Part shown: positions 1-64,000 of the stretch, piece after piece
How the letters are laid out: each line of letters begins with the position of its first letter
Position numbering within the stretch: the stretch's first letter is position 1
Source of the DNA: Nocardia asteroides
GTDB taxonomy: Bacteria; Actinomycetota; Actinomycetes; Mycobacteriales; Mycobacteriaceae
DNA length: 64,000 nucleotides
Assembly (NCBI RefSeq): GCF_900637185.1
Contig: NZ_LR134352.1
Location: 4,330,001-4,394,000, forward strand
Direction: 5' to 3'
Notes under the pieces: generated by a model
The model's database searches: none
Told to the model about the DNA's origin: nothing
What the model saw: only the letters and a program-made list of their open reading frames with translations
Program-made: the position numbers and the translations under genes

Positions 1-1413
1 TACCCGATCCACGACGCCGCCGCCGTCGACGCGGCGGTCGAGCGGGCTGCTGCGGCGGCGGCGCATTGGCGGGCCGCCGGTTTCGCCGGACGCGCCCGGC
101 ACCTGGATCGCTGGCGTGCCGAGATCACCCGTGGCCGTGCCGAACTCGCCCGGCTCATCCACCTCGAGATGGGCAAGCCGGTCCCCGACGCGGCACTCGA
201 GATCGTGATGGCGCTGGAACACCTGCGCTGGGCGGCCCACCATGCCGAGGAGGTGCTCGGTTCCCGTTCGGTGACGCCGAGTCTGCTCACCCTCAATCAC
301 GCGTGCCGCGTCGAGTACCGCCCGTTCGGCGTCGTCGGGGTGATCGGCCCGTGGAACTATCCCGTGTTCACCCCGCTCGGCTCGATCTCCTTCGCGCTGG
401 CCGCGGGGAACACGGTGGTGTTCAAGCCGAGCGAGTACACCCCCGGGGTCGGCCGGTGGCTGGCCGCGGCGTTCGCGCGCGCCGTCCCCGAGTCGGGCGC
501 GTTCGAGGTCGTCACCGGTGACGGTGCCACCGGGGCCGCGCTGTGCCGCAGCAAGGTCGGCAAGATCGGGTTCACCGGGTCCACCGAGACCGGCAAGCGG
601 GTGATGGCGGCCTGCGCGGAGCGGCTCACCCCGGTGCTCATGGAATGCGGCGGCAAGGACGCGCTGGTGGTCGACGCCGACGCCGACCTCGGTGCCGCCG
701 CCGACGCGGCGCTGTGGGGCGGGATGGCCAACGCCGGGCAGACCTGCCTGGGCGTGGAACGGGTCTACGTGCACACCGAGGTCTACGACGCGTTCCTCAC
801 CGAACTGCTGTCGCGGGCCGAGGGCGTGCGCGCGGGCACCGGGGCGGCGAAGATCGGCCCGATCACCATGCCGAAGCAGCTCGACGTGATCCGGCGCCAT
901 CTGACCGACGCCGTGGCACGCGGCGGTCGCGCGCTGCTGGGCGGGATCGATGCCGTCGAGGGACAGTTCGTGCAGCCGACGATCCTGGTCGACGTGCCGG
1001 AGGACGCGCTCGCGATCACCGAGGAGACCTTCGGACCCACCCTGACCGTCACCCGGGTGGCGTCGATGGACGAGGCGGTCGAGCGGGTCAACGCCGCCGA
1101 GTACGGACTCGGCGCCACCGTCTTCGCCCGCAGGCACGGCGACGCCATCGCCGACCGCATCGAGGCCGGCGGTACCTCGATCAACGCCTACGTCGCCCAC
1201 GCCACCATCCCGGCGCTGCCGCTGGGCGGCGTGCGCTCCGCGGGCTTCGGCCGGGTGCACGGCCCGGACGGGCTGCGCGAGTTCACCTACGCGAAAGCGA
1301 CCACGCGGCAACGTTTCCCGTCGCCGCTGGCGCTCACGACATTCACCCGCGGCACCGCGGTCGACACCGTCGTCGACCGCCTCGTCTCGGTGCTGCACGG
1401 AAGGATCGGCTGA
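1..1413 (+). CDS. Aldehyde dehydrogenase (5' end outside window)
   Basis: NAD(P)-dependent aldehyde dehydrogenase, oxidising an aldehyde to the carboxylate. The frame is open from base 1, so the start lies upstream and 470 codons are visible. The N-terminal part carries the family's PWNYP motif and a Lys in FKPSEY. The active site shows the general-base Glu in MECGGKD (about visible codon 215) and the nucleophile Cys in GQTC (about codon 249). It ends 3 bp before the flavin monooxygenase start, so it is the upstream visible member of a five-gene operon. A product of the following monooxygenase or SDR is a plausible source of its aldehyde substrate. The substrate itself cannot be read from sequence. 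Confidence 0.93.
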   Translation, partial: YPIHDAAAVDAAVERAAAAAAHWRAAGFAGRARHLDRWRAEITRGRAELARLIHLEMGKPVPDAALEIVMALEHLRWAAHHAEEVLGSRSVTPSLLTLNHACRVEYRPFGVVGVIGPWNYPVFTPLGSISFALAAGNTVVFKPSEYTPGVGRWLAAAFARAVPESGAFEVVTGDGATGAALCRSKVGKIGFTGSTETGKRVMAACAERLTPVLMECGGKDALVVDADADLGAAADAALWGGMANAGQTCLGVERVYVHTEVYDAFLTELLSRAEGVRAGTGAAKIGPITMPKQLDVIRRHLTDAVARGGRALLGGIDAVEGQFVQPTILVDVPEDALAITEETFGPTLTVTRVASMDEAVERVNAAEYGLGATVFARRHGDAIADRIEAGGTSINAYVAHATIPALPLGGVRSAGFGRVHGPDGLREFTYAKATTRQRFPSPLALTTFTRGTAVDTVVDRLVSVLHGRIG

Positions 1414-1416
1414 CCC

Positions 1417-2874
1417 ATGCCCACAGAACACAGGCACATCGTCGTGCTCGGCGCCGGTTTCGGCGGTATCGGGCTGACGATCAAACTGCGCGAGGCCGGC
1501 TTCGACGACATCGTCGTGCTCGAGCGCGCCGACGACATCGGCGGCACCTGGCAGGCCAACACCTACCCGGGCTGCGCCTGCGATGTGCCGTCGCAGCTCT
1601 ACAGCTATTCCTTCGCCCCCAACCCGTCCTGGTCGCGCACCTACGGCAAGCAGTCCGAGATCCTGGCGTACCTGCGTTCGGTCGCGCAGCGCTTCGATGT
1701 GCTGCGGCACGTGCGGCTGGGTACCGAACTGCTCGCGGCCCGCTGGGACGAGGACGGGTCGGTGTGGCGGATCGAGACCTCGCGCGGCGAGCTCACCGCC
1801 GACTACTTCCTCTCGGCCGCGGGCATCTTCGCCGAGGCGAAGTACCCGTCGCTGCCCGGCCTGGAATCGTTCGAGGGCACCGCGTTCCACTCGCTGCACT
1901 GGGACCACGACCACGATCTGACCGGCGAGCGGGTCGCGGTCATCGGCACCGGCGCCTCGGCGGTGCAGTTCGTGCCCGAGATCCAGCCGAAGGTGGCGGC
2001 GCTGACGGTGTTCCAGCGGTCCGCGCCGTGGATCGTGCCGCGAATGGACCGCCCCACGCTCGGGCTGGAACGGCTGCTGCTGCGGCAGCTGCCGCTCGCG
2101 CAGAAGGCGGTGCGTGGCACCTGGTACACGCTGATCGAGGGCTTCGGGCTGGTCGGGTTCGTCGACAACCGGTTCCGTCACCCGTACGAATTCCTCGGCC
2201 GGATGCAGTTGCGCCGCCAGATCCGGGACCCGCGCCTGCGCGCCAAGGTGACACCGGACTACATGATCGGCTGCAAGCGCGCCATCTTCTCCGACGCGTA
2301 CCTGCCCGCGCTGGACCAGGACAATGTCGAGGTCGTCACCGACGGCATCGCCGAGGTGCGGGCGAACTCCATCGTCACCCGCGCCGGGCAGGAGATCCCC
2401 GTCGACACGATCATCTACGGCACCGGTTTCACCACCACGCCCGCCGTGTTCGATCGCATCGTCGGCCGCGACGGTCACTCGATCGGCGACCTGTACGCGA
2501 AGCGCCCGCAGACCTACCTGGGCGCCACGATGGCCGGATTCCCGAACTTCTTCTGCACCCTCGGGCCGTTCGGCGCGGTGGGCAATCAGTCGGCGGTGTA
2601 CATGATCGAATCCCAGATCGCCTACATCGTCGACGCCCTGCGCACCCTGCGGGCCACGGGCACGCGACGGGTGGAAGTGCGCGCGCAGGTGCAGGACGAC
2701 TTCCTCGCCGAGATGCGCACCCGCAGCGCGGACACGGTATGGCTCACCGGCGGCTGCGAGAGCTACTACACCACCGCCGACGGCGCGAACGCCGGCCTGT
2801 ATCCGAGCTGGAGTTTCGAATACCGCCGTCGCACCCGGCGTTTCGACATCGAGTCCTACGAGGTGTCGGCATGA
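1417..2874 (+). CDS. Flavin-containing monooxygenase, Baeyer-Villiger type
   Basis: FAD/NADPH-dependent monooxygenase of 485 residues. The first Rossmann motif GAGFGG lies at residues 12-17. The Baeyer-Villiger-like fingerprint FEGTAFHSLHW starts near residue 152 and fits F-x-G-x3-H-x3-W. A second nucleotide-binding motif GTGASA lies near residue 177. Enzymes of this class insert oxygen next to a ketone or hydroxylate lipophilic substrates. The ATG lies 3 bp after the aldehyde dehydrogenase stop, and its own stop overlaps the next gene by ATGA. The set of monooxygenase, SDR, esterase and acyl-CoA ligase recalls the M. tuberculosis mymA operon in content, although gene order and ligase type differ. 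Baeyer-Villiger activity is an inference from the fingerprint. Confidence 0.92.
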   Translation: MPTEHRHIVVLGAGFGGIGLTIKLREAGFDDIVVLERADDIGGTWQANTYPGCACDVPSQLYSYSFAPNPSWSRTYGKQSEILAYLRSVAQRFDVLRHVRLGTELLAARWDEDGSVWRIETSRGELTADYFLSAAGIFAEAKYPSLPGLESFEGTAFHSLHWDHDHDLTGERVAVIGTGASAVQFVPEIQPKVAALTVFQRSAPWIVPRMDRPTLGLERLLLRQLPLAQKAVRGTWYTLIEGFGLVGFVDNRFRHPYEFLGRMQLRRQIRDPRLRAKVTPDYMIGCKRAIFSDAYLPALDQDNVEVVTDGIAEVRANSIVTRAGQEIPVDTIIYGTGFTTTPAVFDRIVGRDGHSIGDLYAKRPQTYLGATMAGFPNFFCTLGPFGAVGNQSAVYMIESQIAYIVDALRTLRATGTRRVEVRAQVQDDFLAEMRTRSADTVWLTGGCESYYTTADGANAGLYPSWSFEYRRRTRRFDIESYEVSA

Positions 2875-3746
2875 TGGGGCTGCCCACGCTCAACCCGGTC
2901 CACTGGTTCGCGCCCGCCTACGACGTCACCGACAAGGTCGTCCTGGTCACCGGCGCCGGCCAGGGCATCGGCCGCGAACTGGTCGAGATCCTGCACGCGC
3001 GCGGCGCGATCGTCGCGGTCGTCGACATCGACGAGGCCGCGGCCGAGCGCGCCGCCGAGCCGCTGCGGCCCCGCGCGCACGCCCTGGGCGCCGATGTCGC
3101 CGACCGGGCGGGGATGCGCGCCGCGATCGACGAGGTGGTGGGGCGGTTCGGCCGCCTCGATGTGGTCGTGGCCAACGCGGGCGTCACCCCGGTGCCCGCG
3201 ACCGTCCGGACGATGGATCCGGCCGATTTCGACCGGGTGCTGAGCATCAATCTGACCGGGGTGTTCAACACCGTCCATCCCGCCCTGGACCACGTCGTGC
3301 GCACGCGCGGGCATGTGGTGGTGGTGTCGTCGTGCGCGGCGTTCGCACCGGGCATGGGCGGGTCGCCGTACATGGTGAGCAAGGCGGCGGTCGAGCAGCT
3401 GGGCCGGGCACTGCGAGTGGAGCTCGCCGCGAGCGGGGCCAGCGCCGGGGTGGCCTACTTCGGCATCGTCGAGACCGCCATGACCCACGACATGCTCGAC
3501 GCCGACGACCTCGGCCGCGAACTCGACGGTCTGCTGCCGTGGCCGCTGAACGTCCGGATCAGCGCCGAGCACGCGGCGCGCACCATCGCCGACGGCATCG
3601 CCCGGCGCGCACCGCGCACCATCGCGCCGAGCGGGTGGGAGCCCTACGCCCTGCTGCGCGGCGCGGTGAACGTGGTGCTCGACGGCAAGCTCGCCGCCGA
3701 CGCGACGGTGCACGAGCTGGTCCGCGCGATCGAGCGACGACGGTGA
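2871..3746 (+). CDS. Short-chain dehydrogenase/reductase
   Basis: Classical SDR of 291 residues, NAD(P)-dependent. It shows the cofactor motif TGAGQGIG near residues 27-34, NAG in VVANAG, the catalytic Ser in VVVSSCAAF and the YxxxK pair at about Tyr167/Lys171. An Asp ends the second beta strand (VVDIDEA), which usually favours NAD(H). The chosen start ATG overlaps the monooxygenase stop as ATGA; a second Met follows immediately. The tight overlaps on both sides indicate translational coupling. It probably interconverts an alcohol and a ketone ahead of, or after, the monooxygenase step. The substrate is unknown. Confidence 0.92.
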   Translation: MMGLPTLNPVHWFAPAYDVTDKVVLVTGAGQGIGRELVEILHARGAIVAVVDIDEAAAERAAEPLRPRAHALGADVADRAGMRAAIDEVVGRFGRLDVVVANAGVTPVPATVRTMDPADFDRVLSINLTGVFNTVHPALDHVVRTRGHVVVVSSCAAFAPGMGGSPYMVSKAAVEQLGRALRVELAASGASAGVAYFGIVETAMTHDMLDADDLGRELDGLLPWPLNVRISAEHAARTIADGIARRAPRTIAPSGWEPYALLRGAVNVVLDGKLAADATVHELVRAIERRR

Positions 3747-4693
3747 CCGGGGAACGCGGGTCCCTGCGGGCCCGCGCCGTGCGTCAGCTCTCGGCGCTCA
3801 CCGCGGGCAGGCTCGCGGCGCTGGCACCGGTGAACGCCTACACGCTGCCGCCGTCGCGGCTGCTCATCGAGCAGGTGCTGCGCGCGGGCGCTCCGCCGCT
3901 GCGCGGCACGACCACCGAGGCCGTCGCCGAGGCCGGGGTACGCGGTGAGTGGGTGCGTGGCCCGCGGGCGGAGCGCGCCGACGCGGCGGTGCTGTACGTC
4001 CACGGCGGCGGCTTCGTGGCCGGTTCAGCGTTCGGGTACCGCGGCGTGGCATCCCGATTGTCCACGGCGACACAGCTTCCCGTGTTCACCCTCGACTATC
4101 GCCTCGCGCCGGAGCACCCCTTCCCCGCGGCCCCGTGTGACGTGGCCGCGGCGTTCCGGTGGCTGACGTCGCTGGGCTATCCGCCGGGCCGCATCGTCGT
4201 CGCCGGTGATTCCGCGGGCGGTTTCCTCGCGGCGCACCTGGCGATCGAGAACGCGGCGGCGGGAGGACCGCAGCCGGGCGCGCTGGTCCTGTTCTCCCCC
4301 ATGGCCGATCTGCGTCTCGCGCTGGCCGCGGGGCATCCCGGCGCGCACCGCGACGGTCTGCTCTCCGAACAGGTCGCCCGCCGAGCCATCGCGCACTTCA
4401 CCGACGCGCCGTTCGCGCTGCGGCCGCTGGACGGCATGCGCCTGCCGCCGCTGCTCGTCCACACCGGTGCCACCGAGTACTTCCGTGCCGACGCCGAACA
4501 GCTCGCGCACACCTGGCTGGCCACCGGCGCACCGTGTGAGTTGCGGGTGTGGCCGGATCAGATGCACGCCTTCCAGACCCTGCCCTCCGTCGTTCCGGAA
4601 TCCCGGACGGCCTACCGGGCGGCCGCCCGGTTCGTCGCCGATCATCTCCGCACCGCCCCGGCGGTCGTGAACCAGAAAGTCTCCGCCTCATGA
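3743..4693 (+). CDS. Alpha/beta hydrolase, HSL-type esterase
   Basis: Esterase or lipase of the hormone-sensitive-lipase family, 316 residues. The oxyanion motif HGGGF starts at about residue 87, the nucleophile Ser sits in GDSAGG (about residue 157), and a late His is present in WPDQMHAF. The start is the GTG overlapping the SDR stop (GTGA); an upstream extension of the frame would run through the SDR gene. The stop overlaps the next start as ATGA. In this operon it could hydrolyse the ester made by a Baeyer-Villiger monooxygenase, releasing an acid for the downstream acyl-CoA synthetase. That pathway order is inference. Confidence 0.9.
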   Translation: MTGERGSLRARAVRQLSALTAGRLAALAPVNAYTLPPSRLLIEQVLRAGAPPLRGTTTEAVAEAGVRGEWVRGPRAERADAAVLYVHGGGFVAGSAFGYRGVASRLSTATQLPVFTLDYRLAPEHPFPAAPCDVAAAFRWLTSLGYPPGRIVVAGDSAGGFLAAHLAIENAAAGGPQPGALVLFSPMADLRLALAAGHPGAHRDGLLSEQVARRAIAHFTDAPFALRPLDGMRLPPLLVHTGATEYFRADAEQLAHTWLATGAPCELRVWPDQMHAFQTLPSVVPESRTAYRAAARFVADHLRTAPAVVNQKVSAS

Positions 4694-6465
4694 GCATCGC
4701 CCCCGTCGACACCCTGCCCGCCGCGTTCCAGCGGACCGCCGCGATCGACCCCGACGCCGTCGCCCTGCGTACGCCCGGTGACACCGTCACGCTCACCTGG
4801 CGCGAATACGCCACCCAGGTGCGTGCGGTCGCGGCCGGACTGGCCGGGCTCGGGGTGCGTCACGGCGACACCGTGGCCCTGATGATGAGCAACCGGGTGG
4901 AGTTCTATCCGCTCGAGGTCGGCGCCCAGCACCTGGGCGCCACCTCGTTCTCGGTGTACAACACCCTCCCGCCCGAGCAGCTGGCCTACGTGCTCGGCAA
5001 TGCCGGTGCGCGGGTGGTGATCTGCGAACCGCAGTATGCCGAGCTGCTGGCCACCGCGGGCATCGACCTCGACCACATCGTGTGCGTCGACGACGCCCCC
5101 GAGGGCACGCTGTCGGTGGCGCAGCTGTTCGCCGCGGCCGCCGACGATTTCGACTTCGACTCCACCTGGCGCGGGGTGCGCGGCGACGACGTGGCCACCC
5201 TCATCTACACCTCCGGCACCACCGGCGCGCCGAAGGGCGTGGAGACCACCCACGCGGCGCTGTTGTTCCAGGTGACCGGGATCGCCGAGGTGCTCGGCAT
5301 CGAATTCGGTGACACCATCACCTCGTTCATGCCCACCGCCCACATCGCCGACCGGCTGACGGCCCTGTACGTGCAGGAGGTGCTCGGCACCCAGGTAACC
5401 AGTGTCGGCGACGCCAAGCAGATCGCCGCCGCGCTGGTCGATCTGCGGCCCACCGTGTGGGGCGCGGTGCCGCGGGTGTGGGAGAAGCTCAAGGCCGCCA
5501 TCGAATTCAAGGTCGGCGCCGAACCCGACGACGCCCGCCGGGCCGCCATGGAGTGGGCGCTGTCGGTGGCCGCGGCCCGCAGCCGTCACCAGCTGGCCGG
5601 CGAGCCCGTCCCGGCCGACCTGACCGCGGAGTGGGCGCGCGCCGACGAGCTGGTGCTGAGCAAGCTGCGCGCGGCCCTCGGCCTGGACCGGGTGCGCTGG
5701 GCGCTGTCGGGCGCGGCGCCGATCCCGCCGCAGACCCTGGGCTTCTTCGCCGGTCTCGGCATCCCGATCGCCGAGATCTGGGGCATGTCGGAACTGGCGT
5801 GCATCTGCAGTGTCAGCCATCCACGCGACGCCAAACTCGGCGCGGTCGGCAAGCTGCTGCCCGGCATGGAAGCCCGCCGCTCCGACGACGGCGAACTGCA
5901 TGTGCGCGGCCCGCTGGTGATGAAGGGATACCGCGGCCTGCCGGAGCAGACCGCCGACGCGGTCGACGCCGAGGGCTGGCTGCACACCGGTGACATCGTC
6001 GAGATCGACGACGACGGCTTCCTCACCGTCGTCGACCGCAAGAAGGAGATGATCATCAACGCGGCGGGCAAGAACATGTCGCCGACCAACATCGAGAACG
6101 CGATCAAGGCGGCCACGCCGCTGGTCGGCGCCATGGCGGTGATCGGTGACGGCAGGCCGTACAACACCGCGCTGATCGTGCTCGACGCCGAATCGGTGGA
6201 ACCCTACGCCCGCGCGCACGGCCTGGCCGACGCCTCACCCGCCGCGCTCGCCGTGGACCCGACCGTGCTCGCGGCCATCGAAGCCGGTGTGGCGGAGGGT
6301 AATACGAAGTTGTCGCGGGTCGAGCAGATCAAGCGGTTCCGGGTGCTGCCCACCTTCTGGGAGGCGGGCGGCGACGAGGTCACGCTCACCCTCAAGCTGA
6401 AGCGCCGCGTCATCGCCGACAAGTACGCCGACGAGATCGCGGACCTCTACGCGAGTTCGAGCTAG
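4690..6465 (+). CDS. Long-chain acyl-CoA synthetase (AMP-binding)
   Basis: Adenylate-forming fatty-acid CoA ligase of 591 residues. It has the P-loop motif YTSGTTGAPKG near residue 173, WGMSE as the A5 motif, the A7 motif GWLHTGDI and the hinge/core RKKEMIINAAGKN. The size and the long insertion resemble the FadD11/FadD15 long-chain class rather than the short bacterial FadD class. Its ATG overlaps the esterase stop (ATGA). It is the last gene of the operon; 35 bp separate it from pepN. The role in the operon is to activate the acid released upstream for beta-oxidation or lipid synthesis. Confidence 0.93.
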   Translation: MSIAPVDTLPAAFQRTAAIDPDAVALRTPGDTVTLTWREYATQVRAVAAGLAGLGVRHGDTVALMMSNRVEFYPLEVGAQHLGATSFSVYNTLPPEQLAYVLGNAGARVVICEPQYAELLATAGIDLDHIVCVDDAPEGTLSVAQLFAAAADDFDFDSTWRGVRGDDVATLIYTSGTTGAPKGVETTHAALLFQVTGIAEVLGIEFGDTITSFMPTAHIADRLTALYVQEVLGTQVTSVGDAKQIAAALVDLRPTVWGAVPRVWEKLKAAIEFKVGAEPDDARRAAMEWALSVAAARSRHQLAGEPVPADLTAEWARADELVLSKLRAALGLDRVRWALSGAAPIPPQTLGFFAGLGIPIAEIWGMSELACICSVSHPRDAKLGAVGKLLPGMEARRSDDGELHVRGPLVMKGYRGLPEQTADAVDAEGWLHTGDIVEIDDDGFLTVVDRKKEMIINAAGKNMSPTNIENAIKAATPLVGAMAVIGDGRPYNTALIVLDAESVEPYARAHGLADASPAALAVDPTVLAAIEAGVAEGNTKLSRVEQIKRFRVLPTFWEAGGDEVTLTLKLKRRVIADKYADEIADLYASSS

Positions 6466-6500
6466 CCGCCCGTGTCGGACGGGAGTGGCAGGATCGTGGC

Positions 6501-8972
6501 GTGACTACCGCGAACCTCACCCGCTCCGAGACCGCCGCCCGCTCGGCGGCGGTCACCGTCCGCGACTACCGCGTCGACCTCGACCTCTCGGGCGCCGAGG
6601 ACCGGGAGCGAGACGATTTCGCCACCACGACGACGGTCACCTTCGACGCCACCGGCGACCGGACCTGGCTCGACTTCCTGGGCCGGTCCGTCGAGTCGGT
6701 CACCGTGAACGGCCGCGAGGTGCCCGTCGACTTCGACGGTGCCCGCCTGACGCTCACCGACCTGCGCGAAACCAATGTGGTGACCGTGCGGGCCACCGCG
6801 GTCTACAGCCGGTCCGGGGAGGGCCTGCACCGATTCCTCGACCCGGTCGACGGGCAGACCTATCTGTACACCCAGTACGAACCCGCCGACGCGCGCCGCG
6901 TCTTCGCCTGCTTCGAACAGCCGGATCTCAAGGCGCCCTTCACCTTCGAGGTGACCGCGCCCGCGGGCTGGGAGGTGCTGTCCAACCGGCCCGCCCAGGC
7001 GGTCGAGCGCGACGAGGACCACGCGCGCGTCACGTTCTCCCCCACGCTGCCGATCTCCACCTACATCACCGCACTGGCGGCGGGCCCCTACCACCGCGTC
7101 GAATCCTCGTGGACCCGAGGCGAACTCACGGTGCCCCTGGGCGTGCTCTGCCGGGCGTCGCTGGCCGGCCACCTGGACGCCGACACCATCCTCGAGGTGA
7201 CGAAGCAGGGCATGGACTTCTTCGCCGAACAGTTCGACTACCCGTACCCGTGGGGCAAGTACGACCAGGTGTTCGTGCCGGAATACAACCTCGGCGCGAT
7301 GGAGAACCCCGGCCTGGTCACCTTCACCGAGGCGTACGTGTTCCGCGGCGCGGCCACCGCCGCGCAGTACGAGGGCCGCGCGAACACGATTCTGCACGAG
7401 ATGGCGCACATGTGGTTCGGCGACCTGGTCACCATGGTGTGGTGGGACGACCTGTGGCTCAAGGAGTCCTTCGCCGATTTCATGGGCGCGCTGGCGAGCG
7501 CGGAGGCCACCGAGTGGACCGACGCCTGGGTGGCGTTCGCGAATCGCCGCAAGGCGTGGGCGTACGCACAGGACCAGCTGCCGACCACGCACCCGATCGT
7601 CGCCGACATCCCGGATCTGGAAGCCGCCAAACTGAACTTCGACGGCATCACCTACGCCAAGGGCGCCAGCGTGCTCAAGCAACTGGTCGCCTACGTCGGC
7701 CGGGACGCGTTCTTCACCGGCGCGCGCCGCTACTTCCGCACCCACGCGTTCGGCAACACGACGCTGGCCGATCTGCTCACCGAGCTGTCGGCCGCCTCCG
7801 GGCGCGATCTGACGGTGTGGGCGCGGTCCTGGTTGCAGACCTCCGGCATGTCGACGCTGACCCTGGCCGACGGCGCGATCACGCAGACCGATCCGCGTCC
7901 GCACCGGCTCGCCGTGGGGCTCTACGACTTCGACGCCGCGGGCGATCTGGTCCGCCGGGACCGGGTGGAACTCGATATCGTCGCCGACCGGACACCGGTC
8001 GACCTCGCGCCCGCGCCGCTGCGCCTGCTCAACGACGGCGACCTCACCTACGCGAAGGTCCGCCTGGACGCCGAATCGCTGACCACGGTGGAACACTCGC
8101 TGGACCGGGTCACCGACCCGCTGGCACGCGGACTCATCTGGTCGGCACTGTGGAACGCCACCCGCGACGGTGAACTCGCGGTCGACCGCTACCTGCGGAT
8201 GGCGCGGGACTTCGCGCCCACCGAATCGAACACGGCCCTGCTCGCGGCCGTCCTTGCGAACGCGTCCTACGCCATCGGCCACTATCTGCCCGAGGACGCC
8301 CGACTGCGGTGGCAGCGTGACTGGCTCGAATCCTGCTGGGCCACTCTGCATTCGGCGGAACCGAAGTCGGGCACCCAGCTGGCGTTCGCGCGGGCGACCG
8401 CCGCCGCGGCCGGTATCGACGGGAGCCGGGCCAGTGAGATCAGGGGGATCCTCACGGGCGACATCGCGGCCCCCGACGGGCTGTCCCTCGACCCCGATCT
8501 GCGCTGGGCCCTGTGGACCGCACTCGCCGCGACCGGCGCCGCCACGGCTGTCGACCTCGATATCGAGCTCGCCGGCGACGACACCGCCTCCGGGCGAACG
8601 GCGCACCGCCGCGCGCTGGCCGCGCGGCCGGAGCCCGAGGTGAAGGCGGCCGCGCTGGCGGCCGCGCTCGGGGACACCACGCTCACCAACGATCACCTCG
8701 ACGCCGTCGTCGACGGCTTCCGGGCCGGGCACCGCCGCGACCTGATCGCCCGCTACGACACCGACTATTTCGCGAACCTGCGCACGATCTGGGACGAGCG
8801 CAGCATCGAGATCGCCCGGCGGCTGGTGCTCGGGCTGTTCCCCGCGGCCGATTCCCTCGATGCCGTGGACACCTGGCTCGCCGACAACGCGGACGCGCCG
8901 GGGGCACTGCGCCGCCTGGTACTCGAACAGCGTGACCATCTGGCCCGCGACCTGCGCGTGCGCGCCGGATAG
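6501..8972 (+). CDS. pepN: Aminopeptidase N (M1 metallopeptidase)
   Basis: Zinc aminopeptidase of 823 residues, cytoplasmic (no signal peptide). The exopeptidase motif GAMEN begins at about residue 265. The zinc site HEMAH is at residues 299-303 with the third ligand Glu322, exactly 18 residues after His303. The C-terminal half is the helical ERAP1-like domain. Translation starts at GTG 35 bp after the acyl-CoA synthetase. The length is close to that expected of actinobacterial PepN proteins. It removes N-terminal residues from peptides during protein turnover. It is probably its own transcription unit, although read-through from the lipid operon cannot be excluded. Confidence 0.96.
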   Translation: MTTANLTRSETAARSAAVTVRDYRVDLDLSGAEDRERDDFATTTTVTFDATGDRTWLDFLGRSVESVTVNGREVPVDFDGARLTLTDLRETNVVTVRATAVYSRSGEGLHRFLDPVDGQTYLYTQYEPADARRVFACFEQPDLKAPFTFEVTAPAGWEVLSNRPAQAVERDEDHARVTFSPTLPISTYITALAAGPYHRVESSWTRGELTVPLGVLCRASLAGHLDADTILEVTKQGMDFFAEQFDYPYPWGKYDQVFVPEYNLGAMENPGLVTFTEAYVFRGAATAAQYEGRANTILHEMAHMWFGDLVTMVWWDDLWLKESFADFMGALASAEATEWTDAWVAFANRRKAWAYAQDQLPTTHPIVADIPDLEAAKLNFDGITYAKGASVLKQLVAYVGRDAFFTGARRYFRTHAFGNTTLADLLTELSAASGRDLTVWARSWLQTSGMSTLTLADGAITQTDPRPHRLAVGLYDFDAAGDLVRRDRVELDIVADRTPVDLAPAPLRLLNDGDLTYAKVRLDAESLTTVEHSLDRVTDPLARGLIWSALWNATRDGELAVDRYLRMARDFAPTESNTALLAAVLANASYAIGHYLPEDARLRWQRDWLESCWATLHSAEPKSGTQLAFARATAAAAGIDGSRASEIRGILTGDIAAPDGLSLDPDLRWALWTALAATGAATAVDLDIELAGDDTASGRTAHRRALAARPEPEVKAAALAAALGDTTLTNDHLDAVVDGFRAGHRRDLIARYDTDYFANLRTIWDERSIEIARRLVLGLFPAADSLDAVDTWLADNADAPGALRRLVLEQRDHLARDLRVRAG

Positions 8973-9010
8973 CGGGTCGTACCCTCGACAGCGGACGACA
9001 GGAGACCCCT

Positions 9011-9679
9011 ATGGCGACCGATGCCGCAGTGCGTGCGGTTCTGGCTGAACTGGCCGCCCTCGAGGATCCGAGGATCCGCGCGGTGAACGAGCGGCACGGC
9101 GACGACCACGCCGTGAACCTCACCCAGCTGCGCGCAGTGGCCAAGCGGCGGAAAACCCACCACGAACTGGCGGGTGCGCTCTGGGCCACCGGCGACACCG
9201 CCGCCCGCCTGGTGGCGATCCTGATCGGCAAGCCCAAGGCCTACACCGCCGCCGAGCTGGACGCCATGCTGCGCGATGCCAGGGTGCCGAAAGTCCAGGA
9301 CTGGCTGATCAGCTATGTCGTGAAGAAGAGCCCGCACGTCGAGGAGCTGCGCGTGGCCTGGTTCGCCGACAACGACCCCGTCGTCGCGAGCGCGGGCTGG
9401 GTACTGACCAGCGCCCGGGTGGCGAAGAACCCGGACGGGCTGGACCTGGCCGGGTTGCTCGATCTGGTCGACGCGCACATGAAGGACGCGCCGGACCGGC
9501 TGCAGTGGTCGATGAACGAGTGCCTGGCGACCATCGGCATCCACCACCCCGGCCTGCGCGCCCGCGCGATCGAGATCGGCGAGCGGCTCCAGGTGCTCGC
9601 GGACTATCCGACGCCGCCGAACTGCACGTCGCCGTTCGCGCCGAGCTGGATCGCGGAGATGGTCCGCCGCCAGGGCTAG
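9011..9679 (+). CDS. DNA alkylation repair (AlkD/HEAT-like) protein
   Basis: A 222-residue all-helical protein whose composition and repeated helix pairs fit the AlkD/AlkC-like HEAT-repeat family. That family binds DNA and in some members removes alkylated bases. The tract WLISYVVKKSPHVEELRVAWFADNDP fits the HEAT-like core, and the C-terminal part contains an NxCTSPF segment. A weak AGGAG-type site (caggagacccct) precedes the ATG. It stands 38 bp after pepN. Catalytic activity is not certain because many family members are uncharacterised. Confidence 0.72.
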   Translation: MATDAAVRAVLAELAALEDPRIRAVNERHGDDHAVNLTQLRAVAKRRKTHHELAGALWATGDTAARLVAILIGKPKAYTAAELDAMLRDARVPKVQDWLISYVVKKSPHVEELRVAWFADNDPVVASAGWVLTSARVAKNPDGLDLAGLLDLVDAHMKDAPDRLQWSMNECLATIGIHHPGLRARAIEIGERLQVLADYPTPPNCTSPFAPSWIAEMVRRQG

Positions 9680-9878
9680 GCGGCCGAGCGGTCGAGCGGT
9701 GATCGCCCGACCTCTGATCATCGGTGCCGGTTTGCGGTGAGTCATCCCGGGTACGCGACCGACGTCCCCCACGCCGGGCCGATCCCGGGCCACCGACGAC
9801 CCTCCCGGTGCCGCGTTCGCGACACCGGGGAAAGGCGGAGAAGGTGAGAGGGGATGCGAGCGGAGGCGCGGGCACCGA

Positions 9879-10349
9879 TCACTGTGTCCTTCCGGTGATC
9901 GGCCGCTCCGTCGGCAGGGTGCGCGGCAGCGCCAGTCCCAGCACGATCATGCCCAGGCCGAGGCCGAGGTGCAGCCAGTTGTCCGCATCGTTGAGCGGGA
10001 CGAAGTTGGCGTCGCTGTGCTCGTCGACGAACAGCCCGTACAGCCACAGCGCAAGATAGATCAGCCCACCGCCGATCAGGAACGTCCGCGCGGACGCCGC
10101 GGCGGCCGCGGCCAGGATTCCGGCGAACCCGAAGAGTAGATGCACGATGTTGTGCAGCACCGACACCGTGAAGATCCCGAACAGCTGCGCCTGCGAGTGA
10201 TGCCCCGCCCATTCCAGACTGCTGTAGTCGGTGGTGATCCCGGGAATGAATCCGAGCACACCCACCAGAAGAAATGTAAATCCCACCACCAGGGCGCCGA
10301 TCTGCACCGGCGACCGAGCGGTTCCACTACCAGTCACACGAGTCGACAT
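9879..10349 (-). CDS. DUF4383-type integral membrane protein
   Basis: A small membrane protein of 156 residues with about four predicted hydrophobic segments: GALVVGFTFLLVGVLGFIPG, a segment around residues 53-72 (FGIFTVSVLHNIVHLLFGF), one at the middle and one near the C-terminus. The layout and the motif HNIVHLLFG match the DUF4383 family of actinobacterial membrane proteins of unknown function. An AGAGGA ribosome-binding site sits about 7 bp before the ATG. The polar C-terminal tail is short. It faces the acyl-CoA carboxylase gene divergently. Confidence 0.8.
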   Translation of the reverse strand: MSTRVTGSGTARSPVQIGALVVGFTFLLVGVLGFIPGITTDYSSLEWAGHHSQAQLFGIFTVSVLHNIVHLLFGFAGILAAAAAASARTFLIGGGLIYLALWLYGLFVDEHSDANFVPLNDADNWLHLGLGLGMIVLGLALPRTLPTERPITGRTQ

Positions 10350-10653
10350 GGCACTGTCCTCTCACCCTCAGGGACAGCCACCGAACCCCCGGCGACCATC
10401 CGTTTTCGCGGACAACCGGCACATGCCCGATGCTGCCCCGGGCAAACAGCCCCGACCAGGCTGTTTCGACACTCTCGACAGGCGCCGCGGAGCCTGTCAC
10501 CCGGACGGCAACCACCGGTTCCGATGGGCGGGGCGGGAGTTGGTGAGGGGTCACAAACCCGTGTGAGGGCGGGGGGACGGGGGCAGCGGTAGTGTTGCTA
10601 CGGCCCACCGGACGCGGTGTCGGCGTTCCACTGCGACAAACTGGATGTTATTG
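10350..10653. other. Divergent intergenic region with a small hairpin
   Basis: This 304-bp stretch separates the minus-strand membrane gene from the plus-strand carboxylase. I see no credible coding frame in it. It contains a perfect 8-bp inverted repeat at 10444-10466 (AAACAGCC and GGCTGTTT, 7-base loop), not obviously placed as a terminator for either gene. It must hold both promoters, but no convincing -35/-10 pair stands out. Confidence 0.5.
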
Positions 10654-12198
10654 ATGAGTGCTACTGCCGAAAAGCTTGCCGACCTGCGAGAGAAACTGGT
10701 ACTCGCGCAGGAACCGGCCGGAGAGGCGGGAGCCGCCAAGCGAGCACGCAAGGGCATTCCCTCGGCCCGCGACCGCATCAACATGCTGATGGATCCGGGC
10801 ACCTTCGTCGAGATCGGCGCCCTGGTACGCAACCCCACCGACAAGAACTCCCTCTACGGCGACGGCGTCGTCACCGGACACGGTCTGGTCGACGGCAGGC
10901 CGGTGGCGGTGTTCTCGCACGACCAGACGGTCTACGGCGGCACCATCGGCGAGATGTTCGGCCGCAAGGTCGCCGCGATCATGGCCCTGGCGGGCAAGAT
11001 GGGCTGCCCGCTGGTCGGCATCAACGACTCGGGCGGCGCCCGCGTGCAGGAGGCGGTGTCCTCGCTGCGCTGGTACGGCGAGCTGGCCACCATGATGGAA
11101 CCGCTCTCGGGCGCGGTGCCGATGGTGTCGCTGATCCTGGGCAACTGCGCGGCGGGCGCGGTGTACCAGCCGATCTGCACCGACGTGGTGGTGGCCACCG
11201 AGAGCGCGCACATGTTCGTCACCGGCCCCAAGATCATCGAGGACGCGATCGGTGAGAAGGTCGACATGGAGGAGCTGGGCGGTGTCTACAACCAGGCCGC
11301 CTACGGCAACATCCACCACGTCGCCAAGGACGAGCCGGCGGCCTTCGCCTGGGTCCGCAACTACCTGAGCTACCTGCCGTCGAGCTCCACCGAGCTGCCC
11401 CCGATCGTGAACCCCGGCCTGGAGCCGGAGCTCACCGAGTCCGACCTGATGCTGGACAAGCTGGTCCCGGATTCGGACAACATGGTCTACGACATGCACG
11501 ACGTGCTGCTGCGCATCTTCGACGACGGCGAGTTCCACGAGATCGGCGCCGCGGCCACCGAGAACCTGATCACCGGCTTCGCCCGCGTCGACGGCAGGCC
11601 GGTCGGCGTGGTCGCCAACCAGCCGACGGTGCTGGCCGGCGCCCTGGACGCCAAGGCCAGCGACAAGGCCGCGCACTTAATCCACATCTGCAACGCCTTC
11701 GAGATCCCGCTGGTGCTGGTCGTGGACACTCCGGGCTTCCTGCCCGGCGTCGAGCAGGAGAAGGCGGGCGTGATCAAGCGCGGCGGCCGGTTCCTGTTCG
11801 CCTACGTGGAGGCCACCGTCCCCAAGGTGACCGTGGTGATCCGCAAGGCCTACGGCGGCGGCTGGGCCGTGATGGGCGCCAAGGCGCTGGGCTGCGACGC
11901 CTACCTGGCCTGGCCCACCGCGCGCATCGCGGTGATGGGTGCGGAGAGCGCGGTCGGCCTGACCCAGCGCAAGGTCCTCGAGGCCACCCCCGAGGAGCAG
12001 CGCGGCGCGATCCGGCAGCAGATGATCGACTTCTACAACGCGACCATCGCCACCCCGTGGATCGCGGCCGAGCGCGGCTACATCGACCGGGTCATCGAAC
12101 CGTCGTCGACCCGCCTCGAGATCCGCCGGGCCCTGCACCTGCTGCGCGACAAGCAGGTCGTGCGCTACCCGCGCAAGCACCACCTGCTGCCGCTGTGA
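10654..12198 (+). CDS. Acyl-CoA carboxylase carboxyltransferase (beta) subunit
   Basis: Biotin-dependent acyl-CoA carboxylase beta subunit, 514 residues. It moves the carboxyl group from biotin to acetyl-, propionyl- or a longer acyl-CoA. Two crotonase-like halves are present. The N-half has [12 protein letters not shown] and an oxyanion turn in GNCAAGAVY; the C-half has [12 protein letters not shown] and KAYGGGW. No alpha (biotin carboxylase) gene lies nearby, so it must pair with one encoded elsewhere. The start is uncertain: ATG 10645, TTG 10651 and ATG 10654 are all in frame, none has a clear ribosome-binding site, and the transcript may be leaderless. I chose 10654 because the conserved N-terminus begins [11 protein letters not shown]. 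Substrate specificity cannot be assigned. Confidence 0.93.
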
Positions 12199-12202
12199 TC
12201 GT

Positions 12203-12237
12203 GCGCGGGCGGGTGCGGATCACGCGCCCGCCCGCGC
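12203..12237. terminator. Convergent terminator hairpin
   Basis: Perfect 11-bp GC inverted repeat (GCGCGGGCGGG and CCCGCCCGCGC) with a 13-base loop, placed 5 bp after the carboxylase stop and 5 bp before the stop of the convergent flavoprotein. There is no T-run, as is common for actinobacterial terminators. Confidence 0.65.
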
Positions 12238-12241
12238 CGGT

Positions 12242-13864
12242 TCAGCCTTTGGCGCTGTGGGTTCCGGCGCGCCGGCCGGAGAACACGCAGTCGGCCAGCG
12301 ACAGGCCGCTGACGTAGGAGTTCGAGCAGACCCCGACCGCGGTGCGGCCCGCGGCGAACAGGCCGGGGATCACGCCGCCGTCCTCGGTGCGTACGGCGCC
12401 GGTGTCCTCGTCGACCAGCAGGCCGCCGAGGGTGAGCATGGGCATCGGGTAGGTCAGCCGCGCGCTGAAGGAGATGTCGAGCAGCGCGAACGGTCCCTTC
12501 CGCAGCGGGCGGCGGATGTCGGCGGGCTTGCCGAAGGGGTCGGGACGGCCGTCCTCGATGGCTCGGTTGTGCTCGTCGACGGTGGCGCGCAGGGCGGCCG
12601 CGTCGATGCCGGCGCGGGCAGCGACGGCCTCCACGGTCGGGCCCGCGGTGCGCCCCATCCGCAGCAGCCGTTCGGTCTGCATGCGCTGGAACCACACCGA
12701 TTGCGGGCCCAGCTGGGCTCTGGCCTCGGCTTCCAGGTCGGCGTCGACCAGCAGCCAGGCCCGATGGTGCGGTGCCGTCGCGATGGCGGCGCCCAGCGCG
12801 GCGCCGTAGCGGGATTCGTCGATCATGCGCTGCCCCAGCTCGTTCACCGCGATCGCGCCGAACATGCTGCTGGGCGGCGCGATGAACCGCCAGGTGGAAA
12901 GAGCGTCCATCTTGCCGGTGGCGGCGCCGAGTTCCCGCGCCAGGATGATGCCGCTGCCGTCGTCGCCCGCGGTGCCCAGCGGCAGCCCCTGCGCCCAGGG
13001 GTAGTCCGGGGCGTGCAGGCCGACCATCAGTTCGTTGGCGATGAAACCGCCGGTCGTGAGGATCACGCCGGTCTCGGCCCGGATTCGCACCGGCAGGCCG
13101 TGATTGCGTTCGATGCGATCCAGCAGCTTCTGCACCGCACGCCGCAGACCGGGGTGGTACACACCGGGTTTCGCGGAGATCTTGGCGAGCCGGGCGAACC
13201 GGCGCCGCACCCCGGCGGGCGCGTGATCGATGGTGACCGCCTCGACACCGGCCACCCGCCCGTCCTCGACGACGAGCCGTGTCACCCGGGTACCGGTCCG
13301 CACCCGCACGCCGCGGGCGGCGGCCGACTCGGCCAGCGGACCGAACAGCGCCTTCCCCGAGACACCGGGCCCGTGGGCGCGATGGCCGCGCTGGCGTGGC
13401 TTCGCGAGATCCCGGTACCCACCGGAGTTCTCGCTGCCCGAGTAGTACAGGTAGTAGTCGTCGGTCGGATACGACGTCTTGTACGGGCACAGCGAGGCCT
13501 GGAACGGCACGCCGTGATCGGTCAGCCAGTCGATCATGGCCGGGGATTCGGTGCAGAACCGGCGCAGGGTTTCCGCGCTCACCGCGTCGCCGACCTCGGC
13601 TTCGAGGTAGGCCAGCATGTTCTCGACGTCGTCGTCGACACCGGCCGCGCGCTGCACCGCGGTGCCGCCGCCCGCGTAGACGATGCCGCCCGACAGCGCG
13701 GTCGCGCCGCCACCCAGGTACCGGTCGAGCGCCAGCACCTCGGCCCCGGCCTCGCGCGCGGCCAATGCCGCCGCGACCCCCGCTCCCCCGTACCCCACGA
13801 CCACCACATCGGCTGAACTGTCCCAGGCCCGCACCTCGACCACCTTCCTGCGTGGACGCGACAT
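12242..13864 (-). CDS. FAD-dependent dehydrogenase of the KstD/fumarate reductase superfamily
   Basis: Flavoprotein of 540 residues. The FAD-binding motif GYGGAG lies near residues 25-30. The LGGGATALSGG segment and the C-terminal FAAGRTAVG...SYVSGLSLADCVFSGR follow the pattern of the FAD_binding_2 family, which includes 3-ketosteroid delta-1-dehydrogenase and fumarate reductase. The start is the ATG at 13864 because a GGGAGG site lies 10 bp upstream; a GTG three codons earlier is in frame. A KstR-type operator lies directly upstream, which supports a role in steroid metabolism, for example a ketosteroid dehydrogenase. The exact reaction is not established, and generic fumarate-reductase-like activity remains possible. 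Confidence 0.88.
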   Translation of the reverse strand: MSRPRRKVVEVRAWDSSADVVVVGYGGAGVAAALAAREAGAEVLALDRYLGGGATALSGGIVYAGGGTAVQRAAGVDDDVENMLAYLEAEVGDAVSAETLRRFCTESPAMIDWLTDHGVPFQASLCPYKTSYPTDDYYLYYSGSENSGGYRDLAKPRQRGHRAHGPGVSGKALFGPLAESAAARGVRVRTGTRVTRLVVEDGRVAGVEAVTIDHAPAGVRRRFARLAKISAKPGVYHPGLRRAVQKLLDRIERNHGLPVRIRAETGVILTTGGFIANELMVGLHAPDYPWAQGLPLGTAGDDGSGIILARELGAATGKMDALSTWRFIAPPSSMFGAIAVNELGQRMIDESRYGAALGAAIATAPHHRAWLLVDADLEAEARAQLGPQSVWFQRMQTERLLRMGRTAGPTVEAVAARAGIDAAALRATVDEHNRAIEDGRPDPFGKPADIRRPLRKGPFALLDISFSARLTYPMPMLTLGGLLVDEDTGAVRTEDGGVIPGLFAAGRTAVGVCSNSYVSGLSLADCVFSGRRAGTHSAKG

Positions 13865-13883
13865 CGGGTCCACCTCCCGCGAC

Positions 13884-13897
13884 TATAACGTGTTCTA
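13884..13897. promoter_or_regulatory. KstR-type operator
   Basis: The 14-mer TATAACGTGTTCTA fits the known KstR consensus TnnAACnnGTTnnA at every fixed position. It sits 4 bp upstream of the ribosome-binding site of the flavoprotein gene and inside the intergenic region shared with the divergent hydroxylase. KstR is the TetR repressor of sterol ring and side-chain catabolism in mycobacteria and rhodococci. No kstR gene is in this window. Confidence 0.6.
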
Positions 13898-14006
13898 GAA
13901 ATGTGGGCGGCGGATCACCGGCCCGGCGCGGACCATGGTCGCGATGCGGCTCCCGGCGTACGATCAGCAAACGACCCTGACGCCGTCCAGCACGAGGTGA
14001 TGCCTG

Positions 14007-15644
14007 GTGATCGACACGGAGGTTCTCATCGTCGGCGCCGGTCCGGTGGGATCGGCGGCGGCTGTCGAATTGGTCCGACACGGCGTGCGCTGCCGCCTGG
14101 TGGACGCGCTCCCCGCGCCGACCCACTACGCCAAGGCGGTCGGGATCCAGCCCCGGACGCTGGAGGTTTTCGAGCAGATGGGCGTGCTGCGGGAGATCCT
14201 GGACGCCGGAATCCAGCTGCGCGGTCAGTACCTCTACACCAACGGCACCGAGACGGGCACGACGGATCTGACGTTGCCGCCCGATGTGCCGTTCGGGTTC
14301 GTCGGCATTCCGCAGTACGCGACCGAGCGGATCCTGTGGGAGCGCTTGGCGGCCACGGGAATCCGCGTGGAGCGGGGTGTCGAACTGGTCGGCTTCAGCC
14401 AGGACGGCAGCGGGGTCGAGGCCGTACTGTCCGACGCCCACGGCGAGCACACGGTCCGCGCGCGGTTCCTGGTGGGCTGCGACGGCGCCCACAGCACCGT
14501 CCGCAAGGCGCTGGGCCTGACTTTCGAGGGCGCGGCGTTCCCGGAGCAGTACATGCTCGGCGATGTGGAACTGGACTGGTCGCAACCGCGTGGCTACGGC
14601 GTGCGCGCGATCCACCAGACCGACGGGGTCACCGACGACGCCCTGGTGTGCATCCCGCTACCCGGCCGCAACCGCTACCGCGTCTCCATGCGGGTGCCCA
14701 CCGACCGCGAGGTCGGCGTCGCGGGCTCGGAGGCGGTGGAGCACGGCATCGGCGCGGGACCCGGCCCGGATCTGGCCGACATCCAGGCCGTGCTGGACCG
14801 GTTGTCGCCCGAACCCGTGACGGCCTCGCACCTGCGCTGGTCGTCGACCTTCCGGATCAGTCATCGCATCGTCGACTCCTACGGGCGCGGCCGGGTCTTC
14901 GTCGCCGGCGACGCGGCCCATATCCATCCGCCCACCGGCGCGCAGGGCATGAACACCGGCATCCAGGACGCCCACAATCTGGCGTGGAAGCTCGCGCTGG
15001 CCGTCGCCGGTGGCGGGGCGCCGGGGCTGCTCGCCAGCTATGACGCCGAACGCAGGCCGGTCGGTGAGGAGGTCGTCGACCGCACGGTGCGCCACGCCCA
15101 GCAGGGCATCGGCGCCGGCGAGACCGATCGCGACCAGGTGATGCGGCGGGAAGCCCAGCTGCTCATCGACTACCGGGACAGTCCGCTGGTGACCGCGTCG
15201 CCGGCCGACTGGCCCTCCCCCGCCGCGGGATCCCGCGCGCCGGACGCGACCGGCCTGACCCGCGACGCCGTCACCGGCGCCTTCCGGCTGTTCACCCTCT
15301 TACCCGGCCGCCACCACACGCTGCTCGCCTATGCCGACCGTGCGTGGGACGCCGACGCGGTCGACGACTTCGAGGGCATGGTCGAGGATCTCCGCGACGC
15401 GACGGACGGCGGACTCGACGCGTACCTCGTCACCGCACCCGATGCCGAACTCGCCACGGCCGTCGTGCCCGTGATCCGGGACCGGGACGGCGATTTCACC
15501 CGCCGCTACCGGCCGGTGCCCGGCAGCGTCTTCGTGGTCCGGCCCGACGGATACCTGGGCTACGCCGCGGTGCCCGCGTCATCCGAGGATCTCACCCGCC
15601 ACCTCGCCGCGACCTTCGCGCTCGAGCCGGTGGGCACCCGCTAG
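14007..15644 (+). CDS. FAD-dependent aromatic-ring hydroxylase-type monooxygenase
   Basis: Flavoprotein monooxygenase of 545 residues, of the phenol/3-(3-hydroxyphenyl)propionate hydroxylase class. It shows GAGPVG near residues 9-14, the DG motif GCDGAHSTVRK near residue 158, and the GD motif VAGDAAHIHPPTGAQGMNTGIQDA near residue 300. The last about 110 residues form the thioredoxin-like C-terminal domain typical of this class, ending in a conserved VVRPDGYLGY. The start is GTG with a GAGGTGAT site upstream. It is divergent from the flavoprotein with the KstR-like box. It shares a 4-bp CTAG overlap of stop codons with the convergent next gene. The substrate is unknown; a phenolic or polyketide-like compound is likely for the family. 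Confidence 0.9.
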   Translation: MIDTEVLIVGAGPVGSAAAVELVRHGVRCRLVDALPAPTHYAKAVGIQPRTLEVFEQMGVLREILDAGIQLRGQYLYTNGTETGTTDLTLPPDVPFGFVGIPQYATERILWERLAATGIRVERGVELVGFSQDGSGVEAVLSDAHGEHTVRARFLVGCDGAHSTVRKALGLTFEGAAFPEQYMLGDVELDWSQPRGYGVRAIHQTDGVTDDALVCIPLPGRNRYRVSMRVPTDREVGVAGSEAVEHGIGAGPGPDLADIQAVLDRLSPEPVTASHLRWSSTFRISHRIVDSYGRGRVFVAGDAAHIHPPTGAQGMNTGIQDAHNLAWKLALAVAGGGAPGLLASYDAERRPVGEEVVDRTVRHAQQGIGAGETDRDQVMRREAQLLIDYRDSPLVTASPADWPSPAAGSRAPDATGLTRDAVTGAFRLFTLLPGRHHTLLAYADRAWDADAVDDFEGMVEDLRDATDGGLDAYLVTAPDAELATAVVPVIRDRDGDFTRRYRPVPGSVFVVRPDGYLGYAAVPASSEDLTRHLAATFALEPVGTR

Positions 15645-16291
15645 CCGCCGAACGGATACTCGTCGCACAGGTCGCCCGCGAACCGGTGCGCGGCGTGCTC
15701 GCGCAGGCGTGGGCCGTAGACCGGGTCCGTGGCGAGGGCGGTGTAGGTGTCGAACTCGCACCGCACCAGTCCCGCCGCTTCCGCGACGTAGACGTCGAAC
15801 CCCGGGTACATCAGTCCCACGAACGGCATGTCGTCGATATCGAGGGCCAGCACCGGGTATTCGCCCGCCGAGTCCGGTTCGCCCACCGCCAGCACCCGCC
15901 GCGAGTCGGAACCGCCCGGCAGCAGGAAGCATTCGGCGAAGCGCTCGGCCAGCGGCGCGAAGGCCTCGCCCCACGGGGCGCCGAACTCGTCGGCCACCAG
16001 CTGGTCCAGGCTTCGCGGCGCGAAAGCGCCGTCGGGGGTGAACCATCCGTGCCGCGCGAACAGCGAGGTGTCGAAGGCGAACCATTCCCGGAGTGCGGGC
16101 GAGAGCGGGCGCCCCGACGGAAAGACCGCGGTGGTCAGCACATCCTGGGGCATCGGGCTCGCCGCGCCGTCCACCCACGGGGCGTGGCCGACCCAGGCGA
16201 CCGGCTCGTACATCGGCCGGTCGGGTGTCGGCCGCACGGCGTCGATGACCCGTCTGGTCAGGGCGGCGCCGTGCAGAACGTCGGTTGTCAT
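15641..16291 (-). CDS. Conserved hypothetical protein
   Basis: A 216-residue soluble protein that I do not recognise. It is rich in Asp, Glu, Pro and aromatic residues, with no signal peptide, membrane segment or repeated motif. Clusters such as LALDIDDMPFVGLMYPGFDVYVAEAAG suggest a mixed alpha/beta fold. The start MTTDVLHG at 16291 is chosen because the upstream 16 residues are arginine- and valine-rich and unlike the body; no strong ribosome-binding site helps. It is convergent with the hydroxylase and shares the CTAG stop overlap. Confidence 0.7.
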   Translation of the reverse strand: MTTDVLHGAALTRRVIDAVRPTPDRPMYEPVAWVGHAPWVDGAASPMPQDVLTTAVFPSGRPLSPALREWFAFDTSLFARHGWFTPDGAFAPRSLDQLVADEFGAPWGEAFAPLAERFAECFLLPGGSDSRRVLAVGEPDSAGEYPVLALDIDDMPFVGLMYPGFDVYVAEAAGLVRCEFDTYTALATDPVYGPRLREHAAHRFAGDLCDEYPFGG

Positions 16292-16411
16292 GGGCCGCAA
16301 CGTAACAGCCCCCACCGACACCCGCACCCCCTGTTCCACGCGTGAGCCGGGCGATGTGTTCGGCCGCGTCGGTACCGGATTCCGGGCCGTACCGGGGCGA
16401 CACTGGGATCC

Positions 16412-17557
16412 GTGGACGACTCCAACGACACGGCTCCACCGTCGGGCGCGCGGACCCGGATGCCACCGTGGCTACCCAAGGCCATGGTGCTGGGCCTGGT
16501 GTTCTTCGGCCTGTTCCTGCTCGCCGACTGGGCCTTCCACCGGCTGATCGGGATCCTGATCATCCTGCTGGTGTCGTTCTTCGTGGCCTTGGCGATGGAG
16601 CCCGCCGTCGCGGTGCTGGTGCGCCGCCGGGTGCCGCGCGGACTGGCCGTCGCGCTCGTGTTCCTCGGCACCTTCGCCTGTGTGCTGGCGTTCCTCGCCG
16701 CCCTGGTGACCCTGCTGGTGGAGACCACCACGAATCTCGCCCGCGAGACCCCACGCCTGCTCGACGAGGGCATCGATCGGGTGAATCGCACCTTCGGACA
16801 GCACTTCACCATGGACGACCTCAGCCAGCGGCTGCTGCGCGAGTCCAGTCTCATCGAGGGCTACGCCCGCACCGCCGCCGACAGCGCGTGGGGCGTGTCG
16901 ACGACGGTGCTCGGCGGCTTGGCGCAGGTGCTGTCCATCGCGATCTTCAGCATCTATCTCACCGTCGGCGGCCCGAAGGTCCGCCGGACCGTCTGCACAC
17001 TGCTGCCCCCGGCGCGTCAGCAGACCTTCCTGCACGCCTGGGATCTGGCGATCGACAAGACCGGCGGCTACCTGTACTCGCGGGTGCTGCTGGCGATCGT
17101 CTCCGCGGTCGTGCACGGGGTGTTCCTGGCGATCCTCGGCCTGCCCAATCCGGTCGCGCTGGGTGTGTGGTTCGGGGTGATCGCGTCGTTCATCCCGACC
17201 TTCGGTACCTATCTCGCGGCGATCCTGCCGGTGTTCGTCGCGCTCACGGTCGATCCGATGGACGCCGCGTGGATTCTGCTGTTCGCCGTGGTGTACCAGT
17301 GGTTCCAGGATTACGTCCTGCAACCGCGGATCACCGCGCGCACCGTCGACGTGAACGCCGCGATCGCCCTGCTGGCGGTGCTGGCCGGCGGTGCGCTGCT
17401 CGGCCCGGTCGGCGCGCTGCTGGCCATCCCGGCCACCGCGACCGTGCAGGCGTTCCTGTCGCAATACCTGAAACACTATGCGGTGGTCGAGGATCCGCGC
17501 ATCGATCAGACGACCGCCCGCCGGAGCCGGACCGCGAGCCCGCCCGCCGAGGACTGA
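16412..17557 (+). CDS. AI-2E family transporter (PerM-like)
   Basis: Integral membrane protein of 381 residues with about eight hydrophobic segments, grouped as two near the N-terminus, one around residue 85 and a dense block from residue 210 onward. The C-terminal motif QWFQDYVLQPRITARTVDVNAAIALLAVLAGGALLGPVGALLAIP matches the AI-2E transporter family. Members include the autoinducer-2 exporter of E. coli and several antiporters, so the family name should not be read as proof of signalling. The start is GTG. The C-terminal tail is Arg-rich and cytoplasmic. It is convergent with the MFS gene, with only 3 bp between stops inside a small ACTGAC-G-GTCAGT palindrome. Confidence 0.88.
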   Translation: MDDSNDTAPPSGARTRMPPWLPKAMVLGLVFFGLFLLADWAFHRLIGILIILLVSFFVALAMEPAVAVLVRRRVPRGLAVALVFLGTFACVLAFLAALVTLLVETTTNLARETPRLLDEGIDRVNRTFGQHFTMDDLSQRLLRESSLIEGYARTAADSAWGVSTTVLGGLAQVLSIAIFSIYLTVGGPKVRRTVCTLLPPARQQTFLHAWDLAIDKTGGYLYSRVLLAIVSAVVHGVFLAILGLPNPVALGVWFGVIASFIPTFGTYLAAILPVFVALTVDPMDAAWILLFAVVYQWFQDYVLQPRITARTVDVNAAIALLAVLAGGALLGPVGALLAIPATATVQAFLSQYLKHYAVVEDPRIDQTTARRSRTASPPAED

Positions 17558-17560
17558 CGG

Positions 17561-19108
17561 TCAGTGTTCGCGCCCGGTGATCGTCAGATCGCGCGGGATC
17601 AGCACCGTGGCCACCGTCGCCGCGACGAGCATGACGACGAACCCGACCAGCCCGGTCCGGGTGAGCGAGTCGACGAACGCGTCCCCGGCCCGCGCGGCGA
17701 GCTCGGCCGACCCGGTCTGCGCGGCGATCTCCATCGCTCCGGCCAGCGACTCGCGAGCCGCGTGCGCCTGTTCCGCTCCGAGCCCGGTCAGCGCGGATCC
17801 CTCGGCCAGGTGCGCGCCATAGCTCGCCGAAGCCACACTGCCCAGCACGGCCACGCCGAGCACACTGCCCAGTTCGTAGGAGGTTTCCTCCAGGGCGGCG
17901 GCATTGCCCGCCTTCTCCTGCGGGGTGCCCGCCATGATGATCGCCGACCCGACGGCCAGTGAGCTGCCGCCGCCGCCGAGCAGCGCCAGAGCCACCGCGA
18001 CCCAGGGATACGACAGCGGTTCCGGCGCCAGGACGATGATCAGGAAACCGATCCCCGCGACGGCCAATCCCCCGCCGAGCACGTTGCGCGCACCGAGGCG
18101 CTGCGCCAGCGCGGGCGCCACCGGCGACACCACCATCATGGCGATCGCGGCGGGCAGCAACGCGACTCCGGCCTGCAACGGCGAGCGTCCCTGCACCAGC
18201 TGCAACCACTGGGCGACCAGCAGCAACAGCGCGCCCATCGCGAACATCGACGCCAGCGCCGCGAGAATCCCGCCGGTGAACGGCGCGCGCCGGAACAGCC
18301 CCAGATCCAGGATCGGCGCCGGGCTGCGCAGGCAGCGCCGGACGAACCAGGCCAGGACCAGCCCGGCGGCGGCGAGCACGGCCCAGGCCGTGGGGTCGTC
18401 GAAGCCCTTCTCGGCGAAGTGCTTGATCGACCAGACCAAGCCGACCATGCCCACGATCGAGGCGAGCGTGGCGGCGAGATCGAACGGCGGCGGGTGGGGA
18501 CTGCGGTACTCCGGCAGGATCAGCAGCCCGGCCACCACCGCGACCGCCATCAGCGGCACGTTGACGAGGAAGGCCGAGTGCCACGAGATGTGTTCGAGTA
18601 GCAGCCCGCCCACGACCGGCCCCACCGCCATGCCGACCGCGGAGACCGCGGCCCACACCCCCAGGGCGGTGGCGCGTTCCTTCGGATCGGTGAAGATCAC
18701 CCGCAGCATCGACAGCGTCGTCGGCATCACCATGGCGCCGCCGACACCGAGCAGCGCGCGCAGGGCGATGAGCGCGGCCGGTGTGTGCACGAGCAGCACC
18801 GCCAGCGAGACGCCGCCGAAGACGGCGAATCCGGCGAGCAGCATGCGTTTGCGCCCGAAGCGGTCGGCCAGTGCGCTCATCGGGACGAGCAGCCCGGCCA
18901 GGATCAGGGAGTAGACGTCGACGATCCACAGCTGCTGGGTGGCGGTCGGCGCCAGGTCGGCGGCGATGTGCGGCAGCGCGACATTGAGGATCGTCATGTC
19001 GACGGCGATCACCGTCAATGCCATCGACAGCACGGCCAGCGCCGACCAGCGGCGCCGCGCGCTCAGCCCGGCGGACGCGGGGACCGCCTCGTCGCGGAGG
19101 GTGCTCAT
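17561..19108 (-). CDS. MFS transporter, DHA2 (14-TM drug efflux) type
   Basis: Proton-driven efflux protein of 515 residues with about 14 hydrophobic segments. It has the DHA2 signatures LWIVDVYSLILAGLLVPMSALADRFGRKR (motif A region) and motif C in the GPVVGGLLLEHISWHSAFLVNVP loop. The likely start MSTLRDEAV overlaps the TetR stop as ATGA, so the two genes are co-transcribed and translationally coupled. The arrangement TetR then pump, with an operator ahead of TetR, indicates an inducible multidrug or metabolite exporter. Confidence 0.92.
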   Translation of the reverse strand: MSTLRDEAVPASAGLSARRRWSALAVLSMALTVIAVDMTILNVALPHIAADLAPTATQQLWIVDVYSLILAGLLVPMSALADRFGRKRMLLAGFAVFGGVSLAVLLVHTPAALIALRALLGVGGAMVMPTTLSMLRVIFTDPKERATALGVWAAVSAVGMAVGPVVGGLLLEHISWHSAFLVNVPLMAVAVVAGLLILPEYRSPHPPPFDLAATLASIVGMVGLVWSIKHFAEKGFDDPTAWAVLAAAGLVLAWFVRRCLRSPAPILDLGLFRRAPFTGGILAALASMFAMGALLLLVAQWLQLVQGRSPLQAGVALLPAAIAMMVVSPVAPALAQRLGARNVLGGGLAVAGIGFLIIVLAPEPLSYPWVAVALALLGGGGSSLAVGSAIIMAGTPQEKAGNAAALEETSYELGSVLGVAVLGSVASASYGAHLAEGSALTGLGAEQAHAARESLAGAMEIAAQTGSAELAARAGDAFVDSLTRTGLVGFVVMLVAATVATVLIPRDLTITGREH

Positions 19109-19701
19109 GCGTTCTCCTCGGTGGTGCTCGCGCGTGGTGGCATCAGCGCGACGACCGCGCGGGTGATGGTGTCGAGGTCGAGTGGCTCGTCGTGCAACAT
19201 GGCATGCAGTGCCGCGCCGTCCATGTACACCGCCACCGAGCGGGCGCACGCGGGATCGGTCCACGCCGACAGCGTCTCGACCACGCCGTCGAACCAGCGC
19301 ACCGCCAGTTCACGCAGATGCGGCTGGCGCAGGGCTTCCAGGTAGAGCGCGGTGTCGACGCCGACCCGGTGCCGGTCACTCAGGTAGGCGTGCGTGAATT
19401 CCGCGATGGGGACCGGGTTTCCCGCGCTCGCGGTCACATCACGCCGGAACTCGACGAGTGCGTCCTCGAGTTCGCGGCCGAGCAGCGCCAGCGCTTCCTC
19501 GCGCAGTTCGTCCAGCGAGCTGAAGTAGTAGGTGGTCGCGCCCAGCGGCACGGCGGCGCGGTCGGCGACCCGGCGGTGGGTGAGGTCGCCGCCCCCTTCC
19601 ACCAGCAGTTCGCTCGCCGCCGCGACGATCGCCCGGCGACGGGCCTCGGGGTCACGCCGGCGCGGCGCGACCGGTGCTTTCGCGGGGGTGTCGGAACTCA
19701 T
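19105..19701 (-). CDS. TetR-family regulator of the adjacent MFS pump
   Basis: TetR repressor of 198 residues. The helix-turn-helix spans about residues 20-60 with LTHRRVADRAAVPLGATTYYFSSLDELREEAL, and the ligand-binding domain follows. The start MSSDTPAK at 19701 is supported by a GGAGGA site 8 bp upstream; the longer frame to 19761 would include the operator itself. It is first in an operon with the MFS transporter. A palindromic operator lies 32 bp upstream of the start, so autoregulation is expected. Confidence 0.93.
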   Translation of the reverse strand: MSSDTPAKAPVAPRRRDPEARRRAIVAAASELLVEGGGDLTHRRVADRAAVPLGATTYYFSSLDELREEALALLGRELEDALVEFRRDVTASAGNPVPIAEFTHAYLSDRHRVGVDTALYLEALRQPHLRELAVRWFDGVVETLSAWTDPACARSVAVYMDGAALHAMLHDEPLDLDTITRAVVALMPPRASTTEENA

Positions 19702-19732
19702 CGATGTCCTCCGGATCGGTGCGGCAAGTTCG

Positions 19733-19760
19733 TGTACAAATGTACATGTACATCTGTACA
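19733..19760. promoter_or_regulatory. Four-hexamer TGTACA operator
   Basis: Four copies of the self-complementary hexamer TGTACA start at 19733, 19741, 19747 and 19755, giving spacings of 8, 6 and 8 bp. The whole 28 bp is a nearly perfect palindrome, broken only at the AA/TC spacers. It lies just upstream of the TetR gene, a position that suits two TetR dimers binding side by side. The adjacent AT-containing sequence may overlap the promoter. Confidence 0.75.
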
Positions 19761-19771
19761 CAAGCTAGCCA

Positions 19772-19800
19772 GGTGCGGTCGGGGTGCCCCCGACCGCACC
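19772..19800. other. Perfect 13-bp stem hairpin in a divergent region
   Basis: GGTGCGGTCGGGG and its exact complement flank a three-base loop (TGC). The plus strand continues CTTCTTCTG. It lies between the TetR operator and the divergent amidohydrolase, where no upstream gene needs termination. It could act as an attenuator or a 5'-leader structure of the amidohydrolase transcript, or insulate the two promoters. Confidence 0.6.
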
Positions 19801-19906
19801 CTTCTTCTGCGCGTTGACGGTGGAAACCCGCAGGTCGCGTGGTTCAATCAGGCCAGCTGGTGCATCACTCGACCCGTTCCGACCGGTTACGAGAACAGAG
19901 GCTGCG

Positions 19907-21181
19907 ATGGCGACGACGATCCTGCTCACCGGTGCGACGGTCTGGGACGGCCTCGCCGACACCCCCGCCGGCGTGCGCGACATCCTGGTGTCCGGCGACC
20001 GCATCAGCCGGGTGGCCGAGCAGATCCCGCCCACACCGGACACCGAGGTGATCGATCTGTCCGGGCACACGGTCACCCCGGGCTTCATGGACTGCCACAC
20101 CCACGTCTCGATCACCCCCGACCTCGTCAGCACGCTGGTCCTGTCCCCGGCGGGCAATGTGCTGCGGTCCCTGCCGATCGTGCGGACCATGCTGCGCAAC
20201 GGGTTCACCACGGTGCGTGATCTGATGAGCACCGACCCGTTCTTCGGTGTGATCGATCTGCGCGATGCCATCGCCGCGGGCATCGTGCCCGGTCCCCGCA
20301 TGCTCGTGGCGCCGCACATGATCTCCGCGCGCGGCGGGCACGGCGACTTCTGCTCCGCCCTCGCGCCCCAGTTCCAGCAGCTACCGTCCCCGCTCGAACT
20401 GGCCGCGGCCGACGGCCCCGACGAGATCCGCACCCGGGTGCGCCAGGAGATCCGCGGCGGCGCGGACTGGATCAAGTTCGGCGCCACCGGCGGCTTCTCC
20501 AGCCCCTCCGACGATCCGGCCGACACCACCTATTCGCAGGAGGAGATGGACACCCTCGTCGCCACCGCCCGCGACCTGGGCCGACCGGCCACCCCGCACT
20601 GCTACGGCGACGAAGGGGTGCGCCGCGCGGTCCGCGCCGGTGTCCGCAGCATCGACCACGGCAACCTCGCCACCAAGGACACGCTGACGATGATGGCGGA
20701 CAAGGGCGTGTTCCTCATCCCGACCCAGTTCACGATGCTCGACGACGCTCGCCGCGCCGGCGACGACGCCTACTGGGCGGGCAAACCCGTCTACAAGCGC
20801 CGCAAGTTCCAGCGCTACCAGAAGCAGATCCTCGATGGCGCCGAGCACGTGGCGAACAGCGCGGTCGAGATCGCCTTCGGCACCGACGCGGGCATGTTCC
20901 CGCACGCCGAGAACTGGAAGGAGTTCCCGGAGCTGGTCGCCAACGGGATCACCCCGGTCCGCGCGCTGCGCGCCGCCACCAGCGTCGCCGCCCGCCTGCT
21001 CCAGCTCGACGACCTGGGTGTCCTCGCCGCCGGCAAGATCGCCGACATCATCGCCATGCCGGGCGACCCGTTCACCGACATCCAGGTCACCGGCAGAGTC
21101 GATTTCGTCATGAAGGAGGGCACCGTCTACCGGCGCCCCGAAAGCGAACCCGATTCGTCAGCCCCAACAGGGCCGCGGTGA
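19907..21181 (+). CDS. Metal-dependent amidohydrolase (imidazolonepropionase/prolidase-like)
   Basis: Amidohydrolase-superfamily enzyme of 424 residues with a TIM-barrel metal site. The first ligands are His64 and His66 in FMDCHTHVS. The Lys in DWIKFGATGG is the usual carboxylated bridging residue, followed by His in HCYGDEG, His in SIDHGN and the catalytic Asp in FGTDAGMF. This order fits the subgroup that includes Xaa-Pro and Xaa-Arg dipeptidases and organophosphate- or carbamate-cleaving relatives. The start MATTILLTGA follows a weak AGAGG. No signal peptide is seen. The substrate is unknown; a cyclic or N-acyl amino acid is typical. Confidence 0.9.
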   Translation: MATTILLTGATVWDGLADTPAGVRDILVSGDRISRVAEQIPPTPDTEVIDLSGHTVTPGFMDCHTHVSITPDLVSTLVLSPAGNVLRSLPIVRTMLRNGFTTVRDLMSTDPFFGVIDLRDAIAAGIVPGPRMLVAPHMISARGGHGDFCSALAPQFQQLPSPLELAAADGPDEIRTRVRQEIRGGADWIKFGATGGFSSPSDDPADTTYSQEEMDTLVATARDLGRPATPHCYGDEGVRRAVRAGVRSIDHGNLATKDTLTMMADKGVFLIPTQFTMLDDARRAGDDAYWAGKPVYKRRKFQRYQKQILDGAEHVANSAVEIAFGTDAGMFPHAENWKEFPELVANGITPVRALRAATSVAARLLQLDDLGVLAAGKIADIIAMPGDPFTDIQVTGRVDFVMKEGTVYRRPESEPDSSAPTGPR

Positions 21182-21969
21182 GCACGTAGCCAGACCGAAG
21201 TCCCGCATGTTTCCGCCGCAGCAGCCATCGGCCCGCAGTCGGACGCGTTGGCAGAACAGGCACACCATCTCGCCCGACAGTGGTGAGCCCAATACCGCGG
21301 CGCCGGGACTTCCGGTCAGAACGACGACAGAACTTCGGCCCTGCGCCACAGCATGAGAACGATCGCCGAGCGCGCCGAGCGCGCCGATCGCGCGAAGCCG
21401 AGCAAAAGCCGAAACGCCGTCGCGGAGAGCCAGGTTCTGGCTCCCGTCCGCTGGGCCGGGAGCAAACCTGCCGCTGACAGCGCGACCGCCGCTGCGCCGG
21501 GCGCGATGAAGCTGCCGTACAAGAGAACAGGGCTCCATCGCGGTACACCCGGCCGGTTCACCATCTCGACGAGAACGACTGTCGCGATCGTCAGCAGACC
21601 AGGCGACGATCCGCCCATGGACCCGCAGTGCGCCGTCGGTCATGGTGCGCCGCTGCCCCGACGCCGGGCTGGCCCTGCTGTCCTACGACCAGGCCCGTGA
21701 CCTGCACGCCGCCACCGCGCTCGAGAGGCCCGGTACCGGATGGGACCTGCACGAACTGCGCCATTCCAGCCTGACCACCTCGGGGAATCCGGGGCCAGTC
21801 AGCTGGACCTGATGGCCCAGTCTCGGCACCGCATTGGTGCCGAGCACAGGCTCGGGTGCCCGGCAGGTCTGCGGGCCCAGTCCATAGTGGACGATCGTCG
21901 AGTAGTCAGAATGATTGTCTGACAAGGCATTACATCGAAGGCATGTGCGGGCGTGCCAGGATGGGCCGC
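21182..21969. other. 788-bp degraded intergenic region
   Basis: No intact gene is convincing here. The right half contains the integrase remnant described separately. A minus-strand frame from 21618 to 21316 has a hydrophobic N-terminal half and an Arg/Ser-rich end; it could be a fragment of a membrane protein but has no support beyond composition. An inverted repeat GTCAGA-N7-TCTGAC at 21905-21923 lies upstream of the methyltransferase and may be an operator. Confidence 0.45.
21642..21922 (+). pseudogene. Tyrosine recombinase (integrase) C-terminal remnant, frameshifted
   Basis: From 21642 one frame reads [17 protein letters not shown] and then [15 protein letters not shown], the C-terminal catalytic block of actinobacterial tyrosine recombinases with the HxxR motif. 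A single missing base near 21775 then throws the frame out. In the next frame it resumes as [18 protein letters not shown], the expected continuation up to the second catalytic His. The terminal Tyr region is not recognisable, and the whole N-terminus is absent. It is therefore a dead fragment of a prophage or integrative-element integrase. Confidence 0.75.
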
Positions 21970-22725
21970 ATGACTCCCGTTCCGGAAGGCACCGCGCTTC
22001 CTGCCGATCCCGCCCAGGCGTACGACTACGACAGCATTGCCGAGGGGTATACCGCGGAGAACGAGACCAGCCTGCTGAACGCTTACTACGAGCGGCCCGC
22101 GGTGCTGGATCTCGCCGGGGACGTGAGCGGGCGGCGGATCCTCGACGCCGGGTGCGGATCAGGTGCTCTCTTCGCTGAACTGCGCGATCGGGGTGCCATG
22201 GTGACCGGCATCGACGCGAGTGCCGGAATGCTGGAGATAGCACGACGCCGACTGGGCACCAACGCGGACCTGCGAATCGCCGACCTCGCGAATCCGCTTC
22301 CGTTTCCCGACGGCGCATGCGACGACGTCGTCGCATCCCTGGTGCTGCACTACCTGCGAGACTGGGGACCGACACTGACCGAGTTGCGACGCGTCCTCGA
22401 GCCCGGCGGTCGGCTCATCGTCTCGGTCGAGCATCCTTTCGCCATCTGGCTAACCGAACGCTCGGCTGGGGAGAAGACCGACTACTTCCAGACCCGCGAG
22501 CGGATCGAAGAGTGGACCATGGGCGGGCAGTCCGCCCGGTTGCGTTTCTGGGACCGGCCGCTGCACGCGATGACCGATGCTTTCACCGCGTCGGGTTTTC
22601 GCATCAGTGTCATCAGCGAGCCGCCGCCGGCGCCTGCGGCCCGCGATCTGTTTCCGGAGGTGTTCCGTGAAGTGATCGGCGAAAGCTTCTTGGGTTTCCT
22701 GTTTTTCGTCCTGCAGACAGACTGA
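21970..22725 (+). CDS. Class I SAM-dependent methyltransferase
   Basis: Methyltransferase of 251 residues, Methyltransf_11/25 type. The SAM-binding motif I DAGCGSGAL lies near residue 60, motif II around GIDASAGMLEIA, and motif post-II includes LPFPDGACDDVVASLVLHYL. The N-terminus YDSIAEGYTAENETSLLNAYYERP is typical of this family in actinomycetes. The start is 21970; ATG codons at 21943 and 21961 are in frame and equally possible. It sits between two pseudogenes and may be cargo of a decayed element. The substrate is unknown. Confidence 0.88.
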   Translation: MTPVPEGTALPADPAQAYDYDSIAEGYTAENETSLLNAYYERPAVLDLAGDVSGRRILDAGCGSGALFAELRDRGAMVTGIDASAGMLEIARRRLGTNADLRIADLANPLPFPDGACDDVVASLVLHYLRDWGPTLTELRRVLEPGGRLIVSVEHPFAIWLTERSAGEKTDYFQTRERIEEWTMGGQSARLRFWDRPLHAMTDAFTASGFRISVISEPPPAPAARDLFPEVFREVIGESFLGFLFFVLQTD

Positions 22726-23142
22726 ACGATTGCGACCCGCGCCACCGACGAAGCAGCACATCGATCACGCCGAACGCCCTACAACGCCGCTGGTCTTGAA
22801 TTAACGGTACTGCCGACGAGTACCAGACACGCCGATGATCGATAGTCCCGTTCAGCCACACAGCCGAATCCGCAGATCGCACTGAACACGACTCCGACAA
22901 TCGGCAGTCGGCGGCTCGACTCAGTTCATCCACCGCCCGGCTCGAGGCCCGGCCACCCTGGTTCCCAGCCCCTCGTAGGCGCAGCACGTAATACCTTGTG
23001 GCCCAATCGATCACCGCGTTCATCGCCAGATTTTCGGCCCCGGGGGTGATTCAGGCACGCAGGAACGGGAATCCCCGGCTCATCACGAGGGGCAGCCGAT
23101 CCGGACTTTCGCCCCGGCCCGGCTACCGATTCGGAGACCTTC

Positions 23143-23370
23143 ATGGAGCACCTGTTCCGCACCGCGAACACCGTGCCGTTCGCCGCGGCAGCGCCAGGGC
23201 TGCCCGCCGCCGACGATCACCTGGTGGTGCGCCTGCGCGATCGGCGCTTGCGCGCGCTGCTGGTCACCGCGGCCGGGCTCTCGCCACAGAACCAGCTGCG
23301 GCTGGGAGCTGTCGCGGAAACCCTGAGCGAGACCGAAGGCCTGCACCACCGCTACATCGCCGACCTCTGA
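23143..23370 (+). CDS. Small hypothetical protein (doubtful)
   Basis: A 75-residue frame beginning MEHLFRTANTVPF with GGAG about 7 bp before the ATG. Its composition is protein-like, with acidic residues, leucines and a helical C-terminal half (LGAVAETLSETEGLHHRYIADL), but I do not recognise a family. It lies in a region with two pseudogenes, so it may be a fragment of a longer gene. Confidence 0.35.
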   Translation: MEHLFRTANTVPFAAAAPGLPAADDHLVVRLRDRRLRALLVTAAGLSPQNQLRLGAVAETLSETEGLHHRYIADL

Positions 23371-23508
23371 TCACCGGCCACGGCGCGGAGTCGCGACCGC
23401 GCACGGCCCGATCAGCACTCCCAACGACGCCGCCGGGCAGGTATCGCACGCTCCGGCGACGACACCCCCGCGACCGAAGCGTGGCGGCGGCACTCCACGC
23501 GACGTCGC

Positions 23509-23683
23509 GTGACAGGAGTCGGTTCGCGGGGGCGCGTCGAGGCCGGCAACGGCGAGCTCATCGCGGCTTCGCAGACCTAGAGTCCAAGAAGCGGCGAAGA
23601 AGGGCATCGTCTCGATCCAGGCCGTTGCAGCCGGCGCCACGGTCACCGACTTCGTCGCGGACGGCGAGCAGCGGCCCGGCTGA
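23509..23683 (+). pseudogene. DUF1508 (YegP-like) gene, frameshifted
   Basis: One frame reads RVEAGNGELIAASQT followed by a TAG at 23578. Two bases later the shifted frame continues VQEAAKKGIVSIQAVAAGATVTDF and ends at TGA 23681. Together these reproduce the DUF1508 repeat (KAGNGEIIA-S-E-Y-SK-AAKNGIESV). The N-terminal beta strands are not clear. The gene is therefore broken by a small indel, or it is the end of one. Confidence 0.55.
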
Positions 23684-23722
23684 GTGGTCCGCACGTTTGG
23701 GGCAGTCCTTCGGTGCATTCAT

Positions 23723-23736
23723 TGAAGTCGACTTCA
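23723..23736. promoter_or_regulatory. 14-bp perfect palindrome
   Basis: TGAAGTCGACTTCA is a perfect palindrome, typical in form for a TetR- or MarR-family operator. It lies 14 bp from the 3' end of the minus-strand MBL gene and downstream of the DUF1508 remnant, so no intact gene is obviously controlled by it. It may be left over from a lost gene. Confidence 0.35.
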
Positions 23737-23750
23737 TGACGCACCGCGAC

Positions 23751-24830
23751 TCAGATCGGGAAGGTGAGCCGGGCGGGGTTCAGGTAGTTGTCCGGGTCGC
23801 GGAGCATGATCAGTTCCGGGCGGGCGGTGGCGGGGATGCGGTCGAGTTCGGCGGAGAGGGCGGCGGTGTAGCGGTCGCCTGGCGTGGTGAGGACCGGGAG
23901 CCAGTTGTCGTGGTGGCTCGGTGCGAAGATCCGCGGGCGCAGGGCTTCGACGTAGGTGCGCGGGTCGCGGAGGCCGTTGGTGAGCTGGTTGAAGCCCTGG
24001 ATCGCGCCGAGGTGCAGGTCGGTGGGTGGCAGGGCGGCGAGGTGTTCGAGGACGTGCGGTGCGCGGTCGGCGAGTGGACCGCTGGTGTCGTGCCAGGTCA
24101 GGGCGAAATCGCGGATGCGCAGCTGGTACAGCAGGCTGCCGCCCTCCTCGTCGCCGAGGTGCGCGACCGTGTCGCACAGGTCGGCCGGGGTCGGCGGATG
24201 CTGCGCGATCCCGGACAGGTCCGGGATCGGGAAGAACGGCGCGGAACCGGCCTGGCTCCGATCGGGTGCGGTCATGGTCGAATGCAGGTGGCGCACCACG
24301 GTCATCGATACCGTGCCGTCGAGGGTTCGCTCGTAACTCTCACCGGTCGGCGATTGCGCCGAACCGAGTTCGGCACAGGCGATCTCGCTGCCGGCGGCCT
24401 GGGCGCGGATCGCTCGGCAATGTTCGGCGGTGCCGTAGACCATCGCCCCGGATTCCCGGGCGAGGAATCCCGCATCGGCGGCGTGGTCGAAATGGCCGTG
24501 GCCGATGAGGATGGCGACCGGGCGCAGGGCCGCGACCTCCTCTCGCGAGGTCGGGACGTATCCCGAGCTGGCACCGCGCGGCACCCAGGCATCGAGCAGC
24601 ACGACCGTACCGCCGAGCGAGACGGCGAAGCTGGTGCAGCCGAACCATGACACGATCACCCGATCCGGTCGGGTCGCCCCACTCGCCTGATCGACGTTCT
24701 CGGCGCCGAAGAACCTGCTGCGGGCCGCGATCAGGGCGGCGTCCGCGGGCCCGGCTCCCGCGCGGCCACCGGCGGCGACGACAGCCCCCGCACCCAATCC
24801 CGCGACGAGCGCGGTTCTTCTGCTGATCAC
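23751..24830 (-). CDS. Tat-exported metallo-beta-lactamase-fold hydrolase
   Basis: A 359-residue protein. The GTG start at 24830 has GGAGG 8 bp upstream and places a twin-arginine signal at the very N-terminus (ISRRTALVAGLGAGAVVAAGG). The mature part has the MBL metal motif IGHGHFDHAAD (HxHxDH form) and a late His pair in FAPSHHDNW. This resembles UlaG/PhnP-like or lactonase-like members. Export by the Tat system implies cofactor loading before secretion and a periplasmic or extracellular role. The substrate is unknown. Confidence 0.87.
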   Translation of the reverse strand: MISRRTALVAGLGAGAVVAAGGRAGAGPADAALIAARSRFFGAENVDQASGATRPDRVIVSWFGCTSFAVSLGGTVVLLDAWVPRGASSGYVPTSREEVAALRPVAILIGHGHFDHAADAGFLARESGAMVYGTAEHCRAIRAQAAGSEIACAELGSAQSPTGESYERTLDGTVSMTVVRHLHSTMTAPDRSQAGSAPFFPIPDLSGIAQHPPTPADLCDTVAHLGDEEGGSLLYQLRIRDFALTWHDTSGPLADRAPHVLEHLAALPPTDLHLGAIQGFNQLTNGLRDPRTYVEALRPRIFAPSHHDNWLPVLTTPGDRYTAALSAELDRIPATARPELIMLRDPDNYLNPARLTFPI

Positions 24831-24907
24831 CGGATATTCCTCCGCCCTGGCCAATTTTTCGTCCGGTCCACACCGATGTCGGATCGGATCATTCGAGCAG
24901 TAAATCA

Positions 24908-24923
24908 GATTCATCCATGAATC
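24908..24923. promoter_or_regulatory. 16-bp inverted repeat in divergent promoter region
   Basis: GATTCATCCATGAATC has two perfect 7-bp arms around CC. It lies between the divergent MBL gene and methyltransferase gene. The same half-site GATGAATC recurs near 25015, closer to the methyltransferase start. A dimeric regulator binding here could control either gene. Confidence 0.45.
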
Positions 24924-25114
24924 CGATACGTTTTGCCATCGAGTAGCTGGGCCGCTCGTGGCGGCTCCGGCCTGGCAGGATCCGCGCACCCCCGCGATAG
25001 GGAACCCCGAACCGGATGAATCTTGTACTGTCGCAACCGATCAGATGTTGTGCCGCTGACGGCCGCTTCAGCCTCGGTGGCCGTTACTGTCGATTCTGCA
25101 GAGGAGCAAGGCCC

Positions 25115-25912
25115 GTGGCCGACGTGCACACCCCGGTGATCCGGACAGACATCCCCCATTCCGCCCGCATCTGGAACTACTGGATGGGCGGCAAGGACCA
25201 CTACGAGATCGACAAGGTCGCCGGTGACGCCGGCCTGGCCGTCGACCCCGAGATCGCGACCATGGCCGTGCAGTCGCGGCAGTTCCTCATCCGCGCGGTG
25301 CGGTACCTGGCTCGCGAACGCGGCATCCGCCAGTTCCTCGACATCGGCACCGGGCTGCCGACCATGCAGAACACCCACGAGGTCGCCCAGGGTGTCACGC
25401 CCGACGCGCGCATCGTGTACGTCGACAACGACCCGCTGGTACTCACCCATGCCCGCGCGTTGCTGACCAGCACCACCCCCGAGGGCGTCACCACCTACAT
25501 CGACGCCGACTTCCACGAGCCCGAGCGGATCGTCGCCGACGCCCGCAACGTGCTCAACTTCAACGAGCCGATCGCCGTGATGTTCATGGGCGTGCTGGGG
25601 CATGCCCGGACCTACGAGGACCTGCTGCGGATCGTGCGGACCGTGATCGGCGAGGTGCCCTCGGGCAGCTACCTGATCATGTGGGACGGCACCGACGACA
25701 GCCAGGCCTACGTCACGCTGTGCGAGAACTACACCGGCACCGGTGGTACGCCGTACATTCCGCGGCCGCAGGCCCAGATCCGGGCCGTGTTCGACGGGCT
25801 GGAGCTGGTGGAGCCCGGTTTCACCAGCATCACCCAGTGGCGGACCGAGGCAGTCGAGGTCGGCGCGGCACAGCCGATCTCCGCGTACGGCGCCGTGGCC
25901 CGCAAGCCCTGA
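25115..25912 (+). CDS. SAM-dependent methyltransferase, Methyltransf_19 (DUF574) family
   Basis: A 265-residue protein of the actinomycete-specific DUF574 family. Its hallmarks are the N-terminal ARIWNYWMGGKDHYEIDK, the SAM-binding FLDIGTGLPTMQNTHEVAQ, the acidic VYVDNDPLVLTHARALL, and MFMGVLGH. The GTG start has GAGGAG 8 bp upstream; the frame extends further upstream without a better signal. These proteins are numerous in Streptomyces and Nocardia, often beside regulators, but their substrates are not known. Confidence 0.92.
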   Translation: MADVHTPVIRTDIPHSARIWNYWMGGKDHYEIDKVAGDAGLAVDPEIATMAVQSRQFLIRAVRYLARERGIRQFLDIGTGLPTMQNTHEVAQGVTPDARIVYVDNDPLVLTHARALLTSTTPEGVTTYIDADFHEPERIVADARNVLNFNEPIAVMFMGVLGHARTYEDLLRIVRTVIGEVPSGSYLIMWDGTDDSQAYVTLCENYTGTGGTPYIPRPQAQIRAVFDGLELVEPGFTSITQWRTEAVEVGAAQPISAYGAVARKP

Positions 25913-25918
25913 TCGCCG

Positions 25919-25949
25919 GCACCGGCAGGCCGTCTCGGCCTGCCGGTGC
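25919..25949. terminator. Convergent terminator hairpin
   Basis: Perfect 14-bp inverted repeat (GCACCGGCAGGCCG and its complement) with the three-base loop TCT. It exactly fills the gap between the methyltransferase stop and the stop of the convergent VOC gene, so it can serve both directions. Confidence 0.8.
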
Positions 25950-26480
25950 TCAGGCCTGACCCGCCCGGCGCGCCGCGACACGGACCCACACCTGCGGATC
26001 CGTGCGCGGTCCCCCCGCGGTGTCCGCCCCGTAGCGCGCGACCTCGGCGGCGATGTCCAGTGGGCCGGTGAGCGCGGTGCCGGGCGCGAGCGCGTCCACG
26101 ACGTGCTCGTCGGGGACCAGCCAGCACACCTCGAACTCGATGCCGTCGGGGTCCCGGGCGTAGAGGGCTTTGGTGGAGCCGTGATCGCTCGCGCCGGTGA
26201 GCGCGCCCGCCGCCGTCAGCCGCTCGCGCACCGCGGCGAGTTCGGACAGGGTGTCGACCTCCCAGGCCACGTGATAGAGCCCGACCGAGCCGGACGGCCC
26301 GGCCTGCGTACGCGCCTGGAACAGGCCCAGGTCGTGGTCGTTGGCCGAGCCCGGGTGCCGCAGGAACGCCCCGCCGGGGAAGCCTTCCGCCAATCGTTCG
26401 AATCCGAGTACGTCCTCGTAGAAGGCGATACTGCGCGGCAGATCCGCGACGAACAGCACGATGTGATTGATGCCCCGCAT
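25950..26480 (-). CDS. VOC-family (glyoxalase/dioxygenase-fold) protein
   Basis: A 176-residue protein with one vicinal-oxygen-chelate domain. It starts MRGINHIVLFVADLPRSIAFYEDVLGF and continues with VGLYHVAWEVDTL and ARDPDGIEFEVCW. The putative metal ligands are His6, the His of YHVAWEV and the Glu of IEFEV, as in ring-cleaving dioxygenases and glyoxalases. The last 45 residues are a tail of unknown function. It may be a dioxygenase or a resistance-type binding protein; the sequence does not decide. Confidence 0.88.
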   Translation of the reverse strand: MRGINHIVLFVADLPRSIAFYEDVLGFERLAEGFPGGAFLRHPGSANDHDLGLFQARTQAGPSGSVGLYHVAWEVDTLSELAAVRERLTAAGALTGASDHGSTKALYARDPDGIEFEVCWLVPDEHVVDALAPGTALTGPLDIAAEVARYGADTAGGPRTDPQVWVRVAARRAGQA

Positions 26481-26577
26481 CCGCGGCGACCTCCTCGCTC
26501 GACGACACCCCGACCCGTCACGGTCTCACGGACCCGACGGGCGCGGAGCATCGGTGACCACCGAGCGGGACGCTGTG

Positions 26578-27852
26578 CTAGGACGCCACGTGCACGCCGT
26601 CGGCCGGCTCGGTGTCGCGATCGGCGGCGTCGGCGTGCAGACTCGCCGGACCCAGGCCCCTGCCGAGCCCGAGAACCAATGCGGCGCACCCGAGTCCGGA
26701 GAGCACGAAACCGGTGGCGAACAGCGCCGGATACCCGGCCAGCTCGCCGACGACCCCCGCGGCCATCCCGGCGACGCCCTGGACGACGACGATGGCACAG
26801 GCCAGCAGGGTGTAATCGCTGCCCGCGTGCTCGGATTCGGCGGCATCCATCATGAGCGCGAAGACGGCGACGGTCGCGGCCCCGCCGAAGACGTGCTCGG
26901 CCAGGCTCGCCGCGACCAGCAGCTCGAACCCGCCGAGACCGAGCGCCGCGACCAGATACAGGGCGATGCTCGCGGTTTGGGTGACACCGCCGATCAGCAG
27001 CGCGCGCCTGCGCCCGAACCGGTAGGCGAGCCAGCCACCGGCGGCCGCGCCCACCAGCGCCCCTGCCGAGGACAGCACGCCCTTGATCAGCGCGATCTGC
27101 CCCAGATCCAGGCCCGCGTCGGACAGGAACGGGCCGGTGAGCGCGGCCGCCATCGAGTCACCGAACTTGAACGCGCCGATCAACACGATGAACGCCAGGA
27201 CGCCGGGCCGTCGCAGCCGGACCGACCAGGCGCCGAGCATGCGCAGCGGATGCGGGCGTGGCGGGCGGTCGGCGACCGGTTCGCGCAGCAGCCACACGGG
27301 CACCGTGGTCAGCAGGATCAGCGCCGCCATGGCCAGGAACAGCAGCCGCCAGCCGGAGACGGCGAACAGCCACAGCAGCACGCCACCACCGACGATCATG
27401 CCGATGCGATACGCGCCGACCTGAATCCCGTTGCCCAGCCCCCGCTCCCGCGGGCCGAGCAGCCGGACCGCGAGTCCGTCGGTGGCCACGTCCTGGGTCG
27501 CCGAGAGCAGGTTCACCACCACGATCCCGGCGAACAGCCAGCGCAGCGAGGACGACAGGTCGAGACAGGCCAGGACCGCGGCGACCGCGGCCGCGGCCAG
27601 CTGCAGCACCAGCAGCCAGGTGCGGCGCGTGCCGTACCGGTCGACATACGGCGCCCACAGGAACTTCAGCGCCCACGGCAGGAACAGCACCCCGGAGGCG
27701 CTGATCGCCACCAGCGAGTACCCCGATTCGCGCAGTACCACCGGCAGGGCCTGGGTGAAGAAGCCGAACGGCAGCCCCTGGGCGAAGTACAGCGACGACA
27801 ACAGGGCCAGTGTGCCCGCCGTGAGCACCGCCGGGCGGGTGGTGGCGCTCAC
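26578..27852 (-). CDS. MFS transporter, AmpG-like
   Basis: Major-facilitator protein of 424 residues with about 12 hydrophobic segments. The N-terminus SLYFAQGLPFGFFTQALPVVLRESGYSL and the following WALKFLWAPYVDRYGTRRTW match the AmpG/muropeptide-permease branch, which also includes acetyl-CoA transporters and many actinobacterial orphans. The GTG start overlaps the stop of the upstream gene (GTGA), so the two form an operon. Whether it imports muropeptides in this organism is not established. Confidence 0.9.
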   Translation of the reverse strand: MSATTRPAVLTAGTLALLSSLYFAQGLPFGFFTQALPVVLRESGYSLVAISASGVLFLPWALKFLWAPYVDRYGTRRTWLLVLQLAAAAVAAVLACLDLSSSLRWLFAGIVVVNLLSATQDVATDGLAVRLLGPRERGLGNGIQVGAYRIGMIVGGGVLLWLFAVSGWRLLFLAMAALILLTTVPVWLLREPVADRPPRPHPLRMLGAWSVRLRRPGVLAFIVLIGAFKFGDSMAAALTGPFLSDAGLDLGQIALIKGVLSSAGALVGAAAGGWLAYRFGRRRALLIGGVTQTASIALYLVAALGLGGFELLVAASLAEHVFGGAATVAVFALMMDAAESEHAGSDYTLLACAIVVVQGVAGMAAGVVGELAGYPALFATGFVLSGLGCAALVLGLGRGLGPASLHADAADRDTEPADGVHVAS

Positions 27853-28436
27853 GGGCCGGTTGTCGCGGCGGACGCCATGCCGCTGAGCAGCCCGAGGCCG
27901 GGCGTGAGGGCACCGTCCTGACCGAGCGCCCGGAAGTCGGCTTCGACGTCGGCGAGCGCGAGCTTGCCCGCCCGCACCGCCCCGTAACGAACGTACGACC
28001 ACAGGAACACATCGAGATTGTCGAAGCGGGTGCCGCCCTCGAGTACTTCCTCCTCGTGGAACCACACCGCGACCTGCCCGTTGGTGAGGACGGTGTAGAG
28101 GTTGCCGCCGCCGTCGGCGCCGATGGTGAACACGTCCTCGTCGGTCAGTTCGGTGGTGTAGTCCGCGTCCAGCAGGCCGCAGTCGTTGCCGGCGAAGTCG
28201 AAGGCGTACGACCAGTCGAAGATGTCGAGGAACTGCGGCAGCGTGCCGGAGCGGACCCGCCGGTCGAGCGCGGCCAGTGCCGTCGCGTCGGCCGGGGTGA
28301 GGCGGGCGAGAAACGGTGCCACCGGCCGTGTCCCGGCGGGCACGACGACAGGCTCCGCGTCGCCGAACCAGCGGGCGAGATCGGCGTCCAGATCACGATC
28401 GGTGTAGCCGACGAGGTCGGCGAGGGTGAGCGTCAC
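27849..28436 (-). CDS. Conserved hypothetical protein, possibly SUKH-like
   Basis: A 195-residue acidic, soluble protein. The C-terminal half has FTIGADGGGNLYTVLTNGQVAVWFHEEE and FDNLDVFLWSYVRYGA. This is reminiscent of the C-terminal part of SMI1/KNR4 (SUKH) domain proteins, in which a glycine-rich turn precedes W or Y positions. The N-terminal SUKH motif is not clear, so this is a weak call. The gene starts at GTG without a strong ribosome-binding site and overlaps the MFS gene by 4 bp. It could be an immunity-type protein or an unrelated hypothetical. Confidence 0.7.
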   Translation of the reverse strand: MTLTLADLVGYTDRDLDADLARWFGDAEPVVVPAGTRPVAPFLARLTPADATALAALDRRVRSGTLPQFLDIFDWSYAFDFAGNDCGLLDADYTTELTDEDVFTIGADGGGNLYTVLTNGQVAVWFHEEEVLEGGTRFDNLDVFLWSYVRYGAVRAGKLALADVEADFRALGQDGALTPGLGLLSGMASAATTGP

Positions 28437-28475
28437 GCGGGGAGTGTAGAAGGGACGGCCGACATCCGCGCGCCG

Positions 28476-28949
28476 TCACCGGTCGACCGGGTCGGTACCG
28501 TCCGGTGCGCAGGACGGGTCGTGGACGGCGAACAACCGGGTCAGCGCCGAGTGCAGCCCGCGCCGGGCGGTCGGGGTCAGGACGGCGAGGAATTCCTCCT
28601 GCACCTGTTCGAGTTCGGTGAGCGCGGTGCCGAGAACCCGTCGTCCCGCCTCGGTCGGGACCACCACCTGCCGGCGCCGGTCCGTGCCACGCTCGCGCAC
28701 GGCCAGTCCGAGCCGCTCCAGCCGGTCGATCACCGCGACCATGGTCGTCCGGTCCAGCCCGGTCTCGCGGCACAGATCCTGCTGGGCGAACGTGCCGGTG
28801 CCCGCGTAGGCCAGGACCCGGAAATCCTTGCCGCGCAGCCCGTGCCGCTCCAGCGACCGTTCGACCGCGTCGCGCGCGGCGTCACCGACACGGAACAACA
28901 GGAAGGCGGGCGCCTGGGTGATCCGCTCCACCGGATTCGACTCTCGCAT
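28476..28949 (-). CDS. MarR-family transcriptional regulator
   Basis: A 157-residue winged-helix regulator. The recognition helix region FAQQDLCRETGLDRTTMVAVIDRLERLGLAVRERGTDRRRQVVVPTEAG contains the MarR wing with its DxRxR-like motif. It is divergent from a small membrane-protein gene, and overlapping palindromes lie in the 57-bp gap. It probably represses itself and that membrane gene, released by a phenolic or lipophilic ligand. Confidence 0.92.
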   Translation of the reverse strand: MRESNPVERITQAPAFLLFRVGDAARDAVERSLERHGLRGKDFRVLAYAGTGTFAQQDLCRETGLDRTTMVAVIDRLERLGLAVRERGTDRRRQVVVPTEAGRRVLGTALTELEQVQEEFLAVLTPTARRGLHSALTRLFAVHDPSCAPDGTDPVDR

Positions 28950-28970
28950 CCACCCATCCTAATCACGTAC

Positions 28971-28991
28971 GCTGATCGTCAGCACTGCTGA
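28971..28991. promoter_or_regulatory. MarR operator, two overlapping palindromes
   Basis: GCTGA-TCG-TCAGC (28971-28983) overlaps TCAGCA-C-TGCTGA (28979-28991). Together they form three GCTGA units in a 21-bp stretch between the divergent MarR and membrane-protein genes. The size and position suit a MarR dimer site overlapping both promoters. Confidence 0.6.
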
Positions 28992-29006
28992 TGAATGGAG
29001 CTTGCC

Positions 29007-29402
29007 GTGCCCGCCGAGAAGGTCATCAAGATCGCCCTGGTCGTCCTGGGCGTGATCACCATGACTCCCGTCCTCGCCCTGGTCACCCCGGTGGCGCTGG
29101 AGTACTACGGACTCACCCAGCTGACTCCCATGGAGGCAGCCCTGCTGCGACATCGTGGTGTCCTGCAACTGGTGCTCGGCGCCGCGCTGGTGTGGGCCGC
29201 GTTCGCGCCCTGGGCCCGGGTGCCCGTCGCGCTGGCCGCGATCACCACCAAGTCCACGAATCTGGTACTCACCCTGACGGATCCGGTGACCCGTTCGGAC
29301 GCGCCGCTGTTCAGCACCGTGTTCGACACCCTCGCCGTCGTCCTGCTGGCCGGGCTGGTCGTGCTCGGGCTGCGCGGATCCACCCGGCGGGCGGCAGCCT
29401 AG
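29007..29402 (+). CDS. Small four-helix membrane protein under MarR control
   Basis: A 131-residue integral membrane protein with about four hydrophobic segments (IKIALVVLGVITMTPVLALVTPVAL, LQLVLGAALVWAAFAPW, VPVALAAITTKSTNLVLTL, LAVVLLAGLVVLGL). I place the start at GTG 29007 because GGAG lies 6 bp upstream. ATG 28995 is in frame but lacks a site and falls next to the operator. It has no recognised family. It resembles DoxX-like or DUF4345-like small proteins only in layout. The divergent MarR gene suggests induced expression. Confidence 0.72.
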   Translation: MPAEKVIKIALVVLGVITMTPVLALVTPVALEYYGLTQLTPMEAALLRHRGVLQLVLGAALVWAAFAPWARVPVALAAITTKSTNLVLTLTDPVTRSDAPLFSTVFDTLAVVLLAGLVVLGLRGSTRRAAA

Positions 29403-29446
29403 CTCGGCCGCGGGTTCCCGGACGGCGCGCTGCGTACGCTGGGCTC

Positions 29447-30564
29447 GTGCATGCCGAGATCGACCGGCTGGTCCGGGAACTCCCCCAGCTCACGGACTTT
29501 CGCGCACCCAACGCGCTGATCGAGGATCGGGTCGCGGTAGGCGATCTGGAGTTCGTGGTGGCGCTCGCCCAAGCCGTCGTTCCGACCGGGAACAACGGTG
29601 AGTACCTCGCGGACTACAGCCTGCGTTGCCTGCTCGCGGCTTCGGCGCCGGACCGGATCCCCGCGGCGTTGCGGGTGATCGCCGCGCTTCGGCCGCCGCA
29701 CGGTCGCGCCCGGCGCATCGCGGCCCGGCTCGCGGAGACGCTGGACATCGAGGACGTGGTGACCGCCTTCGCGCAAGCCGGCTGGCCGGCCCGATCGCGG
29801 AGGAGCTACGGGCCTGTCTGCTCCACGAACTCGTCCTGCGCGACGTCCCGCTGGACGATCACGCGGTCCTGCGGCGGTGGGCGGCCTCCGCGCACTGGTC
29901 CCGGCATCCGCTGCGCGGATTGCCCCTGGAACGCACCGGCTTCGAGCAGAGCCTGGCCCTGCGCCGGTACGGCAAGACCGGGTCGTCGGTCGCCCTGCCG
30001 TTCACCATCGACGACACCCCCGCGCTGCGCAGGCACACTCGGCTGGCCATTCCTCGCGCCACCGAGACCACCCATCCCGCCGTGGTGGAACAGATCGAGC
30101 AGGCGGTCGAGAATTGGCGGCGAGAGTCCAACGGCCGAACCGAGTGCCGCACCTTCGCACTCAGCAGTTTCCCGGATCCCGCGACCGCCGCGGTCCTGCT
30201 CGAGACACTGCCGCTCGAGTGTTTGCGCGCACGCCACCCGTCGGCGACCGACCTCGTCGTCACCCCGTCGACGCCCGGGCGGGTGTGGTCGCGACTGTTC
30301 GCCGCCGCGGCCAACGGCGGCGCCTACAACTCCGGCACCGGCGGCGCCTACGGCCGTCTCGCCGCCTGGCGTTCACTCGGCGGGTTGTGTGGCGCCACGG
30401 AATTCGACTCCGTCGACGACATCCGTCGACGGGCCGAGGATTCGCACTGGTTCCTGTTCGAGGCCGATACCGCGTGGTTCGAGCACATCGCCTGGGATTT
30501 CGCGATTCTCGTCCTGACGCCCGAACCGGGACTGTCGGTCCTCGCCGTCACCGACACCGACTAG
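29447..30564 (+). pseudogene. Frameshifted hypothetical gene, possibly DUF6183-like
   Basis: The GTG at 29447 opens a frame with normal protein composition (VHAEIDRLVRELPQLTDFRAPNALIEDRVAVGDLEFVVALAQ) up to AQAGWP near 29788. The coding character then moves to the next frame: GPIAEELRACLLHELVLRD through to LSVLAVTDTD at 30564. A one-base deletion near 29780-29790 explains this. The C-terminal part with GGAYNSGTGGAYGRLAAWRSLGGL resembles the DUF6183 family, a weak recollection. Without the lesion the product would be about 372 residues. A sequencing error in this GC-rich stretch is an alternative. Confidence 0.7.
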
Positions 30565-30583
30565 GCGAGGGCGGACGCCGCGC

Positions 30584-30751
30584 TCAGCGCTGGCGCCAGC
30601 TCAGCGGACCCGGCAGGTCGACGCTGTTCTTCCGGCTCCGCGAGTTCCAGCTCCACGGGCCGATCTTGATGCTCCAGGAGGACAGCCCGGACTGGGTGAA
30701 GTTGAGTTTGAGCGGGCCGATGGACTTGACCTGGCGGAACCTGATGGGCAT
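30584..30751 (-). CDS. DUF4236 small protein
   Basis: A 55-residue protein that begins MPIRFRQVKSIGPLKLNFTQSGLSSWSIKIGPWSWN. This matches the DUF4236 pattern (M-G-F-R-F-R-K-S...-G-P...LNLSKSG-S-S-G). A GGGAGG site lies 8 bp before the ATG. DUF4236 domains usually sit at the N-terminus of larger or small orphan proteins of unknown role, and this stand-alone copy has a short Arg-rich tail. It is convergent with the frameshifted gene. Confidence 0.75.
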   Translation of the reverse strand: MPIRFRQVKSIGPLKLNFTQSGLSSWSIKIGPWSWNSRSRKNSVDLPGPLSWRQR

Positions 30752-30919
30752 TGCGCGCCTCCCTGAATCGCCCCCAGGATAGCCGATCGGGTTGGGCCGC
30801 ACGCCTTTCAGCGCCGCCGGGACCGGGCCGATCGCCCTGTCATACCCGCTCGCTACCCTGACAGCTGCTGTCGCGCGATCCGCGCGGGGCGCCGCACCGA
30901 TCCGGAGGAGGACCGTCCC

Positions 30920-31390
30920 ATGTGGCCGACCGACTGGCCCGCGCCGGCCCGTGCGATCGCGAGCACCGTCGAGGCCGCGGTCGCCGCCGCACGCGCCACC
31001 GACGCACCGGTCTTCGACGAGACGGTCGCCGAGCTCGCCCAGTTGCCGTCCGACCAGGTGGACGCGGTGCTGGCGGCCGTGGTGCGCGAACTGCTGGAGA
31101 CCGCGCATCCGGACGGTCTGACCGGTGACGATGTGCGCGATGTCCTGAACGCCGTGGTGCGCGGGGCGGCCGCCTGGCAGACGCGGCTCGACGCGACCGC
31201 CGTGGTCGGCGCGCTCACCGGGGCGCTGGGAATCGACGAGTCCGATCCGCACCACCCGCCGACCGGCCTGCAAGGTGCCGCGATCCTGCTGATCGACCAC
31301 CTCGCCACCCGCACCCGGGTGCCCGTCACCGACGCGATCGGGCGAGCCGTCGCCGAGATCGCCCGCGCCGAGACCGTCGAGATGCCGTGA
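30920..31390 (+). CDS. Hypothetical helical protein
   Basis: A 156-residue acidic, Ala-rich protein, almost wholly helical by composition, with no membrane segment or signal peptide. I do not recognise the family. A GGAGGAGG-like site lies 8-10 bp before the ATG, so translation is well supported. It is convergent with the GH76 gene, with a 3-bp gap between stops. Confidence 0.75.
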   Translation: MWPTDWPAPARAIASTVEAAVAAARATDAPVFDETVAELAQLPSDQVDAVLAAVVRELLETAHPDGLTGDDVRDVLNAVVRGAAAWQTRLDATAVVGALTGALGIDESDPHHPPTGLQGAAILLIDHLATRTRVPVTDAIGRAVAEIARAETVEMP

Positions 31391-31393
31391 GCC

Positions 31394-32596
31394 TCACCAG
31401 CCCGCGGCGGTGAGCCGGTAGTCGGCTTCCAGGAGCAGCCATCCGCTGAGCTGGACCGAGAGATCGCGGTCGAGGTTCGCGGCCTCGGCGGTGGACGGCT
31501 TCGCGAACAGCAGGAAATTGCCCGGGCAGTCCCGGACCGCGACCGGGCGGGTCCAGTCGGCGCCGAAGAGCGGGAGCCCGTCCACTTCGGCCCGATGGTC
31601 CCAGGCCGCGCGCGCGGAGGTGCGCACGATCCGCGCGGCGGTGGCGTCGCCCAGGGCGAGGGCCGCTTCGGCGAGGTAGCGGGCGAGGATTCCCATGAAC
31701 AGCCCCGAATCGTCACCGGCGGCCGCGATGATCACCCCGTCGCTGGTGAGCCGGTCCTCGGCCGCGGCGATGAGGGCGGCCGCCCGGTCGCGGTGGGTGG
31801 ATTCGCCGGTCCGCAGGGCCAATTCGGTTTCCAATCCGATGGCCAGACCCTGGCAGTAGGTGTGCACGGTGTGGTCGACTCGCCCGTCGGGTTCGTGGAC
31901 GCCGTCGAGGGTGAGACCGGTCGCGGGATCGTACAGGCGGGTGCGCAGGAACTCGGCGAGCTGTCCGGCCCGGGTGAGGTCGCCGAGCCGGGCCAGCGCG
32001 ATGCCGGTGGGACCGACGGCCGGGGTGTTGTAGTAGCTGTCCCCGGACCGCCACGGCACCGCGCCGAGGTCCGGGTTCCAGCCCTCGAGCAGGGCGTCGC
32101 GTAGGTCGGTGATCGCGGTGCCGAACCGGATGCCGAGCAGCCGGTCGGCGCGTTCGAGGGTCAGCGCCAGCCAGGCCATGTCGTCGTAGTACCGGTTGGT
32201 CCAGCCGGTCAGGTTGCGGGTGCGGATGCCGCGGGCGATGGCGACGACCCGGTCGATCCGTTCGGCGGTGGGCGCGCGGGCCGCGGCGTCGACCGCGCAG
32301 TCGAGCAGATGCGCCTGCCACCAGTAGCACCAGCGGGTCAGCGACTGTTCCGCCACCGTGCCCGGCCACACCAGCGCGCCCAGCTGTCGGTGCGGCAGTC
32401 CCCACAGCGTGCGCAGGTGCCGTTCGACGATCGCCCGTTCGGCCAGGTCGGCGCGCTGCGCGGGCTGGGCGGGGCCGGTGGTGACCGCGCGGGTGATGAG
32501 GCCTGCGTCGGTGGGTTGTGCCAGCACCGAGAGCCCGACGGCCGCGCCCGCGAACAGTGCTCGCCGTCGGCTGATCCCCCGATTCCGGCGATCCAT
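31394..32596 (-). CDS. Tat-exported glycoside hydrolase family 76-type protein
   Basis: A 400-residue secreted protein. The N-terminus RNRGISRRRALFAGAAVGLSVLAQ is a twin-arginine signal. The body is an (alpha/alpha) barrel of the GH76 type with the paired catalytic aspartates Asp138-Asp139 in NRYYDDMAWLAL. GH76 enzymes are mostly endo-alpha-1,6-mannanases, so action on mannan or lipoarabinomannan-type glycans in the envelope is plausible. The start has GAGGAG 9 bp upstream. The gene is probably monocistronic. Confidence 0.82.
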   Translation of the reverse strand: MDRRNRGISRRRALFAGAAVGLSVLAQPTDAGLITRAVTTGPAQPAQRADLAERAIVERHLRTLWGLPHRQLGALVWPGTVAEQSLTRWCYWWQAHLLDCAVDAAARAPTAERIDRVVAIARGIRTRNLTGWTNRYYDDMAWLALTLERADRLLGIRFGTAITDLRDALLEGWNPDLGAVPWRSGDSYYNTPAVGPTGIALARLGDLTRAGQLAEFLRTRLYDPATGLTLDGVHEPDGRVDHTVHTYCQGLAIGLETELALRTGESTHRDRAAALIAAAEDRLTSDGVIIAAAGDDSGLFMGILARYLAEAALALGDATAARIVRTSARAAWDHRAEVDGLPLFGADWTRPVAVRDCPGNFLLFAKPSTAEAANLDRDLSVQLSGWLLLEADYRLTAAGW

Positions 32597-32730
32597 CCGC
32601 GCGAGCTCCTCTTCTCTGGACGACACCGTGGAGCGGGAACGGTATCGACGGCGCCTCGTGCCGGGGTGGCCGGTACTTGAACAGTTCCGGTGGCCCACGC
32701 GAACGTTACGGAACCTGGGTGCCGATCGGT

Positions 32731-33345
32731 TCAGTCGGCGCGCGAGAAGACCGCGACCAGGAAGTCCGCGTCCTCGGTGAAGGGACGCAGGTCCCACGTG
32801 GACAGCAGCAGGTCCACGCGGAGACCGGCGGCGTCGGCGTCGGCGAGGAACTCCGGGAACGCGTAGCCGCGGTCGGCGCCGAAGCCGATGATCGCGCGCC
32901 CGGCGGGGGCGAGGTGGCGGGCGAATCCGGTCAATACCGCACGCCGGGTGGACGGCGCCAGGAAGGTCATCACATTGCCCGCGCACACGACGACGTCGAA
33001 GCCGGCGTCGACACCGCGCGCGGGCAGATCCAGTTCGGCGAGATCACCGACCAGCCAGGTGGGTCCCGGGTAGTCGGCGCGAGCCGCCTCGATCAGTACC
33101 GGGTCGACGTCGACACCGACGACCGTGTGCCCGGCGGCGGAGAGGTAGCCTGCGGTCCGGCCCGCGCCGCACCCGGCGTCGAGGACGCGGCTGCCGCGGC
33201 CGAGCATGGCGTCCACCAGCCGGGCCTCGCCGACGATGTCCTCCCCGCTCGCGGCCAGAGTGCGGAATCGCTCGATGTACCAGGTGGAATGCGCCGGGTC
33301 GGCGGCGGTGAGCTCCTCCCATCGGCTGGGCGTGCGCTCGCTCAT
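32731..33345 (-). CDS. SAM-dependent methyltransferase
   Basis: A 204-residue class I methyltransferase. Motif I VLDAGCGAGRTAGYL is near residue 54, followed by GVDVDPVLIEAAR and VVVCAGNVMTFLAP. The short length and the N-terminal HSTWYIERFRTLAASGEDIVGEARLVDAM match a family common in actinomycetes. Its ATG overlaps the stop of the GNAT gene (ATGA), so the two are co-translated. The substrate is unknown. Confidence 0.9.
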   Translation of the reverse strand: MSERTPSRWEELTAADPAHSTWYIERFRTLAASGEDIVGEARLVDAMLGRGSRVLDAGCGAGRTAGYLSAAGHTVVGVDVDPVLIEAARADYPGPTWLVGDLAELDLPARGVDAGFDVVVCAGNVMTFLAPSTRRAVLTGFARHLAPAGRAIIGFGADRGYAFPEFLADADAAGLRVDLLLSTWDLRPFTEDADFLVAVFSRAD

Positions 33346-33890
33346 GCTTCCTCCTCGTCGCTCCCGGACACTCCCCCGACTGTAAGGGCTACCGAACCGG
33401 GCCAGACGTATTCGAACTCGGGCACCTCGAAGCCCTGCGGGAATACCGAGGTCTTCGCCCGCGTGCGCAGGCCGCCGTTGCGCTCGTAGAACGCGATCGC
33501 GGCGGTATTGCCCGCCAGCACCTCGAGATACAGGTCCCGGCCCGGACGCCGCTGCCGCGACCACTCGAGGGCCCGCCCCAACAGCGCGGTGCCGCGTCCT
33601 CGGCGTTTGCCGTCGGGCCGGACGTGCAGGTTGTCCAGCAGGGTCCGGCCGTCCGCGGCGGGTGTCAGATACACGAAGCCGTCGGGCCCGTCGGCACCGT
33701 CGGCGACGAACATCACCGAGCCCTCGGTGGGCTGTCCCAGCAGTTCGGCCCACCGGGCCCGGTGGTCCTCGGCGACCGGCCCGGCCAGGTAGTCGGCGGG
33801 CAAGAGCCCCCGGTACGCGGTGCGCCAGCTCGCGGTGTGCAGTGCGGCGATCGCGTCGGCGTCGTCGGGAACTCCAGTCCTGATGGTCAT
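33342..33890 (-). CDS. GNAT-family N-acetyltransferase
   Basis: A 182-residue acetyl-CoA-dependent acetyltransferase. The N-terminus MTIRTGVPDDADAIAALHTASWRTAYRGLLPADYL and motif A NLHVRPDGKRRGRGTALLGRALEW (with the R-x-x-G-x-G/A pyrophosphate loop) are diagnostic. AIAFYERNGGL is the C-terminal signature. It is first in a two-gene operon with the methyltransferase. The substrate (amine, peptide N-terminus or antibiotic) is not predictable. Confidence 0.93.
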   Translation of the reverse strand: MTIRTGVPDDADAIAALHTASWRTAYRGLLPADYLAGPVAEDHRARWAELLGQPTEGSVMFVADGADGPDGFVYLTPAADGRTLLDNLHVRPDGKRRGRGTALLGRALEWSRQRRPGRDLYLEVLAGNTAAIAFYERNGGLRTRAKTSVFPQGFEVPEFEYVWPGSVALTVGGVSGSDEEEA

Positions 33891-33950
33891 GACCTCACCC
33901 TAGGCACCGGCGGTCCGCGCGAGCGATCGATTTTCGGCCGGTCGTCGCGT

Positions 33951-35099
33951 TCAGTGTGCCGGGAGAACCTGGGTCAGGAAATCACGCTCGTCGGCCGCCG
34001 AGGCGAGCAGCAGGCTGAAGTGGTCGGCCCCGGGATACAGGGTCAGTCTGCTGACAGCTCCGGACTGTGCGAGTTGCTGCTGGAGCAGGATCGTGGTCGG
34101 CGCGGGCTGCACGGTGTCGGCTTCGCCCTGGAGCAGCAGGACGGGTCGCCGGTGGTCGGTGGTGGGGACGGTCAGGTAGTCCGACAGTGCCCCCGCCAGC
34201 GGCTGGTCGGCGAGGGGCCGCGTGAACAGGTCACCGACGGCACGGCCCGCGACAGCTTCTTCGAGGGCGCCGAGGCACCGCTCGCCGGCTCGGGCGACCG
34301 CGAGCATCTCCCGGCCGTGCACGCTCAGGTAGTCGGTGACGTGCACGTCGGGCCGGGCGTGGTCGAGTCCGGCCAGGATCATCACCAGCCGGGCGTGCAG
34401 GCCGTCGAGGCCGGGCATGACCGGGGTGCCGGGCCGACCCAGCGCGGTGATCGCCTCGACGACATTGCTGGTCGGGGCGTAGGCGAGGGTGCCGCGCAGG
34501 TCGAGCTCGGCGGCGTAGCCGGCCCACAGGTGCGCGGCGGCCAGCGCGGCCTGGCCGCCGATGGAATGACCCGCGGCGACGAAGGATCGGGACAGGGTCG
34601 GATCGACGGCGCCTGCCGCGCGCACGGCGTCGAGCACGGCGTGACCCGCCGCTCGCCACGCGAGGTATTCGTAGGTGCCCGGCCCGCCGAGGCCGATGTA
34701 GTCGGTGGCGGCGACCGCGTAGCCCTGGTCCAGATAGGCCCTCAGGTGCGGGGTCTCGTCGAAGGTGTCGGCGATGCCGCCGGTGAGATTGGGCGCGCAG
34801 CCCTCGGTCATGCCGCTGGTGCCGTGCGCCCACGACACCACGGGCCTGCCGCCCGCCGGTGGCTCCCCGGCGGGCACGAAGACACTCGCACCGCTGACCT
34901 GTGGTTCGCCGTTCTGTCCGGTGGTCCGGTAGACGACGCGGAATCCGGTGGCGGCGCCGGGAATCAGCTCCGGGCCGGTCAGCGCGCGGGAGGAGACGAC
35001 GCCGCCCGCCCCGCCTCCGGCCGGCGGCGCGGCGGTGGCCGAGCCGGTCGACGCGGCCGCGAGCAGGACGAACAGTGTGGCCGAGACCAGGTATCGCAT
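33951..35099 (-). CDS. Secreted lipase/esterase (LIP family, alpha/beta hydrolase)
   Basis: A 382-residue hydrolase with a Sec signal peptide (MRYLVSATLFVLLAAASTGSATA, cleaved near residue 24). The nucleophile Ser179 lies in GHSIGG, a late Asp is in QGEADTVQP and a His in YPGADHFSLLL. The layout, with HGTSGMTEGCAPNL early and a central lid, matches the secretory triacylglycerol-lipase family found in Candida and many actinomycetes. It probably hydrolyses acylglycerols outside the cell. It is downstream of the multicopper oxidase on the same strand with a 30-bp gap and may be in the same operon. Confidence 0.9.
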   Translation of the reverse strand: MRYLVSATLFVLLAAASTGSATAAPPAGGGAGGVVSSRALTGPELIPGAATGFRVVYRTTGQNGEPQVSGASVFVPAGEPPAGGRPVVSWAHGTSGMTEGCAPNLTGGIADTFDETPHLRAYLDQGYAVAATDYIGLGGPGTYEYLAWRAAGHAVLDAVRAAGAVDPTLSRSFVAAGHSIGGQAALAAAHLWAGYAAELDLRGTLAYAPTSNVVEAITALGRPGTPVMPGLDGLHARLVMILAGLDHARPDVHVTDYLSVHGREMLAVARAGERCLGALEEAVAGRAVGDLFTRPLADQPLAGALSDYLTVPTTDHRRPVLLLQGEADTVQPAPTTILLQQQLAQSGAVSRLTLYPGADHFSLLLASAADERDFLTQVLPAH

Positions 35100-35129
35100 G
35101 ATGGTTCCTTTCGGGGGCGGGTGGCGAGG

Positions 35130-37028
35130 TCAGTGGTGGGCGTGGGCGCCGCCGAAGGGTGTGCCGAATCCGGTGTAGCGGAGGAGCAGCATCATTCCCT
35201 TCTCGGCGTGGGGCAGGTTGTGGCAGTGGTTCATCCAGATGCCGGGGTTGGTGGCGCGGAAGGCGATCTCCCAGACCTCGCCGGGCCGCACGTCGAGGGA
35301 GTCGACCCACAGCGGGCTGCCCTGTGCGGGCCTGCCGTCGCGGGACAGGATGAGGACGGGATGGCCGTGCAGGTGCCAGGGGTGGGTGTCGAGGCTGCGG
35401 TTGACCACGGTGCAGTGGACGATGTCGCCCGCGCGCACCACCTGGTCGGGGATGGCGGGGTGGGCGCGCCCGTTGACGGTGTGCGCGTACGACGGTGTCC
35501 CGTTCACCCGGGCGATCCCGCGATCGAGCACCAGGGTGAACCGCCGATCGGGGGCGGGCAACCGCACGGGTCGCGCGGCGCCGTAGGTCAGCAGGTCGAG
35601 GTCTGGCCAGTTCCGGATTTCGGATCCAGCTGCCGGATGACTCTTCTCGGGGCCGAGCCGCGCCGCGGTGTCGCCGTTCAGCAGCACGATCACGCCGGCG
35701 GCGGGCATCGTGAACTCGAGGTCGTGGCGACCGCCGGCGGGCACGCGCAGCTGGACGCGGCCGACGGGTGCGGGCCCGTCGAGATCGCGTCCGTCGACGG
35801 CCACGACGCGGAAGTCGGTGCCGGCGAGGGCGAATCGGTGGGAGCCGGAATCGGTGTTGATCAGCCGCAGCCGCGTCACGGTGCCCGCGGGCACGTCGTG
35901 GTCGCCACCGCCGTCGAGCAACGGCGCGTGCCCGTCGAAGGTGTGCACCGACATCGTCAGATCGCGTGTGCCCGTCGGTGTCTCACGCGGCGTGACGATC
36001 AGATGGCCGTAGAGGCCGCGTCGCACACCGGGGTGGGAGGCGTGATGGGTGTGGTACCAGTAGGTTCCGGCCTGGTCGGCGCGGAAACGGTAGACGTGGC
36101 TGCCGCCGACCGGCACCGCGTCCTGGGTCACCCCCGCGGCGCCGTCCTCGGCGCAGGGCACGTCGTAGCCGTGCCAGTGCAGCGTCACCCCCGCGTCGAT
36201 GTCGTGGTTCACCAGCTCGACCTCGACGAGGTCACCCTGCCGCGCCACGATCGCCGGGCCGGGGACCGTCCCGTCGAAGGTCCAGGCCGCGACATCGTCC
36301 GCGCCCACGCGCACGGTGGCCGTGCGTGCGGTGCGGACGTGCCTGCGCGTCACTCCCCCGGCCGCGGGTGTCTCGGGCCCGCGCAGTGTCTGCACCGACA
36401 CCACCGGCCCACCGGCCTGTTCGGTTCCGGTCGCGTCGCGACGTAGCGACAGTCCGATGCCGCCGCCCGCGGCGCTCAGCACGGTGACCGCGCCGGCCAG
36501 GCCGAGCGCTCGTCGCCGGGGCATGCCGTCAGGCCGGGTGCCGGTCTCCGGCCGGTCGGCCGGCTCCCGCTCGGGGACAACGGGTTCCGTCAGGACCCGC
36601 CGAGTCAGCAGCGCGGCCGTGCCGATCACCGCGAGCGCGCCGAGCGCGGCCGCCGGGGTCAGCGGGTAGCCGATCAGGAACGACAGGACGAAGCTCGCCA
36701 CCGCCGCGTACCCGGCGGTCGACAGGGCGGTCACCGTCGCGGCCTGCGCCAGGCCCGCGCCGCGGCCCGCGACCACCACCGCGACCACGGCGGCGACGCC
36801 GGTGACCGGCAGCCCGAACCAGACCTTCTCCTGGACGAACCACCATCCTCGGCCCGCCAGGACCGCCACCGGGACCGCCCGGACAATCGTCAGCGCCACA
36901 GCGACACTCAGCAGCGCGCCGATCAGCCGAGCGGACCGCCGCGCCACGAGACCGGCGGCACCGAACCACGCCAGGGCGCCCGCGACGGTCACCGCGTGGT
37001 CGAGCACGACCCACGCCGCGGTACTCAT
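35130..37028 (-). CDS. Membrane-anchored multicopper oxidase
   Basis: A 632-residue protein. Residues 1-150 contain about five hydrophobic segments, then an Arg-rich link (MPRRRALGLAG) and a three-domain cupredoxin. The copper ligands appear in order as HWHG, HTHH, HPWHLHGH and HCHNLPHAEKGMM. The Met-rich ending and the size fit the laccase/copper-oxidase group of actinomycetes. The start at 37028 overlaps the stop of the small membrane gene (ATGA). The continuous frame that runs on upstream has no coding character. It may oxidise cuprous ions or phenolic compounds at the cell surface. Confidence 0.9.
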   Translation of the reverse strand: MSTAAWVVLDHAVTVAGALAWFGAAGLVARRSARLIGALLSVAVALTIVRAVPVAVLAGRGWWFVQEKVWFGLPVTGVAAVVAVVVAGRGAGLAQAATVTALSTAGYAAVASFVLSFLIGYPLTPAAALGALAVIGTAALLTRRVLTEPVVPEREPADRPETGTRPDGMPRRRALGLAGAVTVLSAAGGGIGLSLRRDATGTEQAGGPVVSVQTLRGPETPAAGGVTRRHVRTARTATVRVGADDVAAWTFDGTVPGPAIVARQGDLVEVELVNHDIDAGVTLHWHGYDVPCAEDGAAGVTQDAVPVGGSHVYRFRADQAGTYWYHTHHASHPGVRRGLYGHLIVTPRETPTGTRDLTMSVHTFDGHAPLLDGGGDHDVPAGTVTRLRLINTDSGSHRFALAGTDFRVVAVDGRDLDGPAPVGRVQLRVPAGGRHDLEFTMPAAGVIVLLNGDTAARLGPEKSHPAAGSEIRNWPDLDLLTYGAARPVRLPAPDRRFTLVLDRGIARVNGTPSYAHTVNGRAHPAIPDQVVRAGDIVHCTVVNRSLDTHPWHLHGHPVLILSRDGRPAQGSPLWVDSLDVRPGEVWEIAFRATNPGIWMNHCHNLPHAEKGMMLLLRYTGFGTPFGGAHAHH

Positions 37029-37423
37029 GACACCGGACGCGGCGCCGCGGACTGTTCGCGCGCCTGCCGCAGGAGCGCGCCGACCGTTCCCACGATGAGC
37101 ATGCCGTTCACACCGTGCACCCCGAACAGCAGCGCACCGGAGTCGTCTCCGACCGCACCGGCGACTTCCTTGATCACCGACTGCAGCAACACCAGCGCGG
37201 CCACCAGACCCGCGGTCCCCGCTACGCGGGCGGGCATGCGTGCCACCGCCGCGACGAGCGCGACGACCAGCGCGAGCAGCAGGATGACGTTCCCCAGCGC
37301 CCGGTGCGGCGCGAACGCCTCCTCGGCCGGCGCGCTGTCGAACGCGCCCATCGCGGCGAGGAAGAACTGGACGACGACGGTGACCGTCAGCACCGCGGCC
37401 AGGACGGTGACGAGTTTCTTCAT
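37025..37423 (-). CDS. DUF6220-type small membrane protein
   Basis: A 132-residue integral membrane protein with about four hydrophobic segments and two conserved-looking His residues (FAPHRALGN and LFGVHGVNGMLIVG). These are placed like the heme ligands of small cytochrome-b-like proteins. This architecture matches the DUF6220 family. It overlaps the multicopper oxidase gene by 4 bp, so a shared electron-transfer or assembly role is likely but not proven. Confidence 0.8.
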   Translation of the reverse strand: MKKLVTVLAAVLTVTVVVQFFLAAMGAFDSAPAEEAFAPHRALGNVILLLALVVALVAAVARMPARVAGTAGLVAALVLLQSVIKEVAGAVGDDSGALLFGVHGVNGMLIVGTVGALLRQAREQSAAPRPVS

Positions 37424-37479
37424 GCCACGAATCGTCGCGCCGAACAGGGGTTCTCCGCGTCCGGCAGCCGCGGTGACCT

Positions 37480-37499
37480 GCTACGCGGATCGACGTAGC
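37480..37499. promoter_or_regulatory. 20-bp palindrome between MCO operon and two-component genes
   Basis: The arms GCTACG and CGTAGC flank nnGATCnn (16 of 20 positions palindromic), and another CTACGTCG lies at 37514-37521. It lies in the divergent gap between the DUF6220-oxidase operon and the sensor kinase. This is where a NarL/LuxR-type response regulator would be expected to bind. Confidence 0.5.
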
Positions 37500-37586
37500 C
37501 GGGGCCGCGCGTCCTACGTCGGGCCGGGTAGTCCGGCGCGCGTCCGCGCGCACGCGCAAGCACCTTCTCTCCCTTACGATCACGGC

Positions 37587-38807
37587 ATGGGACGGTCCGA
37601 GGAGCCACGAGTGCGCGCATGGCTGGCACGGCGGCCTGCCTGGTTTCCGGACCTGGTGCTGGCGCTGTTCGTCATCGGCGTGCAGGTGCAGAGCGCGGGC
37701 ATCCCGCTGGGCGCGGAGCCGGTGACGCGACCGATCACCGATTACGGCCACACCGCGTACGTACTGCTGGCGCTCGGCGGCGCGCTGCTGGTGTTCCGGC
37801 GCCGCGCCCCCGTGCTGGTCTTCGTCGCCACCGGGGCGCTCACCGTGCTCTACTTCGGGCTCGGATTTCCCGACCGGCTGTCCTGCCTCGCCCTGTTCGT
37901 CGCCACCTATACGCTCGCCGCGCACGGCACCGGGCGCCGTCCGGTGGTGGTGGCGGGTGCCGGGACGGCGGTGCTGGCACTCGCCTGGCTGATCGCGGCG
38001 GCCGATGTCACGCCCAGCGCCGCCATCGGGTGGGTGTTCTTCCGGATCGGGGCGACCGTCCTGAGCATCACCCTGGGCATGTCGGTCCGGTCCAGGCGGA
38101 TCATCGCCGACGACGCCCACCTGCGGGCCGTGACCGCCGAACGGCTCCGCGACGAGGAGGCCCGCGCCCGGGTCGACGCCGAACGGCTGCGGATCGCGCG
38201 CGAGGTGCACGACACCGTCGCCCACGCCATCACGATCATCAACGTGCAGGCCGGGGTCACCGCGCACGTCCTGGACAAACGCCCCGATCAGGCCCGCGAG
38301 ACGCTGCGCATCATCGAGCAGACCAGTTCTCGTGCCCTGCGGGAGATGCGGGCGATCCTCGGCGTGCTGCGGGGCGACGACCGCCGCGAACCCAGCCCGG
38401 GCCTCGCCCAGCTCGACGATGTCCTCGGTATGGCCAGGGACGCGGGACTGCGGATCACCGCCGAACTCCCCGGTCGCGACACCCCGCTGCCGAGCGCGAT
38501 CGAGGGGGCCGCCTACCGGATCGTGCAGGAGTCGATCACCAACGTCATCCGTCATGTCGGTCCCACCGCGGTCACCGTGTCGGTAGCGCCGGGTGATCAC
38601 CTGGTGCGCATCCTCGTCCGCGACGACGGCGGTGACGGCACGGCGCCGACCCGGGTTCCGGAAGCGGCGGGCACCGGGCGCGGCATCGCGGGCATGCGTG
38701 AACGCTGCCGGCTGCTCGGCGGTGATCTCACCGCGACGCCGCGGCCGGAGGGCGGGTTCGAGGTGCTCGCCCAGCTGCCGCTGGAACCGGTCGGAGCGCT
38801 CGCGTGA
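37587..38807 (+). CDS. Sensor histidine kinase (NarL-type partner)
   Basis: A 406-residue membrane kinase. The N-terminal about 165 residues contain four or five hydrophobic segments with little extracellular loop, followed by a coiled region. The HisKA_3 motif is REVHDTVAHA, with the phospho-acceptor His208. The HATPase domain holds the N-box-like ESITNVIRHVG and the G-box GTGRGIAGMRERC. It overlaps the response regulator gene by 4 bp (GTGA), so they form a pair. Being divergent from the multicopper oxidase operon, it may sense membrane or metal stress. Confidence 0.93.
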   Translation: MGRSEEPRVRAWLARRPAWFPDLVLALFVIGVQVQSAGIPLGAEPVTRPITDYGHTAYVLLALGGALLVFRRRAPVLVFVATGALTVLYFGLGFPDRLSCLALFVATYTLAAHGTGRRPVVVAGAGTAVLALAWLIAAADVTPSAAIGWVFFRIGATVLSITLGMSVRSRRIIADDAHLRAVTAERLRDEEARARVDAERLRIAREVHDTVAHAITIINVQAGVTAHVLDKRPDQARETLRIIEQTSSRALREMRAILGVLRGDDRREPSPGLAQLDDVLGMARDAGLRITAELPGRDTPLPSAIEGAAYRIVQESITNVIRHVGPTAVTVSVAPGDHLVRILVRDDGGDGTAPTRVPEAAGTGRGIAGMRERCRLLGGDLTATPRPEGGFEVLAQLPLEPVGALA

Positions 38808-39472
38808 CACCGATCACAGTGCTGCTCGCCGACGACGAACGCCTGGTGCGATCGGGATTCAAGGTCCTGCTCGACCTCGAGGACGACATCAGCGTCGTCG
38901 GCGAGGCCACCGACGGGATCGAAGCCTGCGAACTCGCCCGCGCCTCCCGCCCCGACGTGGTGCTGATGGATATCCGGATGCCGCGCCTGGACGGCATCCG
39001 CGCCACCGCCCGGATCGCGGGCACCGCGGGCCTCGAGCAGGTCAGGGTCCTGATTCTGACCACCTACGACACCGACGAGAACGTCTTCGACGCCTTGGCA
39101 GCCGGGGCGAGCGGATTCCTGCTCAAGGACGCCGGACCGGCCGAGCTGCTGCACGCCATCCGGGTGATCGCCGACGGCGACGCCCTGCTCGCGCCCCGCA
39201 TCACCCGCAGGCTCATCGGCCAGTTCGCCGGCCGGCGCCGGATCGCCGAGTCGGCGGCCGAGCGGCTGTCGGTGCTCACCGAGCGCGAACGGGAGGTGCT
39301 GGGCCTGGTCGGGCGCGGGATGAGCAACGACGAGATCGGTGCCGCCCTGTTCCTGAGTCCGGCCACCGCCCGCACCCATGTCGGGCGGGCGATGAGCAAG
39401 CTCGGCGCGCGGGACCGGGCGCAGCTGGTCGTCATCGCCTACCAGACCGGTCTCACCACCGTCGACGAATAG
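38804..39472 (+). CDS. NarL/LuxR-type response regulator
   Basis: A 222-residue response regulator. The receiver domain has the acidic pocket Asp10-Asp11 and the phospho-acceptor Asp56 in VVLMDIRMP, with Thr in LTTYDT and Lys in LLKDAGP. The C-terminal LuxR helix-turn-helix reads LTEREREVLGLVGRGMSNDEIGAALFLSPATARTHVGRAMSKLG. It is co-translated with the kinase. The palindrome at 37480-37499 is a candidate target. Confidence 0.95.
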   Translation: MTPITVLLADDERLVRSGFKVLLDLEDDISVVGEATDGIEACELARASRPDVVLMDIRMPRLDGIRATARIAGTAGLEQVRVLILTTYDTDENVFDALAAGASGFLLKDAGPAELLHAIRVIADGDALLAPRITRRLIGQFAGRRRIAESAAERLSVLTEREREVLGLVGRGMSNDEIGAALFLSPATARTHVGRAMSKLGARDRAQLVVIAYQTGLTTVDE

Positions 39473-39496
39473 TTGCGCCGCCGGTGGTGGGGGCCG

Positions 39497-40042
39497 TCAG
39501 CGGGGCGCCAGGCGGTGCACCACGATGCCGGAGGCGAAGCGGGTGGTGCCGAGCAGCCGCAGGTGCGTCGTGTCGGTCCTGCCGTCGAAGAGCCGCTCGC
39601 CCTGCCCGGCGATGACGGGGAAGATCCAGAAGTGGTACTCGTCGACCACGCCGTTGTCCAGCAGGGTCTGGGAGAACGAGCCCGTGCCGAACTTCAGCAG
39701 ATTGCCCTCCGTCTTCGCCTTGAGGGTGCGCACCGACTCGACGGGGTCGGCGTCGAGCAGCTCGGCATTCCAGGTCAGGTCCGCCTGGTCCAGGGTGGTC
39801 GACGCGACGTACTTCGGCAGGGCGTTGATGCGGTCGGTGTAGGGGTCACCGGCGGGACGGGTGGGCCACACCTGCGCGAAGCTCTCGTAGGTCTCGCGGC
39901 CGAGCAGCAGGGCGTCGGCGCCGGACAGCAGCTCTGAGGCGTAGGCGGCGTGTTCGTCGTCCCAGTACGGCGCGCTCCACTTGTGCGGCGCGTCGATGGT
40001 GCCGTCGAGGGTGACGAAGGTGGATTCGATCAGCTTGCCCAT
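39497..40042 (-). CDS. Dihydrofolate reductase/RibD-C-like protein
   Basis: A 181-residue protein of the RibD C-terminal (bacterial DHFR-like) fold. It starts MGKLIESTFVTLDGTIDAPHKW and has LLLGRETYESFAQVWP, KYVASTTL and FGTGSFSQTLLDNGVVDEYHFWIFPVIAGQGERLF. Actinobacteria encode many of these; few are true folate or riboflavin enzymes. It is probably an NADPH-dependent reductase with an unknown substrate. The start is supported by an AGGAGA site. Confidence 0.9.
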   Translation of the reverse strand: MGKLIESTFVTLDGTIDAPHKWSAPYWDDEHAAYASELLSGADALLLGRETYESFAQVWPTRPAGDPYTDRINALPKYVASTTLDQADLTWNAELLDADPVESVRTLKAKTEGNLLKFGTGSFSQTLLDNGVVDEYHFWIFPVIAGQGERLFDGRTDTTHLRLLGTTRFASGIVVHRLAPR

Positions 40043-40248
40043 GGTCTTCTCCTGGTCCGGTCGGTGTGTTCGAGCGATGAGAGAACTGTGCCCGGGCGGG
40101 CTTACGGATTGTTTACGGTGCCTTGGCCGAAACACAGCCGGAACTTCCCGGGGGACGCGCGCGACCGCGGGACACGGGAGCCGGGAACCGGCGCCGCCGG
40201 AGTGCCGGGCACCACACCGGGCGGAGTGCCCGCGCGCGAGCAGGCACA

Positions 40249-41046
40249 ATGGACTCGATGAGACATTGGCAGCTGGACGAGACGACCGACATCGACATGC
40301 CCGACGACGGGGAACCGATCGATGTCGAGGACCTCCGGCTGCTCAGGAAGCAGTTCGTCGACTTCATGCTCGGCTACAAGTTCGCGATCGACGAGGTCAC
40401 GACCAAGATCAACATCCTGCGTGAGGACTTCAACAACACGCACGAGTACAACCCCATCGAGCACGTGCGCTCGCGGCTGAAGTCGCCCGAGAGTGTGCTC
40501 GAGAAGGTCCGGCGCAAGAACTACGCGATGAACCTGACCTCGATCCGGGAGAACGTGCTCGACATCGCCGGCGTGCGGGTGGTGTGCAGCTTCATCTCCG
40601 ACATCGACACGATCAAGGACATGCTCGCCTCGCAGGAGGACATCACCGTCCTCGAGGAACGCGACTACATCACCTATCGCAAGCCCAACGGTTACCAGAG
40701 CCTGCACCTGATCGTGTCGATCCCGGTGTTCCGTTCCGATCGCACCGAGCGGATCCCGGTGGAGATCCAGATCCGCACCATCGCGATGGATTTCTGGGCC
40801 AGCCTCGAGCACAAGATCTACTACAAGTACCGCGGCGAGGTCCCCCCGAACCTGCGCAGCGACCTGGCCCAGGCCGCCGAGGTCGCGACCCAGCTCGACG
40901 AGAAGATGGAAGCGCTGCACCGTCAGGTAGACCGCGGCACCCCCGCCGAGAAGACCACGGCAGGCCCGATCGATTTCAGCGTTCTCTACAACAACCTCGC
41001 CACCGACGGCACCACCCACCTGCGCCCGGGCGATCTCCCGCTCTGA
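40249..41046 (+). CDS. Small alarmone synthetase (RelA/SpoT domain GTP pyrophosphokinase)
   Basis: A single-domain (p)ppGpp synthetase of 265 residues. The RelA_SpoT core includes SRLKSPESVLEKVRRKNYAM, DIAGVRVVCSFISDIDTI, RKPNGYQSLHLIVSIPV and VEIQIRTIAMDFWASLEHKIYYK. There is no HD hydrolase, TGS or ACT domain, so it acts independently of the ribosome in stress signalling. A second Met at 40258 is also a possible start. It is unlinked to other stringent-response genes here. Confidence 0.94.
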   Translation: MDSMRHWQLDETTDIDMPDDGEPIDVEDLRLLRKQFVDFMLGYKFAIDEVTTKINILREDFNNTHEYNPIEHVRSRLKSPESVLEKVRRKNYAMNLTSIRENVLDIAGVRVVCSFISDIDTIKDMLASQEDITVLEERDYITYRKPNGYQSLHLIVSIPVFRSDRTERIPVEIQIRTIAMDFWASLEHKIYYKYRGEVPPNLRSDLAQAAEVATQLDEKMEALHRQVDRGTPAEKTTAGPIDFSVLYNNLATDGTTHLRPGDLPL

Positions 41047-41055
41047 CCCGGGCGA

Positions 41056-41985
41056 TCAGCGCAGGAAGCCGGCCAGCAGCGGGTTGACCTGTTCGGGGCA
41101 GTCCTCGTGGAGGGCGTGGCCGCAGTCCGGCACGACGGTGGCCGCGGCGGCGGGGATGCGGCGGGCCAGTTCGTGGGCCTGGGACGACGGCAGCCAGGTG
41201 TCCTGGGCGCCCCACAGGATCAAGGTGGGCGCGGTGATCCGGGCGAGGCCCGCGTCGGTGCTGTGGTAGTCCAGGTTGCGCCACAGCGACAGGAAACCGG
41301 CGCGGTTGGCCGGGCGGGCGAAGGGGCCGTAGAACTCGTCGATCACCGCGTCGGTGACCAGCTCGCGATGGTGGAAGGTGCCGCGCAGGCTGTCGGCGTA
41401 GAACGCGCGATCGGTGAGGGCGGTGGTGAGCTCACCGAGCACCGGGGTGGTGAACAGCGGTGTGACCGGCGCCTTTTCGGCATCGAGGCCGGGGGCGTCG
41501 AGCAGCGCGAGCTTGTCGACCCGGTCCGGGTACTGCTCGGCGAAGGACAGGCTCCAGGCCCCACCCCACGAGTGGCCCACGATCGAGGCCCGTGGCAGGT
41601 CGACGGCGTCGAGGAAGGTGGCGATCGCCTCCGCCATCGCGGGCAGGTCGTAGGCGAAACCGTCGCGCCGCAGTTCGGTGAACCCCTGGCTGGGCAGGTC
41701 GACGGCGTAGACCGTGTGCTCGGCGGCCAATTCCGGCACGACATCGCGCCACGAGTACCCCCACAGCCCTCCACCGGCGATCAGCACGATCGGCGACCCC
41801 GACCCGGTTCGCGTGTAGTGGAACCGCGCCAGATCGGTGTCGGCATAGCGGGATTCGACGCGCGCGAGGTACGCCGAGTTCTCTCCCTCCTGCGCGTGTG
41901 CCACGGGTGCGGTCACCGCGGGCAGGGCGGCGAACAACACGCCGGCGAGCACGAGCGCGGGGCGGAACAATCTACGGGATCTCAC
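41056..41985 (-). CDS. Secreted alpha/beta hydrolase
   Basis: A 309-residue hydrolase with a Sec signal (RRLFRPALVLAGVLFAALPAVTAPVAHA, cleaved near residue 31). The nucleophile Ser139 is in GHSWGG, the acid in LILWGAQDTWLP and the catalytic His in VVPDCGHALHEDCP. GGGLWGYSWRDVVPELA is the oxyanion/HG-like region. It is an epoxide-hydrolase or haloperoxidase-like fold member. The substrate is unknown. Confidence 0.9.
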   Translation of the reverse strand: MRSRRLFRPALVLAGVLFAALPAVTAPVAHAQEGENSAYLARVESRYADTDLARFHYTRTGSGSPIVLIAGGGLWGYSWRDVVPELAAEHTVYAVDLPSQGFTELRRDGFAYDLPAMAEAIATFLDAVDLPRASIVGHSWGGAWSLSFAEQYPDRVDKLALLDAPGLDAEKAPVTPLFTTPVLGELTTALTDRAFYADSLRGTFHHRELVTDAVIDEFYGPFARPANRAGFLSLWRNLDYHSTDAGLARITAPTLILWGAQDTWLPSSQAHELARRIPAAAATVVPDCGHALHEDCPEQVNPLLAGFLR

Positions 41986-42168
41986 TTCTGGGCCTCCTGA
42001 TTCGGTGCGACGTCACCCTGGAGACGAGACACCTGCCCCCGACGTGACGGCCGGTGACCCAGTTCACCGAAGAACCACCTCCACGGCACCTCGCGGACCC
42101 GCGCCCGCCGCCCGGCGGTGACACGATCGGCACGGAGTTGCCTGATCGACCCGGAGCGACGCTGCACC

Positions 42169-43098
42169 ATGACCGACACCCGCATCCCGGGCCCCGCCCG
42201 CACCCCGAGATCCACCGGCGACGACCTGCTGAACATCGGTCTGGTCGCGCTCGCGGTGACGGTCGGGGTGAGCCAGCTGTTCGTGGTCCCGCTCCTGGTC
42301 ACCCGCGACCCCGCCTGGGGCTGGCTGCTGGTGCCGCTGACGCTGACCACCACACCGTTCTGGTCGCTGATCCACGAGGCCATCCACGGATCATTGCTGC
42401 GGGACCGGACGCGCAACGACCGCACGGGCCGCGCGCTGGCGGTGCTGTACGGATCACCGTTCGCGATGCTGAAAGCCGGGCATCTGCTGCACCATCGCTA
42501 CAACCGCGTCCGCGAACGCACCGAGATCTACGATCCGGCGCGGACCACCTGGCTCGCCGCCGCGCCACGGTTCTATCTGACACTGCTCGGCGGGTTGTAC
42601 CTGCTCGAGGTGATCGCGCTGCTGCTCGCGCCGTTGCCGGGACGGGCCATCCGGGCGCTGGGCCGTCGGGCGGAGGCGCCCGATTCGGTCGGCGGGCTAC
42701 TGCTGGACCGGGTCGCCGAGCCCACGGTGCTCGGCCGGTTCCGCACCGATGCCGCCGCGATCGTCTTCGTCCACGCGGCCGCGTTCGTCGCCTACGGGGC
42801 GCACGCCTGGATGCTGCTGGCCGCGCTCGGCGGCCGCGCGCTGATCGTGTCGCTGGCCGACAACGCCTACCACTACGGCACCGCGCTGGACGCGCCACGG
42901 GACGCGATGAATCTGCGCCTGGCCCGCGCCCTGGAGATGTTCGCACTGAATTTCACATTGCACGAGGTGCATCATCGGCACCCCGGCCTGCGCTGGTACG
43001 AGCTGCGCGAACGCTTCCTGGCCGAAGGCGGCCGGTACCACCGCGACTGGTTCGCCGCGGTGGCCCGGCAGTTCCGCGGGCCGATCCGCCTCCGCTGA
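42169..43098 (+). CDS. Fatty acid desaturase/hydroxylase-type membrane enzyme
   Basis: A 309-residue di-iron membrane protein with the three histidine boxes HEAIHG (about residue 68), HLLHHRYN (about residue 105) and HEVHHRHP (about residue 265), and four or more hydrophobic segments. These coordinate two irons for acyl-chain desaturation or carotenoid or sterol oxidation. The start is taken at ATG 42169; 17 earlier in-frame codons are Arg/Ser-rich. No ferredoxin gene is adjacent. The substrate is not predictable. Confidence 0.87.
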   Translation: MTDTRIPGPARTPRSTGDDLLNIGLVALAVTVGVSQLFVVPLLVTRDPAWGWLLVPLTLTTTPFWSLIHEAIHGSLLRDRTRNDRTGRALAVLYGSPFAMLKAGHLLHHRYNRVRERTEIYDPARTTWLAAAPRFYLTLLGGLYLLEVIALLLAPLPGRAIRALGRRAEAPDSVGGLLLDRVAEPTVLGRFRTDAAAIVFVHAAAFVAYGAHAWMLLAALGGRALIVSLADNAYHYGTALDAPRDAMNLRLARALEMFALNFTLHEVHHRHPGLRWYELRERFLAEGGRYHRDWFAAVARQFRGPIRLR

Positions 43099-43116
43099 CC
43101 GGGCCGCGTCGCGAAC

Positions 43117-43596
43117 CTAGGTGATATCGATCGTTCCGGCGAACATCAGCGGCGTGGGGCCGGGCTGACAGTCGCGCAGCATGTCGGTCGGCATCGGCGT
43201 GCCGTACCCGATCATGTTCGGCGCGCCGTTCTCCCCCTTGGTGACGGTGATCTGGATGGCCATCGCGTCGGGGGCGAAGACCATCACGGGTTCGGCGGTG
43301 GTGATCGGGTACACCAGCGACACCGTGTTCCCGTTCACGCGCAGACACGTGACCGGGCCGGTGACCTTCACCGGCAGCGGCATCTGCCCGAATCGTCCCA
43401 TTGCGGTATAGGTTCCGGTGGCGGGCCCGTCGCCCTGTCCCTGGGCCTCGATATGCAGCACGCTCATGTTCGCGACCTGCATGTCCCCGTTGATGGTGAC
43501 CGCGGCCGGTTCCGCCGCCGCGGTGCCGGTGGCCCCCGCGCCCGCCAGCCCGATCAGGGCCGCCACCGCGGCCACGCGCCTACGTCGAGTCGTCAT
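43117..43596 (-). CDS. Secreted protein of unknown function
   Basis: A 159-residue protein with a clear Sec signal (TTRRRRVAAVAALIGLAGAGATGTAAAEP). The mature part is beta-rich, Gly/Thr/Val/Pro-rich, with two Cys (VTCLRVNG, LRDCQPGP) that may form a disulfide. I do not recognise a family. The start is fixed by a GGAGGAGG site before the ATG. The gene sits alone between the desaturase and a MarR gene. Confidence 0.78.
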   Translation of the reverse strand: MTTRRRRVAAVAALIGLAGAGATGTAAAEPAAVTINGDMQVANMSVLHIEAQGQGDGPATGTYTAMGRFGQMPLPVKVTGPVTCLRVNGNTVSLVYPITTAEPVMVFAPDAMAIQITVTKGENGAPNMIGYGTPMPTDMLRDCQPGPTPLMFAGTIDIT

Positions 43597-43689
43597 CGTG
43601 CCTCCTCCTACCGTGTCGGATAGGACGCGCATACCCCCGACACCGCATCTGTCACAGATCCCACCACCGGGCTTTCGCCGCGGAGCCGG

Positions 43690-44139
43690 CTAGGCGCCGG
43701 CACGCAGGGACTCGATCATGGTCCGCAGGAGGTGGGAGGCGGTCGATCGTTCGGGTTCGGTCAGGCCGGAGAGCATGCGCAGTTCGACGGAGCGGACCGC
43801 CGCGGTGGCCTGCTCGAGGCTGCGGCGGCCGCTGGGGGTGAGCTGGGTGGGGAGGGCCTTGCCGACGGGTGGCGCGGCGGCCCTGGTGACGTAGCCGTCC
43901 CGCTCCAGGGTCTGCAGCAGCACGTTCATCGTCTGGCGGGTGACGAACGCGCCGCGGGCGAGCTCGGAGTTCGACAGGCCCGGTCGCTGGGACAGCAGTT
44001 CGAGGCACGAGTAGTGCGTGATGCTCATGCCGAGTGGGCGCAGCACCTCCTCCATCGCCACGCGTAGGGCGCTCGATGCCTCTTTCAGCAGGTAGCCCAG
44101 CGACGTCTCGAGGTCGACGCTCGCACCGTCTTGACTCAT
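43690..44139 (-). CDS. MarR-family regulator of the divergent VOC gene
   Basis: A 149-residue winged-helix regulator with the DNA-binding region LSNSELARGAFVTRQTMNVLLQTLERDGYVTRAAAPPVGKALPTQLTPSG. It is divergent from a glyoxalase-family gene across 62 bp that contain two copies of a perfect 16-bp palindrome, one touching its own start codon. It is therefore very likely an autorepressor that also controls the VOC gene. Confidence 0.92.
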   Translation of the reverse strand: MSQDGASVDLETSLGYLLKEASSALRVAMEEVLRPLGMSITHYSCLELLSQRPGLSNSELARGAFVTRQTMNVLLQTLERDGYVTRAAAPPVGKALPTQLTPSGRRSLEQATAAVRSVELRMLSGLTEPERSTASHLLRTMIESLRAGA

Positions 44140-44182
44140 GTCAGTATTCTGACATACCGTGGATCGTGTCAGAAACCTGACA
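44139..44182. promoter_or_regulatory. Two MarR operators (TGTCAG-N4-CTGACA)
   Basis: TGTCAG-TATT-CTGACA at 44139-44154 and TGTCAG-AAAC-CTGACA at 44167-44182 are perfect 6-bp-arm palindromes, 28 bp apart centre to centre. They lie between the divergent MarR and VOC genes. The first covers the MarR start codon, so binding would block both promoters. Confidence 0.8.
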
Positions 44183-44201
44183 CACCAAAAGGAGCCTCAT
44201 C

Positions 44202-44570
44202 ATGCCCGTCACGGGACCCGATTTCATTTCCCTTCAGACGCGCGACCTCGACGCTTCGCGCGCGTTCTACGAGCGGTACCTCGGCCTGGTCCGCGCGCAG
44301 GCCGGGCCGCCGCACGCCGTCGTGTTCGAGACGAAACCGATCGCGTTCGCACTGCGCGACCTCGTCCCCGGCACCGATCTCGCCTCCGCCGCCCGGCCCG
44401 GCATCGGCGCCGCGATCTGGCTGCACGCCACCGACGTCCAGGCGATCCACGACGCGCTCGCCGCCGACGGTCACCCCATCGTCGCCGCGCCGATCGACGG
44501 TCCCTTCGGCCGGACGTTCACTTTCGCCGACCCGGACGGCTACGAGATCACTCTCCACGACCGCGCGTGA
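44202..44570 (+). CDS. VOC-family (glyoxalase-like) protein
   Basis: A 122-residue single-domain VOC protein, starting MPVTGPDFISLQTRDLDASRAFYERYLGL and ending GRTFTFADPDGYEITLHDRA. A conserved late Glu is present (YEITLHD), but the first His ligand is replaced (DFISLQT), so the usual metal site is incomplete; it may be a binding/resistance protein or a non-metal variant. A strong AAAGGAG site lies upstream. Control by the divergent MarR suggests induction by its substrate. Confidence 0.9.
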   Translation: MPVTGPDFISLQTRDLDASRAFYERYLGLVRAQAGPPHAVVFETKPIAFALRDLVPGTDLASAARPGIGAAIWLHATDVQAIHDALAADGHPIVAAPIDGPFGRTFTFADPDGYEITLHDRA

Positions 44571-44673
44571 CGCACCGATCTCGGACACGAGCGTGAGCAC
44601 GGCACAATGGCGGGTGGCCGCTCGATTCGGCTGCGGCGGAACGCCCGTCGACGACGACCCGCGACAGGAAACG

Positions 44674-45237
44674 ATGCCCGCGAGACCGCTGCTCTATCTC
44701 GATGTCGACGGCCCGCTCAACCCGTTCGCGGCGAAGCCGGAGCGGCGCCCGGCCGGGTACCACACCCATCGGATGACGCCACCGTCATGGCTCGCGCAGC
44801 ACCGGGACACGCCCCCGCACCGGACCCGTCCGCTGCGGGTGTGGCTGAATCCGGCCCATGGACCCGCACTGCTGGCCCTGGCCGAGTATTTCGACCTGTG
44901 GTGGGCCACCACCTGGGAACACGACGCGAACACCCACATCGGGCCCGTACTGGGTCTTCCCGAGCTGCCGGTCGTGGAATGGACCTCGACCCGACGCGAG
45001 AGCTCCGACGGAACATGCTGGAAGACAGCGGAACTGGTGCGGCACGCGGCGGGCCGCTCGTGGGCGTGGGTCGACGACGAGATCACCCTGGGCGACCGCC
45101 GATTCGTGCATCGACACCACGGCGGGGCCGCCCTGCTGCACCACGTGGAACCGGCGAAAGGATTGCGGGACAGCGATTTCGCCGCACTCACGGCGTGGGC
45201 GCGGCAGCGCAGGCGCATCGAGTCCGGCGACGGGTGA
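44674..45237 (+). CDS. HAD-like hydrolase domain protein
   Basis: A 187-residue protein with the HAD motif I LLYLDVDGPLNPF, in which Asp10 and Asp12 are the nucleophile and the general acid. Motif II-like WWATTWEHDAN and a motif IV-like WAWVDDEI follow. Actinobacterial proteins of this type are called HAD domain or secreted HAD, although this one has no signal peptide. It is predicted to be a phosphatase or phosphotransferase of unknown substrate. The start ATG follows a GACAGGAAACG stretch. Confidence 0.85.
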   Translation: MPARPLLYLDVDGPLNPFAAKPERRPAGYHTHRMTPPSWLAQHRDTPPHRTRPLRVWLNPAHGPALLALAEYFDLWWATTWEHDANTHIGPVLGLPELPVVEWTSTRRESSDGTCWKTAELVRHAAGRSWAWVDDEITLGDRRFVHRHHGGAALLHHVEPAKGLRDSDFAALTAWARQRRRIESGDG

Positions 45238-45242
45238 TCGAC

Positions 45243-45275
45243 CGTGTCCCGGCCGGGCGGGCCGGCCGGGACACG
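45243..45275. terminator. Convergent terminator hairpin
   Basis: Perfect 12-bp inverted repeat CGTGTCCCGGCC / GGCCGGGACACG around a GC-rich nine-base loop. It lies between the HAD gene stop and the katG stop, only 7 bp from each end, and can terminate both transcripts. Confidence 0.75.
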
Positions 45276-45282
45276 TCGGGGA

Positions 45283-48007
<2,725 letters not shown>

Positions 48008-48081
48008 GCATTTGGGCGACTACGGGCAAATTCGCGGCCGCACGGACCGGATTCGCGCGGCGGATCTGCGAGACTGGGCAA

Positions 48082-49098
48082 GTGAGCGAAGCCGAGTCGA
48101 GTGCGGGCAGTTACGTCGAGCCGGGCGAGTTCCGCCGCGACACCAACTACATCACCACCCGGATCACGGCCGACGGGCGTGACGGTTATCCCGTCGAGCC
48201 CGATCGCTACCGGCTCGTCGCCGCCCGCGCCTGCCCGTGGGCCAACCGCACGCTGATCGTGCGGCGGCTGCTCGGGCTGGAGCCGGTGCTGTCGCTGGGG
48301 CTGTGCGGGCCCACGCACGACAAGCTCAGCTGGACCTTCGACCTCGACCCCGGCGAGGTGGACCCGGTCCTGGGCATCCACCGCTTGCGGGACGCCTACC
48401 TGGCGCGCGATCCCGAATATCCGCGCGGCATCACCGTGCCCGCGGTGGTCGATGTGCCGACCGGACAGGTGGTCACCAACGACTACGCGCAGATCACCCT
48501 CGATTTCTCGACCGAGTGGACCGCGTACCACCGGCCCGGCGCCCCACAGCTGTATCCGGAGCACCTGCGCGCGGAGATCGACGAGGTCAACCGCGAAGTC
48601 TTCCGTGACATCAACAACGGCGTCTACCGCTGCGGTTTCGCCGGCGCCCAGGACGCCTACGACGCCGCCTATACCCGCCTGTTCGCGGCGCTGGACCGGC
48701 TCACCGAGCGCCTGATGGCGCAGCGCTATCTCGTCGGCGACACCATCACCGAAGCCGACGTCCGCCTGTTCACCACCCTGGCCCGGTTCGACCCGGTCTA
48801 CCACGGTCACTTCAAGTGCAACCGCGCCAAACTCAGCGAGATGCCGGTGCTGTGGGCCTACGCCCGCGACCTGTTCCAGACCCCCGGCTTCGGTGACACC
48901 ATCGATTTCGGCCAGATCAAGGAGCACTACTACGTGGTGCACCGCGACATCAATCCCACCGGCATCGTGCCGGCCGGTCCCGAGCTGTCGAACTGGCTCA
49001 CTCCGCATCACCGGGAAGAGCTGGGCGGCAGGCCGTTCGGCGACGGCACCCCACCCGCTCCCCCGCTGCCCGCCGAACAGGTCCCCCCGATCGGCTGA
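48082..49098 (+). CDS. Glutathionyl-hydroquinone-reductase-like (GST omega/Xi-class) protein
   Basis: A 338-residue thioredoxin-fold/GST protein. The N-terminal domain has the catalytic Cys51 in ARACPWANRT, as in YqjG/ECM4 glutathionyl-hydroquinone reductases. The C-terminal all-helical domain has TEADVRLFTTLARFDPVYHGHFKCNR and WAYARDLFQTPGF. Actinomycetes make mycothiol rather than glutathione, so this enzyme probably reduces mycothiol conjugates of quinones or uses another thiol. The GTG start sits 110 bp from the furA start on the other strand. Confidence 0.9.
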   Translation: MSEAESSAGSYVEPGEFRRDTNYITTRITADGRDGYPVEPDRYRLVAARACPWANRTLIVRRLLGLEPVLSLGLCGPTHDKLSWTFDLDPGEVDPVLGIHRLRDAYLARDPEYPRGITVPAVVDVPTGQVVTNDYAQITLDFSTEWTAYHRPGAPQLYPEHLRAEIDEVNREVFRDINNGVYRCGFAGAQDAYDAAYTRLFAALDRLTERLMAQRYLVGDTITEADVRLFTTLARFDPVYHGHFKCNRAKLSEMPVLWAYARDLFQTPGFGDTIDFGQIKEHYYVVHRDINPTGIVPAGPELSNWLTPHHREELGGRPFGDGTPPAPPLPAEQVPPIG

Positions 49099-49128
49099 CC
49101 CGGGACTCACCTCGCTGCCGTTCGAGGA

Positions 49129-49275
49129 CTAATACGCGAAGAGCAGGATCTCGTCGCGGCTGTAGTCGTGTCCCTGATGGAACTCGGCGAGGTGGGCCTG
49201 GGTGCGGGTCACCAGGTCGTCCTCGTCCGTGCCGGTGATCAATTCCCCACAGGGGCAACGCAACTTGGTCTTCAT
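49129..49275 (-). CDS. DUF1059-like small protein
   Basis: A 48-residue protein that begins MKTKLRCPCGELITGTDEDDLVTRTQAHLAEFHQGHDYSRDEI. It has a CxC-G zinc-like knuckle and a helix with two His, as in small DUF1059 proteins. The role is unknown. Sequence upstream in the same frame is coding-like only by GC bias. It is convergent with the reductase gene, with a 30-bp gap. Confidence 0.7.
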   Translation of the reverse strand: MKTKLRCPCGELITGTDEDDLVTRTQAHLAEFHQGHDYSRDEILLFAY

Positions 49276-49342
49276 CAGGCCTGTCCTCTCCCGTCGGCCG
49301 GGTCGGCCGACATCGACTCCGGCCACCCTACCCCGCCGCCAT

Positions 49343-49360
49343 GGACACCTGTCCGGAACG
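49343..49360 (+). promoter_or_regulatory. Regulon site 1 (distal operator of aldehyde dehydrogenase operon)
   Basis: GGACACCTGTCCGGAACG matches the 18-bp element found at four other positions in this cluster (consensus RGACANSTGTCYRGACAT). It sits just upstream of the -35 box of the aldehyde dehydrogenase promoter, 55 bp from the proximal copy. Confidence 0.65.
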
Positions 49361-49365
49361 GAGCC

Positions 49366-49395
49366 TTGCCGATCCGCACACCGGTGAAATATAGT
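49366..49395 (+). promoter_or_regulatory. Promoter of the aldehyde dehydrogenase operon
   Basis: TTGCCG at 49366-49371 and TATAGT at 49390-49395 are 18 bp apart and lie between the two operator copies. The -10 is one base from the consensus. Operators on both sides fit repression by looping or by blocking RNA polymerase. Confidence 0.55.
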
Positions 49396-49397
49396 CC

Positions 49398-49415
49398 AGA
49401 CACCTGTCCAGACAT
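49398..49415 (+). promoter_or_regulatory. Regulon site 2 (proximal operator)
   Basis: AGACACCTGTCCAGACAT overlaps the expected transcription start of the aldehyde dehydrogenase operon and ends 13 bp before its GTG. It has 16 of 18 positions in common with the reverse of the site at 60613-60630. Confidence 0.7.
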
Positions 49416-49428
49416 CTAAGGAGACACG

Positions 49429-50901
49429 GTGGCGAGCGACTTGCGGCCCAGTGACGGCACCCCCTTGCTCATCGACGGAAAGCTGGTCCCCGGGTCCGCG
49501 GGCGTGTTCGACACGGTCGACCCGGCGACCGGCGCGCGCCTCGGCGCCGCCGCCGATGCCACCGCCGACGACATGTCGGCGGCGATCGCCGCGGCGCGCA
49601 CGGCTTTCGACGAGACCGGCTGGTCCACGGACCCGGCGTTGCGGGCGCGCTGTATCCGGCAGCTGCGCGACGCCGCGCTCGACCACATCGAACAGTTGCG
49701 CGCGATCACCATCGCCGAGGCGGGCGCGCCACGCATGCTCACCTCCGGCCCGCATCTGGAGGGCCCCGTCCACGATCTGGGCTGGTTCGCCGACCTGGCC
49801 GAGAGCTACGCGTGGCGAACCGACCTGCCCGTCGCCGAACCACTCGGGATGCGCACGGCCCGGCAGCTGCGGCGCGAAGCCGTCGGCGTGGTCGGCGCGA
49901 TCACGCCGTGGAACTTCCCGCATCAGATCAACCTGGCCAAGATCGGACCGGCACTGGCCGCGGGCAACACCGTCGTGCTCAAACCGGCGCCCGATACCCC
50001 TTGGTGTGCAGCGGCTTTCGGTATTCTGGCCGCCGAGCACACCGACATCCCGGCCGGTGTCCTCAATGTGGTGACCTCCTCCGATCATCTGCTCGGCGCC
50101 CAGCTCACCGAGGATCCGCGGGTCGATCTGGTGTCGTTCACCGGTTCCACCCGCACCGGCAAGTCGGTGATGGCCGCCGCGGCGGCCACGGTGAAGAAGG
50201 TGTTCCTCGAGCTCGGCGGCAAGTCGGCGTTCGTGGTGCTCGACGACGCCGACCTGCGCACGGCGTGCGGAATGGCGGCGTTCGCGGTGTGCGTGCACGC
50301 CGGTCAGGGCTGTGCGCTCTCCACCCGCCTGCTCGTACCGCGAGCGAAGTACGACGAGGCCGTGGCGATCACCGCCAGAGCACTGGCCGGGATCCGGCCG
50401 GGCGATCCGGACAACGCGGGCACCGTCTGCGGACCGCTGATCTCGTCCCGCCAGCGTGAGCGCGTCGAGGGCTACCTCGACCTGGCCCGCAGCGAGGGCG
50501 GCACCATCGTCGTCGGCGGCGGTCGCCCCGCCGAGCGCGAGGCGGGCTGGTTCGTCGAACCGACCCTCATCACCGGACTGTCCCCCGATTCGGTGGTCGC
50601 GCAGGAGGAGATCTTCGGGCCGGTCCTGGTGGTGCTCCCCTACGACGACGATGACGACGCCATCCGCGTCGCCAACAACTCGCCCTACGGGCTGTCGGGC
50701 TCGGTCTGGGGCAGCGATCCCGACCGGGTCGACAAGGTCGTCTCCGGCATCCGCACCGGCACCCTGTCGGTCAACGGCGGCACCTGGTACTCGGTCGACG
50801 CTCCGTTCGGCGGCTACAAGCAGTCCGGCATCGGCCGCGAGATGGGCGTGGCCGGGTTCGAGGAGTACCTCGAGACCAAGCTCGTCGCCTACCCGGCCTG
50901 A
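49429..50901 (+). CDS. Aldehyde dehydrogenase (AldA/Rv0768-like)
   Basis: NAD-dependent aldehyde dehydrogenase, 490 residues. It has PWNFPHQINLAKIGPALAAGNTVVLKPAPDTP, the catalytic Glu261 in LELGGKS and Cys295 in GQGCALSTR, and ends with the expected GYKQSGIGREMG. It is first in an operon of four genes in the same order as I recall for M. tuberculosis aldA-Rv0769-Rv0770-Rv0771. The GTG start has an AAGGAGA site. Two operators of the local regulon flank its promoter. It may oxidise an aldehyde formed from a sterol or terpenoid side chain; the substrate is not known. Confidence 0.93.
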   Translation: MASDLRPSDGTPLLIDGKLVPGSAGVFDTVDPATGARLGAAADATADDMSAAIAAARTAFDETGWSTDPALRARCIRQLRDAALDHIEQLRAITIAEAGAPRMLTSGPHLEGPVHDLGWFADLAESYAWRTDLPVAEPLGMRTARQLRREAVGVVGAITPWNFPHQINLAKIGPALAAGNTVVLKPAPDTPWCAAAFGILAAEHTDIPAGVLNVVTSSDHLLGAQLTEDPRVDLVSFTGSTRTGKSVMAAAAATVKKVFLELGGKSAFVVLDDADLRTACGMAAFAVCVHAGQGCALSTRLLVPRAKYDEAVAITARALAGIRPGDPDNAGTVCGPLISSRQRERVEGYLDLARSEGGTIVVGGGRPAEREAGWFVEPTLITGLSPDSVVAQEEIFGPVLVVLPYDDDDDAIRVANNSPYGLSGSVWGSDPDRVDKVVSGIRTGTLSVNGGTWYSVDAPFGGYKQSGIGREMGVAGFEEYLETKLVAYPA

Positions 50902-50929
50902 TCATCCCTATTTCCGAGGAGTTCTCGAC

Positions 50930-51679
50930 ATGACCCGATTCACCGACCGCACCGCCGTCGTCACCGGCGCGGCCCAGGGCATCGGCGCCGCCTATGCCAA
51001 GGCGCTCGCCGCCGAGGGCGCGCGCGTCGTCGTCGCCGACCTCAATATCGAGGCCGGCACCGCGGTGGCGAAGGAGATCACCGAGGCGGGCGGCACCGCC
51101 GTCTTCCACGAGGTCGACGTCGCCCAGCCCGAATCCGCCCTCGCGCTCGCCGCCTTCACCACCGAAACCTTCGGCGGCATCGACCATCTGGTGAACAACG
51201 CCGCCATCTACGGCACCATGAAACTGGACCTGCTGCTCACCGTGCCGTGGGACTACTACAAGCACTTCATGAGCGTGAATCTCGACGGCGCGCTCAACGT
51301 CACCCGCGCGGTGTGGCCGGTGATGGCCAAGAGCGGCGGTTCCATCGTCAATCAGTCCTCCACCGCGGCCTGGGTGTACTCGGGCTTCTACGGCCTGGCC
51401 AAGGTCGGCATCAACGGGCTGACCCAGCAGCTCTCCTTCGAACTCGGCGGCTCCAACATCCGGATCAATGCCATCGCGCCCGGCCCGATCGACACCGACG
51501 CCACCAAGTCGGTCACCCCGCCGAGCATCGTCGCCGACATGGTGAACCGGCTGCCGCTCAAGCGGATGGGCACCCCGCAGGATCTCGTCGGGGCCTGCCT
51601 GTACCTGCTGTCCGACGAGGCGGCCTGGGTCACCGGGCAGATCTTCAATATCGACGGCGGGCAGGTGTTCCGGTCATGA
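50930..51679 (+). CDS. Short-chain dehydrogenase (Rv0769-like)
   Basis: A 249-residue classical SDR with TGAAQGIG at about residues 12-19, NNAA at 89-92, catalytic Ser143/144 in NQSSTAAW and Tyr154-x3-Lys158. The C-terminus NIDGGQVF is typical. A GAGGAG site lies upstream of the ATG. Its stop overlaps the next start (ATGA). Within the operon it probably handles the alcohol/ketone step adjacent to the aldehyde dehydrogenase. Confidence 0.93.
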   Translation: MTRFTDRTAVVTGAAQGIGAAYAKALAAEGARVVVADLNIEAGTAVAKEITEAGGTAVFHEVDVAQPESALALAAFTTETFGGIDHLVNNAAIYGTMKLDLLLTVPWDYYKHFMSVNLDGALNVTRAVWPVMAKSGGSIVNQSSTAAWVYSGFYGLAKVGINGLTQQLSFELGGSNIRINAIAPGPIDTDATKSVTPPSIVADMVNRLPLKRMGTPQDLVGACLYLLSDEAAWVTGQIFNIDGGQVFRS

Positions 51680-52569
51680 GCACTCCGATCCGCCTGGGCT
51701 ACATCGGCCTGGGCAATATGGGCGCGCCGATGGCCGAGCGGCTGATCGACTGGCCCGGCGGGCTGGTGGTCTGCGACGCGCGTCCCGCCGCCACCGCGAC
51801 GTTCGCCGAGGCCGGGGCCGCGGTGGCCGCCACCCCGGCGGCGGTGGCGGCCGAGGCGACGGTCATCTCGATCACCGTCCTCGACGACGTGCAGGTGCGC
51901 GAGGTCGTCACCGGCCCCGACGGCATCCTGCGCACCGCGCGTCCGGGCACGGTGATCGCCGTGCACTCCACCATCGCCGACAGCACCGCCGTCGAGCTGG
52001 CGGCCGAATGTCGCGCGCACGGTGTCGATCTGGTCGACGCGCCGGTCAGCGGCGGGGCGCCCGGTGCGAAACAGGGGCGCCTCGCCGTCATGGTCGGTGG
52101 CAGCGAGACCGCCTTCGCCGCCGTCGGCGCGCCGTTCGCCCGCTGGGCCGATCTGGTGGTGCACGCCGGGCCGGTGGGGTCGGGCACGCGAATGAAGCTG
52201 GCGCGCAACCTGTTGCATTTCGTGGCCTTCACCGCCGCGACCGAGGCCGCGCGGCTGGCCGAGAGCGCGGGCCTGGATCTGCGGCGGCTGGGCGAGGTGG
52301 TCCGGCATTCCGACGGCGTCACCGGCGGCCCGGGCGCCATCCTCTGGCGCGCGAGCACCGCGCAACTCGAGCTCGACGATCCGTGGCTGCCGATCATGTC
52401 CCATGTGCGTGACCTCGGCGAGAAGGATCTCGCGCTCGCGCTGGCCCTGGGCGAGCGGCTCGGGGTGGATCTGCCCCTGGCCCAGCTCAGTTCCGAACAT
52501 CTCGCCGCGGGTCTGGGACTCGCGCATGCCGCCGTGACCGTCGCGGCCGACACCGACAGGAGCCACTGA
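51676..52569 (+). CDS. 3-Hydroxyisobutyrate-dehydrogenase-family oxidoreductase (Rv0770-like)
   Basis: A 297-residue NAD(P)-binding beta-hydroxyacid dehydrogenase. It starts MSTPIRLGYIGLGNMGAPMAERLIDWPG, with the substrate-binding motif VDAPVSGGAPGAKQGRLAVMVGG and the catalytic Lys region in SGTRMKLARNLLHF. It overlaps the SDR by ATGA and shares one base with the next start (TGATG). It would oxidise a 3-hydroxy acid or reduce a semialdehyde. Its conservation beside CYP51 in relatives suggests a linked but undefined pathway. Confidence 0.92.
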   Translation: MSTPIRLGYIGLGNMGAPMAERLIDWPGGLVVCDARPAATATFAEAGAAVAATPAAVAAEATVISITVLDDVQVREVVTGPDGILRTARPGTVIAVHSTIADSTAVELAAECRAHGVDLVDAPVSGGAPGAKQGRLAVMVGGSETAFAAVGAPFARWADLVVHAGPVGSGTRMKLARNLLHFVAFTAATEAARLAESAGLDLRRLGEVVRHSDGVTGGPGAILWRASTAQLELDDPWLPIMSHVRDLGEKDLALALALGERLGVDLPLAQLSSEHLAAGLGLAHAAVTVAADTDRSH

Positions 52570-52955
52570 TGACCGACGACGCCCGCGCCCGGGGCCTGGC
52601 CCGGATGAAAGAGGTCTACGGCTGGCAGCCGCCGGAGATCGACTCCGCGCACTTCGCCACCACCGTCGACCATCTCTTCGCCGAGATCTGGTCCAGGCCT
52701 GGTCTGAGCGACCGGGACCGGCGCCTGCTGCTGCTGGGCGCGCTCACGGCGCAGGGCCGGATGGAGACCGCCGAGATCCAGATCCAGGGCGCGCTGCACA
52801 ACGAGGAGTTCACCGAGGAACAGCTGCACGAGATCGCGCTGTTCCTGTGCCACTACGTGGGCTGGCCCAACGGAACCCGGCTCGAGACCGCGATCGGCAC
52901 GGTCGTGCGGCGGCTCGGCGAGGAAGGCGGGCCGCGCATGCGCAGGCTGAAATAG
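52569..52955 (+). CDS. Carboxymuconolactone-decarboxylase-family protein (Rv0771-like)
   Basis: A 128-residue helical protein of the CMD/AhpD fold (LSDRDRRLLLLGALTAQGRMETAEIQIQGALHNEEFTEEQLHEIALFLCHYVGWPNG). It lacks the CxxC of AhpD and keeps the His-rich HYVGWP segment of the decarboxylase branch. It is the last gene of the four-gene operon; a hairpin follows. It may be a decarboxylase or an accessory protein; true muconolactone activity is not implied. Confidence 0.88.
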   Translation: MTDDARARGLARMKEVYGWQPPEIDSAHFATTVDHLFAEIWSRPGLSDRDRRLLLLGALTAQGRMETAEIQIQGALHNEEFTEEQLHEIALFLCHYVGWPNGTRLETAIGTVVRRLGEEGGPRMRRLK

Positions 52956-52988
52956 CCGAGAAGCCCGGCGCGATGGTCCGATTGCGGT

Positions 52989-53022
52989 GGCTGTCCGGAT
53001 TCCCCGCGGAAACCGGACAGCC
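52989..53022 (+). terminator. Hairpin after the aldehyde dehydrogenase operon
   Basis: GGCTGTCCGG and CCGGACAGCC form a perfect 10-bp stem, extended inside by TTCC/GGAA. It starts 33 bp after the CMD stop and precedes the TetR promoter. No T-run follows, so termination is probable but not certain. Confidence 0.6.
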
Positions 53023-53074
53023 GCCGCCGTCGCGCGTCGACTTTTCCGGCCATTCGACACACAATCGCACCTTG

Positions 53075-53104
53075 TTGCTGTATTCTCCGCAGGCCGACTA
53101 ACAT
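53075..53104 (+). promoter_or_regulatory. Candidate leaderless promoter of the TetR gene
   Basis: TTGCTG (53075-53080) and TAACAT (53099-53104) are 18 bp apart and place the start of transcription at or next to the GTG at 53111, so the message could be leaderless. The sequence around the start (CTGGTGTCC) resembles only half of the regulon element. Confidence 0.4.
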
Positions 53105-53110
53105 AGACTG

Positions 53111-53698
53111 GTGTCCGAAAAGAATTCTGATTCCGCGATTCTGGAAGCCACCCGCCGGCGCCTGACCGAGAAGCAGGCCGACACCGTCGACCGGCTGACC
53201 AGGGCCGCGGTCGAGGTGATCACCCGGGAGGGATACGCCGCGACCACCGTGCGGATGGTCGCCGCGGCCGCGGGCGTGGGCACCGCGACGGCCTACACCT
53301 ACTTCTCCTCCAAGGAGCACCTGGTCGCCGAGGTGTTCTGGCGCCGGCTGCTGCAGTTGCCCGCAGTCGAGTTCACCGAGGGCCAGACCGCCGCCGAACG
53401 GGTGGTGACAACGCTGCGCCAGGTCTCGCTCATCGTCGGCGACGAAGCCGAACTGGCCGGCGCGGTCACCAGCGCGCTGCTCGGCCAGGATCCCGACGTC
53501 GCGCATCTGCGCCTGCGGATCGGTCTCGAGATCCGCCAGCGCATCGAGAGCGCCCTGGGTCCCGAACCCGATGTCGCGGTATTGGAATCCTTCGAAATGC
53601 TCTACGCGGGCGCGCTGGTGCGCGCGGGAATGGGCTACGGCAGCTACAGCGAAATGGCCGATCGAATCGAGAAGACCGTGCACCTGATTCTCGGCTGA
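53111..53698 (+). CDS. TetR-family regulator, likely controls this cluster
   Basis: A 195-residue TetR repressor. The helix-turn-helix covers about residues 20-66 (AAVEVITREGYAATTVRMVAAAAGVGTATAYTYFSSKEHLVAEVFWRR). It lies between the aldehyde dehydrogenase operon and cyp51, as the TetR gene does at the M. tuberculosis cyp51 locus. It is the only regulator in the 49-64 kb cluster, so it is the best candidate to bind the five shared 18-bp sites. A strong intrinsic terminator follows. Confidence 0.93.
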   Translation: MSEKNSDSAILEATRRRLTEKQADTVDRLTRAAVEVITREGYAATTVRMVAAAAGVGTATAYTYFSSKEHLVAEVFWRRLLQLPAVEFTEGQTAAERVVTTLRQVSLIVGDEAELAGAVTSALLGQDPDVAHLRLRIGLEIRQRIESALGPEPDVAVLESFEMLYAGALVRAGMGYGSYSEMADRIEKTVHLILG

Positions 53699-53714
53699 CA
53701 ATTCCGGCACAGCG

Positions 53715-53741
53715 AAACCGCCCCCGTTCGGGGCGGTTTTT
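53715..53741 (+). terminator. Rho-independent terminator after TetR gene
   Basis: A perfect 10-bp stem AAACCGCCCC / GGGGCGGTTT, five-base loop, then a run of T residues. It is the clearest intrinsic terminator in the window. It separates the TetR transcript from the cyp51 promoter. Confidence 0.88.
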
Positions 53742-53797
53742 CTTATGCCCGACCAGGCGATCTCATTGCGGTGCCGAGACGAACTGTAGTACCGTCT

Positions 53798-53815
53798 GGA
53801 CACGTGTCTATACAC
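53798..53815 (+). promoter_or_regulatory. Regulon site 3 (cyp51 operator)
   Basis: GGACACGTGTCTATACAC matches the shared element, with the core GGACACGTGTC close to a perfect palindrome. It lies 27 bp before the cyp51 ATG and directly after GTAGTACCGTC, a string also present before the mce-operon site, which suggests related promoters. Confidence 0.65.
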
Positions 53816-53842
53816 GCGACCGACAGGATTGAGAGGTCTTCG

Positions 53843-55198
53843 ATGACACTTCTGAAGCCCCGGCGGGTTTCCGGCGGCGAACACGAGCACGGGCACCTCG
53901 AGGAGATGCGCGCCGACCCGATCGCGCTCATGCGCCGGGTCCGCGAGGAATGCGGCGACGTCGGTGTCTTCGAACTCGCGGGCCGGGATGTGGTGCTGCT
54001 CTCCGGATCCGAGGCCAACGAGTTCTTCTTCCGCGCCGCCGACGACGACCTCGACCAACAGGCCGCCTATCCGTTCATGAAACCGATCTTCGGCGAGGGC
54101 GTGGTCTTCGACGCCAGCCCCGAACGCCGCAAGGAGATGCTGCACAACCAGGCACTGCGCGCGGACTTCATGCGCGGCCACGCCGCCACCATCTCCCGGG
54201 AGGTGGACCGGATGATCGCGGGCTGGGGCGATTCCGGCGAGATCGATCTGCTCGACTTCTTCGCCGAGCTGACCATCTACACGTCCTCGGCGTGCCTGAT
54301 CGGCCCGAAATTCCGCGACGAGCTCGACAGCCGGTTCGCCCAGCTCTACCACGACCTGGAACGCGGCACCGACGCCCTGGCCTACGTCGACCCGTACATG
54401 CCGATCGAGAGTTTCCGCAAGCGCGACGAGTCGCGGGCGAAGCTGGTGGGCCTGGTCGAGGAGATCATGGCGGGCCGGATCGCGAATCCGCCGCAGGACA
54501 AGGACGATCGCGACCTGCTCGACGTGCTGGTGTCGGTGCGCGACGAGAACGGCGAGCTGCGCTTCTCCGCCTCGGTGATCACCGGCATCTTCATCTCGAT
54601 GATGTTCGCCGGCCACCACACCACCTCGGGCACCTCGGCCTGGACCCTCATCGAGCTGCTGCGCCATCCGGAACACCTCGACGGCGTGGTCACCGAGCTC
54701 GACGAGCTGTTCGCCGACGACGCGGAGGTGAGTTTCCGTGCGCTGCGCCAGATTCCGCGCCTGGAGGCGGCCTTGAAGGAGGCCCTGCGGTTGCATCCGC
54801 CGCTGATCATCCTGATGCGGGTGGCGCGCGGGGAATTCGAGGTGTGCGGGCACCGGATCGAACCGGGCGACCTCGTCGCCGCCACCCCGGCGATCTCCAA
54901 CCGGCTCGCGGAGGACTTCCCGGATCCCGACACCTTCGATCCCGGCCGCTACCTCGATCCCGAGCAGGCCGATATCGTCAACCGCTGGACCTGGATTCCG
55001 TTCGGGGCGGGCAGGCACCGCTGTGTCGGCGCCGCGTTCGCGCTCATGCAGATGAAGGCGATCTTCTCGATCCTGTTGCGCGACTGGGAGTTCGAGATGG
55101 CCCAGCCCGCCGACAGCTACCGCAACGACCATTCCAAGATGGTGGTGCAGCTCCAGCAACCCTGCCTGGTGCGTTACCGGCGCCGCACGCGGGACTGA
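53843..55198 (+). CDS. cyp51: Sterol 14-alpha-demethylase CYP51
   Basis: Cytochrome P450 of 451 residues, the same length as I recall for M. tuberculosis CYP51 and very similar to it by memory (RVSGGEHEHGHLEEMRADPIALMRRVREECGDVGVF; ASPERRKEMLHN; the I-helix FAGHHTTSGT). The heme ligand is Cys394 in FGAGRHRCVGAAF, the same number as in the M. tuberculosis enzyme. It removes the 14-alpha-methyl group of lanosterol-type sterols. Unlike in M. tuberculosis, I see no ferredoxin gene beside it, so its electron donor must come from elsewhere. The operator and terminators around it make it a single-gene unit. Confidence 0.96.
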   Translation: MTLLKPRRVSGGEHEHGHLEEMRADPIALMRRVREECGDVGVFELAGRDVVLLSGSEANEFFFRAADDDLDQQAAYPFMKPIFGEGVVFDASPERRKEMLHNQALRADFMRGHAATISREVDRMIAGWGDSGEIDLLDFFAELTIYTSSACLIGPKFRDELDSRFAQLYHDLERGTDALAYVDPYMPIESFRKRDESRAKLVGLVEEIMAGRIANPPQDKDDRDLLDVLVSVRDENGELRFSASVITGIFISMMFAGHHTTSGTSAWTLIELLRHPEHLDGVVTELDELFADDAEVSFRALRQIPRLEAALKEALRLHPPLIILMRVARGEFEVCGHRIEPGDLVAATPAISNRLAEDFPDPDTFDPGRYLDPEQADIVNRWTWIPFGAGRHRCVGAAFALMQMKAIFSILLRDWEFEMAQPADSYRNDHSKMVVQLQQPCLVRYRRRTRD

Positions 55199-55203
55199 AA
55201 CCG

Positions 55204-55234
55204 GAATGGCCGGGCCCCAGGGACCCGGCCATTC
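55204..55234. terminator. Convergent terminator hairpin after cyp51
   Basis: GAATGGCCGGG and CCCGGCCATTC form a perfect 11-bp stem with a nine-base loop, between the cyp51 stop and the stop of the convergent SDR gene. Confidence 0.75.
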
Positions 55235-55237
55235 GTC

Positions 55238-56038
55238 TCACTGCGGCGGTGCGGCCGTGCGCGGGTGACGCAGCGGCGCTTCGGGCTGGACCTCGCTGAC
55301 GATGATGTGCGCGCCGCGCGGGGTACTCACCACCGCGCTCACCGCCGCCGCCATGTCCGAGGCCCGCAGCATGTAGGGGTGCCGGGTGAAGCCCCAGCGC
55401 GACCAGTCCTCCAGCAGCGGACCGACATCCTCGACGGTGGCGTCGGTGCCCATCTCGGTCTGGGTGGGACCGGGCCGCACCATCGACACCCGGACCCCGG
55501 TGCCCTCGAGCTCTTTGCGCATCTGGATCGACAACGCCTCGAGCCCGGCCTTGGCGGCGTTGTAGGCCCCCATCCGGGGCCGCGGCGTCACCGAGCAGTC
55601 CGAGCCGATGAGCACCACGTCACCGCGCTGCCTGGCCACCATGCCCGGTACCAGGCGCTGCATCATGCGGTGCGGTCCGGCCAGGTGCACGTCGAGCTGG
55701 CGCACGAACTCCGCCGAGGCCATCTCGTGGGCGGCGCCGAAGCGCACCACACCGGCCGCGGAGACCAGGATCTCGATGTCGCCGAGTTCCTTCTCCGCGG
55801 CGTCGGCGAACTCGGCCACCGACTCGTCGTCGGTGACGTCGAGCGGATACACGAACGCGACACCGCCCTTGTCCCGGATCGCGGTGGCCAGCGCCTCGCA
55901 GCGGTCGACGCGGCGCGCGCCCAGCGCCACCGGATGTCCCAGGTCGGCGAGGGCGACGGCGGTGGCCGCGCCGATCCCGGACGAGGCACCGGTGATCACC
56001 GCGGGCCGGATCGGCGGGTGCGGGTCGAATCGTGGCAT
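55238..56038 (-). CDS. Short-chain dehydrogenase (Rv0765c-like)
   Basis: A 266-residue SDR with TGASSGIG at about residues 16-23, SAAG at 93-96, Ser146 in LIGSDCS and Tyr159-x3-Lys163 in GAYNAAKAG. It is last in the minus-strand operon behind the ligase-P450 fusion (25-bp gap). The M. tuberculosis cyp51 locus also has an SDR (Rv0765c) next to cyp51, and this is the likely counterpart. It may oxidise a sterol hydroxyl group or act on a side-chain alcohol. Confidence 0.9.
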   Translation of the reverse strand: MPRFDPHPPIRPAVITGASSGIGAATAVALADLGHPVALGARRVDRCEALATAIRDKGGVAFVYPLDVTDDESVAEFADAAEKELGDIEILVSAAGVVRFGAAHEMASAEFVRQLDVHLAGPHRMMQRLVPGMVARQRGDVVLIGSDCSVTPRPRMGAYNAAKAGLEALSIQMRKELEGTGVRVSMVRPGPTQTEMGTDATVEDVGPLLEDWSRWGFTRHPYMLRASDMAAAVSAVVSTPRGAHIIVSEVQPEAPLRHPRTAAPPQ

Positions 56039-56063
56039 GGTCGTACCTTTCTCAGGGGGTTTC

Positions 56064-58925
56064 TCACTCGTAGCGGACCGGCCAGTGCTTGATCCCGTTG
56101 ATGAAGCTCGACCGCAGGCGCTGCGGTTCGCCGACCTGGCGCAGGTGCGGCATGACATCGGCGATGGCGCCGAAGATCAGTTCCAGTTGCAGGCGGGCGA
56201 GATTGGCGCCCAGGCAGTAGTGCGGGCCGGTGCCACCGAACCCCAGGTGCGGGTTGGGATCGCGCAGGATGTCGAAGGTGAACGGGTCGGCGAAGGCCGT
56301 TTCGTCGTAGTTGGCGGAGCTGTAGAACATGGCGACCCGGTCACCGGCCCGGATCGGCCGACCGCCGAGTTCGGTGTCCTCGGTGGCGGTGCGCTGGAAG
56401 GCGATGACCGGCGTGGCCCAGCGCACGATCTCGTCGGCGGCGGTGCGGGGCCGCGTCTCCTTGAACAGCGCCCACTGGTCGGGGTGGTCGAGGAAGGCCT
56501 TCATGCCGTGGGTGGTGGCATTGCGGGCGGTCTCGTTGCCCGCGATGGTCAGCAGGATGACGAAGAAGCCGAATTCGTCGGAGGTGAGGGCTTCGCCGTC
56601 GATGTCGGCGGTGACCAGGGTCGAGACCAGGTCGTCGCCCGGGTCGAGGCGGCGGGTCTCGGCCAGCTGCCAGGCGTAGCCGAGCAGGCCCGCGGTCGCT
56701 TCGATCGGGTCGCCGTACTCCGGGTCGTCGAAGTTGAGCATCTGGTTCGACCAGTCGAACAGGCGATGCCGGTCGGCCTGCGGGACACCGAACAGTTCGG
56801 CGATCGCCTGCAGCGGCAGTTCCCGCGCCACCTGGTCGACGAAGTCGCCGCCCCCGCTGGCCCTGGCCGCCCGCACGATCGCCTCGGCCCGGTCGGCCAG
56901 GGCCCCACGCAGCGCCTCGACCGCGCGCGGGGTGAAGCCACGGGAGATGATGCGCCGCAGCTGAGAGTGCTTGGGCGGGTCCATGTTCAGCAGCAGCGCC
57001 TTGGTCGACTCGAAGGCGTCGCCGGTGACGGTGCCGGGGAAGCGCACCACCGAGCCCTTCGTCTCGGCGGAGAACAGACGCGGGTCGCGGGAGACGGCGC
57101 GCACGTCCTCGTGCCGGGACACGACCCAGAATCCGCCGTCGGCGTGCGGGACGCAGCGATCGTCGGTCTGGCTGTTCCACCACACCGGGGCAGTCTTGCG
57201 CAGGAGGGCGAATTCGGCGGCGGGGGTGCGGTCGGCCCACAGGGCCGGATCGGAGAAGTCCAGTCCGGCGGGCAGCGCGGTCGGGGATGACACGGGTACC
57301 TCCTGGGCCCGGGACGCGGGCGGTCGGTCGAGGGAATGCGAGGACGGGTCGGCGACCGCGTGGTACTCGGCCGCTCGGTCCGGCCGGTGCCACAGCACGC
57401 CGTCACCGGCGGTGGGACCCTCGGCTTTGAGGACCCGTTTGAGGATCTTGTTCGTCGCGGTGGCGGGCAGGTCGGCGGCCAGGCGCACATAGCGGGGCCA
57501 GGCCTTCGGCGAGAGGTCCCGTTGCGCGGCGAGGAATTCCGTGAGTTCGGCCGGGGTGAGTGTCGCGTCGTCGCGCAGGACGAGGGCCGCCATGACCGCG
57601 TCGCCGACCCGGCCGTCGGGCACGCCGTAGACGGCCACCCGGCTCAGTGCGGGCAGGCGTTGCAGGACCCGTTCGATCGGGCCCGCGGCGAGGTTCTCGC
57701 CGTCCACGCGCAGCCAGTCGGCGGTGCGTCCGGCCAGGTACAGCCAGCCCTCGGTGTCGCGGTAGGCGAGGTCCCCGGTCCAGTAGCAGCCGTGCCGGAG
57801 GCGTTCGGCGGTGGCGGCGTCGTCGTTGTAGTAGCCGCCGAACAGGCCGGCGCCGGTGGTGTTGACCAGTTCGCCAATGGCCGCGGCCGGGTTGGTCAGC
57901 GTGCCGTCGGCGTCGAATTCGGCCGGGGCGCATTCGGTGACGGTGTCCGGGTCGTAGACGGCGACGCCGGGATAGCCCTTGCCGACCGAGCCGGGCGGGG
58001 TGCCCGGTTCCCTGGTGATGATGACGGCGAGTTCGGTCGAGCCGAAACCGTCCCACACCGTGCAGCCGAAACGCCGCGCGAAGTCGGCGATGTCGCGATC
58101 GGAGGCCTCGTTGCCGAACGCCACGCGCAGCGGGTTGTCGGCGTCGTCGGGACGTTCCGGGGTGGCGAGGACATACGCCAGCGGCTTGCCCACGTAGTTG
58201 AGATAGGTGATCCCGTACCGGCGCAGGTCGGACAGGAAGGTCGACGCCGAGAAGCGGGCGGGCACCATGGTCGCGCCACTCGCCAGCGCGACACTGAATC
58301 CGCCGAGGATGGCCGCGGAGTGGAACAGCGGCATCGACAGGTAGCACACGTCGTCGGGGCCGAGGCCGAACCGGTCGACCAGGGGCGGCCCGGCGAAGGG
58401 AACCATCATGTGCGCCAACCGGACCGGCTTGGGGTCGCCGCTGGTGCCGGAGGTGAAGATCAGCAGGAAGGTGTCGGCGGCGGTGGGCACGGTGTGCGGG
58501 GTCAGCGGCCCCGCCGTGGCGATCCGGGCCGACCATGCCTCGGTCCCGGTCTCGACCACCCGCACCCCGGGCAGGTCGAGCCCGTTCAGGAGTTCACGGT
58601 GTTCGGGGTCGACGAGCAGGATCTGGATGTCGGCGCGCGCGATGTCGCGGGCGAGCCCCGCACCGCGCCGGGTGTCGTTGATCCCCACGACGACGTAGCC
58701 GCCCAGCGCGCCCGCGGCCAGGGCGACGAGCATGTCGGGGGTGTTACCCAGCAGCAGGCCGACATGCACGGGTCGCGCCGGGTCGGCGAGCGCGAGCACC
58801 GCGGCCGCGACCCGGCGGGCTCGGGCGATGTAGTCGCGCCAGCTCCAGGTCCGTTCCGCGGTGCGGATCGCCGGATTCGGGTCGTCGGCGCGGGCGGTGA
58901 GTTGTGCGGTGACAGTGTCGAACAC
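56064..58925 (-). CDS. FadD17-like acyl-CoA ligase fused to CYP125-like P450
   Basis: One uninterrupted frame of 953 residues. Residues 1 to about 520 are an AMP-binding ligase with LIFTSGTSGDPKPV, DGFGSTELAV, YWTGDLAYRDTEGW and a C-terminal KILKRVLKAEG; by memory it follows FadD17, the ligase for short sterol side chains. A linker of about 25 residues leads into a P450 from about residue 545 with DFSDPALWADRTPAAEFALLRKTAPVWWN, AGNETARN and the heme Cys near residue 904 in GGTGPHYCLGAN, like CYP125, the sterol C27 oxidase. No stop lies between them. A GTG at 57293 with an AGGAGG site could also start a separate 409-residue P450. The GTG start at 58925 has GAGGAG 7 bp upstream. Confidence 0.85.
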   Translation of the reverse strand: MFDTVTAQLTARADDPNPAIRTAERTWSWRDYIARARRVAAAVLALADPARPVHVGLLLGNTPDMLVALAAGALGGYVVVGINDTRRGAGLARDIARADIQILLVDPEHRELLNGLDLPGVRVVETGTEAWSARIATAGPLTPHTVPTAADTFLLIFTSGTSGDPKPVRLAHMMVPFAGPPLVDRFGLGPDDVCYLSMPLFHSAAILGGFSVALASGATMVPARFSASTFLSDLRRYGITYLNYVGKPLAYVLATPERPDDADNPLRVAFGNEASDRDIADFARRFGCTVWDGFGSTELAVIITREPGTPPGSVGKGYPGVAVYDPDTVTECAPAEFDADGTLTNPAAAIGELVNTTGAGLFGGYYNDDAATAERLRHGCYWTGDLAYRDTEGWLYLAGRTADWLRVDGENLAAGPIERVLQRLPALSRVAVYGVPDGRVGDAVMAALVLRDDATLTPAELTEFLAAQRDLSPKAWPRYVRLAADLPATATNKILKRVLKAEGPTAGDGVLWHRPDRAAEYHAVADPSSHSLDRPPASRAQEVPVSSPTALPAGLDFSDPALWADRTPAAEFALLRKTAPVWWNSQTDDRCVPHADGGFWVVSRHEDVRAVSRDPRLFSAETKGSVVRFPGTVTGDAFESTKALLLNMDPPKHSQLRRIISRGFTPRAVEALRGALADRAEAIVRAARASGGGDFVDQVARELPLQAIAELFGVPQADRHRLFDWSNQMLNFDDPEYGDPIEATAGLLGYAWQLAETRRLDPGDDLVSTLVTADIDGEALTSDEFGFFVILLTIAGNETARNATTHGMKAFLDHPDQWALFKETRPRTAADEIVRWATPVIAFQRTATEDTELGGRPIRAGDRVAMFYSSANYDETAFADPFTFDILRDPNPHLGFGGTGPHYCLGANLARLQLELIFGAIADVMPHLRQVGEPQRLRSSFINGIKHWPVRYE
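57291..57304 (-). promoter_or_regulatory. Internal ribosome-binding site at the ligase/P450 junction
   Basis: On the minus strand AGGAGG (57304-57299), five bases and GTG (57293-57291) lie inside the fused frame exactly where the P450 domain begins. It would allow a separate P450 to be made, or it may be the relic of two formerly separate genes. Confidence 0.6.
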
Positions 58926-58936
58926 GGGCGGACTCC

Positions 58937-60571
58937 TCAGCCTTCGACGGCGAGATCGCGCGCCCACCGGTAGTCGGCCTTGCCCGCGGGCGAACGCCGG
59001 ATCTCGCTACAGCGGATGATCGCCTTCGGCAGCTTGTAGCGGGCGATGTGCGCGGCACATTCGGCGAGCAGGTCGGCGTCGGTGACCGCCGCGTCGCGCA
59101 CGTGCACGATGGCCACCACCTCGCTGCCCCACTGCTCCGAGGGTCGCCCGACCACCACCACGTCCAGCACTTCGGGGTGCGCGGCGACCGCGCGCTCCAC
59201 CTCTTCGACGAAGATCTTCTCGCCACCGGAGTTGACGGTGAGATTGTCGCGACCGAGCAGGGCGACGCGCCCGTCCGCCAGCACCGTGGCACGGTCGCCG
59301 GCGATGGACCAGCGCACGCCGTCCACGACCGGGAAGGTGCGGGCGGTCTTGTCCGCGTCGCCCAGGTAGCCCAGCGGAATCCGGCCCTTGCGGCCCAGCC
59401 AGCCCTGCGCGCCGGGCTCGTCCAGTGTCCGGCTCAGCGCGTCGTCGAGCACGGCGGTGTCACCGCCGGCCGGCAGATAGGCGCCCGGCGTGCCGTCGGC
59501 GGCGTCGAAGACCTGCGTCATCTGGATGCCCGCTTCCGAGGAACCGACCGAATCGACCACCAGCACCGGCTTGCCGAACGCGGCGACGAGGCGCTGCCGC
59601 ACCGCCGGGGACAGCGGGGCACCCGCATTGTGCACCGCCGCCAGGAATTCCAGGTCGTAGGGACGGCGTTCGAGTTCCGCGGCGACCGGCCTGGCCATCG
59701 CGTCACCCACCAGCGGCAGGGCGATCACCCGTTCGCGCGCCACCGCGTCGAGCACCGCGGCGGCGTCGAAACGGTCCACGACCGTGGGCAGGACGAGCGT
59801 GCCGCCGTTGGTGACGGCCTGGAACAGCAGCCACTGCGCGGCGCCGTGCATGAACGGCGCGGCCACCACCAGGCGATAGGCGCCGCCCGTCCCGGCGGCC
59901 GAGGCGGCCAGTGCGGCGTAGGAGCCGATCTCCTCACCGGTGCCGAAGCGGGTGCCGCCCATGGCCGCGAGGTAGATGTCCTCCTGGCGCCACAGCACTC
60001 CCTTGGGCATGCCGGTGGTGCCGCCGGTGTAGAGCAGATACAGGTCCTCGCACCGGGTCTCGGGCAGGTCCGGCGCCGTGGTGGCCACCACGTCCTCGTA
60101 GCGAATCGCGCCGGGCAGCAACGGGTTTCCGCTGCCGTCGGCGACCTGGACCAGCAGCACCGCGTCCGTCAGGGCCGGCAGCACCGCCGCCACCCGGGGC
60201 GCGAACTCGTCCTGGTACACCAGGACCCGCACCTGGGCATCGGTCAGCAGGTAGCGCAGTTCCTCGTCGACATAGCGATAGTTGATGTTGAACGGCACCG
60301 CCCGCGCCCGATACGAGCCGATCAGGACCTCCGGGTATTCGGTGCAATTGCGCAGGTAGATCCCCACATGGTCCTGCCCGGACGCGTGGGCGGCCAGCGC
60401 GGACCGCTCGGTCCGGCAGCCGATCCCGCGGCCGGCCAGGAACCGCGCGAAACCGGTACTGCGCCGGTCGGATTCGGCATAGGTCACCCGGCGTTCGCCC
60501 CAGACGACGAACTCCCGATCCGGTATCGCGGCGGCCACGGTCGCGAAGACGTTCGACAACGTGAATGTCAC
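58937..60571 (-). CDS. Acyl-CoA synthetase (FadD19/FadD3-type)
   Basis: An adenylate-forming ligase of 544 residues with YLLYTGGTTGMPKGVLWRQEDIY, VDSVGSSEAGIQMT, and the C-terminal LLGRDNLTVNSGGEKIFVEEVE and RSPAGKADYRWA. This is the subgroup that includes the sterol side-chain ligase FadD19. The GTG start at 60571 is chosen because the frame upstream lacks coding character and a purine-rich stretch lies just before it. It is the first gene of the minus-strand operon, 12 bp ahead of the fused gene, and an operator lies 42 bp upstream. Confidence 0.9.
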   Translation of the reverse strand: MTFTLSNVFATVAAAIPDREFVVWGERRVTYAESDRRSTGFARFLAGRGIGCRTERSALAAHASGQDHVGIYLRNCTEYPEVLIGSYRARAVPFNINYRYVDEELRYLLTDAQVRVLVYQDEFAPRVAAVLPALTDAVLLVQVADGSGNPLLPGAIRYEDVVATTAPDLPETRCEDLYLLYTGGTTGMPKGVLWRQEDIYLAAMGGTRFGTGEEIGSYAALAASAAGTGGAYRLVVAAPFMHGAAQWLLFQAVTNGGTLVLPTVVDRFDAAAVLDAVARERVIALPLVGDAMARPVAAELERRPYDLEFLAAVHNAGAPLSPAVRQRLVAAFGKPVLVVDSVGSSEAGIQMTQVFDAADGTPGAYLPAGGDTAVLDDALSRTLDEPGAQGWLGRKGRIPLGYLGDADKTARTFPVVDGVRWSIAGDRATVLADGRVALLGRDNLTVNSGGEKIFVEEVERAVAAHPEVLDVVVVGRPSEQWGSEVVAIVHVRDAAVTDADLLAECAAHIARYKLPKAIIRCSEIRRSPAGKADYRWARDLAVEG

Positions 60572-60612
60572 TGTTTCCCACACCTCGTCTTCCGCCCGGC
60601 AAGATTGAATAC

Positions 60613-60630
60613 ATGTCCGGACAGGTGTCC
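60613..60630 (-). promoter_or_regulatory. Regulon site 4 (ligase operon operator)
   Basis: Read on the minus strand GGACACCTGTCCGGACAT is the closest match to the consensus of the shared element. It lies 42 bp upstream of the ligase GTG and 69 bp from the mce-side copy. Confidence 0.7.
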
Positions 60631-60698
60631 ACCATACGCAGGTTCGCCGCTTCGTGGCCGAAATTCGCCGTGCCGATCCGCGCCATGTAGTACCGTCC

Positions 60699-60716
60699 AG
60701 ACTTGTGTCCAGATAG
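60699..60716 (+). promoter_or_regulatory. Regulon site 5 (mce operon operator)
   Basis: AGACTTGTGTCCAGATAG lies 32 bp upstream of the first yrbE start, preceded by the same GTAGTACCGTC string as the cyp51 site. It departs from the consensus at the centre more than the other copies. Confidence 0.6.
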
Positions 60717-60748
60717 CTGATCGGACATCGATCACCGAGGGGTAGGCC

Positions 60749-61615
60749 ATGACGCCGGACGGATCCGGGCGTCCGCCGGAGTCGCCGGAGCGGGACGTTC
60801 TCACCGCGAGCGCCGTGCTGCGCCGCACTGCGAGTGAGACGATCCTGGCCGCGCTCGCCACCTTCGGCCGGGCGCTGCGGATGGGCGCGCAGGCTGTGCG
60901 GATCGGGCTGCGGGACGCGGCGCTCGGCCGCTTCCGGGTGCGCGAAAGCCTCGAACAGGCCTGGTTCCTGCTGAAGGTGACCGCGGTGCCGAGCGTGCTG
61001 ATGGCGATCCCGTTCGGGGTGATCCTGTCGGCCCAGGTCGGCAATATCGTGTCCCAGCTCGGGGCGAACTCGATGATCGGCGCGGCCGGTGGGCTCGGCG
61101 TGATCAAGCAGGGCGCGCCCATGGCGGCCGGCATCCTGCTCGGCGGTGCGGGGGCGGCCGCGATCGCGGCGGATCTCGGCGCGCGCACCGTGCGCGAGGA
61201 AGTCGACGCGCTGCGCGTGATGGGGGTCGATCCGGTCCAGCGGCTGGTCGTACCGCGGGTGGCGGCGATGATGCTGGTGGCGCCGCTGCTGAACGTGCTC
61301 ATCATCGTCGTCGGGATCGGGGCGGGCTATGCCGTCGCGGTGGCGGCGCTGGAGGTGACACCGGGCAGCTACTGGGATTCCTTCGGCGCGTTCACCACCT
61401 CGTTCGACGTGTGGGTCTCGCTGGTGAAATCGCTGCTCTTCGGGTTCCTGGTGGTGATCATCGCCTGTCAACGCGGGCTGGAGGCCGGGGGCGGTCCGCG
61501 CGGCGTCGCCGACGGGGTCAACGCCGCCGTCGTCATGTCGGTCGCGGCGATCACCGTGCTCAATACCGTGGTCACCCAGGTGGTCACGATGTTCGTGCCG
61601 ATGCGGGCGGCCTGA
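60749..61615 (+). CDS. YrbE/MlaE-family permease A of an Mce transporter
   Basis: A 288-residue MlaE-type permease with about five hydrophobic segments. It has the typical core QVGNIVSQLGANSMIGAAGGLGVIKQGAPMAAGILLGGAGAAAIAADLGARTVREEVDALRVMGVDPVQRLVVPR, which holds the ABC-coupling EExDAL motif. It pairs with the next gene to form the inner-membrane part of a lipid importer, powered by an MceG-type ATPase encoded elsewhere. An N-terminal polar extension of about 60 residues is present. The ATG follows GAGGGGTAGGCC. Confidence 0.95.
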   Translation: MTPDGSGRPPESPERDVLTASAVLRRTASETILAALATFGRALRMGAQAVRIGLRDAALGRFRVRESLEQAWFLLKVTAVPSVLMAIPFGVILSAQVGNIVSQLGANSMIGAAGGLGVIKQGAPMAAGILLGGAGAAAIAADLGARTVREEVDALRVMGVDPVQRLVVPRVAAMMLVAPLLNVLIIVVGIGAGYAVAVAALEVTPGSYWDSFGAFTTSFDVWVSLVKSLLFGFLVVIIACQRGLEAGGGPRGVADGVNAAVVMSVAAITVLNTVVTQVVTMFVPMRAA

Positions 61616-62466
61616 TGACCGCGGCGGGCTACCGGCCGTTCGGGCTGCGCTGGACGCGGCGGGTGCGTCCGCTCGCGCCGGTGGAGTCCACCGGCTTCGC
61701 CCTCGGTTTCGCCTGGCAGGTGCTCGCCTCGGTGCCGTTCACACTGCGGCGATATCGGAGACAGACGCTCATCGCGGTCACCGACATGACCTGGGGCCGT
61801 GGGTCGGTGGTGGTCGGTGGCGGTGTCGTTCCGCTGATGCTGCTGATGGGGGTGGCGATGGGCGCCTCGATCGGGATCGAGGCCTATCACGCGCTCGACG
61901 CGCTCGCGCTCGGCAGGCTCAGCGGCCTGATCTCCGCGTTCGGGGTGACCAGGGAGCTGGCGCCGATCGCCGCGGGCGTGGGTTTCGCGGCGCAGGCGGG
62001 CTGCCGGATGACCGCCGAGATCGGGTCCATGCGGATCTCCGAGGAGATCGACGCGCTCGAGTCACTGGGGATCCGGTCGGTGCCGTTCGTGGTGACCACC
62101 CGGGTGATCGCCGGGATCGTCGCGGTGGCACCGGCTTTCGTGGTCGCCTTGATCCTGAGCTATCTGTCGTGTCAGCTCGTGGTCACCACCGTGCACGATG
62201 TACCGGCCGGCACCTATGCCCACTACTTCGATCAGTTCGTGCTCGGCTGGGATGTCTTCGCCGCGACGGTCAAGGTGGTGGTCTTCGCGATCGCCGTGGT
62301 GCTGATCCATTGCTATCAGGGCTATTTCGCCACCGGTGGCCCCGAGGGTGTGGGGATCGGGTCGGGCCGGGCGATCCGGGCCAGCCTGGTCGCGATCATC
62401 GCCCTGGACATGGTGGCCACCATTCTGCTGTGGGGCTTCCGCTCCCCCATCACGTTCACCGGGTGA
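61615..62466 (+). CDS. YrbE/MlaE-family permease B of an Mce transporter
   Basis: A 283-residue MlaE-type permease with the family core ISAFGVTRELAPIAAGVGFAAQAGCRMTAEIGSMRISEEIDALESLGIRSVPFVVTTR and a C-terminal GPEGVGIGSGRAIRASLVAIIALDM. It shares one base with the previous gene (TGATG). Like its partner it belongs to the inner-membrane channel of the Mce system. Mce4 systems import cholesterol in mycobacteria; which class this operon belongs to is not settled. Confidence 0.95.
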   Translation: MTAAGYRPFGLRWTRRVRPLAPVESTGFALGFAWQVLASVPFTLRRYRRQTLIAVTDMTWGRGSVVVGGGVVPLMLLMGVAMGASIGIEAYHALDALALGRLSGLISAFGVTRELAPIAAGVGFAAQAGCRMTAEIGSMRISEEIDALESLGIRSVPFVVTTRVIAGIVAVAPAFVVALILSYLSCQLVVTTVHDVPAGTYAHYFDQFVLGWDVFAATVKVVVFAIAVVLIHCYQGYFATGGPEGVGIGSGRAIRASLVAIIALDMVATILLWGFRSPITFTG

Positions 62467-62470
62467 TCAC

Positions 62471-63529
62471 ATGCCGCCGTATTCGCTGCCCGGTACCGAG
62501 GTCGGCCCGTGGCGTGCCCGTCTGCTCGGCGCCTGTACCGCTCTGGTGGTGCTCGCCGGCGCCGTCGCCTGGCAGGTGCGCCCGGATTCGCTCGCCGACG
62601 GCGAGATCGGGGTGGTGTTGCGCACCGACCATGTCGGCGCGGGGGTGCGGCCCGGTACCGATGTGCGGCTGGGCGGGGTCCGGGTCGGCTCGGTCGCCGG
62701 CATCACCGCGGCGGGTGACGGTCGTGAAGACCTCGCGCTGACGCTGCGCGCGGCCGAGCTGTACGGCCTCACCGACCAACTGCGCCTCGAGTTCGCTCCC
62801 GACAACCTGTTCGGTATCACCGCGCTGAACCTCGTCCCGGCCGAGGGTGGCACCGCGCTCACCGACGGTGTCACCGTCGATCTGGGTGGCGCCGACGCGG
62901 GCCGCGTCGCGGATGCCACGCTCGCGGCGCTGCTGCGCTCCACCGGCGAACTCACCGGTGACGTGCTCACGACGAAACTCGCCGGCCTGCTGCACACGAT
63001 CTCCGGCGACCTGCGCGCCTTCACCCCGCTGCTGGAGGCGATCGGCGCGACCGTGCGTGCCTACGCCGAGACCCGGCAGCTGCCGCCCACCGAGCTGGCG
63101 GCCGCGTTCGGGTCGGTGCTGGCGGGCGCACCGCCCATGCTGACCGGCGCGGTGGACGTCCTCGACGCCGCCTACACCAACGAATACCTGCGCTCCCCCG
63201 ACAATCTCGCCCGTTTCGCCGCCTTCTGGGACGACATGCAATATCAGCTCCTGCCCATGGTCACCCAGACCATGACCACCGCCCGCACCCACTTCGCCGG
63301 TCTGACGCCACTCGCCGGAACCGTCCTGGACGAGGTCGCCGCCGCGGTCGGTCCGCCCGGCCGTTCGGCCGAACTGCTCGCCACCCTGCTGGCCCGGGCG
63401 GGCGCCGCGTTCGTCGACACCCCCGGCGGGCCCGTCCTGCGGGTCGCGGTGGAACTCGACGTGGTGCCCGGCCTGGCCGTGCCGTTGCGGGCCGCGCTCG
63501 GCGCACCCGCTCAACCGGGGGCACGCTGA
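62471..63529 (+). CDS. Mce-family substrate-binding protein (first of operon)
   Basis: A 352-residue protein with one N-terminal membrane anchor (LLGACTALVVLAGAVAWQV) and an MCE (MlaD) domain of about 90 residues (DGEIGVVLRTDHVGAGVRPGTDVRLGGVRVGSVAGI; LYGLTDQLRLEFAPDNLFGITALNLVPAEGG). A helical C-terminal half (LLEAIGATVRAYAETRQLPPTELAAAFGSVL) follows, as in MceA-type proteins. It starts at the ATG 5 bp after the permease stop. Mce proteins form a hydrophobic tunnel across the envelope. Confidence 0.93.
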   Translation: MPPYSLPGTEVGPWRARLLGACTALVVLAGAVAWQVRPDSLADGEIGVVLRTDHVGAGVRPGTDVRLGGVRVGSVAGITAAGDGREDLALTLRAAELYGLTDQLRLEFAPDNLFGITALNLVPAEGGTALTDGVTVDLGGADAGRVADATLAALLRSTGELTGDVLTTKLAGLLHTISGDLRAFTPLLEAIGATVRAYAETRQLPPTELAAAFGSVLAGAPPMLTGAVDVLDAAYTNEYLRSPDNLARFAAFWDDMQYQLLPMVTQTMTTARTHFAGLTPLAGTVLDEVAAAVGPPGRSAELLATLLARAGAAFVDTPGGPVLRVAVELDVVPGLAVPLRAALGAPAQPGAR

Positions 63530-64000
63530 TGACGACGCGAACCCTGCTGCTGCGGGTGACGGTGGCCGCGGCCCTGGCCGTCGTCGCGCTGGCCGCGGTG
63601 TTCCGGCTCATCGACCGTCCGGTGCGCGGTGCCACCGACTCCTATTCCGCGCTGTTCACCGACGCGAACGGGCTGCGCATCGGCGACGACGTGCGGCTGC
63701 ACGGTGTCCCGGTCGGGAAGGTGACCGGGATCGATCTCGACGGCGTGCTCGCCCGGGTGGAGTTCACCGTCCTGCGCGATCGACCGCTGTATGCCGGGAG
63801 CACGCTGGCCGTGCGATTCCAGAATCTCACCGGTTTCCGCTATCTCGATCTCGACCAGCCGGACGTGCCGGGGGAACGCCGCACGCCCGGCTCGCAGTTC
63901 GGTACCGCCGACACGGTGCCCGCCTTCGACATCACCACCCTGTTCAAAGGGCTGCAACCGGTGCTGGCCCAGTTGTCGCCCGAGGAGATCAACCGGTTCA
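63529..64000 (+). CDS. Mce-family protein (second of operon, 3' end outside window)
   Basis: The first 157 codons of an MceB-type protein. It starts MTTRTLLLRVTVAAALAVVALAAVFRLIDRP as membrane anchor, followed by the MCE domain YSALFTDANGLRIGDDVRLHGVPVGKVTGIDLDGVLARVEFTVLRDRPLYAGSTLAVRFQNLTGFRYLDLDQP. It shares one base with the previous stop (TGATG). The operon probably continues with further mce genes beyond the window. Confidence 0.92.
   Translation, partial: MTTRTLLLRVTVAAALAVVALAAVFRLIDRPVRGATDSYSALFTDANGLRIGDDVRLHGVPVGKVTGIDLDGVLARVEFTVLRDRPLYAGSTLAVRFQNLTGFRYLDLDQPDVPGERRTPGSQFGTADTVPAFDITTLFKGLQPVLAQLSPEEINRF

Follow-up and report, generated by a model that had tools for sequence, protein, structure and literature searches.

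Which genes act together with cyp51 at this locus, and what regulator joins them? One review describes it as unclear what CYP51 activity means for the physiology of mycobacteria (PMC6469627). The window, the 64-kb stretch of DNA analysed here, carries cyp51 among operons for which a preliminary description proposed an 18-bp element at five sites and a single sterol-import regulon under a TetR-family protein other than KstR. All five sites are present in the window sequence. The sites and genes of the cluster are listed below, in window positions, which are used throughout unless marked as genome positions.

49339..49358, +, distal aldA operator (first noted at 49343), the weakest copy, differing from the 20-mer at 4 positions
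49394..49413, +, aldA operator (noted at 49398), 0 mismatches, overlapping the -10-like TATAGT at 49390-49395
49429..52955, +, aldA operon: aldehyde dehydrogenase (49429-50901), SDR (50930-51679), beta-hydroxyacid dehydrogenase type (51676-52569), CMD (52569-52955)
53101..53120, +, decayed copy of the operator (6 mismatches) at the start codon of the TetR gene
53111..53698, +, TetR-family regulator, candidate repressor with a KstR-like predicted fold
53794..53813, +, cyp51 operator (noted at 53798), 1 mismatch, overlapping the -10-like TACCGT at 53790-53795
53843..55198, +, CYP51, 773 bits over residues 7-449 to M. tuberculosis CYP51 (PDB 1e9x)
55238..56038, -, short-chain dehydrogenase, last gene of the ligase operon
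56064..57293, -, CYP125-type steroid C26-monooxygenase, 536 bits to PDB 7qke
57294..58925, -, FadD1/FadD17-like acyl-CoA ligase, no stop codon ahead of the CYP125 start
58937..60571, -, acyl-CoA synthetase, model PRK07798
60615..60634, -, ligase-operon operator (noted at 60613), 3 mismatches, -10-like TATGGT at 60636-60631
60695..60714, +, mce operator (noted at 60699), 2 mismatches, -10-like TACCGT at 60691-60696
60749..64000, +, mce operon, running past the window: yrbEA (60749-61615), yrbEB (to 62466), mceA (62471-63529), then mceB

The repeated unit is a 20-bp palindrome, GTCYRGACA-NN-TGTCYRGAC. The 18-mer proposed earlier, RGACANSTGTCYRGACAT, is exact at two of the five sites (49398 and, on the minus strand, 60613) and has 2-3 mismatches at the other three; it captured a repeated element but missed one arm. 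With at most two mismatches, the 20-mer occurs at four places genome-wide, all four in one 25-kb cluster. The genome-wide search that had been suggested is less decisive with the 12-bp core, RGACANNTGTCY, which turns up at 10 places in the 6,983,363-bp genome versus 2 for the pattern read backwards. Five of the 10 fall inside 24.5 kb, four of these in the window. The other five, placed by eye, comprise one inside a PKS-like reading frame, one some 65 bp ahead of another TetR gene and three in gaps between the listed frames or at a distance from them. Allowing up to three mismatches brings the 20-mer down to noise genome-wide (20 places versus 36 for the control), so that neither the ligase site (3 mismatches) nor the distal aldA site at 49343 (4 mismatches) can be claimed by score alone. 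Within the window, places at ≤0, 1, 2 and 3 mismatches number 1, 2, 3 and 5, against means of 0, 0, 0.025 and 0.45 in 40 first-order Markov sequences.

At four operons the -10-like box holds the start of the operator, as expected for a repressor. The composite of -10 box and operator, at ≤1 mismatch, is found at four places in the genome, each pointing at its own operon. One idea is that two dimers sit on GTCYRGAC units spaced 12 bp apart, with three units at the mce promoter, where a third half-palindrome unit lies behind the operator and extends up to 60726. The proposal that the neighbouring operons make up one regulon is supported, but the extent of the regulon was drawn too narrowly: a sixth site, at genome position G000:C1:4403859-4403878, heads a ferredoxin/8,14-sterol-reductase/P450/ADH operon beyond the window. 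A 183-aa protein in the regulon carries Y36, Y42, Y77, Y79, D132 and D135, which correspond, at a constant offset of one, to the full set of six 8,14-Bsr residues tested (Y37, Y43, Y78, Y80, D133 and D136).

The CYP125-type product scores nearly as high against 2xn8 (534 bits) as against 7qke, versus 318-320 bits for CYP124 and CYP268. Its gene shares one open frame with the FadD1/FadD17-like ligase (56064-58967). A search of 148 Nocardia genomes gives matches at E≤1e-220 in 17, and none of the 16 besides this genome spans both parts; a search of the open-licence PMC literature for such a fusion found no relevant paper. Because the others lack the fusion and the CYP125 gene has its own AGGAGG and GTG start, we take these to be two adjoining genes without an intervening stop, a fusion protein being not proven.

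The operator is kept in six near relatives, before aldA, cyp51 and the ferredoxin operon in all six, before mce in five and before the ligase in four. Those four are the ones with the PRK07798 ligase, and relatives without mce or this ligase at the locus also lack the matching operator. The short-chain dehydrogenase at 55238 has its own operator in 5/6; the distal copy, 55 bp from the main aldA site, recurs only in G369 (≤3 mismatches). Across 80 named loci there are 217 sites with ≤3 mismatches (control, 4). These loci have the operator upstream of aldA (45/45), cyp51 (20/28) and yrbEA (4/4), and near none of the operon-internal SDR1 (0/46) and CYP125 (0/27) genes. For the yrbEA orthologues of 29 other Nocardia, an operator with ≤3 mismatches is found in 16 (control, 0) and with ≤4 in 26. 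Ten of these 26 sit at precisely 4 mismatches, a level that the control reaches in 6/29; three of the 29 have no operator nearby. L125 and L131 are without one, and in L136 it lies solely 850-1025 bp upstream. In Mycobacterium, each of the 11 cyp51-linked loci examined carries two RGACANNTGTCY cores in the tetR-aldA interval. The same locus as in the window is also present in Rhodococcus, for instance in R. aetherivorans and R. wratislaviensis (L260 and L295). Places matching the 20-mer with ≤1 mismatch in Nocardia genomes were located for the examined clusters, and other recurrent types exist, such as GTCCGTACACGTGTCCGGAC.

TetR 53111 was put forward as the regulator, and it stands as the best candidate; the operator is probably worked by this repressor gene. 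An operator with ≤4 mismatches lies at the TetR start in 57 of 71 rows (control, 5/71). In the named loci, 80 of 87 TetR orthologues have one there. Most orthologues that fall outside the subgroup of the window's TetR have it intact. The copy at the TetR gene of this genome has decayed to 6 mismatches, so autoregulation is unusable as an argument here. The TetR is absent at E≤1e-45 from 3 of 148 Nocardia genomes. Those three TetR-less genomes carry no copy of the 20-mer at ≤1 mismatch, versus 74 of the 145 others; joint loss was set aside as an argument, the cases being too few. The nearest PDB folds to the predicted structure are KstR and a Rhodococcus TetR, with TM to the query of 0.73-0.80 for the KstR rows and 3bjb also among the nearest solved folds. 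At 20-24% identity, this is a likeness of fold and not of sequence family.

The sites, their genomic confinement, their overlap with promoter boxes, their conservation, the TetR-gene operator in most relatives, the predicted fold and the enzyme families were all computed here. From them we infer protein binding, repression, inducer, substrate and transport, and 'sterol import' in the same way from gene content. The reading that we favour, and think rather likely, is that the operator belongs to a KstR-like repressor, TetR 53111, controlling a regulon for methylsterol uptake and processing whose inducer is a sterol-acid CoA thioester. The repressor would bind the 20-bp palindrome and, since the palindrome starts in the -10 box, keep RNA polymerase off the aldA, cyp51, ligase/CYP125 and mce operons and the ferredoxin/8,14-sterol-reductase/P450/ADH operon. 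CYP125 and the ligases, themselves members of the regulon, would produce the likely inducer, a sterol side-chain acid joined to CoA as a thioester, which would free the repressor and allow the Mce importer and the enzymes to be made. These would demethylate 14-methylsterols of lanosterol or cycloartenol type and activate their side chain, and the product would enter the KstR-controlled cholesterol pathway.

Several other explanations bear on this model. A chance likeness or a dispersed repeat might be read from the five core matches elsewhere and from the noise level at three mismatches. Against this, the window holds three places within two mismatches where 0.025 are expected, and operator position is kept at orthologous promoters. 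Genome confinement, the Markov control and conservation across the 80 named loci rule a chance origin out, and the five sites are real. Control of the cluster by KstR would suit the gene types, which are like those of the KstR regulon, and the fold of the TetR, but we give it next to no credence. TetR 53111 reaches 45.4 bits on NCBIfam NF033703 (KstR), below the cut-off of 280, and the genome's KstR (334.8 bits) lies at 1.25 Mb. The KstR consensus has 57 places in the genome and, among the matches listed in order of position up to 5.71 Mb, none in the 4.379-4.404 Mb cluster or anywhere in 4.344-4.675 Mb. Two of these places stand ahead of another mce operon, at 1.333 Mb. Family score, KstR location and consensus positions thus uphold the independence from KstR that had been claimed. 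It is improbable, too, that the element is bound by a regulator other than TetR 53111. Such a regulator could be argued for, as TetR 53111 is a candidate binder predicted from sequence, its own operator is the decayed one, and the Mycobacterium genomes examined contain two or three classes of TetR paralogues side by side, each with a similar operator. The operators at most orthologue starts speak against it, as does the finding that, at E≤1e-20, the genome yields one TetR of this kind, with 13 of 210 candidates scored and 22 of 210 in a further search.

A more serious rival keeps the same TetR and operator as a general sterol switch that answers phytosterols or cholesterol metabolites, with no special methylsterol role for CYP51. 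CYP125 and the ligases are side-chain enzymes in general. Phytosterol has no 14-methyl group, and a related Mycobacterium regulon answers it, which counts against the methylsterol reading. In Mycobacterium sp. VKM Ac-1817D, 12 of the 14 operons with motif X rose more than 3-fold with phytosterol (PMC6593523). A general switch, however, gives no reason for the operator to accompany CYP51, its ferredoxin and 8,14-Bsr, and commercial phytosterol could, speculatively, contain methylsterols. We consider the general switch rather unlikely.

The methylsterol regulon may, in a more tentative extension, be a second KstR-like sterol switch beside KstR, governing a complete route for 4,4,14-trimethylsterols. 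An Mce importer of its own would belong to it; C14 demethylation would fall to CYP51, ferredoxin and 8,14-Bsr, and the side chain to CYP125 and ligases. The set of P450, NDMA-dependent-type ADH, aldehyde dehydrogenase and beta-hydroxyacid-dehydrogenase-type enzymes could strip C4 of its methyls through oxidation and oxidative decarboxylation. If true, such a route would explain why CYP51 is retained in sterol-degrading actinobacteria. A conserved operator joining CYP51, a Mce importer, CYP125, ligases and the 8,14-reductase tells which genes act together and predicts methylsterols as a directly testable substrate class. Candidates for the enzymes of actinobacterial C4 demethylation follow from it as well, and so does a second regulator worth taking into account in strains that produce steroids.

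Compared with known systems, KstR shares with TetR 53111 the TetR family, a place among the nearest solved folds and the pairing of sterol genes with a mce operon, whereas operator and regulator gene differ. The yrbEA-yrbEB-mce layout is that of the Mce4 sterol importer. However, among the genome's seven mce operons the KstR-type sites belong to the one at 1.333 Mb (yrbEA at 1333003, 41% identical), and the window's mce operon has the 20-bp operator instead. Clusters of CYP51, ferredoxin and 8,14-Bsr are known (PMC13277303), and the predicted CYP51, ferredoxin and 183-aa protein with the six Bsr residues resemble them. The passages available of that paper do not treat regulation and contain no occurrence of 'mce'; here one operator is common to these genes, the mce operon and the side-chain genes.

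The closest precedent is a Mycobacterium regulon predicted earlier, that of Rv0767c and motif X (PMC6593523, PMC4482099), so the regulon here is not wholly new. Both systems have a TetR beside a cyp51/aldA cluster, a palindromic operator (motif X being compared by its description), P450s and aldehyde, alcohol and short-chain dehydrogenases under it, and an operator near the TetR start in relatives. Rv0767c is, we presume, the M. tuberculosis gene beside cyp51/aldA, and TetR 53111 sits beside the same two genes, as does the cyp51-linked Mycobacterium TetR. A ChIP-seq study reports more than 50 promoter-region sites for Rv0767c in M. tuberculosis, with GAC and GTC enriched (PMC10312376); so many sites do not look like a small regulon and count against the favoured model. 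In a 42-row tree, the window TetR groups with six Nocardia rows (support 99/93) and joins a second, non-cyp51-linked Mycobacterium class (91/97, which falls short of the tool's star threshold). The cyp51-linked class forms another branch (99/95), taken as that of Rv0767c from synteny, the tree having left out Rv0767c itself. Orthology to Rv0767c, first assumed from synteny, is not borne out. Neither a non-mce4 operon in the regulon nor a methylsterol role was found in searches of the open-licence PMC literature. The regulon here differs from that of Rv0767c by bringing CYP125, ligases and an mce operon other than mce4 under its operator, and these are new, as are a TetR placed by its sequence outside the Rv0767c-like clade and a gene content pointing to 14-methylsterols.

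All five sites of the preliminary description are present in the sequence. The 18-mer quoted there is exact at two of them and carries 2–3 mismatches at the other three; extending upstream makes a second arm visible at four sites, giving a 20-bp palindrome, GTCYRGACA-NN-TGTCYRGAC (the operator). The sites, with mismatches to this 20-mer, and the operons are as follows.

49343: distal aldA operator, 4 mismatches
49398: aldA operator, 0 mismatches
53798: cyp51 operator, 1 mismatch
60613, minus strand: ligase operator, 3 mismatches
60699: mce operator, 2 mismatches
4403859–4403878 of the contig, past the window: sixth operator, 2 mismatches
49429–52955: aldA, SDR, beta-hydroxyacid-dehydrogenase-type protein, CMD
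Minus strand: PRK07798-model ligase, FadD1/FadD17-like ligase, CYP125, SDR
Plus strand: mce operon
Minus strand, past the window: sixth-site operon of ferredoxin, 183-aa protein, protein without a Pfam match, P450, ADH

The element had been said to occur only at the aldehyde dehydrogenase, cyp51, ligase and mce operons. In the genome, one contig of 6,983,363 bp, the 20-mer at up to 2 mismatches is confined to the cluster, with all four places there and three in the window (0.025 expected). The 12-bp core is less confined: it has ten places (two for the reversed control), five of them within 24.5 kb, or 0.35% of the genome. At up to 3 mismatches the 20-mer has 20 places, fewer than the control's 36, so the ligase and distal aldA sites rest on position and on relatives rather than on score.

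Across six near-relative genomes, the operator precedes aldA, cyp51 and the ferredoxin operon in 6/6, mce in 5/6 and the ligase in 4/6, these four being the ones whose locus includes the PRK07798 ligase. In G380, the genome without the mce operator, the 32 kb examined contain no mce genes. The distal aldA site is present in one of the six. The SDR gene adjoining cyp51 has its own operator in five of the six and none in the window. We also scanned a wider set, the best 80 of 572 relatives, in which Nocardia predominates beside some Rhodococcus, Mycobacterium/Mycolicibacter, Speluncibacter and Antrihabitans. The members of this set are kin to one another and not independent; their loci hold 217 operator sites at up to 3 mismatches (control, 4). 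At up to 4 mismatches, sites lie upstream of aldA (45/45), TetR (80/87), cyp51 (20/28), P450c (17/25), SDR2 (9/29), CMD (8/57), ferredoxin (7/29), yrbEA (4/4), ligase-2 (3/3), HIBDH (2/47) and BSR (2/23). None was found upstream of SDR1 (0/46), CYP125 (0/27), an unknown gene (0/19), LIG1 (0/4), YrbEB (0/3), MceA (0/3) or ADH (0/1). Control hits fell at TetR (4), CMD (2), cyp51 (1) and CYP125 (1).

The genome has seven mce operons (14 MlaE-family matches). Within 500 bp upstream of the other six, the best match has 5 mismatches. Among 29 yrbEA orthologues from other Nocardia (taken from the best 30 matches, the genome's own among them; 132 of 148 genomes had matches), 16 carry the operator at up to 3 mismatches (control, 0) and 26 at up to 4 (control, 6). 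A Speluncibacter locus has it before a yrbEA homologue (45% identity) beside the cyp51 cluster.

CYP51 matches the M. tuberculosis enzyme at 773 bits and CYP125 scores 536 bits; the beta-hydroxyacid-dehydrogenase-type protein scores under NCBIfam equivalog cut-offs. The ADH of the sixth-site operon is above the cut-off of the NDMA-dependent model. The 183-aa protein has a sub-threshold SnoaL_2 match and carries, at a constant offset, the six tested residues of the 8,14-sterol reductase (8,14-Bsr) of PMC13277303. According to that paper, the CYP51 product is the substrate of 8,14-Bsr, the M. tuberculosis homologue is active, and cited work describes conversion of lanosterol by a Mycobacterium to an 8(14)-unsaturated C19 steroid. 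A gene without a Pfam match (contig 4401752–4402969, or 11752–12969 of locus L011, minus strand) separates the 8,14-Bsr-like gene from the P450. Its homologues adjoin the Bsr-like gene in several relatives, and it is a candidate new sterol gene. The FadD1/FadD17-like ligase and CYP125 form a single open frame (56064–58967, minus strand) with no stop in between; of 16 other Nocardia genomes that match strongly, not one has a match covering both. Translations of 45283–47972 (minus strand), immediately upstream of the cluster, show a Fur-type regulator gene ahead of a catalase-peroxidase-like one.

At aldA, cyp51, mce and the ferredoxin operon, the final two bases of a TAnnGT box are the operator's first two. 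The composite TANNGTCYRGACANNTGTCY has four genome places at up to 1 mismatch, each directed at its operon, and 12 matches on both strands at up to 2 (control, 6). By eye, TTGCCG or TTGCGG lies 17–18 bp upstream at aldA, cyp51 and ferredoxin, and none was seen upstream at mce. The predicted transcription start would lie inside the operator, fitting a repressor.

The candidate repressor is the TetR encoded at 53111. Among named proteins the closest, at 89% identity, belongs to Nocardia thailandica; in the present genome this TetR is the sole match at E≤1e-20 (13 of 210 candidates scored). In relatives, the operator is at or near the TetR start in 57/71 loci at up to 4 mismatches (control, 5/71), compared with 55/1997 other windows of these loci, regulon promoters among them. 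This site is decayed in the own genome and the six near relatives (6 mismatches; one has 5, elsewhere). A 42-row tree groups the window TetR with six Nocardia rows (support 99/93) and with a second Mycobacterium class lacking the cyp51 linkage (91/97). The cyp51/aldA-linked Mycobacterium class, which we take from synteny to be that of the M. tuberculosis TetR Rv0767c, is placed elsewhere. Beside cyp51 in Rhodococcus loci, outside this tree, the TetR is 64–68% identical to the window's; the cyp51-linked clade outside Mycobacterium is that of the window. An ATAYTYFSSK segment is common to both classes in the rows covering it, which accords with a common operator. The operators of the second class (L067–L079) lie at its own start and, some 3.8 kb off, between nicotinamidase-like and glycosyltransferase genes; such targets do not suggest sterol use. 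A third class, 40–43% identical, has operator-like sites (2–4 mismatches) 120–170 bp upstream in all four loci (L088, L090, L092, L100).

The AlphaFold model of TetR (pLDDT 89.7, pTM 0.81) has as top folds, among 50 PDB matches listed, Rhodococcus TetR 3bjb (TM to query 0.70–0.75) and the cholesterol repressor KstR (0.73–0.80), with the remaining rows at or below 0.66. The modelled KstR-like fold suggests a sterol acyl-CoA as a candidate ligand. Most likely, TetR would repress the operator-bearing operons and a sterol-derived CoA ester would release it; we infer its binding and inducer, as well as substrate and transport. In Mycobacterium sp. VKM Ac-1817D, phytosterol raises operons bearing the related motif X, 12 of 14 by more than 3-fold (PMC6593523); such induction suggests that methylsterols need not be the sole inducer. 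From enzyme classes alone, we hypothesize a role in C4-demethylation.

The genome's own KstR lies at 1.25 Mb (334.8 bits), and its consensus has 57 genome places (control, 15). Among the matches listed, none is in the cluster, in agreement with the earlier reading of these promoters, and two are directly ahead of another mce operon. The sole place in the window is 13884–13897, TATAACGTGTTCTA. For Rv0767c, PMC4482099 gives a predicted palindrome of the less significant class (1.2E-14), and PMC10312376 reports more than 50 GAC/GTC-rich promoter-region sites by ChIP-seq, a count suggesting wide binding by the M. tuberculosis paralogue. A cyp51-linked TetR regulon is thus already known in outline. 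To this the present analysis adds a putative 20-bp operator form and its overlap with a predicted promoter box, a probable regulator of a different clade, a non-mce4 mce operon together with CYP125 and the ligases, and a link with 8,14-Bsr.
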